Shown here one piece after another: positions 1-31,537 of a stretch of 31,537 bases of DNA; position 1 is the first letter of the stretch; every line of letters starts with the position of its first letter. The notes below the pieces were generated by a model, which did no database searches, was not told where the DNA came from, and saw only the letters and a list, made by a program, of their open reading frames with translations. The position numbers and the translations under genes are program-made. The stretch covers positions 1 to 31,537 of the IMG/VR virus record IMGVR_UViG_3300045999_012996. One strand, given 5' to 3'. Source of the DNA: a virus.

Positions 1-2650
1 AAGAAGCATCTAAAATTAATTGAACATTTTGACCTGCTTTGCCTGTATAGTCGTGTACTATTTTTCCTCCTTTAGTTTGTTGGGTTGGTTGAGAGCTATT
101 TTGGGTTTGGTTTGTAGTTTGAGTTTGAGCAGGGGTTGATTTATAAGATCCTTTAGGTTTAGGGACACTTAAACTTTCCAATTCAGTAGTCCATCCATTT
201 TTATCAACTTTATGAGATATCCCTTTAATTATAAACTCAATATTATCTTGATAATTTTTAGGTAAAATAATATCATTAATAGTATATTTTTGAAACAATT
301 TAGGCCCAGCTATACCATCAAGAGTTAGGTTTAAAGATATAGGGATAAAAAAACGAGAAATTAAATCACCCTTATTAGTATCAATGTCTCTTCTAGAAGT
401 TATATAAGTTTTACCTAAAGATTTTAATTCAGATATTTCCTCATTAGTGATAGAAAAATTTTTATATCTATCTAATAATTCTATAAGTTTTTCTTGGTCA
501 AAAGAAGAATCTAAAGCCTGCTCAGGGGTTGAATCATTTTCATAAGGAGTAACTTTATTAGGTATAATCCTATCAGTTAAACCAGCATTCCATTTTGATA
601 TAGCCACTGTATTAGCTCCAATGTCTTGCCCACTAGCTTGAGCCCCTATAGCTAATTGGGAGGATAATTTGTTTGTAATTTGACTATCAATTGAAGCGTC
701 TAAAACAAAACTTCCTTTTCCTTCTTTTACAATTCCAACTATTATTTCTGTAGGGTCAGGATCGGGTCGGCCAAAATCTTTAGGGGTTAAAGTACTATTT
801 TCATCTAGTACAAAATAAGTATTTTTATTTTCATCATAAGATAATTGTAAATTTGTTATCCCTACAAAAGCTTGGTTTATACTAGATAAAATTGATTCTA
901 TAAAATCAAGCCAACTAACATTACCTTCTTCATCAACATTTTCATCTAAAACTTTTAAAATTAAGTCCATATTAACATGAATATGCATAACAAGACCAGC
1001 TTGTTTTCCCTGGTTAGCTAAACTAAGAAAATGATTACCAGTTGTATTTACACCACAAGCAGTATTTATAGGACTTAAATCTACAAGATCTAATGATGTA
1101 GGAATTAAGCATACGTTAGGGTCAACTGAAAAAAGATTACTTGTTATATTACAAATACTAGGATAATTACCAGGAGTACCAGAAGGAATGTTTTTATAAT
1201 CAAAAAAGTTTATAGGGAGTGGATTAGTTGGGTTAGTTTTTGAATCATACTTATAAAAAAAGTTTTGGATTAACCAAAATAAAAATCCTAATTTTATATA
1301 ATAAGTTTCTCGAGTACCTCCATTCCACCATCCTGTACCAAGAAATCCTGAATTAAAAAATTTTAAAGTTGCTTTATCAAAAGCATATAAATCTGAAGGT
1401 ATATAGGATATGGTTTGAGCTCCAATAATGTTTTTAACAGCAGCCATGTCACTATCCAGATTCCCTACATCTAATTGTTTATATTTTATCTCTCCAGCTA
1501 TATAACCCGCTGAAGGGTCATCATCTAAGTTCTTTTTTAAGTTGGCTATAGCTATACCTAAAGGAGAATATTCACTTGGTTTAATAACTCCTGAGTCGAC
1601 TTCACCAGATGTGGTTGTTGGACTTTTAGCTGATAAAGATTCAATAATATCTCCATAAGTAGTAGCACTAATACTAATTTCATAAACATTATTAACTAAT
1701 TTCCAAGAAAAATTTGTTACCCAACCTAAAAATCCATCATAATTACCACTATTTTTTTCTCGTTGAGATTTTATAGCGTCTAAAATTAAAGTTTGGTTTG
1801 GAGGGGTTGAGGTAATATTTCTAGGTGGAGTATTTTGAACAATTTGGTTATTTTGGTCTACAACTGTATTCTCCCCAGGAGTATGCCCCATATATCCTGT
1901 TTGGGCGGAAACATTAGCTCCTTCTTCAAGTTCTTTAAGAACTTCTGGGTTACTAAAAGTCTTATTAAGATCTGCTTCATATTGAGCGACAATTTTTGGG
2001 TCGTTACTGGTGCTATCAGCAGGATTAAGAGAAGGGGGTGTAGGTGGTGGTTTTAAGTCAAGAAAAGTTTTATAAACACCATTAATAGGATTTTTAACCA
2101 AAATACCATTATTATCAAAATACATACTATGCCCCCATTCTAATAATAATGTATATTTTAATCTTAAAAATAAAGTTTCAATAATTGTAAATTGTTCTTT
2201 ACTAAAACATTTTATATTAATAGTTGCTGTTCTTAAAGAACCCCTACTTTTAGGTTTTACTTCTATAGATTCTATACCTGGGGGAGGGACTAAACCATAA
2301 GCTTTACTTGAATTAAATCCATAAGCCGCTGTAGAGTCTAATCCACTATAACTTGAGTCTTTAGGAAGACCCTCTTTTAAAGAAACACCAGAACCTTTAA
2401 GTGATGACACCCCATTAAATAATATATATTTTTTGGCTAATTCATTACCCTGATATTTGGTATCAATCCCAATTTCTTTGCATTTTTCATCACTAACGTT
2501 TACTCCTGAAGTAAGCCTAACCCAAGGATTTTTTCCGGTTAAGTACATTAAAGTTTCATTATCAGGTTGAAAAGAACCTAACTTTTTTTGTCTAAGATTA
2601 ATTTGCTCATTAACATAACTGTCAAAATTTTCACCTACTATATTTGCCAT
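1..2650 (-). CDS. Large baseplate hub-like structural protein (partial, 3' end outside window)
   Basis: The frame is open from the ATG at 2650 to the left edge, about 883 codons, and its stop lies outside. I read it directly from the sequence and checked the frame at both ends and in the middle. It starts MANIVGENFD. Near residue 168 it has an EWGHS motif in a beta-rich stretch, a proline-rich linker (PPPTPP) near residue 200, and around residues 810-825 a segment ending GWTTELES. That last pattern resembles the closing motif of gpD/gp27-type hub proteins (phage late control D family). After it comes a Gln/Thr-rich linker and the start of another domain (KIVHDYTGKAGQ). It directly follows the gp53-like gene, where T4 has its spike gene 5, so a hub or hub-spike role fits. 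The last domain could be a spike or a cell-wall hydrolase, but the visible part does not decide. No SD precedes the start. Confidence 0.55.
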   Translation of the reverse strand, partial: MANIVGENFDSYVNEQINLRQKKLGSFQPDNETLMYLTGKNPWVRLTSGVNVSDEKCKEIGIDTKYQGNELAKKYILFNGVSSLKGSGVSLKEGLPKDSSYSGLDSTAAYGFNSSKAYGLVPPPGIESIEVKPKSRGSLRTATINIKCFSKEQFTIIETLFLRLKYTLLLEWGHSMYFDNNGILVKNPINGVYKTFLDLKPPPTPPSLNPADSTSNDPKIVAQYEADLNKTFSNPEVLKELEEGANVSAQTGYMGHTPGENTVVDQNNQIVQNTPPRNITSTPPNQTLILDAIKSQREKNSGNYDGFLGWVTNFSWKLVNNVYEISISATTYGDIIESLSAKSPTTTSGEVDSGVIKPSEYSPLGIAIANLKKNLDDDPSAGYIAGEIKYKQLDVGNLDSDMAAVKNIIGAQTISYIPSDLYAFDKATLKFFNSGFLGTGWWNGGTRETYYIKLGFLFWLIQNFFYKYDSKTNPTNPLPINFFDYKNIPSGTPGNYPSICNITSNLFSVDPNVCLIPTSLDLVDLSPINTACGVNTTGNHFLSLANQGKQAGLVMHIHVNMDLILKVLDENVDEEGNVSWLDFIESILSSINQAFVGITNLQLSYDENKNTYFVLDENSTLTPKDFGRPDPDPTEIIVGIVKEGKGSFVLDASIDSQITNKLSSQLAIGAQASGQDIGANTVAISKWNAGLTDRIIPNKVTPYENDSTPEQALDSSFDQEKLIELLDRYKNFSITNEEISELKSLGKTYITSRRDIDTNKGDLISRFFIPISLNLTLDGIAGPKLFQKYTINDIILPKNYQDNIEFIIKGISHKVDKNGWTTELESLSVPKPKGSYKSTPAQTQTTNQTQNSSQPTQQTKGGKIVHDYTGKAGQNVQLILDAS

Positions 2651-2655
2651 AACTT

Positions 2656-2955
2656 TTAACTATTTAATAATTCATAATCTAAAAGAATTTCTGATATCTC
2701 AACTGGGATTCTGATTTGTTGCCCTAAAGGGGGGTATAGGGTATTAAAAGGCAATTTAGGATTAGCCATAGGTATTATCCACCATAATGAGGGATCATCA
2801 TAATATTCATTAGCGTATAAATCATACCTATCTTCTTCTTGTGAAATAACATAAAAATCAGTATCCCTATAGGCCACTTCAGGATATTTAGCCCCAGCAT
2901 AATATCTTTTTCCCTTAGGGTTTACTAAAATAGGTATTGTATTATATCGATTCAT
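2656..2955 (-). CDS. 53: Baseplate wedge protein, gp53-like
   Basis: This 99-residue protein fits the T4 gp53 family (Phage_gp53), whose members join baseplate wedges around the hub. Visible hallmarks are the early IPILVNPKGKRYYAG segment and the LysM-like core DRYDLYANEYYDDPSLWWII, followed by a Pro/Gly turn and QQIRIP near residue 83. The short length equals essentially the conserved core; T4 gp53 is longer (about 196 residues). It starts five bases after the stop of the 605-aa baseplate gene and ends five bases before the hub-like gene, so all three are probably co-translated. The leader is A/T-rich with no SD. The family call is from pattern recognition, without a profile search. Confidence 0.8.
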   Translation of the reverse strand: MNRYNTIPILVNPKGKRYYAGAKYPEVAYRDTDFYVISQEEDRYDLYANEYYDDPSLWWIIPMANPKLPFNTLYPPLGQQIRIPVEISEILLDYELLNS

Positions 2956-2960
2956 TATTA

Positions 2961-4778
2961 TTAAGGTGTAGGATCAGCGGGTAAACTAATAAAGTTAGAA
3001 TCTAGATCTATAATTTTATTCTCATCAGCAGCTATAGGTACAAAGTTAAATCCATCAACTTTAATAGCTATAGGTAATTGCATGCCTGTTATTTCCGTTT
3101 CAAAACCAGCGTCAAATATTGGGTTTAATGTAAAACCTTTTAATATACCCGGAACATTATTTAAATAATCCCCAAATGTAAGTTTAACAAAATTTCCACG
3201 TAAATATCCCTCATCACTATAGTTAGGTGCTAAAGATCTTATTAATCTATTTAATCTTTTATAAATAACTAACATCTGACCAACTTCAGGGGTAACTATA
3301 GTAAAACTTAAATTAATATTCCTCCCAAAACCATCATATCTATAAAAAGGATAACCTCTACCTACATAACTATATTCACTATAATTAGCATTTATACTAT
3401 CAGAAAAACTATCAACATAAGCCTGCCAATATAAGTATTGGTCAGTTCCTGGAGTATCAGCTTCAATTAAGTTTAAATAAAATTTAAATAATTGACCCTC
3501 GGGAGGGGTATTAGAGACATTAGCATATCCTCCTTCAGCGTTGGCTAATTTTTTATGAAGTTCTCGAGTTTTGTCTCTACTAAATTTATCATCTGAATAG
3601 CTACCATTATTAGTGGGTAAACCATACTTGTAAGGCTCAAACAAAGGTTCAGATATAAATTCACGAGATTGACTTACATCAGTGTAAGTAGGGTATATTT
3701 GACTAGGGCTTGATACTAAACCTTGCCCGTATTTAACACCAAATGTAATACCACTGGGGTCTCCATCTTCACTAATACCTTTTACTACCCCAGGGTATAA
3801 GTTAGAGGTCCCTAGATATCTAGTAGCATTTATCTCTCCAGCTTTAACATCTTTACCATAAGTTATAGATTTTCTTCCAACTTGGTAGGTTCTTAAGTTT
3901 TTAGGATTTTGACCTCCTTCTATAGGAGCGGGAGAAATATATCCTTCACTACCAATAGTATAAGTAGATCGTTTTATTTTTGTCTTTAACCCAGTAATAC
4001 CCGCTCCAGGACCTCCAGCGTAATTTAAAATTAGATCATTATCTAGGACAGCTACACCATAGTCTTTAGCTTTAAAAGCCTCGGCTACTGTTAAAGAAGG
4101 ATTAAGGACATTAGAAATAGAAGATATAAATCCTTGACCAAAAGCTTGAGGGCCAAAAATATCTATAGCACTAGTTAGGGTTCCAATATCTCCTAAGAAT
4201 GGAGTTTGAGAAGAATTAGGAGAAGATGAAGGTGTGGAAGGAGGGGGAGGGGGAGTATTATTTATAAAAGCACTTCCAATTTTAGATTTTTGAAGTAAAA
4301 CTAATCTATTAGAATTAGGTTGAGAATAAGAATTCTTATATAAAGTACCATATTTATCTCCTCCTAAACTAAAAGAAATATTACCCAAATTAATATTTAC
4401 ACTAGGTACATCAAAAGGAGTTACACCTAAAAGATTAAGATGAGTTCCTATAGCATTCACTCCAACTTGAGCTAAAGTATTAAGAGGAGAATATATATTT
4501 TTTGGATCCCCAGGTACTCTTGGATTTTGAGCAGCTAAAAGGTTAGTATTAGTTATAAATCTAAGCCCATTAAAAGTAGTAAATAATTTAGTTAACCTAG
4601 AAACATCCTCAGCTCCTCTTCTTAGAGCTCCATCTCTTAATATAAAATCAGAAGTACCAATTAGTCTTTCGTCCGGTATGGATTTAGTAATGAAAGGTTC
4701 CTTACTACTACCCAAATTAGGTCTATCAAGTCCATATTTTAAAGACTTGAGGTCTGTTTTTAGGTTAATTAAAGACAT
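2961..4778 (-). CDS. Baseplate / tail-tube initiator-like protein (gp48/gp54 position)
   Basis: A 605-residue protein that I place at the tail-tube/baseplate junction. Residues about 175-193 are a low-complexity Pro/Ser linker (NNTPPPPPSTPSSSP) dividing an N-terminal part from the rest. The C-terminal 170 residues form the best conserved-looking domain: WQAYVDSFSDSINANYSEY, then YVGRGYPFYRYDGFGRNINL, a helix with IYKRLNRLI, and FVKLTFGDYL. That order (strand, GR-x-x-P/Y, strand, helix, strand) resembles tube-like domains in phage tail-tube initiators. In T4, genes 48 and 54 follow the tape-measure gene 29; this gene follows the tape measure after one small ORF and precedes gp53, so the position agrees. 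It is larger than either T4 protein. Which of the two it matches, or whether it combines them, I cannot tell. Confidence 0.5.
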   Translation of the reverse strand: MSLINLKTDLKSLKYGLDRPNLGSSKEPFITKSIPDERLIGTSDFILRDGALRRGAEDVSRLTKLFTTFNGLRFITNTNLLAAQNPRVPGDPKNIYSPLNTLAQVGVNAIGTHLNLLGVTPFDVPSVNINLGNISFSLGGDKYGTLYKNSYSQPNSNRLVLLQKSKIGSAFINNTPPPPPSTPSSSPNSSQTPFLGDIGTLTSAIDIFGPQAFGQGFISSISNVLNPSLTVAEAFKAKDYGVAVLDNDLILNYAGGPGAGITGLKTKIKRSTYTIGSEGYISPAPIEGGQNPKNLRTYQVGRKSITYGKDVKAGEINATRYLGTSNLYPGVVKGISEDGDPSGITFGVKYGQGLVSSPSQIYPTYTDVSQSREFISEPLFEPYKYGLPTNNGSYSDDKFSRDKTRELHKKLANAEGGYANVSNTPPEGQLFKFYLNLIEADTPGTDQYLYWQAYVDSFSDSINANYSEYSYVGRGYPFYRYDGFGRNINLSFTIVTPEVGQMLVIYKRLNRLIRSLAPNYSDEGYLRGNFVKLTFGDYLNNVPGILKGFTLNPIFDAGFETEITGMQLPIAIKVDGFNFVPIAADENKIIDLDSNFISLPADPTP

Positions 4779-4782
4779 TTAA

Positions 4783-5007
4783 TTAAAAAGACCTTCCTTC
4801 AGGAGTATTATTTCTATAATTATTTGAAGGTGTTTCACCATTTAAATCTAACTTAGAAGGTTTAGGTTTAAATATTAAAAAAGGTTTACCATTTAAAGAA
4901 TATTCATTATGCAATTTAGATCCTTTGAAAAAAGGGATTATAGCATCTCCTCCATTTAAGTTAGAATAAATTGATCCCTGTTTGAGTAATTGGTTAATTA
5001 TCGCCAT
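4783..5007 (-). CDS. Small hypothetical protein in the tail operon
   Basis: A 74-residue ORF squeezed between the tape measure (16 nt after its stop) and the 605-aa baseplate gene (4 nt before its start). I do not recognise a family. The sequence is polar with short hydrophobic stretches (DAIIPFF, KPFLIF) and ends in an Asn-rich NNYRNNTPEG tail; there is no signal peptide or membrane segment. It contains a single Met, so there is no alternative ATG. An AATATTTATA-type motif ends only 3 nt before this ATG. Tight spacing on both sides and the shared strand support a real gene, perhaps a small baseplate or tape-measure accessory. Confidence 0.6.
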   Translation of the reverse strand: MAIINQLLKQGSIYSNLNGGDAIIPFFKGSKLHNEYSLNGKPFLIFKPKPSKLDLNGETPSNNYRNNTPEGRSF

Positions 5008-5010
5008 GAT

Positions 5011-5018
5011 TATAAATA
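5011..5018 (-). promoter_or_regulatory. AATATTTATA-type junction motif (copy 1)
   Basis: On the coding strand this reads TTAAATATTTATAATC and ends 3 nt before the ATG of the 74-aa gene. That is too close for a normal -10 element serving that ATG, so it would act on later genes or play another role. It belongs to a family of ten copies in this window. Confidence 0.45.
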
Positions 5019-5023
5019 TTTAA

Positions 5024-6991
5024 TTATTGCATTTTAGTAGATCCAACATTTAAGGCGGTGCCTACTTTAGTACTATCTAACATTATAGTACCTTCTTTAG
5101 ATAAAATTTGATTTAAAATGGTATTCATTTGATCCATTTTAGCTAATAATGGGCTTAAATCTATTGAAGGTGAAGAAATTGAAGTTTGAGTTTTTCCTTC
5201 TCCACCACCTAAATCAGTTCCTGCTATTACAGTATCTTTATCATTTAATTTAATAGCTCCTTCTGGGGCTAGGAGGGTACGTTTGCCGTATCCTCCTTCT
5301 GACATGACATCATCTCCTTTAAATGCTTGTAAAGCTCCATAAGTTAAAGCACCAGCAGCTAATCCTGCCACTACCGCACCTATAGGTCCAAATAAAAACA
5401 TCCCTGCTAACGCTCCTACCATGGTGCCTATAGCAACAGCTGAAAATTCTAATATCCCCGCTAATTTCTCAGCTGCTCCTGCTAATCTTTCCTGAACTGA
5501 AAGGGCGGTAGCTGCACCTTCGGCTTGTTCAGCTGTTCTATCTGCTGCTTCACCAGCTTGGGAAGCTATACCTTCTTGTTTTCTTAAGGCATCACTTAAT
5601 TCATCAACAGTTAAACCAGCGGCATCTGCTAAAGATTGTTGAGCTATAACATTCATTTGGGCGAACTCAGCTGAACTTCCAACCTGTTTGGCTATTTCAG
5701 CAGCTGCCCCAGCTGTGTCACCCTTTAAAGCTAATAATCTAGCTTGTTCTAGGTTTAGATCTCTACCTGTCAATAATTCAGCTTCTAATTCAGCTTCAAT
5801 ACTTGATTCAAAATCAAGTAATTTACCAGCCATTTTAGCTGTTTGTTCCATATTTAACCCAAGCATTTTAGCTTGAGCTACAGCTTTTACTAGACCACCT
5901 GGTGCTTTTTCAAGATTTAATCTTAAAGCTCCTGATATTTTGTTAGCTTCATCTAATACTTGGCGAGTATTAAACCTCATCCCAAATTCTTTTTCAGCAG
6001 CTACTAAAGTTTCTAATTGAGTATCTTTAAGACTTTCTAAGGATTGACCAGTAGCTAAAGACTGCATAGTCATATTAGCTAGAGATTCTTCAGATAGTTT
6101 AAGTCTTTCTCTTAAGAAAGTAGCTGATTCTAAAAGTTCAGAATCAAATATAATAGCTGTACCTCCTAAAGCGTTATTTAAATCTCCAACTGTTTTAGTT
6201 AAAGTATCAACATTAACTCCTATAGTATTACTAGCTATAGCGGTAGCAGCTAACTCATCATTTAAATTAACAGCTTCAACTTTACTTAAACCTAAATTTC
6301 TTTGAAGATCAGCTGTTCTTGTGTCTATTTTTTTTAAAGCTTCAAAACTCTTTTCTAAAAGAAATGAAAATATATCAGTTGGTTTAATAGCCCCAGCTAT
6401 ATTTTTAGCAAAGTTTTTAGTGACACCAGCTATACCTCCACCACTTGCTCTAGCGTCATCTAAAGCACTCCCAAGTAATTCAGCAGCTTCACCTGTGGCT
6501 CCAAAAGTTTTGAAAAGACCATTAGCTTCTCCAAGCATTCTACCCAGTAACCCAGTGCTGTCAACCATCTCATCATTTTGGTCTCGCAAAGTTCCTAAAA
6601 CAGTTAGTTGGGCATCTAAATTATTTAATAAATTATTCTTTTGTTCATTAGTGAGTCTAACACCATTTCTTTCTAAAACTTCAATTTTTCTTAAAATAAC
6701 TTGTTTTTGCTGTTCAATTTTTTCAATTTCTTTAGCTATATCCTTAGAAGCATTTTGTCCTCTAGTTATTTTATTTATAATCTTATCCTGTTCATTTAAT
6801 GATTTATTAGATATACTAACAGCTCTAGTTAGGTCTTGGCCTAAAGATCTAACTAAAACTTTAGCTGGACCTGTGAGTTGGTCCATAACCCCAGCTATAT
6901 CGGTTTGAAGAGAAGCATTTATACTTTGAAGAGATGAATCAATATCTCTAAAAGAATTTCTTGTTTCATTTAATTCATCATTAATAGCCAT
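5024..6991 (-). CDS. Tail tape-measure protein (gp29 role)
   Basis: A 655-residue protein with tape-measure features. The N-terminal half is helical and rich in Asn, Gln and Lys, with coiled-coil-like stretches near residues 60-145. The middle is Ala/Leu/Glu-rich helix. Residues about 517-553 are strongly hydrophobic and Gly/Ala-rich (GPIGAVVAGLAAGALTYGAL), a typical membrane-insertion segment of tape measures. The C-terminus has KLNDKDTVIAGTD and ends with MLDSTKVGTALN, a pattern common at tape-measure ends. T4 gp29 has 590 residues, so the predicted tail length should be similar to T4 (about 0.15 nm per residue gives roughly 98 nm). It follows the gp26-like gene and its overlapping ORF, where tail-assembly chaperones usually lie. 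A terminator and a promoter-like motif precede it, so it probably heads its own transcript. No SD. Confidence 0.82.
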   Translation of the reverse strand: MAINDELNETRNSFRDIDSSLQSINASLQTDIAGVMDQLTGPAKVLVRSLGQDLTRAVSISNKSLNEQDKIINKITRGQNASKDIAKEIEKIEQQKQVILRKIEVLERNGVRLTNEQKNNLLNNLDAQLTVLGTLRDQNDEMVDSTGLLGRMLGEANGLFKTFGATGEAAELLGSALDDARASGGGIAGVTKNFAKNIAGAIKPTDIFSFLLEKSFEALKKIDTRTADLQRNLGLSKVEAVNLNDELAATAIASNTIGVNVDTLTKTVGDLNNALGGTAIIFDSELLESATFLRERLKLSEESLANMTMQSLATGQSLESLKDTQLETLVAAEKEFGMRFNTRQVLDEANKISGALRLNLEKAPGGLVKAVAQAKMLGLNMEQTAKMAGKLLDFESSIEAELEAELLTGRDLNLEQARLLALKGDTAGAAAEIAKQVGSSAEFAQMNVIAQQSLADAAGLTVDELSDALRKQEGIASQAGEAADRTAEQAEGAATALSVQERLAGAAEKLAGILEFSAVAIGTMVGALAGMFLFGPIGAVVAGLAAGALTYGALQAFKGDDVMSEGGYGKRTLLAPEGAIKLNDKDTVIAGTDLGGGEGKTQTSISSPSIDLSPLLAKMDQMNTILNQILSKEGTIMLDSTKVGTALNVGSTKMQ

Positions 6992-7006
6992 ATTGGAAAA
7001 TTTTGT

Positions 7007-7014
7007 TATAAATA
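7007..7014 (-). promoter_or_regulatory. AATATTTATA-type junction motif (copy 2)
   Basis: The coding strand reads TTATATTTATAACAAAA, 15 nt before the tape-measure ATG and 9 nt after an intrinsic terminator hairpin. This placement is what a promoter starting a new transcript would show. Confidence 0.55.
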
Positions 7015-7051
7015 TAAAAAAATAAGACCCTTACTTATAAGTAGGGGTCTT
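7015..7051 (-). terminator. Intrinsic terminator after the gp26-like / overlapping ORF pair
   Basis: On the minus strand a hairpin with arms AAGACCC and GGGTCTT, plus an inner TACTTA/TAAGTA pairing, is followed by ATTTTTTTA. The hairpin spans 7024-7051 and overlaps the last codons and stop (7031-7033) of the 107-aa ORF. Confidence 0.85.
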
Positions 7052-7354
7052 TAAAAACTCAGGCGCTTTAATTTTACCTGTAGAGTCTATAATGGTTTTT
7101 TTATTTGGATTTTTAGATTGTTGGGCTTGTTGGGCTTGTTGTTTATCATTATAATATTTATTTATTCTATCAAATGTAAATTTTCTAAGCCAAATGGGCA
7201 TATTATATATAGTTTCCCAATCATATCCTCCTTGCCCATGAAATACTATTTCATGAATTTGAGTGAACAAATTTCTCCTATAGATAATTATCTCCTCAGA
7301 TGTCAGGGTAAAGAAAGCTTGGGCCAATTGGGAGGGGGAGAGGTCCATCTCCAC
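7031..7354 (-). CDS. Overlapping ORF before the tape measure; putative frameshift extension of the gp26-like chaperone
   Basis: This 107-residue ORF overlaps the end of the gp26-like gene by 59 nt in the +1 frame. Conserved-looking features are FHGQGGYDWETIYNMPIWLR followed by KFTFDRINKYYND, a pattern I associate with small proteins beside gp26 in T4-type marine phages, then a Gln/Ala linker and a Lys-rich tail. The nominal start is GTG at 7354, with ATG at 7348; neither has a spaced SD. The frame is open upstream only to a TAA at 7370-7372, so independent initiation or a +1 frameshift from the gp26-like gene are the two options. A frameshift at UUU_UUU_CCC (7359-7367) would give a fusion of about 331 residues. 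The position just before the tape measure matches gpG/gpGT-type chaperones; T4 gp51 is the positional analogue. The function is inferred. Confidence 0.65.
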   Translation of the reverse strand: MEMDLSPSQLAQAFFTLTSEEIIIYRRNLFTQIHEIVFHGQGGYDWETIYNMPIWLRKFTFDRINKYYNDKQQAQQAQQSKNPNKKTIIDSTGKIKAPEFLKTPTYK

Positions 7355-8027
7355 TATCGGGAAAAAAAGTTAAATCAACATCGGGCTGAATTTTAACTAT
7401 GTAATTTCTAAGTTCTCGAGCGTCTTTAGCTAGTAGATAATTATCTACAAATTCTCGTATATCTTTAAGTTCCCTATTTCCTCCTACAGAAGTTAAAATA
7501 TATTTTAATCTAGTAGACCCTTCAGGATTATTTTGATTAATTTTTTTCAAACCTTTTAATTCACTTTGAATTTTCTTTTCATCACCATGAGTTAAAAGTC
7601 TAAAAGTTACATCAGTACCTGTATGAGGTAAAGTATAAGAAAATTCATTTAGACCCTGGGTGAATAAAGACTCGTCAAGAAGTTTGTTTTCTAATTGAGT
7701 TAGGTCAACTGTATGGTTTTCTCCTTTGTAGGTAAATTCATAATCTTTACCATAACCTAAAATACGAGCAGCTATTAAAATAGCATTTTTATCCCCAATT
7801 AGAAGATCATCATAATTAAATTTAGTAATTATAAGTGATTGAAGTAATTTATCAATCATAGTACCATTTTGAATATAAGACTGGTTTGTTAGAATATCTT
7901 CTTCACGAGCAGTCATATATTTCATTTCAATCTTACCAGAAGAAAGAGGATTATCTTTTGGATATAAAAGACCTTTTGAAGGCAGTTCTATAACTTCAGT
8001 GGGTAACTTTAATTTATTAGTTGACAT
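7296..8027 (-). CDS. 26: gp26-like baseplate/tail-assembly protein (T4_baseplate family)
   Basis: A 243-residue protein matching the family of T4 gp26 (Pfam T4_baseplate). The N-terminal signature is ELPSKGLLYP at residues 14-23, followed by GKIEMKYMTAREEDIL (31-46) and a helix with IDKLLQSLII. The middle has a TYKGENHTVDLTQLENKLL segment, then a beta-rich part (YTLPHTGTDVTFRLL) and a Lys-rich region. T4 gp26 has 208 residues, so the length is in range. T4 gp26 is needed for hub assembly, and relatives near tape-measure genes may act as chaperones. The last 20 codons overlap the 107-aa ORF, and the C-terminus (GPLPLPIGPSFLYPDI) looks unlike a conserved domain, as expected if much of the conserved product is made by frameshifting. 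Promoter-like motif copy 3 and a terminator lie just upstream. Confidence 0.75.
   Translation of the reverse strand: MSTNKLKLPTEVIELPSKGLLYPKDNPLSSGKIEMKYMTAREEDILTNQSYIQNGTMIDKLLQSLIITKFNYDDLLIGDKNAILIAARILGYGKDYEFTYKGENHTVDLTQLENKLLDESLFTQGLNEFSYTLPHTGTDVTFRLLTHGDEKKIQSELKGLKKINQNNPEGSTRLKYILTSVGGNRELKDIREFVDNYLLAKDARELRNYIVKIQPDVDLTFFPDSGDGPLPLPIGPSFLYPDI
7359..7368 (-). promoter_or_regulatory. Candidate programmed +1 ribosomal frameshift site
   Basis: The coding strand reads ACT TTT TTT CCC GAT in the gp26-like frame. Phe-tRNA on the second TTT can slip +1 onto TTC, entering the frame of the 107-aa ORF. The same UUU-to-UUC slip drives the influenza PA-X +1 shift. It lies at the very start of the only window where a shift would work, between the +1-frame TAA at 7370-7372 and the gp26-like TGA at 7296-7298. 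A C5 run at 7334-7338 (CTC CCC CTC) is a second candidate. This is an inference from sequence only. Confidence 0.45.
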
Positions 8028-8045
8028 TTTAATAACTTTGTTTAT

Positions 8046-8053
8046 TATAAATA
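8046..8053 (-). promoter_or_regulatory. AATATTTATA-type junction motif (copy 3)
   Basis: The coding strand reads CATATATTTATAATAAAC, 18 nt before the ATG of the gp26-like gene and 14 nt after the tail-tube terminator hairpin. Confidence 0.55.
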
Positions 8054-8061
8054 TATGAGAA

Positions 8062-8089
8062 TAAAAAAGAGCGCGATAAATCGCGCTCT
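8062..8089 (-). terminator. Intrinsic terminator after the tail-tube gene
   Basis: A perfect 9-bp GC-rich stem (AGAGCGCGA / TCGCGCTCT, 8068-8089) with a 4-nt loop is followed on the minus strand by a run of T. It lies about 20 nt past the stop of the gp19-like gene. Confidence 0.92.
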
Positions 8090-8108
8090 CTTTCTGTGGT
8101 TATTTTTA

Positions 8109-8594
8109 TTAGAAATTTAACACACAATAATCAGGTTGAACTGTCATTGTTAAATTAATTATTCCTTCGCTATCCCAATTATACTCACCAAAATTTGACT
8201 CAGTAATTAAAGCTCCTTTAATAATCCATTCAGATACTACATCACCTACAGGACCTAAAACATTAAATGTAAGATCTTTTTTATAGAAATCTGAATAACC
8301 ATCTCTACCAGTTACAGATTCATGATGTAATCTCACCCATTCCATTACTGACTGGGCACCTGAAGGTGTGATGGGGTCAAACAATGTAAAAGCTATAGTA
8401 CTCCATTTTGTTCTACCTTTTACAAATCTTTGAATGTTAATATGATTGAGTTCAAGAGCTCCTTGTGTTACTGTTATAGCACCAACAGCTTTTACTAAGT
8501 AACTAGGAAATCCATCCATATACATAATAAATCTATTTTGCTGTTTGGGTTCAAACGGTGTGAAAAATATTTCGTTTGGATCTAGTACTGCCAT
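8109..8594 (-). CDS. 19: Tail tube protein (gp19-like)
   Basis: At 161 residues it is almost the length of T4 gp19 (163) and shows the Phage_T4_gp19 pattern: NRFIMYMDGFPSYLVKAVG near the N-terminus, then the GRTKWSTIAFTLFDPI strand pair, WVRLHHESVTGRDGYSDFYK, and a C-terminal WIIKGALITESNFGEYNWDS followed by a final strand ending near the C-terminus. These proteins stack as hexamers to form the inner tail tube around the tape measure. It lies directly after the sheath gene, as in T4. A promoter-like motif ends 13 nt before its ATG and a strong terminator follows, so it may have its own highly expressed transcript, which suits a protein needed in many copies. No SD. Confidence 0.93.
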   Translation of the reverse strand: MAVLDPNEIFFTPFEPKQQNRFIMYMDGFPSYLVKAVGAITVTQGALELNHINIQRFVKGRTKWSTIAFTLFDPITPSGAQSVMEWVRLHHESVTGRDGYSDFYKKDLTFNVLGPVGDVVSEWIIKGALITESNFGEYNWDSEGIINLTMTVQPDYCVLNF

Positions 8595-8607
8595 TGTTGT
8601 ATTTTAT

Positions 8608-8615
8608 TATAAATA
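8608..8615 (-). promoter_or_regulatory. AATATTTATA-type junction motif (copy 4)
   Basis: The coding strand reads ATATAATATTTATAATAAAA, 13 nt before the tail-tube ATG, in the 44-nt gap between sheath and tube genes. Confidence 0.55.
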
Positions 8616-8638
8616 TTATATATTTAAATTCTTAATTA

Positions 8639-10726
8639 TTAGGCTGGGAACTCAGCTCCTGTTGGTAATACATTGAAATCAAGTACTATAAATTCAGCTG
8701 TTCTAGTTGGTTGGATAAAAATCTGGCCAACTAACTGATTTCTATCAATTACATCAGGAGTATTATTTGAGTCATCCATGACAACTTTAAAGGCGTACAC
8801 ACCTTGTCTTTGTTGAACACTTTCAAGATATGGATTAACTTGAGCTAAGAATGAATTTCTTGTAGCAGCTGTATTTTGTTCAAATACTAAGTTATTAGCT
8901 ACTTGGCCAATAAAGCTCTTAAGTTCAATCAACAATCTTCTAACATTAACTCTGTCAAGAGCACTAGCTTTTCTTTGTAGTGTTTTCTGACCAAATACTG
9001 CGGGGCCTGTAGCAGGGAATGTAGCTATTGGGTTTACATTATCTTCATATAATGTATCTCTTTCTGATCTTTGGAGCTTTCTTTCAGGTCTAATGACTTG
9101 AGCTAACCCTCCTCTGTTTATACCCGCTGGGGCAAACCAAGGCTCAGCTGAAGCATCATTAGCGGCATAAACACCTGGGATTAAGGTTGAAGCAGGTACC
9201 CAATTGATTTTTCCAGTATCAGGATTAAAGATTTGAGCCCATGGCCAGTATGTGGCAGCATAACTAGAATTAAAATTCCCAGCTTGTGTTGTAGTCTCAC
9301 TTATAGTAGCCCCATATCTTACTAAGTCAACAACTGCTATAGCGTCTCCTCTATTTTGTGTGTTAGTAACAAGAATACCTAAAGGACTAGCGTGGTATTC
9401 ATTTAATAAGCCAGGTGCTGTTATTACTTTATAAGAATATTCTTCTTTATTAGCTAACAAACTAAGAGCTGTAGTGTATGAAGCAGCTACTAAACCTTGG
9501 GTATTAGCATTTATATCTTCATAAAAATTATTTGTAGTTGATAGGATATTACCTGTACCTCCAGTAAATGAACCGCTACCTAAAACAGGAATAGAAGTTG
9601 TATATTCAGCTTTAGCTGTTCCATTATTATCAAAATAATTAGGAGTAGGAGTTACAGAAGCTACATAAACATAATTGCTATTATTTGGATAGTTTCCTAC
9701 TGATTGAACATAAGTGTTATCATCAGAATCAGTTACTACTTGTTGGTAAGTATCACCAATTATTTTAGCTATATAATTATCCTGTTCAGGATCTAAAGAT
9801 ATATTAGCAAATGTTTCAAGAATAACCTTTTCATTAGTCACATCATCTCCTCTTCTAATTAATAAAGTAAATGTACCTGAACCTGTGTTAGCTTGTGAAA
9901 TTTCCCATCTAACATTGTCTGAAGTTCCATTTGTTAAAGCCCCAGCTGAGTTTTCAGATCCACTACTATTCATAATAGTTCCTTCTGATATAGTCTTAAG
10001 GGTAAAAGCAGCGTTTCCAATGGTATCAACTCCCCCTGCTAATGTAATTTGGGTAGCTGCTGTGCCTAAGAATAGATCAGAGAAAGAACCAGTTGCTACT
10101 GTAATACCATTACCAGAAGTTCCATTAAATGAAGCTGAAATACTGAAAGTATTACTACTAAAGGAAGCACTAAAATAGGCTGAAGCGTTAGTATTAATTT
10201 CACTAACTAAACCACTTAACCCAGCGGTAGAATACCAATAATAATTTGAAGCAGGAACATCAGTTCCTGAACCTGAGAAGAAGTAGTAATTAGCATTATT
10301 ATAAGTAAGTCTGACTCCTACTGGGCCAAATGTAGATGAATTTCCAACATTAATAAATGTAAATGATCCTGTAGCAGGTTTGCCAGTTACTGTAGGTACA
10401 TTATTTTGAGGGGTAGTACTTGTAGCTGAGGTCCAATCTGCTGATCTACTAACCACTCTAGTTACTAATAAAGTAGTACCACCATTTTGGAAATAGTTAT
10501 AAGCAGAAATTGAAGTAAGGTAAGAGTAAGTTTGGTTTCCACTAACAAAAGTAGTACCAAATTTATTAACATACTGACTGTATGAAGTTACTACAGTAGG
10601 AATTTCAACTGGTCCTTTAACTGTAGGACCAACAATAGCGGCACCTACTTGTACCGGTTGTTGAGTTATAAATGACTGGTCATTTTCTCTTGTGAATACA
10701 CCAGGTGATACTATTTGTTCTGCCAT
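8639..10726 (-). CDS. 18: Contractile tail sheath protein (gp18-like)
   Basis: A 695-residue tail sheath protein (T4 gp18 has 659). The N-terminus EQIVSPGVFTRENDQSF is the sheath opening that forms the inter-subunit handshake, followed by AAIVGPTVKGP. The C-terminal third has the family's GINRGGLAQVIRPERKLQRS, a helix with RRLLIELKSFIGQVANNLVF, and a final strand TAEFIVLDFNVLPTGAEFP. Residues about 119-234 form a Ser/Thr/Asn-rich beta insertion whose pattern recurs in the degenerate subtilase of this window. Sheath subunits surround the tube and contract on infection. The upstream leader lacks a full AATATTTATA motif and has no SD; transcription may come from the double motif before the 83-aa gene. 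Confidence 0.95.
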   Translation of the reverse strand: MAEQIVSPGVFTRENDQSFITQQPVQVGAAIVGPTVKGPVEIPTVVTSYSQYVNKFGTTFVSGNQTYSYLTSISAYNYFQNGGTTLLVTRVVSRSADWTSATSTTPQNNVPTVTGKPATGSFTFINVGNSSTFGPVGVRLTYNNANYYFFSGSGTDVPASNYYWYSTAGLSGLVSEINTNASAYFSASFSSNTFSISASFNGTSGNGITVATGSFSDLFLGTAATQITLAGGVDTIGNAAFTLKTISEGTIMNSSGSENSAGALTNGTSDNVRWEISQANTGSGTFTLLIRRGDDVTNEKVILETFANISLDPEQDNYIAKIIGDTYQQVVTDSDDNTYVQSVGNYPNNSNYVYVASVTPTPNYFDNNGTAKAEYTTSIPVLGSGSFTGGTGNILSTTNNFYEDINANTQGLVAASYTTALSLLANKEEYSYKVITAPGLLNEYHASPLGILVTNTQNRGDAIAVVDLVRYGATISETTTQAGNFNSSYAATYWPWAQIFNPDTGKINWVPASTLIPGVYAANDASAEPWFAPAGINRGGLAQVIRPERKLQRSERDTLYEDNVNPIATFPATGPAVFGQKTLQRKASALDRVNVRRLLIELKSFIGQVANNLVFEQNTAATRNSFLAQVNPYLESVQQRQGVYAFKVVMDDSNNTPDVIDRNQLVGQIFIQPTRTAEFIVLDFNVLPTGAEFPA
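10025..10372 (-). repeat. Beta-rich module inserted in the sheath, shared with the degenerate subtilase
   Basis: This encodes sheath residues about 119-234. Its landmarks NYYWYS, LVSEIN, YFSASFSSNTFSIS, ATGSFSDLFL and a closing GGV recur in the same order in the 815-aa protein (16860-17225) as NYWKWN, LINAIN, YFTASYNNNILSIT, YTGSINDFLL and GGV. It is a protein-level similarity seen by eye. Confidence 0.6.
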
Positions 10727-10750
10727 GTTATTTTAGATATTTAATTCTTA

Positions 10751-11002
10751 TTAGGTTTTTGTAAATAGTCCTGATTCTAAATCAATAGAACCATTACCAT
10801 ATTTTTCAGTTAATGCTTTTCCTAAATTAGTTTCTTCTTCTCTTAATTGAGTTAAAGATTCTACTAATTTGTCTTTTTGAGTTTCTAACACTTGTAATTG
10901 ATATTCTACTTGTCCAAAATTATTAATTAAATTCTGTTGAGTAGTTTGTAACTGCTTAATGTTTTCAAGTTCTTCTTGGGATAACTGTATTTGTTCACTC
11001 AT
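10751..11002 (-). CDS. Small coiled-coil protein between gp15-like and sheath genes
   Basis: An 83-residue, highly polar helical protein. Residues 7-67 carry a regular heptad-like spacing of Leu/Ile (LSQEELENIKQLQTTQQNLI, then VLETQKDKLVESLTQLREEE), so a coiled coil is very likely; the last 20 residues look extended. I do not recognise a named family. The heptads and size recall prefoldin-like or chaperone helices, but nothing proves that. It sits between the tail-terminator-like gene and the sheath, where T4 carries terminase genes 16 and 17; it resembles neither. Two copies of the AATATTTATA motif lie in the 42-nt leader, so it likely starts the sheath transcript. Confidence 0.7.
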   Translation of the reverse strand: MSEQIQLSQEELENIKQLQTTQQNLINNFGQVEYQLQVLETQKDKLVESLTQLREEETNLGKALTEKYGNGSIDLESGLFTKT

Positions 11003-11004
11003 AA

Positions 11005-11012
11005 TATAAATA
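11005..11012 (-). promoter_or_regulatory. AATATTTATA-type junction motif (copy 5a)
   Basis: The coding strand reads AAAATATTTATATT and ends 2 nt before the ATG of the coiled-coil gene. Second copy 20 nt upstream. Confidence 0.45.
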
Positions 11013-11024
11013 TTTTATGTTTTC

Positions 11025-11032
11025 TATAAATA
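11025..11032 (-). promoter_or_regulatory. AATATTTATA-type junction motif (copy 5b)
   Basis: The coding strand reads CTAATATTTATAGAAAAC, 22 nt before the ATG. It forms a tandem pair with copy 5a, the only doubled junction in the window. Confidence 0.55.
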
Positions 11033-11044
11033 TTAGATTTTTTT

Positions 11045-11923
11045 TCAAAAATTTCCTGTATCAGTATTTTGTGGGTTTTTTACATTAATTGATTTTTGAG
11101 GACGATTATTAATATCATTAATATTAACTACAGTTTCAGTTTCAACAACAAATTGACCTGTACTAAATACTTTTTTATCTACTGTTAAATCTTTTTGAGG
11201 AATATCAGGTATAATATACCCATTCATACTAATATCAAAAGTAGCTTTAGCTATTCTATCTTTACCATCTGTTAATTCTGTGACAGTAGCTATAGAATCT
11301 ATATTAGCTTTAAATTTAAATCTTTCAGGATTACCCCAATAAGAATCTGAAGCATATGTAACTGATTCAACTATTTTATTAAGTTGTTCCATATAATAAG
11401 TCATAATAGCACAACTATAGCTAACTGTTACATGGTTAGGTACAACCACAGCATAAAATTCATTTATAGGAACTCTATTATTAAGAATATTAAATTTATC
11501 ATAAGCATTTTGCTTATTATATCTTTTTTGAAAATAAGCTACATTAATAGGATTATTAGCATCTAATTTATTATATTGACCTTTAACAGGAGTTACAGAA
11601 TTCCTTTTAAACATTATTATAGGAGCCATAATTTTTCCTTCCTTGTCTCTATAATACCCATCACGTTGAAAAGATTTCCATCTTTCAGGAGAACCATATA
11701 TAACAGGAACAGCTATTCTTTGTCCATTTTGAATTACAAAAGGTTTAATAACATTTTGAAAATAGTACATTATAGACTCATCTATATCTTTAAATTCTAT
11801 AGAAAAAGGCTTAGTAGTATCTCCTTTAAAAGAATTTTTATTTCCTCTATTTAATTCTTTAGCTTGACCAGTTGAAATCTCATATTGAGATTTAGGGGTT
11901 GGAGTTCTTCCTTTAGCAGCCAT
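11045..11923 (-). CDS. 15: Tail completion / sheath terminator-like protein (gp15-like)
   Basis: A 292-residue protein close in length to T4 gp15 (272), which caps the tail tube and sheath. The pattern matches the family order: RIAVPVIYGSPERWKSFQ (residues 69-86; T4 has a comparable RVPITYASKEHF), a middle IMFKR segment, then VSYSCAIMTYYMEQLNKIVE (compare the T4 helix with IFTRYEDDMFQIVEQ), and a beta part ending ISMNGYIIPDIP. The C-terminal 60 residues are low-complexity and Asn/Lys-rich. It is the third gene of a gp13-gp14-gp15-like set, joined to the previous gene by a one-base TGATG overlap, so translation is probably coupled. The comparison with T4 is from memory. Confidence 0.68.
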   Translation of the reverse strand: MAAKGRTPTPKSQYEISTGQAKELNRGNKNSFKGDTTKPFSIEFKDIDESIMYYFQNVIKPFVIQNGQRIAVPVIYGSPERWKSFQRDGYYRDKEGKIMAPIIMFKRNSVTPVKGQYNKLDANNPINVAYFQKRYNKQNAYDKFNILNNRVPINEFYAVVVPNHVTVSYSCAIMTYYMEQLNKIVESVTYASDSYWGNPERFKFKANIDSIATVTELTDGKDRIAKATFDISMNGYIIPDIPQKDLTVDKKVFSTGQFVVETETVVNINDINNRPQKSINVKNPQNTDTGNF

Positions 11924-12432
11924 CAGAGTCTTGTTAATTCTATACCTAGCTTATCAGCTGGAGTATAGTGGGTTGAACAAATTATTGAATAATTAGAACC
12001 GAATTGGCTTAATCCTGGGTTTAATGGGTTAGTTTCATTTGGGTAATCTGGGTCTTTGCCTAAGAGGTATTGGTTAGAATTAGTAGAATCTATTATATAA
12101 AATGCCTCATTGTATAAAATAACATCCCCAACCTCAGGAACTAGACTAGCATCTATTAAATCTTCTCTTAAAAATCTAAATGTAGCATTTCTTAAATAAT
12201 CTACTCCAAAATCATCAACCGCAAATTGTTGATCTTGTCTTTCAACTAAACAATTAAATAAAATAGGCCCATCAAAAAATTTACCTTCAGAAGCTTCACC
12301 ATATATGTTAACTGTTGTTTGTTCTAATTTGTATTTGTAAAAAGCGCATTGTTGGGTAATAATATCTCCCATCAACTCTCTAGTGATAGTTGTGAATAGA
12401 TTAATATCTCTTTGACGTCCAAATAGTGCCAT
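11923..12432 (-). CDS. 14: Neck protein, gp14-like
   Basis: A 169-residue protein that I place with T4 gp14-type neck proteins, which join the head vertex to the tail. The core reads QQCAFYKYKLEQTTVNIYGE near residue 30, then a beta-rich part with NCLVERQDQQFAVDDFGVDY, FRFLREDL, and VPEVGDVILYNEAFYIID near residues 98-115. The last segment is typical of head-tail connector proteins (a Pro-x-x-Gly-Asp turn followed by a strand). It is shorter than T4 gp14 (256 residues). Start and stop overlap its neighbours by one base each (TAATG and TGATG), so all three neck genes form a coupled unit. The gene order supports the assignment as much as the sequence does. Confidence 0.6.
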   Translation of the reverse strand: MALFGRQRDINLFTTITRELMGDIITQQCAFYKYKLEQTTVNIYGEASEGKFFDGPILFNCLVERQDQQFAVDDFGVDYLRNATFRFLREDLIDASLVPEVGDVILYNEAFYIIDSTNSNQYLLGKDPDYPNETNPLNPGLSQFGSNYSIICSTHYTPADKLGIELTRL

Positions 12433-13583
12433 TAGCCAACATAAATTGTATAGGGTACGTTACTTAATTCTTTTTGCAAATTATCAGATTCTTGTGCTCT
12501 TTTCTCTAGTAATTTACTTCTAGAAGTCTCATCTAAATATGCTCTTAATCTTTCAATTAAAGATGTTTTTTCAGCTGTAGCAGCTGTTATTAAATCTCCA
12601 TGGTTTAAAGTCACTTCAGAATTTGGTATAGGAACAGTTGAATATTTACCTCTAATATAACCCAACATTTCTTTACATAAAGCTAAAGTATACTCAAATA
12701 TCCATTGTCTACCTATTGAATTTATATAAGAATATGTTGGATTAGTATAAGGAACATTTGAAACATTAGTTATCTTACCCTGCCCCATGCTACCAGATAC
12801 AATGGGACTATTACGATCAGATTTTAAGATATACTCAAAAAATAATTTTTGGTCTGAGAAAGGGATAGGGAATATTCTAAGTTGGTTATTAATTACTTCA
12901 AAACTGTAATTTGATTTTCTAATTTGATCATTAAATTCAATGGCTTGAATTTTTTGTAAATCATAGTTAATAGGCATTAATAAGAAATTAATACCTGGTG
13001 AGTATGAACCAAACCCAAAAGCTTGAAGTAAACCTTGAACATCAGTACCTGTACCTGCATAGGGATCAAAATATCTTATGATAGGTGGAACAGATTCATA
13101 AAAAATTCTTTTAATTTCTAAATCACCTACTTCTATACTTTGACTAATAGCCCATTCATTTAAGTTATATTTTTGAACGTTTCTTTTTAAAGCTAAACTT
13201 CCTGTTCTCCAAGTTACACTACCCCCTACTCCAGCTTCAACTCCATATTGCTCAGAAATTCTAACTATAGTACCTAAATTAGGACGTGTTAGAGTATTAT
13301 TTAAATTTGAGCCTGTAGGGGCTCCTTCTAAAGATAGATAATTTTGAGCTACTTGATAAGCATAAACTTCATTACCATATATTGTTATAGCTTCTTCAAA
13401 AGCTGAATAAAAATTAATGTCTTGTAATTCTACATCTACTAAAGGATACCCTAATCTTCTAGCTACAAATATAGCTACTTTATCAGCATCAATTTGAAAG
13501 TCTGTATCATTATCATAAAATCCAAAAGGTGTGTCACCTGGGAAAAATGATGATGAGCCAGGCCAAATAGGAGTGTTTGCCAT
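12432..13583 (-). CDS. 13: Neck protein, gp13-like
   Basis: A 383-residue protein resembling gp13-type neck proteins of T4-like phages. The N-terminus is FFPGDTPFGFYDNDTDFQID, followed by VAIFVARRLGYPLVDVELQD and FEEAITIYGNEV. The C-terminal half has a Phe-rich beta stretch (QLRIFPIP), then NSIGRQWIFEYTLALCKEML, IRGKYSTVPIPNSEVTLN and a terminal helix. The WI-x-x-YTLAL-x-KEMLG-x-IRGK order is the strongest part of the match. It is somewhat longer than T4 gp13 (309). It starts the neck unit: a promoter-like motif lies 10 nt before its ATG, and its stop overlaps the next start as TAATG. Confidence 0.7.
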   Translation of the reverse strand: MANTPIWPGSSSFFPGDTPFGFYDNDTDFQIDADKVAIFVARRLGYPLVDVELQDINFYSAFEEAITIYGNEVYAYQVAQNYLSLEGAPTGSNLNNTLTRPNLGTIVRISEQYGVEAGVGGSVTWRTGSLALKRNVQKYNLNEWAISQSIEVGDLEIKRIFYESVPPIIRYFDPYAGTGTDVQGLLQAFGFGSYSPGINFLLMPINYDLQKIQAIEFNDQIRKSNYSFEVINNQLRIFPIPFSDQKLFFEYILKSDRNSPIVSGSMGQGKITNVSNVPYTNPTYSYINSIGRQWIFEYTLALCKEMLGYIRGKYSTVPIPNSEVTLNHGDLITAATAEKTSLIERLRAYLDETSRSKLLEKRAQESDNLQKELSNVPYTIYVG

Positions 13584-13593
13584 AGTGTTTGGA

Positions 13594-13601
13594 TATAAAT
13601 A
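13594..13601 (-). promoter_or_regulatory. AATATTTATA-type junction motif (copy 6)
   Basis: The coding strand reads CTTAATATTTATATCC, 10 nt before the ATG of the gp13-like gene and touching the stop of the first subtilase (13602-13604). Confidence 0.5.
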
Positions 13602-15707
13602 TTAAGTAATAGTGAGTGGGTTAACTTTAGTAAAAGGCCAATGAAGTATTTTGTTAGAAGATCCAAACAAACTTATACTACGCATAGCATTATAAGGCTG
13701 ATTAATATAAAAACTTCCTGTAAAATCTGTTCCTTTGTTTAAAGCATCATCATCAAAAACTCTTAATCTAGGATCTTTAGGAGCATAATGTTCCAAAAAA
13801 TTTCTAAAATCATCAACAGTAGCCGCTAGGTTCATTTGGAAATATAAACAAGCCACCCCCGCTACTTGAGGAGAAGAAAATGAAGTACCATTAGTTATAC
13901 CCATCCTCCATGAAGTACCTGTGTAAGAGGAATCATATATAGAGTAAAATCGGGGATTGGTATTATTATAAACACTATTATAGGGACCACCTGGGTAAAC
14001 ATTAGCTGGTAGGGCTATAGGGATATTTTCCCCAGCAGCAAATATTTCCACAGCTGGGCCTATAACTGAAAAGCCTGAGATAACTAAAGAGGCTGAATTG
14101 TAAGCTTCTTCCCACCCTGGGAAGGGGTCACCAACGCCATATCCAAGTTTAGATTGGGGATCATTTTGAGGAAGAGTCCAATTTATTACATCACCATGAT
14201 CATAAGAAGGAATAGGGATATCAAAATTATCTGTATAATACCATTGTTTTACAGGGCCAAAAATATTAAAAGGAATAGTTCCTGAGATTGGGGTTTTGGG
14301 AAAAATTAAATGTGGACTTAAAGACCCTACACTTATTACTCCTGGGTTTTCTTTTGGGCTTCCTGCTCTATTAGAATACTTCCATTTTTCTCTTCCCCTA
14401 AGGCCTAGATATACACCTAAATCTGTTCCGGGCATAGGCACTACATAAGAATCATATATACGAGATTCATTCTCACGGGATATAATCTCACAAGTATTCC
14501 CAGCTGCTGCTATCATAATTACTCCTTCAGCTAAACAACCAGATACTAAGTTTTTAAAAAGATCATATTCTTGTTCAAAATAACAAGATGTAGGGGCTTC
14601 AATACCAATAGCGTAACTATCACTTTGGCTTGTTTTTAATCGTATTTGATAATCAATACTAGGTATATTATCATCACCACTCCATCCTAAAGAAGAAGAT
14701 AAAGAAACAGTTCCCTTATACATAAAATCTTGAACCCCTGGAGTGTAGCCTGTAGCTGGGTTTTTATTTAGGATAGCTGTAAAAAAACCAAAACTCATAT
14801 TAACTATTGTTGGTCTTTTTACTTTAGTAATAGGATCAATAGATTTATTTTGATGAAATCTTTTAATAGCTACAAAACCCTCAGCGGGGCTAATCCCCTT
14901 ATTATAAAATCCATCATCACTACTATAAGGACCTGTTTTTAAGTCATATATAGTAGCTCCTTTAGCCCACCCATTTAACCTCCCAGCCGCTACTGAGGCT
15001 ACACCAGTACCGTGAGGATAAACAATAGAAGTATCATAATATCGAGGAGGAAGAGAAGAATTTCCATGAGATGCTAATAAAAGATCTCCTATCACTTCAG
15101 ACCAATCATATAAAACTACCCTTGTATTACCATTTTTATCTAAAAATTCAGGATGGTTATAATCAATTCCACTATCCATTATTATTAAGTCTACCCCAGT
15201 ACCATCTAAAGTATAAGTATAGTCTTCATTATAAAATGTATAACTTTGAGGGGTATAAGAAGAAGTTAAGCTTTTAGTTTTTAACCAATCAATATTAGTT
15301 TTAGCGGTATGCCATTGTAATCCCCAATTTATAGCGGGGCAGGTATCATCAAATATACTGGAGCTAAAATCCCCAGAGTAATTCCATCTAGGATTAGTTG
15401 TAAAATTACTAGTTTGAGTAGCTAAAAGAAAAGGTTCAAATGTTATATTAGGTGGGGGTTCTTCCACACTCAAAACATCAGGGTTTTTTCTTACTTGATT
15501 ATATTCTTCATCAGTTAAATCATAAAGTAAAAAAGGAACATCAGGAGCGGTATAATTTATAGACTTAGTAATAATTCTATCTGGGTAATATTCTCTAATA
15601 ATTTCATTTTCTTGGATTGTGTCTTTTCCCATATAATAATCTATATTTTCTTTTTTTACCCCCGGCTGGGGATTTACTACTAATCTATAGTAAGTATTAT
15701 CAGCCAT
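13602..15707 (-). CDS. Subtilisin-like serine protease (peptidase S8) with intact triad
   Basis: A 701-residue S8-family protease. Catalytic Asp178 lies in GVDLIIMDSGIDYNHPEF, His232 in YPHGTGVASVAAGR, the oxyanion Asn404 in IAAAGNTCE, and Ser609 in NGTSFSSPQVAGVA, so all catalytic positions are present. Residues about 35-85 resemble an I9-type propeptide ending (LTDEEYNQVRKNPDVLSVEE), which suggests autoprocessing. I see no signal peptide, as expected for a virion protein. It lies between the fibre and neck genes. Possible roles are digestion of host surface proteins by the virion, or processing of phage structural proteins; the context favours a virion-associated enzyme, but this is inference. 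The stop of its paralogue is 6 nt upstream. Confidence 0.9.
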   Translation of the reverse strand: MADNTYYRLVVNPQPGVKKENIDYYMGKDTIQENEIIREYYPDRIITKSINYTAPDVPFLLYDLTDEEYNQVRKNPDVLSVEEPPPNITFEPFLLATQTSNFTTNPRWNYSGDFSSSIFDDTCPAINWGLQWHTAKTNIDWLKTKSLTSSYTPQSYTFYNEDYTYTLDGTGVDLIIMDSGIDYNHPEFLDKNGNTRVVLYDWSEVIGDLLLASHGNSSLPPRYYDTSIVYPHGTGVASVAAGRLNGWAKGATIYDLKTGPYSSDDGFYNKGISPAEGFVAIKRFHQNKSIDPITKVKRPTIVNMSFGFFTAILNKNPATGYTPGVQDFMYKGTVSLSSSLGWSGDDNIPSIDYQIRLKTSQSDSYAIGIEAPTSCYFEQEYDLFKNLVSGCLAEGVIMIAAAGNTCEIISRENESRIYDSYVVPMPGTDLGVYLGLRGREKWKYSNRAGSPKENPGVISVGSLSPHLIFPKTPISGTIPFNIFGPVKQWYYTDNFDIPIPSYDHGDVINWTLPQNDPQSKLGYGVGDPFPGWEEAYNSASLVISGFSVIGPAVEIFAAGENIPIALPANVYPGGPYNSVYNNTNPRFYSIYDSSYTGTSWRMGITNGTSFSSPQVAGVACLYFQMNLAATVDDFRNFLEHYAPKDPRLRVFDDDALNKGTDFTGSFYINQPYNAMRSISLFGSSNKILHWPFTKVNPLTIT

Positions 15708-15713
15708 AATTTT

Positions 15714-18161
15714 TTAAGATTTAGTTATTTGAATATTAGAAAATGTAGCTTGATTAGGTGTTAATCCATAAGGATTATGTAAAATTCCCCCATCTCTACC
15801 TCCTAAATAAGTAGTGCCTGTTCTTCTATATGAATCATAATACTGACCATTTGAGGCTGAGTAATCATAACGATATAAGAAGGGTAAATTATTATTGTTA
15901 ATAATTACTTTATTTGAATTTTCATAAAGCCAATTTCTAACCTGTTTAAGATCAGCCCCAGGGTTTATTTGAAGATAAAGAGCTATTATCCCTGTTGTTA
16001 TAGCGGCAGCGCCTGAAGAGCCTAGGCTATTTAGAATCCCTGTAGTAGTGTCAAATAAAGGACCATTTGATGTCTTTAAACTCTGACTTAAATAAGGGAC
16101 AGTTAAGAATAAATTATTAACACTAGCTGTATTAAAATTAATAGATTTATATAAAGGATGAGACGAAGAATAATACATAAAACTTCCCTCACTCAACCCA
16201 GAGTTAAAAGTTGTAATCCCCCCTCCTCCTACATAAACATCAACCCCAGGACCTCTTACTGTATAATTAGTCCCATTTATATACCATCTAGGAGATGTAT
16301 CATCAAAAGTATAACGGTCTGGATTTAAAGTTAGGTTTAATTCACTAGCCTGAATTGAAGTATAATTATTATAATCCCCTGTACATAGTACACGATATGG
16401 AGTATTAGGTTGAGGGGGAGATTTTAGATCTAAAGGCACATCAGGAGAATATTCAATGTAAGTATCCCATAAATCTTGAGAAAAATATTTTGAATCATAA
16501 AAAGGATTATCAGGATCTGAGTCTAAAGACTCATTAGTTGTATAATGGCTATGATTACCAGCTGATTTGACAAGTATTACACCTGCTTGAGCTAGTTCTA
16601 ACATAGCTGTTTTAACAGCAGTAGTGTTTGGTAAAGAAGACCCATTAAACTCAAAATTATCTATAGCTCTAAATTTAAAGATAGAATCAATTAAAGGATC
16701 AAAAAGATAGTTAGCTGTGTTTAATCCTCGATCAATACCATAAGGATCATAAGGAGGATGTTCAGTAAAACCATATTCACATTTAGGAATACCATTATTT
16801 CCTCCTTCATAAACAGTTTGTCCTTTTGTTACTATTTTAGATATATTAGTTTTAGATAAAACTCCTCCAGACACTTCACAAATAAATGAACCTCCTTTTC
16901 CTGAGGGTAAAAGAAAATCATTAATAGATCCTGTATATATTTTTATAGGGGTGTAATAATTATATGAAGAAGTTATACTTAAGATGTTATTATTATAACT
17001 AGCTGTGAAATAACCACTAGAGTTAATAGCATTGATTAATCCTACACTTATAGATGAGGTAAAATTATACCGGTTCCATTTCCAATAATTACCATCAGGT
17101 ATTAAGAAAGAATCAAAATTTCCTGATGAAGTTGTTAAGTTAGATGAAGATATAAAAAAGAGATCAGGCCCAACATGAGCTATTCTTATACCATCATTAG
17201 GTTTAATGTTAGTTAGTTCAAAAGACCCACTAACCTTACTCCCAGTTTCAAAAGCACTTAAAGCGTAAAAAGTAAATCCTCTAAAACTTTGATTGACAAT
17301 AGTCGGACGTTTATATCCTGTGTTAAGGTTAATAGATTTTGAAGTATGAAAATTTTTTATAATATTTAATTCTCTAACTATAGAATTTTCTAATCCATTT
17401 TTTAAAAAATAAATATTAGCATTTTTAGCTACACCTGAAGTTAGCCCAGCGGCTAAGCTAGCCATAACCATACCATGTTGATAGGTTGAACTAGTTGTAT
17501 TTTTATAGTAGGAACCACTTATTGAATCATAAGATCCTTTACTAGTAACATAATCTCTCCAAGAAATATATTGGATTCTACATTCACCATCTAAGTTATA
17601 AAATTCAGCATGTTTATGAAAAAAACCATCATTAAAACTTTCAAAAATAATTATATCTACTCCAGTGCCATCTAATTTATAATTATAAGAAGAAGTATAT
17701 ACAAAAGAAGCTGGAATACTTGTATTAGTATCTGTTAAACCTCCTATAAGATTCATAGTTTTAGATCCTAAAGATCCTGAAAATGCTTGGTCTTTGGGTA
17801 GAGAATGGTATTTTAGATGAGTAGGGTAAGGAGGTAAAGGTTCATTTAATGAAGGACTTGGATATAATCTAAAATTTCCCCTAATAGAACCTTCATCAAC
17901 TGACTCAGTAGGAAAAAGAGAAAGATCTTCAATAGCTAAAATATTAGGATCTGAAGTTAAGTTTCTTACTTCATCTTCTGTTAAGAAATAAGAACCTATT
18001 CTTTCAAAAGAACCTAAAAAACTAGCCGTTACAACCCTATCAGGAAACCATTCATTTTCATATGATGGTCTAGTATTAGAAGGAGTTTTAAAAATAGTAT
18101 CAATATCTTTAATTTTATAATTTCTTACTGTAGTTATATAATATTCTTTTAACTCACTCAT
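15714..18161 (-). CDS. Degenerate subtilisin-like paralogue (probable pseudoprotease) with inserted beta module
   Basis: An 815-residue paralogue of the neighbouring protease. The N-terminal 80 residues match in order (WFPDRVVTASF, FLTEDEVRNLTSDPNILAIE). The Asp site reads GVDIIIFESFND, so Glu174 replaces the catalytic Asp. His229 is kept but as QHGMVMAS instead of HGTG. Asn536 is kept (VKSAGNHSH). Ser716 is kept in GSSGAAAITTG, but the usual SxP proline is gone. Loss of the Asp and altered glycine motifs point to low or no protease activity. Residues about 313-434 are an insertion not present in the paralogue and similar to the sheath insertion. The likely role is structural or binding, derived by duplication. 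It follows the large fibre gene by 22 nt. Confidence 0.8.
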   Translation of the reverse strand: MSELKEYYITTVRNYKIKDIDTIFKTPSNTRPSYENEWFPDRVVTASFLGSFERIGSYFLTEDEVRNLTSDPNILAIEDLSLFPTESVDEGSIRGNFRLYPSPSLNEPLPPYPTHLKYHSLPKDQAFSGSLGSKTMNLIGGLTDTNTSIPASFVYTSSYNYKLDGTGVDIIIFESFNDGFFHKHAEFYNLDGECRIQYISWRDYVTSKGSYDSISGSYYKNTTSSTYQHGMVMASLAAGLTSGVAKNANIYFLKNGLENSIVRELNIIKNFHTSKSINLNTGYKRPTIVNQSFRGFTFYALSAFETGSKVSGSFELTNIKPNDGIRIAHVGPDLFFISSSNLTTSSGNFDSFLIPDGNYWKWNRYNFTSSISVGLINAINSSGYFTASYNNNILSITSSYNYYTPIKIYTGSINDFLLPSGKGGSFICEVSGGVLSKTNISKIVTKGQTVYEGGNNGIPKCEYGFTEHPPYDPYGIDRGLNTANYLFDPLIDSIFKFRAIDNFEFNGSSLPNTTAVKTAMLELAQAGVILVKSAGNHSHYTTNESLDSDPDNPFYDSKYFSQDLWDTYIEYSPDVPLDLKSPPQPNTPYRVLCTGDYNNYTSIQASELNLTLNPDRYTFDDTSPRWYINGTNYTVRGPGVDVYVGGGGITTFNSGLSEGSFMYYSSSHPLYKSINFNTASVNNLFLTVPYLSQSLKTSNGPLFDTTTGILNSLGSSGAAAITTGIIALYLQINPGADLKQVRNWLYENSNKVIINNNNLPFLYRYDYSASNGQYYDSYRRTGTTYLGGRDGGILHNPYGLTPNQATFSNIQITKS
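16860..17225 (-). repeat. Sheath-like beta module inserted in the degenerate subtilase
   Basis: This encodes residues about 313-434 of the 815-aa protein and matches the sheath insertion (10025-10372) in landmark order: NYWKWN, LINAIN, YFTASYNNNILSIT, YTGSINDFLL, GGV. The adjacent active paralogue lacks it. Confidence 0.6.
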
Positions 18162-18183
18162 AATATATAATATATAATCTTAA

Positions 18184-21100
18184 TTAATGAAAGGCAACCC
18201 AAACTCCATTAGCATAACCAAAAAACTTATATTGTTCTGAATCATATACTATATCTCCGTTTTGGGGACTAATAATAGATCCTGTTGTAGTTGGAACTAA
18301 TCTTAAAACTGGACTTTGAATTACAACAGCGTTGCTAGCACTTAGATTTAAGTTAGTATCTGATGTGATAGTAGGTATACCTGTACCTGTTAAAACAAAA
18401 TCATCAGCTGATATTGTATCTGTAGTTGTGATACTACCTGATATATTGAGTGATCCTGTTAGGGAAGCTATATTATTAGAACCATTAAAGGTGAAATTAT
18501 TAGACCCACCAAAAACCCCAGCATTATTATACTGAATAGTATTAAAATTTCCACCAGGAGTTCCACTTCCCCCTCCACCTCCAAAAGCGTTAGCTCCTGT
18601 TATAAATAGTTGACCTGTAGTATTATCAAAAGTTACAACATGTTGTTTAGGAGTTGTTTGGTTTATTAACCCTTTTAAATAAAGCTCAGAACTTCCTATT
18701 TGATTAAAAGAACCTGTTAAAGCTAAACTACCTGTAATACGAGTTGAACCTGTTATTATTAAACTACCTGATATAATAGCTGAGCCAGTGTATGGGAAAT
18801 CTGATCCACCACTCCCTCCCCCACTTCCTGTATTAACAGTAATAGGAAAAGTTGAACCATCACCTTTTGTAAAGGTGATAGTATTTAAAGTGACAGAAGC
18901 AGTTAAGAGATTTCTAGAAGCTAAAGAAGAACTAATTGAGTTAGTAGCCCAAGAAGCTGTTCCAAACAGAGAACCAGTAATTCCGCTACTAGCACTAACT
19001 ATAGAGGCTGTGATTGGAATATTTGTACTAGCTCCATTTTGAGTTACTGACTGTAAATTACCTATACCTGAAGTTAGAGAGGCTAAAGAAGAAGAAACAC
19101 TTGGGTATCCTTTAATAGAAAGATCACCACTAGCACTAATATTAGCACTAGCTGTTATATTTCTAGCAACTAAATCTGTTGTAAGAGAAGGTGTAAAACC
19201 TCCTCCTCCACCACCTACAACATTAAAAGCCCAAGAAGCTGTACCAAATAAAGAACCAGTGATTCCACTACTAGCACTAATTATAGAAGCTGTTACATTA
19301 TTAGTGGCGTATATAGAACCTGTAAGTTTTAATTCTCCTAATTGAGATGAAAAACTAAGTTTAGGATTTTTATATAAAGTAGAAACAGCTGAAGTTCCTC
19401 CATCCCATATTAAAGGATAAAAATCTCCTAAAGTAATTTCTGTTACCTTTGTTCGATCTGAAGATATAGCATTAGTAGCCCAACTTGAAGTACCAATTAA
19501 ACTTCCACTAGTGACAGTTATAGATCCAATTGAATTTAAAGAACCAGTTATATTTAAAGAACCTGTAAGGTTTAATCTACCATCACTAATACTAGTACCT
19601 GGAATAAATGTTAAATTACTATGTGAACTTCTAAAGATTGTATTCCCTGAGCCAAAAACTATTGGGAATGAGGTAGTACTACCAGCTGAGCCTACTATAA
19701 CAGAGGTGGCAGTACCAAATAATGATCCTGTTATTCTACTAGCACTAATTATAGAAGCTGTTATATTATTAGTAATATTTAAAGAACCAGTTATATTTAA
19801 AGAACCTGTAATTCTTAGCGATCCTGAGATGGTAAGGTCATTAGTGATATATAAATTTTTAGTACTTAAAAGTTCAGAACTTGGGACATAAACTAAATTC
19901 CCACCAGGAAAGTCATAAAGGTTATCACTACTTCTTATAACTAAATTATAGGTTCCTGCTGAGCTTTGGTTTAATGATGTAATATTAACTGTGTTAGCTT
20001 TTCCAACAGTCATTGAACCAGTATAGTCATTTAAAACAAAGGAACTAGTTTGGGTGTTTGGAACAAACGAGCTAGTTTGAGTATTTTGGACAAAACTTGA
20101 GGTTTGAGTGTTTTGAACAAAACTAGAAGTTTGAGTGTTTTGAACAAACGAGCTAGTTTGAGAACTAAACACAACATTTCCTTCCCCAGTTTTACTAATA
20201 TTACCTCCACTTATTATTAAAGAGCCAGTTAAAATAATATTATTATTATTGAAAATAAAATTATCTGATCCAGCTAGTTCACCACTATTATTATATTGGA
20301 TAGTTTTATTAGATCCAGCGGCTCCACCTCCACCCCCACTTCCTCCAAAAGCACTAGCCCCAGTTATAAAAAGTTGGCCTGTAGTATTATTGAAGGTTAC
20401 AACATGAGAAGCTGGGGTTGTTTGGTCAATTAACCCTTTTAAGAAGATTTCAGAACTCCCTATTTGACTGAGGGAGCCAGTTAAATTTAAGCTACCTGTA
20501 ATAAGGGCAGATCCTGTGTAAGGGAATTTAACAAATGAGCTAGTTTGATTGTTTTGAACAAAACTAGAAGTTTGGGTATTTTGAACAAATGAACTAGTTT
20601 GGTTGTTTTGAACAAAACTTGAAGTTTGGGTATTTTGAACAAATGAGCTAGTTTGATTGTTTTGGACAAATGAACTAGTTTGATTATTTCTAATAAATGA
20701 GCTAGTTTGAGAATTAACTATAAAACTTGAAGTTTGAGAATTTAGCACATAAGGTGCTAACATTGAACTAGTATAGTCATTTAAAACAAATGAACTAGTT
20801 TGATTGTTTTGAACAAAACTAGAGGTTTGGTTGTTTTGAACAAATGAGCTAGTTTGATTGTTTTGAACAAAACTTGAAGTTTGGGCATTTTGAACAAATG
20901 AACTAGTTTGAGAATTTAGCACATAAGGTGCTAACATTGAACTAGTATAGTCATTTAAAACAAATGAACTAGTTTGATTGTTTTGAACAAAACTTGAAGT
21001 TTGGGTATTTTGAACAAATGAGCTAGTTTGATTGTTTTGAACAAAACTTGAAGTTTGGGCATTTTGAACAAATGAACTAGTTTGAGAATTTGGTACATAA

Positions 21101-22602
21101 GAAGATAGTTGGGAATTAAATACAACATTCCCTTCTCCAGTTTTACTAATATTACCTCCACTTATTATTAAAGAACCAGTTAATAAAACAGTATCAGTAC
21201 CATTAAAAGTAAAACTATTAGACCCCCCAAAAGCCCCAGCATTATTATATTGAATAGTGGTTGAAACTCCACCAGGAGTTCCACTTCCTCCTCCACCTCC
21301 CCCAAAAGCACTAGCCCCTGTTATATATAATTTTCCGGTAGCATTATCAAAGGTTACAACATGTTGTTGAGGAGATGTTTGATTGATTAATCCCTTTAAG
21401 AAAAGTTCAGAACTTCCTATTTGACTAAAAGAACCTGTTAAAACTAAACTACCTGTGATAAAAGCAGATCCTGTATATGGAAAACTCGAACCTCCTCCTC
21501 CACCACTCCCAGTGTCAACAGTAATACTAAACTCAGTAGCATTACCTTTTGTAAAGGTAATAGTATTTAAAGTGACAGAAGCAGTAACTAAAAAACTTGA
21601 GGTTTGACTATTTTGAACAAAACTTGAGGTTTGGGTATTTTGAACAAAAGAACTAGTTTGAGAATTAACTACAAAACTTGAAGTTTGGTCATTTTGAACA
21701 AAAGAACTAGTTTGATTGTTTTGAACAAAACTAGAGGTTTGGTTGTTTTGAACAAATGAACTAGTTTGAGAACTTTGAATAAAACTTGAAGTTTGAGTGT
21801 TTTGAACAAAACTTGAAGTTTGGTCATTTTGAACAAAAGAACTAGTTTGGCTGTTTAGAACATAGTTAGGAGCAAATGAAGCTGTTAAAGCGTTAGTAGC
21901 CCAACTTGAAGTGCCAAATAAAGAACTTGTTATTTGTGAAGCAGATACAATTGAAGAAGTTATAGAGGGAGCTAGTAGTCTATTTACAACTCTCACTCTA
22001 CCGCTAGTTATTAATAACTCTTCATTGTAAAAGCCAGTAGTAGAATTAAGTATATCTACTTCAAATTCATTTTTATTATGCTGAAGTAATGTACCAAGAC
22101 CTCCAATATCTTCTCCTGTTGAGACTTGAAATCCTTGAGGTACATGGATAATAAAATCTTGAGTAGAACTGCTTTTATAAGATACCAACTCAGTATCACC
22201 TATTTTTAAAAAATTAAAATTATTAGATAATAAGTTAGAAGAACTTATTAAAAGTCCTGAACCTGTTACAGGGCGGGTGGTAGTTACATAATAACCAATA
22301 TTGTAAGTATCAGTGTATATATTTGAATTTCCTTTCCCAGTTAAAATAACTCCACCACTAACCTGTAAACTTCCTGTAATTTTAGCTATACCATTATTAA
22401 TCCCATCAGGAATAAAAGGAAAACCACTCCCAGGATCTCCTTTAGGCCCTATAGGACCAGGAGCACCCATAGAAGTAACTTCTATAATTTTATTAGATGG
22501 GGATTGAGTTATATTTACAGTGTTACCATCTTGGGTAAGGATTTGAATTATATTATAATCAGCTCCTCCAATTGTATTAACTGTATTATTATTGTTAGCC
22601 AT
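18184..22602 (-). CDS. Large repetitive tail fibre protein with collagen-like start and nine-residue repeats
   Basis: A 1472-residue fibre. Residues 46-60 are Gly-X-Y collagen-like (GAPGPIGPKGDPGSG), preceded by NKIIEV, which matches the start of the 1174-aa fibre. Three arrays of a nine-residue repeat (consensus NxQTSSFVQ) follow at residues 250-338, 496-691 and 813-860, about 34 copies. A module of about 120 residues (FPYTGSA to NVVF) occurs three times. Other stretches repeat ITASIISAS-GITGSLFGTASWATN. The C-terminus (ISPQNGDIVYDSEQYKFFGY, then WVAF) is a common phage-fibre ending. The protein is extremely rich in Ser, Thr, Asn and Gly, as in trimeric beta-structured fibres. It is probably a receptor-binding long fibre; no chaperone or peptidase domain is visible. 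Confidence 0.88.
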   Translation of the reverse strand: MANNNNTVNTIGGADYNIIQILTQDGNTVNITQSPSNKIIEVTSMGAPGPIGPKGDPGSGFPFIPDGINNGIAKITGSLQVSGGVILTGKGNSNIYTDTYNIGYYVTTTRPVTGSGLLISSSNLLSNNFNFLKIGDTELVSYKSSSTQDFIIHVPQGFQVSTGEDIGGLGTLLQHNKNEFEVDILNSTTGFYNEELLITSGRVRVVNRLLAPSITSSIVSASQITSSLFGTSSWATNALTASFAPNYVLNSQTSSFVQNDQTSSFVQNTQTSSFIQSSQTSSFVQNNQTSSFVQNNQTSSFVQNDQTSSFVVNSQTSSFVQNTQTSSFVQNSQTSSFLVTASVTLNTITFTKGNATEFSITVDTGSGGGGGSSFPYTGSAFITGSLVLTGSFSQIGSSELFLKGLINQTSPQQHVVTFDNATGKLYITGASAFGGGGGGSGTPGGVSTTIQYNNAGAFGGSNSFTFNGTDTVLLTGSLIISGGNISKTGEGNVVFNSQLSSYVPNSQTSSFVQNAQTSSFVQNNQTSSFVQNTQTSSFVQNNQTSSFVLNDYTSSMLAPYVLNSQTSSFVQNAQTSSFVQNNQTSSFVQNNQTSSFVQNNQTSSFVLNDYTSSMLAPYVLNSQTSSFIVNSQTSSFIRNNQTSSFVQNNQTSSFVQNTQTSSFVQNNQTSSFVQNTQTSSFVQNNQTSSFVKFPYTGSALITGSLNLTGSLSQIGSSEIFLKGLIDQTTPASHVVTFNNTTGQLFITGASAFGGSGGGGGAAGSNKTIQYNNSGELAGSDNFIFNNNNIILTGSLIISGGNISKTGEGNVVFSSQTSSFVQNTQTSSFVQNTQTSSFVQNTQTSSFVPNTQTSSFVLNDYTGSMTVGKANTVNITSLNQSSAGTYNLVIRSSDNLYDFPGGNLVYVPSSELLSTKNLYITNDLTISGSLRITGSLNITGSLNITNNITASIISASRITGSLFGTATSVIVGSAGSTTSFPIVFGSGNTIFRSSHSNLTFIPGTSISDGRLNLTGSLNITGSLNSIGSITVTSGSLIGTSSWATNAISSDRTKVTEITLGDFYPLIWDGGTSAVSTLYKNPKLSFSSQLGELKLTGSIYATNNVTASIISASSGITGSLFGTASWAFNVVGGGGGGFTPSLTTDLVARNITASANISASGDLSIKGYPSVSSSLASLTSGIGNLQSVTQNGASTNIPITASIVSASSGITGSLFGTASWATNSISSSLASRNLLTASVTLNTITFTKGDGSTFPITVNTGSGGGSGGSDFPYTGSAIISGSLIITGSTRITGSLALTGSFNQIGSSELYLKGLINQTTPKQHVVTFDNTTGQLFITGANAFGGGGGSGTPGGNFNTIQYNNAGVFGGSNNFTFNGSNNIASLTGSLNISGSITTTDTISADDFVLTGTGIPTITSDTNLNLSASNAVVIQSPVLRLVPTTTGSIISPQNGDIVYDSEQYKFFGYANGVWVAFH
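18433..18798 (-). repeat. Fibre module, third copy (FPYTGSA module)
   Basis: Residues about 1269-1390 of the 1472-aa fibre repeat the module at 20167-20526 and 21118-21483, with shared landmarks GSSELYLKGLINQTTP, HVVTFDNTTGQLFITGA, a poly-Gly linker and TIQYNNAG. Confidence 0.8.
20023..20166 (-). repeat. Nine-residue (27-nt) repeat array C in the fibre
   Basis: Five in-frame copies of xxQTSSFV, ending with NDYTGSM. Confidence 0.9.
20167..20526 (-). repeat. Fibre module, second copy (FPYTGSA module)
   Basis: Residues about 693-812; shares GSSEIFLKGLIDQTTP, HVVTFNNTTGQLFITGASAF, a poly-Gly linker, TIQYNNSG and SGGNISKTGEGNVVF with the first copy. Confidence 0.85.
20530..21117 (-). repeat. Nine-residue (27-nt) repeat array B in the fibre
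   Basis: About 19 in-frame copies of NxQTSSFVQ, interrupted twice by NDYTSSMLAPYVL. It includes a near-exact 174-bp tandem duplication. Confidence 0.92.
20743..21090 (-). repeat. 174-bp tandem duplication inside array B
   Basis: Units 20917-21090 and 20743-20916 each encode 58 residues made of five nine-mers plus NDYTSSMLAPYVL. A 90-nt stretch is identical at 20731-20820 and 20905-20994 (offset 174), and the rest differs at only a few positions. Confidence 0.9.
21118..21483 (-). repeat. Fibre module, first copy (FPYTGSA module)
   Basis: Residues about 374-495 of the 1472-aa fibre: GSSELFLKGLINQTSP, HVVTFDNATGKLYITGASAF, a poly-Gly linker, TIQYNNAG and SGGNISKTGEGNVVF. Confidence 0.85.
21589..21855 (-). 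repeat. Nine-residue (27-nt) repeat array A in the fibre
   Basis: Ten consecutive in-frame copies of NxQTSSFVQ (residues 250-338), starting right after a SSWATNALTASFAPN segment. Confidence 0.92.
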
Positions 22603-22609
22603 GGTTAGT

Positions 22610-22617
22610 TATAAATA
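22610..22617 (-). promoter_or_regulatory. AATATTTATA-type junction motif (copy 7)
   Basis: The coding strand reads TAAAAATATTTATAACTAAC, 7 nt before the ATG of the large fibre. It occupies most of the 18-nt gap after the adhesin-like gene. Confidence 0.5.
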
Positions 22618-22620
22618 TTT

Positions 22621-23400
22621 TTAAGGAGCAGGTCTTATAGCAAATTGACGAGCTTGAATACCATCATTAACTTGGGCTGTGAAAATTACATCTAAAGATG
22701 GGCCTGAAAGAGGTATGTTTTTGGTAATCCATCCACATGATAGGTTAGCCCCTGTAGTACCTACTTCAGCTTGTTGGCCTGGGGGGATTGTAGAGGGCCA
22801 ACCAGAACCATTAGGAGTAAAAGGTTCACCATCACCTCCATCAAAAGTGACTCCGGCAAATACTAAACAATTATCTACAGGAGTATTTAAAGATGAAGCT
22901 GTTATAAAGGTTGATGTATTTTGAGATAAACTACCTAAAGTAATAGGATTTGTTTGGTCTGCTCCTGGTATTCTAATATACCATACAGCTATGTCAGCAA
23001 AAGGAGCCGCTATAGAATCTAAATCTATATTTACATTTCCTTCAGAACCGTTTGATATTTTATAAAATAGAGTAGTCTCAATATCATAAACATCACTATA
23101 ATCTGAAAAGGAAGAAGTCCATCCTGAAGGGAGAGAAAATAATTGAGTAGTTATTATATTATCAGCATGACAATATAATAATAATAAATCTCCAGATTGT
23201 ATATTAGTAGGAGCTGAAGCAGAAATACTGGCTGAAGGTACATTGGGCATTTGAGCAGTTGAAAGAAAATAACTACCAACCTGTAAATTTCCCCCAGCTG
23301 GGACTTCTATTCCTCCAAAATTTGTTATACTATTTATTGGGATTTCTATATATTTTGATAGTTGCCCCCACTCAATTCCATTAAAAGAATAAATTGGCAT
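22621..23400 (-). CDS. Putative tail-fibre-associated adhesin or accessory protein
   Basis: A 259-residue, beta-rich protein. From residue about 55 onward it follows the pattern of jelly-roll accessory domains on phage tails: IQSGDLLLLYCHAD, then LPSGWTSSFSDYSD, LFYKISNGSEGNVNI, WYIRIPGADQTNPI and a final strand RQFAIRPAP. The first 45 residues (IYSFNGIEWGQLSKYIEIP) look like a separate attachment segment. I recognise the general architecture but not a named family or enzyme motif. Its start overlaps the stop of the 1174-aa fibre by one base (TAATG), so translation is coupled, and it precedes the large fibre by 18 nt. A receptor-binding or fibre-tip role is inferred from context. Confidence 0.6.
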   Translation of the reverse strand: MPIYSFNGIEWGQLSKYIEIPINSITNFGGIEVPAGGNLQVGSYFLSTAQMPNVPSASISASAPTNIQSGDLLLLYCHADNIITTQLFSLPSGWTSSFSDYSDVYDIETTLFYKISNGSEGNVNIDLDSIAAPFADIAVWYIRIPGADQTNPITLGSLSQNTSTFITASSLNTPVDNCLVFAGVTFDGGDGEPFTPNGSGWPSTIPPGQQAEVGTTGANLSCGWITKNIPLSGPSLDVIFTAQVNDGIQARQFAIRPAP

Positions 23401-26400
23401 TATGCTAAAGTTACATATTCTGTTGAAGGGTTAAAAACATAATTAGAGCCACTTAATCCATATCCTACTACTCTAACTTGTTGACCTGATGTAGTTGGAA
23501 CATTAGGTGTAATTACCCCTGATCCACTTAGGTAAAGAACTTGTCCTGGGGTTAAGTTTTGAATTGATGGGTGGTTTGATACACCTTGGAGTAACATACC
23601 TCCACTAGAATTAGTGGTTATAGCTATAGCTAATAAAGAACTAGAAACTAAAGTTAAAGAGGAAGTAAGCCAATTATTTCCACTCAAATAATACAAAAAC
23701 CCAGCCTCAGTTGGGGTACCTCCATATTTTATTATAAAACCTTCAGAAGATCCTTTAGCTAAACTTGAAGTTAATTCAATATAAGAAGTACGAATAGTAT
23801 CATCAACTGTAAGGAGATTACTTCCATAAGTTAAGCCTGATTCTCCACTAATAGTATTAGGATCACCTGTTGTAACAATTACATATCTACTTTCATCTCC
23901 ATTAGTAACTGTAACACCTCCTCCACCTGACCCTGTATCAACTGTTATGTTAAAGGTAGCTCCACTACCTTTTGTAAAGGTAATAGTGTTTAAGTTAACA
24001 GAAGCAGTTGTTATAGCATTAGGTGTGAATGATGTTGTTAAAGCATTAGTAGCCCAACTTGATGTTCCAAGTAAAGAACTTGTTAAACTATTAATTGTTA
24101 AATTAGCTGATTTAGGAATAGCCCCTGCTATATATCCTGATCCTGTATATGATAAAGTAGAAACTTCAGTACCACCGGGAATTATAGTAGGGATAGTGTT
24201 AAAGAATAAATTGACTGAGTTAGTATTATATGTGTTGGTAACATCAATAAAATTACCAGAAGTTATTTGCCCTACATCAGCTGATTTATCCCATCTAAAT
24301 TCAACTATATCACCATTATTTAAAGAACCACTTTTTACATTAGGATTAAGTTGGGTAGTGTATTCAACATAACCATCTGAAAAAGTATAGTTAATAACTT
24401 TATAAATTCTAAATGCTCCTGAGCTGGTTGCTCTAAGTGTTATTAAAGATCCTATTTGATTAAAATAAAATTCATTAAAATCAGTAGGAACTAAGTTAAC
24501 ATCATTATAAGATTTAGTATTAAATTTAAGAACATCAGGAACAGCATCTATTTGGATAACTTGTCCTGATAGGGGAACATCCCCAGGTGTTATACTAGCA
24601 CTAAAATAAAATAATATAGGTTGAGGAGGGGATGTGGGGGTATTTAAAGCATAAGAAGCTGTTAAAGCGTTATTAGCCCAACTTGAAGTTCCAAATAATG
24701 ATCCTGTTATACCTCCATTTACTTCTAATGATCCTGTTATTTCAACTGTAGAATTATGAGCATATATTAAGTTTGATCTGTTATTATTATCAGTACCATT
24801 ACCTACAATAAAAGCAGATTGTACGGGTGATACAAAATTATATTGACCCGTTACGTGTTGTCTATCACCTAATGCTATTGTTTGATAACCCTCCGCATGT
24901 GAATAAGATCCTGACGCTATTGTTTCTTGGCCTTCAGCATGCGAGTAGTCTCCTTTTGCTTGGGTAAAATCTCCTTCAGCATGCGAGTAGTTTCCTATTG
25001 CTTTAGTAATACTTCCTTCAGCATGTGAGTATTCTCCTGTTGCTATATTCCCTTCTAATCCCTGTAATAAAGAACCTATTATTGTTTGATTACCGTTAAA
25101 ATTATTAGAGCCTGTTGTTGCTAAACTAGCAGATTTAGCTACAAAAATAGGATCTGTTTCTTGATAATATGAAGCAGTAGTCGATGTTCCAAGTAATGAG
25201 CCTGTAAATGCACCTGTAAATGATCCAGTAAATGAACCTGTATTACTTAAGAACTGATCTACTCTGTTTACTGTTAGTATTACAGAAGGAATGCCGGGAG
25301 TATCATTTATAGGTTCAGCATATAATCTCATACCCGTATCAGCTGATACCCATATGATCTGATAATAATCATTTGCAGCTGAAGAAACAAACCAATTCCA
25401 AGCAGCTACTACTTTAGTACCATTTCCAGATAATGTTAATTTTGTGGCTGAATCTGTAAGGTCTATACCATTTTTTCTTAACCAAATAACTATCTCATCA
25501 GTACCAGAATCTGTTTTTTCTACTTGAGCTGAAAACTGAATATTGTATATTCCAGCGTTAACTGTTTTAATGTATGTGTTAAAAGGGTTTGTTGACCCAG
25601 ATATTGATACTCCGTTTGTTATGTCTGTTGAATCAAAAGACATTGAACGAGGTACATTAGCTACGGGATTAGTTTGGGTGGTTGTGTCATAGAAACTACC
25701 ATATGATCCGGTAGCTGTATTAAAGCTACCTCCACCTCCTCCTGTTGATGTTATAGTAACTTGACCTAAACCATTTGTTGGTGATAATGTGATATTAGGC
25801 CCGGCTAATATTTGAGTTACACCTCCATTTGAAGCATAAGACGCGGTAGTAGTAAATGAAGAAGATACAGCATTTAAAACATAAGAAGCTGTTAAAGCAT
25901 TAGTAGCCCAACTTGAGGTTATACTATAAGTCCCAACAGGTAAAAAGGACGAAGTTTGGGCATTGATAGCATTAGACGCTGATTGGGCCCATGAAGCTGT
26001 TATGCTGTAGGTTCCAATTGGAAGGAATGAAGCTGTTTGAGAATTAATAGCCCAACTTGAAGTGCCAGATAATGATCCAGTAAATGAAGAGGCTGAGATT
26101 ATGGGTGATATAAAGGTATTAGTTGAAGGATTCCAAGATGGAGTATCTTCTTCTGTATCAGCATATAATTTTTGATAAGTTCCTGAATTACCATCTCTAA
26201 GTACTAGGCCATATCTAGTATTGTTTGAAACATTATCAATATCAATATTATCAGCATTACCAGCTAAACCTACATAGGTAATAGTTGTAGTAAAATTTGT
26301 TCCATCACCCTTAGTAAAAGTAATAGTATCGGCTAGAGCAGAGGCAGTCTTAATTAACGATCCTGTTATTTCAGGGCCAATATTCCCACTTCCACCAGTA

Positions 26401-26924
26401 TTTGTTATTATAATATTATTACTACTAGTAGTTATACTAATTCCACTCCCAGCTATTAAATCTATAGTACCTGTTAAACCTTCTAAACTAGATACACCTG
26501 CTGTTCCTTCACCACTTCCAGTGTCAACAGTAATACTAAATTGGTTAGAATCACCTTTTGTAAAGGTAATAGTATTTAAATTAACTGAGGCAGTGACTAA
26601 AAAACTAGAAGTTTGAAAATTTTGAACAAAAGAACTAGTTTGAGTATTTCGGACAAATGAGCTAGTTTGAGTATTTAAAACAAATGAACTAGTTTGGGTA
26701 TTTAGCACATAAGGTGCTAACATTGAACTAGTTTGGGTTGTCCCTAAAAAGTTATTAAATAATATAGGAACTACATTATTATTTTGAGTTATAAAATTAA
26801 TAAAATTACCATTACCAACAGTAGCATTCACAAAAGCATTCCCAGATCCAGAAGGACCTTGAGGTCCTATAGGACCTTGAGGACCTAAAGTTCGTATTTC
26901 TATTACTTTGTTAGGTATAGCCAT
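23400..26924 (-). CDS. Tail fibre protein with collagen-like start, C1q-like domain and YadA-head-like repeats
   Basis: A 1174-residue fibre. It begins with NKVIEIRTLGPQGPIGPQGP, a collagen-like stretch matching the other fibre. Residues 64-108 hold five QTSS-type repeats. Residues about 400-553 resemble a C1q/TNF-like jelly roll (GIYNIQFSAQVE, WLRKNGIDLTDS, IPSVILTVNRVD). Residues 629-695 carry four SHAEG repeats spaced 14 residues apart, as in YadA-type trimeric adhesin heads. Other segments repeat GTSSWATNALTAS. The C-terminus (LTPGQVLYLSGSG, VVGYGLSGSNYVF) is a common phage-fibre end. The mix points to a trimeric receptor-binding fibre. It is coupled by TAATG overlaps to the genes on both sides; an AAGGA eight bases upstream of the start may be a chance SD. 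Confidence 0.87.
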   Translation of the reverse strand: MAIPNKVIEIRTLGPQGPIGPQGPSGSGNAFVNATVGNGNFINFITQNNNVVPILFNNFLGTTQTSSMLAPYVLNTQTSSFVLNTQTSSFVRNTQTSSFVQNFQTSSFLVTASVNLNTITFTKGDSNQFSITVDTGSGEGTAGVSSLEGLTGTIDLIAGSGISITTSSNNIIITNTGGSGNIGPEITGSLIKTASALADTITFTKGDGTNFTTTITYVGLAGNADNIDIDNVSNNTRYGLVLRDGNSGTYQKLYADTEEDTPSWNPSTNTFISPIISASSFTGSLSGTSSWAINSQTASFLPIGTYSITASWAQSASNAINAQTSSFLPVGTYSITSSWATNALTASYVLNAVSSSFTTTASYASNGGVTQILAGPNITLSPTNGLGQVTITSTGGGGGSFNTATGSYGSFYDTTTQTNPVANVPRSMSFDSTDITNGVSISGSTNPFNTYIKTVNAGIYNIQFSAQVEKTDSGTDEIVIWLRKNGIDLTDSATKLTLSGNGTKVVAAWNWFVSSAANDYYQIIWVSADTGMRLYAEPINDTPGIPSVILTVNRVDQFLSNTGSFTGSFTGAFTGSLLGTSTTASYYQETDPIFVAKSASLATTGSNNFNGNQTIIGSLLQGLEGNIATGEYSHAEGSITKAIGNYSHAEGDFTQAKGDYSHAEGQETIASGSYSHAEGYQTIALGDRQHVTGQYNFVSPVQSAFIVGNGTDNNNRSNLIYAHNSTVEITGSLEVNGGITGSLFGTSSWANNALTASYALNTPTSPPQPILFYFSASITPGDVPLSGQVIQIDAVPDVLKFNTKSYNDVNLVPTDFNEFYFNQIGSLITLRATSSGAFRIYKVINYTFSDGYVEYTTQLNPNVKSGSLNNGDIVEFRWDKSADVGQITSGNFIDVTNTYNTNSVNLFFNTIPTIIPGGTEVSTLSYTGSGYIAGAIPKSANLTINSLTSSLLGTSSWATNALTTSFTPNAITTASVNLNTITFTKGSGATFNITVDTGSGGGGVTVTNGDESRYVIVTTGDPNTISGESGLTYGSNLLTVDDTIRTSYIELTSSLAKGSSEGFIIKYGGTPTEAGFLYYLSGNNWLTSSLTLVSSSLLAIAITTNSSGGMLLQGVSNHPSIQNLTPGQVLYLSGSGVITPNVPTTSGQQVRVVGYGLSGSNYVFNPSTEYVTLA
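24840..25040 (-). repeat. SHAEG (YadA-head-like) repeats in the 1174-aa fibre
   Basis: Four copies of SHAEG at a 14-residue spacing, each followed by a short segment ending in x-G. This is the pattern of trimeric autotransporter head repeats (Hep_Hag / YadA head). Confidence 0.85.
26598..26735 (-). repeat. QTSSF repeat array in the 1174-aa fibre
   Basis: Residues about 64-109 contain QTSSM followed by four QTSSF nine-mers, with the same SSMLAPYVLN interruption as in the 1472-aa fibre, showing exchange or common origin. Confidence 0.88.
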
Positions 26925-27325
26925 TAATATAGTCCTTCAGTTATTTCTTTTGATAATTGAATTCTTCCTTCTAATATTCTAGTCACAGTTGGATATGTCT
27001 CTGTAGTGGTAGCTATTTCTAAATCATAATAAGCTGTATCAAAATTAAGTTGAGATGAAGAATAAGCTGATATATAAACACCTATAGCTCCTGAGGTAGG
27101 CGGTTTTAATCCGTCAGAACCACTCATATTTAGCCCAGTTCCATCTGTAGCTAAACTACTTGATAAAGTAATATAAACTGTAGGAGAGTCAGCAGATGGT
27201 CTTAATTGCATTCTAGCTTGATATCCTGTTAAATTTATAGGATTACTTTCTGAGTCTTTATAAACTATTTCAAAATTTATAGTAGACCCTTGTTCTATAA
27301 TAAAAGAGTATCTTCCAGCTGACAT
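26924..27325 (-). CDS. Small BppU-like fibre-associated structural protein
   Basis: A 133-residue protein of the type often encoded beside phage fibres. It shows RYSFIIEQGSTINFEIVYKD, then NPINLTGYQARMQLRPS near residues 28-44, a beta part with GAIGVYISAY, YYDLEIAT and a closing LEGRIQLSKEIT. This is the layout of an immunoglobulin-like N-terminal domain of baseplate upper proteins (BppU-like), which attach receptor-binding proteins. It is the first gene of the coupled fibre set, with TAATG overlap to the 1174-aa fibre. A promoter-like motif lies 16 nt before its ATG, so this may be the promoter for the whole fibre cluster. Function inferred. Confidence 0.65.
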   Translation of the reverse strand: MSAGRYSFIIEQGSTINFEIVYKDSESNPINLTGYQARMQLRPSADSPTVYITLSSSLATDGTGLNMSGSDGLKPPTSGAIGVYISAYSSSQLNFDTAYYDLEIATTTETYPTVTRILEGRIQLSKEITEGLY

Positions 27326-27341
27326 TGTTTATAAGGTTTGT

Positions 27342-27349
27342 TATAAATA
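27342..27349 (-). promoter_or_regulatory. AATATTTATA-type junction motif (copy 8)
   Basis: The coding strand reads CCTAATATTTATAACAAACC, 16 nt before the ATG of the BppU-like gene. It is one of the cleanest copies and would drive the host-contact cluster. Confidence 0.6.
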
Positions 27350-28051
27350 TTAGGGACTGATTAAATTTTCAGCATAATAATCTCTTAGATCTTCAACAAT
27401 TTCATTTCTATGGTTTGAAGTTAATGTTAAAGCTTCTAAATTTTTAATTTTTTTAGAGGCAGTGTACAAAAATTTAAACCCAGAATCACCTTTCTTTTTA
27501 AGATCTATTTGATGAGTGTCACCACATACAATCATTTTAGAACGTAAACCTAAACGAGTAACAATCATTTCCATTTGTTCATGGGTTACATTTTGAGCTT
27601 CATCAACTATAACACAAGAATCAACAAATGTTCTACCTCTCATAAATGAAACAGGTACAATTTCTATTTTACCTTCTTCAATTAATTTAGCTATTTTTTC
27701 TTTATCATATAAAATATATAAATTTTGATAGATTGGTTGAACCCATGGATCCATTTTTTCTCGAAGATCTCCCGGTAAAAATCCAATTTCTTCTTTAGAT
27801 ACCGTAGGTCGTGTTATGATTATTTTTTCATATATTTTACGTAATAATCCGTCTAAAGCTACTTGACAAGCTAATAATGTTTTACCTGATCCTGCTTGTC
27901 CTGCTAATAATGTTATAGTATTATCTAATATTTTTTGTTTGGCTTCTTTTTGTTCTTCGTTTAAATTAACTTTAAATTTAATTGGATTTTTCACTACTTT
28001 TTTTTCTCGAAAAATCTCCTCAGCCTCAGGTGTATTGTTAAAATGAGTCAT
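27350..28051 (-). CDS. phoH: PhoH-like P-loop ATPase
   Basis: A 233-residue PhoH-family ATPase. Walker A is GQAGSGKT at residues 51-58 and Walker B is CVIVDEAQN at 146-154. Other family landmarks are RPTVSKEEIGFLPGDLREKM, SFMRGRTF, GDTHQIDL and a C-terminal SNHRNEIVEDLRDYY. The length equals the bare PhoH domain with a short N-terminal extension. PhoH-like genes are frequent in marine T4-type and other phages; the biological role is still unclear, with proposals including phosphate stress and RNA metabolism. It is a single gene between the capsid gene and the fibre cluster, with a terminator before it and promoter-like motifs both before and after it, so it may be a monocistronic unit. Confidence 0.93.
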   Translation of the reverse strand: MTHFNNTPEAEEIFREKKVVKNPIKFKVNLNEEQKEAKQKILDNTITLLAGQAGSGKTLLACQVALDGLLRKIYEKIIITRPTVSKEEIGFLPGDLREKMDPWVQPIYQNLYILYDKEKIAKLIEEGKIEIVPVSFMRGRTFVDSCVIVDEAQNVTHEQMEMIVTRLGLRSKMIVCGDTHQIDLKKKGDSGFKFLYTASKKIKNLEALTLTSNHRNEIVEDLRDYYAENLISP

Positions 28052-28071
28052 AGAACATAAATTTTTTTATT

Positions 28072-28079
28072 TATAAATA
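28072..28079 (-). promoter_or_regulatory. AATATTTATA-type junction motif (copy 9)
   Basis: The coding strand reads CTAATATTTATAAATAAA, 20 nt before the PhoH ATG and 12 nt after the capsid terminator hairpin. Confidence 0.6.
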
Positions 28080-28082
28080 TTA

Positions 28083-28114
28083 GAAAAAAAAGACCCGAAG
28101 CTTAGCTTCAGGTC
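28083..28114 (-). terminator. Intrinsic terminator after the major capsid gene
   Basis: On the minus strand a 10-bp stem (GACCTGAAGC / GCTTCGGGTC, one G-T pair, 3-nt loop, 28092-28114) is followed by TTTTTTTT. It ends the transcript of the scaffold and capsid genes. Confidence 0.93.
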
Positions 28115-28143
28115 CTTTTATATTAAATTACTAACTTAATCGG

Positions 28144-29793
28144 TTAAAGTGTGTTCAAACCGTGTAAGTAAACCTTACCATAGTATTCAGGTCTTAACAT
28201 CTTCTTAGCATAACGAGTCAAGAGACCTTTTCTTGGTGTAAAGGTATCTGGATCGTATACAAGAGGAGTCATGATCAATGGAATGTATGGAGAGAAGGTA
28301 GCACCAGTCTCAAGGAACTGTGAACCTCTAAAGCCTAACAAAATGACATTTTCAGTCATGTATGGGTTCTTGTAAACCTCATATCTGTTATTCAATTGAC
28401 CAATTTTCTGAACACCAAACGCATACTTCATCTTAGCTGAATCTCCATCTGTGTTAGCGGCAAATCCTGGGATTGATTCAAGGATTGTAGCAGCAGTTGG
28501 GGACAATACTAAGAAGTTAGCGCCACCTCTTAAGGTTAACTGGTGAATCTTGTTACTAACTTTCTGAAGTTTAGTACCAAGAGTCTGGAACCATTGGCCT
28601 TGAGTGTTGTAGAAAGCTGTAGCACTTACAGCTGCAGGAACAGAAGTAGCTGTAGCAGTTGTATTATTAACAGCTGACCAGTATTCAACAGTTAAAGCGT
28701 TTTCAATTAACATTTCTAGGATTTCAAGATCAATTTCCATAGAAATGTATTCACTCATAATACTTGTTAATTCTGCTTCAGCATCAATGCTATGGTAAGC
28801 GTTCAAGTCTTGAGCGAATTCAGGTGTCCAAACAGCTTTTAACTTTTTAGTTTTAGCGACAATTGCCTCAGATTTCATCTTAACGTTGATTTCTGGGATG
28901 TCAATTGGGGTGTTTAAACCATTAATAGAGTTGTTACCATCTTCAAAATCACCTCTGTATCTATCAGTTGGTTGTAGAGGGAAAATAGCTGTTACATCTC
29001 TACTACCATTTCTTCCATTACTACCAGAGTAGAATAATCTAACATTAGCTCCAGTTTGATAGTTATATTGAGCATAGTTAGTAGTAATAGTAGTCCCATC
29101 ACTTGTTACAAACGCTCCTCTAACCCCGTCTAAATCAATATTAGGTAGAGAAGCTGTACCTACAGTAGCGTAGAAAAGAGTACCAGCCGCTATAGAAGCT
29201 GAGAGATCAGAGTCATATCCAACATCCGCCCAAGAAGCTGAAGTAACTGTCACACTAGTTACAACAGATTGGGTGACATTACTAGAATATGTCCATCTAC
29301 CAGCACCATAAAGACCGTTAGTTGGGGCTGTTGTAGTATCAGTAACACCATACATAGAAGAGTTACCAAATACAGCACTACCTGTTGGGAATTTACCTCC
29401 TTGTCCTTCAATAGATCCACCACCTCCATATTGGAAGTCTAGGAAGAAAACAAGGCCAGAAGGAAGGTTCATTGGTTGAACACTAACGAAATCTTTCGCT
29501 GCGATTTGACCAAATACCTTTCTAACAAGTGGAAGAGCAATACCAGCCCATTGTTCACCAGTACCAGCTGTAAATCCAGCTGTTGAAGCAGCACCACCAC
29601 CAGTTTGGGAAGATTCAACAACAAGTTGTTTAGCTTGGTTTTCAAGAATAAGAGCCATGTTATTTCTTTCATGCTCAGAGCTTAAACCTTCTAACAAACC
29701 TGTTTTTTCCCATTTTGAAGCTAATCTAGCGGCGTCGCTTTGAACGACTCTCCACTGGTTAGCACTTTCTAAAAGAGAGTGTAAGTTTGACAT
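28144..29793 (-). CDS. 23: Major capsid protein (gp23-like)
   Basis: A 549-residue capsid protein of the T4 gp23 type (T4: 521 residues). Landmarks are the N-terminal SKWEKTGLLEGLSSEHERNN, then IALPLVRKVFGQIAAKDFVS and SVQPMNLPSGLVFFLDFQYG, EINVKMKSEAIVAKTKKLKA, WTPEFAQDLNAYHSIDAEAE and EISMEIDLEILE-type helices, and a C-terminus with KGLLTRYAKKMLRPEYYGKV. It forms the HK97-fold lattice of the head. T4 gp23 is cleaved near residue 65 by gp21 after an [LI]-x-E site; here ILE at residues 49-51 fits such a site, and cleavage would remove the helical N-terminus. Base composition is less AT-rich by eye than in its neighbours, as often seen for highly expressed capsid genes. No SD; the leader is nearly pure A/T. 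Confidence 0.95.
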   Translation of the reverse strand: MSNLHSLLESANQWRVVQSDAARLASKWEKTGLLEGLSSEHERNNMALILENQAKQLVVESSQTGGGAASTAGFTAGTGEQWAGIALPLVRKVFGQIAAKDFVSVQPMNLPSGLVFFLDFQYGGGGSIEGQGGKFPTGSAVFGNSSMYGVTDTTTAPTNGLYGAGRWTYSSNVTQSVVTSVTVTSASWADVGYDSDLSASIAAGTLFYATVGTASLPNIDLDGVRGAFVTSDGTTITTNYAQYNYQTGANVRLFYSGSNGRNGSRDVTAIFPLQPTDRYRGDFEDGNNSINGLNTPIDIPEINVKMKSEAIVAKTKKLKAVWTPEFAQDLNAYHSIDAEAELTSIMSEYISMEIDLEILEMLIENALTVEYWSAVNNTTATATSVPAAVSATAFYNTQGQWFQTLGTKLQKVSNKIHQLTLRGGANFLVLSPTAATILESIPGFAANTDGDSAKMKYAFGVQKIGQLNNRYEVYKNPYMTENVILLGFRGSQFLETGATFSPYIPLIMTPLVYDPDTFTPRKGLLTRYAKKMLRPEYYGKVYLHGLNTL

Positions 29794-29825
29794 TTTTTTT
29801 AATTAATTTTTTTTAAAGTTTAACA

Positions 29826-31265
29826 TTATAAAATTCCAGCCAATTTTTGGAACCTTTGAACCATTTGATCCGATTCAACAATTGGCTGCTTTGGAGCTAC
29901 ACCTGCTGGTTTTGAAGCCATACCTAATGATTCCTTAATTGAAGATTTTGTAGTTGTTTTACTAACTAATCCTTCATTTAAAGTTTCATAGATAACTTTG
30001 GTTTCTCTTACAGAGGTAGCTTTATCAAAAGCAGATAAAACCTTTACTTTTTGACTTTCGGTCAAATTTTTATTTCTAAAGATCTTATTGACATAAAGAA
30101 GTTTGGAGTTAAGAAGATTACTTTCGTTGATTTCCTTTTTAAGAATTTTAATAGTCTTAAGAGCTTCATCTAATCCAACAGATTTTTCTTTTTTAAATTT
30201 TCTTAAATTTTCATTCATCTCTGCTTCATCTTTTAATTCCTCAGCTGCTGCTTTAGCATCTGCTTTAGGATTTTTGCTCGCTATAATTTGCTTAAATTTA
30301 TCTATTAAAGCATCTTTTTCATCTTGCAAATAAGCTAAAAGAAGTGAACCTCCTCCAAGTCCTACAACAGTACTTAAAAATAGAGCAATTGCTTGAGCAT
30401 CATCAGCTATTGCCGGATTAGAACCAGGTACACTAAAATCAAATTCATTTATATCTTTTTTCATATTTTTATTTTCACCCATAGCACCTGTACCTATATC
30501 CCTACCAGCTGATTTAGCACCTGATGCCATATTCCAGAAGGTTTTAGCAGCATTTAACATAGCCATAAACTCTTTGTTATCTTTTAATTCTGGGTTGGCT
30601 TTGAGTTTAGTTAAGGCATCTTTATAGACATCTTCAGGGTAACCAGCTAATGACTTAAGAACACCTTTAGCAGTGCCTTTAGTTTTGGCTAAAAGATTTT
30701 CACTTAACTCAACTTCTTCTTCATCTTCTATTTCTTCTTCTCCTTCCTCTTCATCAGAAAACTCAACAGGATCACCTCCAGCTTCTAATTCACCAGATTC
30801 AATCATGTCTTCAATAACATCTTCAATAAGAGCTTTAAGCTCATCTTCATCCATCTCGTCAAGGTTAATCTCCTCTTCTAAGAAGCCTAATGGTTCACCC
30901 TCAGGAGTATTAGCTCCTATGTTACCATGAGGTTCAGAAGTTTCTTCTTCTAAATCTTCACCTTCTTCGAGTTCTAATTCAGCTAAGATTTCTTCGAGGT
31001 CAAATTCCTCATCAATTTCTTCAGCTTCATTAGTGTCATCCATACCATAGCCTTCCTCCATTTCTTCTTTTTCTTTGTTAACTTTATCAGCTTCAGCTAA
31101 ATCATCATCGTCTTCTTCTTCAGCTAAAATTTGAGCAGCTAACATAGATTTGATTTGTGGAGTGAAAGCTTCTTCAAGAGCAGCTTTAGCATTAGCTATA
31201 GCAGTCTCTTTAACAGCCTTCGCATCAGCGATAGCCTCTTTCAGCAAATCTCTGTTTGTTGACAT
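29826..31265 (-). CDS. 22: Prohead core / scaffolding protein (gp22-like), extended
   Basis: A 479-residue, strongly acidic protein just upstream of the capsid gene, the position of T4 gene 22. Residues 49-190 are dominated by Glu/Asp. The C-terminal helix set (EINESNLLNSKLLYVNKIFR, then KVKVLSAFDKATSVRETKVI) and the ending RFQKLAGIL resemble core proteins of T4-type phages. T4 gp22 has 269 residues, so about 200 extra are present: residues 190-350 contain a Lys-rich part and a hydrophobic segment at about 289-312 (LFLSTVVGLGGGSLLLAYL) that looks membrane-like. Such a segment is odd in a scaffold and could mean an early membrane-bound core. This is one of the few genes with a good SD (AGGA, 5-nt spacer). 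Confidence 0.78.
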   Translation of the reverse strand: MSTNRDLLKEAIADAKAVKETAIANAKAALEEAFTPQIKSMLAAQILAEEEDDDDLAEADKVNKEKEEMEEGYGMDDTNEAEEIDEEFDLEEILAELELEEGEDLEEETSEPHGNIGANTPEGEPLGFLEEEINLDEMDEDELKALIEDVIEDMIESGELEAGGDPVEFSDEEEGEEEIEDEEEVELSENLLAKTKGTAKGVLKSLAGYPEDVYKDALTKLKANPELKDNKEFMAMLNAAKTFWNMASGAKSAGRDIGTGAMGENKNMKKDINEFDFSVPGSNPAIADDAQAIALFLSTVVGLGGGSLLLAYLQDEKDALIDKFKQIIASKNPKADAKAAAEELKDEAEMNENLRKFKKEKSVGLDEALKTIKILKKEINESNLLNSKLLYVNKIFRNKNLTESQKVKVLSAFDKATSVRETKVIYETLNEGLVSKTTTKSSIKESLGMASKPAGVAPKQPIVESDQMVQRFQKLAGIL

Positions 31266-31270
31266 TTTGT

Positions 31271-31274
31271 TCCT
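31271..31274 (-). promoter_or_regulatory. Shine-Dalgarno-like AGGA of the scaffold gene
   Basis: AGGA lies 5 nt before the ATG at 31265. It is notable because nearly all other genes in the window lack any SD. Confidence 0.55.
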
Positions 31275-31285
31275 AAAATTTTTTA

Positions 31286-31317
31286 ATTAAGAAAATACGC
31301 TTATTCAAAAAAGCGTA
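31286..31317 (-). terminator. Weak terminator-like hairpin upstream of the scaffold gene
   Basis: A 7-bp stem (TACGCTT / AAGCGTA, 31296-31317, 8-nt loop) is followed on the minus strand by TTTTC. It could end the upstream transcript or act as an attenuator in the leader of the scaffold gene. Confidence 0.5.
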
Positions 31318-31458
31318 ATAGGGATTAATAAAATTGATGCTACATAAAGTAGGTTGGTAGCATATTATGTTAATACATATAACAGGAAAAGTCAAAATAT
31401 GACTTTCTTAAAAATTTATTGGGCACTGCCCATTATTACAGAGTATTTCTGTAATAAT
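31318..31458 (-). other. Hairpin-rich stretch between the partial right-end gene and the scaffold gene
   Basis: Besides the terminator-like hairpin, inverted repeats lie at 31337-31363 (ATGCTAC/GTAGCAT), 31366-31379, 31388-31406 (AAAGTCA/TGACTTT), 31420-31430 (GGGCA/TGCCC) and 31432-31458 (11-bp arms, ATTATTACAGA). The last two are inside the end of the upstream gene. The 142-nt intergenic part has no ORF that I support. Confidence 0.6.
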
Positions 31459-31537
31459 TTCGTTTATTTTTGAATAATTAACACTGGTTAGGTTCAAACT
31501 TTCATTAATAGGATGAACATAAGCACCAGGTGTTGAT
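31408..31537 (-). CDS. C-terminal fragment of an unidentified protein (start outside window)
   Basis: The minus strand is open from the right edge to a TAA at 31408-31410, giving 42 residues that end NGQCPINF. It includes LNLTSVNYSKINEIITEILC, a likely amphipathic helix. I do not recognise it. In T4 the genes before 22 are portal 20, core genes 67 and 68, and prohead protease 21, so a head-assembly protein is a reasonable guess from position only. The final codons carry two tight inverted repeats. Confidence 0.6.
   Translation of the reverse strand, partial: STPGAYVHPINESLNLTSVNYSKINEIITEILCNNGQCPINF

Follow-up and report, generated by a model that had tools for sequence, protein, structure and literature searches.

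Two overlapping reading frames lie between the tail tube gene and the probable tape measure gene of a T4-like phage. Are they two genes, or a single gene whose long product requires a ribosomal frameshift, and if so, where and in which direction would ribosomes shift? The window is the whole stretch of DNA analysed here, 31,537 nt (positions 1 to 31,537 of IMG/VR record IMGVR_UViG_3300045999_012996). The surrounding contig is that of a T4-like myovirus, as it encodes a Gp23 capsid protein (E 9e-72) as well as a sheath and a tube protein. The gene order is sheath, tube, tail assembly chaperone (TAC) and probable tape measure. The same order is found in phage immuto, where the gene at the equivalent place is annotated as tape measure. 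The relevant features are as follows.

8639..10726, minus strand: tail sheath protein (PF04984, E 6e-13; phrog_23, E 2e-75)
8109..8594, minus strand: tail tube protein, encoded ahead of the chaperone gene (phrog_4542, E 1.5e-22)
8027-7296, minus strand: ORF 1 (TAC-N), 243 aa, ATG to TGA, with the TGA at 7298-7296
7354-7031, minus strand: ORF 2 (TAC-C), 107 aa, GTG start
7031..8027, minus strand: predicted fusion TAC-NC, 331 aa; in T4 gp51 a single ORF holds the two domains in this order
5024..6991, minus strand: probable tape measure protein, encoded after the chaperone gene, named from its position and a weak PhageMin_Tail match (E 0.014)

A hairpin (AAGACCCCTACTTATAAGTAAGGGTCTT, 7022-7060) occupies the gap after TAC-C, and another (AGAGCGCGATAAATCGCGCTCT, 8068-8089), placed on the plus strand by the terminator scan, the gap before TAC-N. 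As there are hairpins in both flanking gaps, the chaperone gene may be transcribed as a unit by itself. The tail block also contains two adjoining genes for subtilisin-like (Peptidase_S8) proteins (13602-18161, minus strand). Genes at 18184-22602 and 23400-26924 (minus strand) encode very long proteins rich in QTSSFVQN-type repeats. These repeat-rich proteins are probably fibre proteins, and the number of their repeats may vary.

The original prediction joined the gp26-like protein to the next ORF by a +1 frameshift. When both sets of coordinates were re-derived, the ORFs indeed overlapped by 59 nt, with the second in the +1 frame. Upstream, the +1 frame is closed by a TAA at 7372-7370, after which 74 nt are open to the end of the TGA, in agreement with the expected stretch of about 75 nt between these two stops. 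The fusion would have the 331 residues originally given, a length that is the same for any +1 site.

TAC-N is homologous to a recognised TAC family. It matched phrog_150 (baseplate hub) with E 7e-11 and Pfam PF12322 with E 7e-5, just below the family cut-off. In the phrog_150 profile of 282 positions, T4 gp51 spans 3-281 and T4 gp26 only 10-236, and thus gp26 is the short form and gp51 the long form. This agrees with a published study, as cited in two later papers (PMC10274946, PMC12846349), in which gp26 and gp51 of T4 were recognised as the TAC-N and TAC-NC forms of a tail assembly chaperone. The view that T4 makes gp26 and gp51 apart therefore needs qualification: their genes are separate and on opposite strands, but they are not two halves, as gp51 alone comprises TAC-N plus TAC-C. 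In Campylobacter phage NCTC12673, further PF12322 matches directly follow the gp26-like gene, which suggests a two-gene solution as in T4.

TAC-N and TAC-C were folded separately. The best solved-structure matches to the TAC-N model (pLDDT 90) covered residues 1-94 and were YqbN (3klu, Z 6.2) and the HK97 TAC (2ob9, Z 5.1). These top two entries are both TACs or TAC-like, though the Z scores are modest, and with a Foldseek E of 0.4 the support for a TAC fold is modest as well. A sequence search of the PDB returned no match. TAC-C, modelled with pLDDT 74, was compared with its counterparts from five phages that carry it in the -1 frame together with the C-terminus of T4 gp51, which gave an hhalign probability of 96.2 (E 2.8e-9). 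The dN/dS ratio was about 0.36 for TAC-C (153 loci) and 0.33 for TAC-N, with pairs partly saturated, indicating purifying selection.

We then considered the register in relatives. Loci were collected by TAC-N alone, so the register of the second ORF was not selected for. There were 234 loci with enough flank, and these comprised 187 distinct junctions, 123 from near relatives (clade A) and 64 from the next clade (clade B). In 233/234 loci the +1 frame was open for at least 120 nt past the TAC-N stop, and in the single exception (L075) it was open for 76 nt. As 233/234 loci keep an open +1 frame, the overlap is more than chance. TAC-C itself was in the +1 frame in 233/234 loci, which bears out the predicted direction. 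The 234 loci did not place the second ORF in the -1 frame; the few that were open there were also open in +1. TAC-C is likewise in the +1 frame in immuto, Mel-JY01, SP-15, LIS04, SagM-GXN1, RM378 and the uncultured phage LR756508. Scans queried with the gp26 proteins of SP-15, LR756508 and RM378 returned only those records themselves, or nothing. Judged from homology and reading frames, the two ORFs very likely form one tail assembly chaperone gene with a predicted long form made by +1 frameshifting.

The place of the frame change is marked by a conserved motif near the end of TAC-N, with the following features.

7359..7367, minus strand: T7C3 (TTT TTT CCC), the earlier proposed site, not the conserved shift site
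7316-7308, minus strand: predicted +1 slip site, UUU CUU UAC; UUU UUU UGG in relatives
7302..7307, minus strand: dual-coded 3' context CCT GAC, Pro-Asp in frame 0 and Leu-Thr in +1
7296..7298, minus strand: TGA of TAC-N, the seventh codon counting from the slip codon
7034..7315, minus strand: TAC-C domain in the +1 frame (FFTLTSEE...), 94 codons from the slip Phe, with the stop at 7033-7031

With its 3' codon, the window site reads TTT CTT TAC CCT (7316-7305), and the consensus in relatives is UUU UUU UGG CCU. The conserved site starts at 7316, 51 nt downstream of T7C3. The exact sequence TTTTTTTGGCCT was present in 199/234 loci and TTT/CTT-N-TTT in 234/234; the remaining loci had TTT TTT TAT/TAC/TTC CCT, TTT CTT TGG/TAC CCT, CTT TTT TGG CCT, TTT ATT TAC CCT or single variants. 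The UUU codon (F238) is invariant among 11 gp26 proteins with 21-69% identity. Across the 187 distinct junctions, this TTT is invariant and the next base is T or C in nearly all, the exception being L004.

Three lines of evidence place the shift at this motif. In 18/187 distinct junctions, a +1 stop closes 2 nt ahead of the TTT TTT T run (counted to its first T), and in others 8, 20 or 29 nt ahead of it. On the other side, all 187 junctions have the end of the TAC-N stop 18-39 nt past the beginning of the slip codon, most often at 21 nt (118 junctions). Codon periodicity also switches at the motif. Before it, the mean information at codon positions 1, 2 and 3 was 0.69, 0.88 and 0.24, as expected for frame 0. 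After it, the values in frame-0 numbering were 0.45, 0.54 and 0.83, which is frame +1, as position 3 is then +1 position 2. Finally, synonymous choice is nearly fixed at the site: CCT accounts for 48/48 Pro codons there versus 41% in the gene family (182/183 in a second count), GAC for 46/47 Asp codons versus 26%, and TTT for 49/49 and 45/45 at the two slip-site positions versus 88%. Within the gene, few synonymous positions are as constrained as the five slip-site codons. Together, the +1 stops, the periodicity switch and the invariant synonymous positions strongly support a predicted shift seven codons before the TAC-N stop. Gene order, homology, the +1 register, the position of the frame change and selection on both frames can all be read from the sequence.

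How might ribosomes change frame here? Normal decoding would yield TAC-N of 243 aa. Some ribosomes would step one base forward on UUU-U/C (or CUU-U) and continue in the +1 frame, yielding TAC-NC of 331 aa. The P site would hold tRNA-Phe, or here alternatively tRNA-Leu, with a slower sense codon (UGG, UAC or UAU) in the A site; few codons of the window are UGG or UAC (7.9 and 8.6 per 1000, respectively). The window site offers two options: tRNA-Phe could slip from UUU to UUC at 7316-7314, or tRNA-Leu from CUU to UUU at 7313-7311 in a prfB-like manner. Natural sites of these kinds are known (PMC5009743): prfB slips on CUU_U or, in some of its genes, on UUU_U, and PA-X slips on UUU_C. The +1 re-pairing rule fits every site but L004 (TTT ATT TAC), where re-pairing would be poor, and this site and that of the window deviate from the consensus. 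Phe-tRNA slippage on a UUU codon, originally proposed as the likely chemistry, fits the conserved UUU site. The slip itself we infer, as we do ribosomal slippage as the mechanism, its efficiency, the tRNA that slips and the roles of the two chaperone forms. No stable RNA structure was found at the site (window z 0.22), and no Rfam family scored above its own gathering score. Nor does the site form a prfB-type cassette, as there is no AGGGGG-like Shine-Dalgarno spur at the window site and the A-site codon (UGG, UAC or UAU) is not a stop.

By analogy, TAC-NC would be the counterpart of lambda gpGT and T4 gp51, TAC-N would coat the tape measure protein, and tail tube subunits would be brought in by the TAC-C part. 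The comparison with gpG/gpGT that was first suggested holds up.

Other explanations for the frame change can be weighed against these observations. T7C3 was found exactly where the original prediction had put it (7367-7359), where the open +1 stretch begins on its upstream side. Its Pro codon (7359-7361 here) and the homologous clade A codons are CCC in 32/39 cases, versus about 13% of Pro codons elsewhere in the gene family. Comparison with relatives, which upheld the +1 register (233/234 loci), did not uphold this site: T7C3 is present in 48/123 near-relative and 0/64 clade B distinct junctions, and thus missing in 75/123 and 64/64. In many loci there are also +1 stops between the T7C3 position and the start of TAC-C, and frame-0 periodicity runs past T7C3 to the downstream motif. 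This absence from most relatives, the later +1 stops and the periodicity refute T7C3 as the general site, and we see almost no chance that the frame shifts there. TAC-C could instead be a separate gene, expressed by coupled re-initiation at a start codon within the overlap. ORF 2 of the window could be opened in the +1 frame by a GTG (7354) or an ATG (7348), and a TTG 11 nt ahead of the slip is frequent in clade A (76/123). However, the start codon is conserved neither in type nor in place, and 47/187 distinct junctions have no +1-frame ATG, GTG or TTG upstream of the slip, which led us to reject separate starts as a general mechanism. There is even no start until 20 codons past the slip in 28/187 junctions, yet the conserved TAC-C sequence FFGLT begins at the slip Phe itself. 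A start codon would also leave the invariant TTT TTT TGG CCT and the exact point of the frame change unexplained, and the long form in T4, gp51, is one chain. We therefore regard re-initiation as very improbable.

A frameshift at the conserved site could also be a shift of -2 rather than +1. Both give an identical register, and a run of seven U permits -2 re-pairing, so the two look the same by sequence there. The TAC of phage Mu uses a -2 shift, which counts in favour of this possibility. It is nevertheless unlikely, as -2 re-pairing would be poor or absent at the sites of SagM-GXN1 (TTC TTT CGT), LR756508 (TTT CTA TTC) and L004 (TTT ATT TAC), whereas the first two allow perfect +1 re-pairing. 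The run of seven T at the site in most relatives might further suggest that RNA polymerase slips on it and thereby makes the frame change. A run of at least seven T is lacking, however, in the window (TTTCTTTA), in L004 (TTTATTTA), in L079 and immuto (TTTCTTTG), in SP-15 (T6) and in SagM-GXN1 (TTCTTTC). As these sites have no long T run, transcriptional slippage was rejected, and we hold it to be extremely unlikely. A +1 step of the ribosome at the conserved UUU codon is thus the reading that we prefer.

In other T4-like groups, the homologous TAC-C domain lies in the opposite, -1 frame. In cyanophage-like loci, TAC-C is in the -1 frame in 78/78, with the motif T TTT TTC. It is also in -1 in S-PM2, HTVC008M, Cr30, phiM12 and phiW-14, where T TTT TTC or a longer run of T typically precedes it, and in Ah1, ACP17, Mendera, phi-Grn1, SD25, K351, 2050H1 and Melnitz-3. 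The -1 members comprise cyanophage-like, alphaproteobacterial, Vibrio and Aeromonas groups, and the +1 lineage comprises phages of Flavobacterium, Rhodothermus, Microcystis, Bacillus, Listeria and Streptococcus. Both kinds have the two homologous domains, the place before the tape measure gene and a Phe-Phe U run at the junction. They differ in that TAC-C is in the -1 frame with T TTT TTC in the former and in the +1 frame with UUU UUU UGG CCU here. When TAC-N sequences were placed in a tree, a branch supported at 100/100 split the -1 from the +1 members, LR756511 alone excepted, whose place is unsure. As this -1 member falls inside the +1 group, the free tree needs two changes of direction, and a single +1 clade was not rejected (p-AU 0.56). 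LR756511 is a 595-kb phage record that combines a TAC-N on the +1 side with a TAC-C in -1 and an unusually long overlap. On this unrooted tree, the simplest reading would be one deep reversal of direction. It is probable that the direction of frameshifting reversed within one homologous family at the same Phe-Phe U run, with UGG CCU as the conserved forward-slip signal.

To our knowledge, nearly all known TAC frameshifts are -1. Lambda gpG/gpGT and P2 E/E+E' share with this locus a short and an extended chaperone, an overlap where the first ORF ends and a place before the tape measure gene. Their shift is -1 and here it would be +1, and the link to them here is the structural match to the HK97 TAC only. 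In lambda, neither chaperone product is present in the mature virion (PMC5009743). In T4, the short and long forms come from separate genes, unlike the one gene with a predicted frameshift found here. Frameshifting in T4-like TACs has been described as a -1 shift on poly-T (Vladimirov, Gautam and Davidson 2022, Virology 566:9; as cited in PMC12846349). Our literature search, in which that study was covered through citing papers, found no account of +1 shifts in gp26-family TACs. The TAC of the haloarchaeal myovirus HSTV-2 was the only one named as probably +1 in a 2016 review (PMC5009743). Its short ORF ends TCC TTT CGC, which would allow a TTT-C slip, and the length of the annotated joined gene fits one skipped base. 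Like our locus, HSTV-2 has a TAC gene that lies between those for tail tube and tape measure and is extended, probably by a +1 shift; it is a single record, with U3C rather than U7GG. Among other +1 systems, prfB (RF2) slips on CUU_U, and TTT CTT T in the window holds the same CUU to UUU forward slip. Influenza PA-X (UCC_UUU_CGU) slips from UUU to UUC, and SagM-GXN1 reads TTC TTT CGT. Unlike those systems, the site described here has neither an A-site stop nor a Shine-Dalgarno stimulator, and its product would be a two-form structural chaperone instead of an autoregulated protein or a host shut-off factor.

The gp26 family thus contains a large natural +1 class that shares its gene family and codon pair with -1 members. 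This would provide matched natural sequences for asking what sends the ribosome forward or back on a U run. The predicted frameshift also corrects the annotation of TAC-C, which in immuto, SP-15 and LIS04 is listed as a short hypothetical protein or left unannotated, and it singles out T4-like phages that are expected to produce TAC-NC with no separate gene 51.
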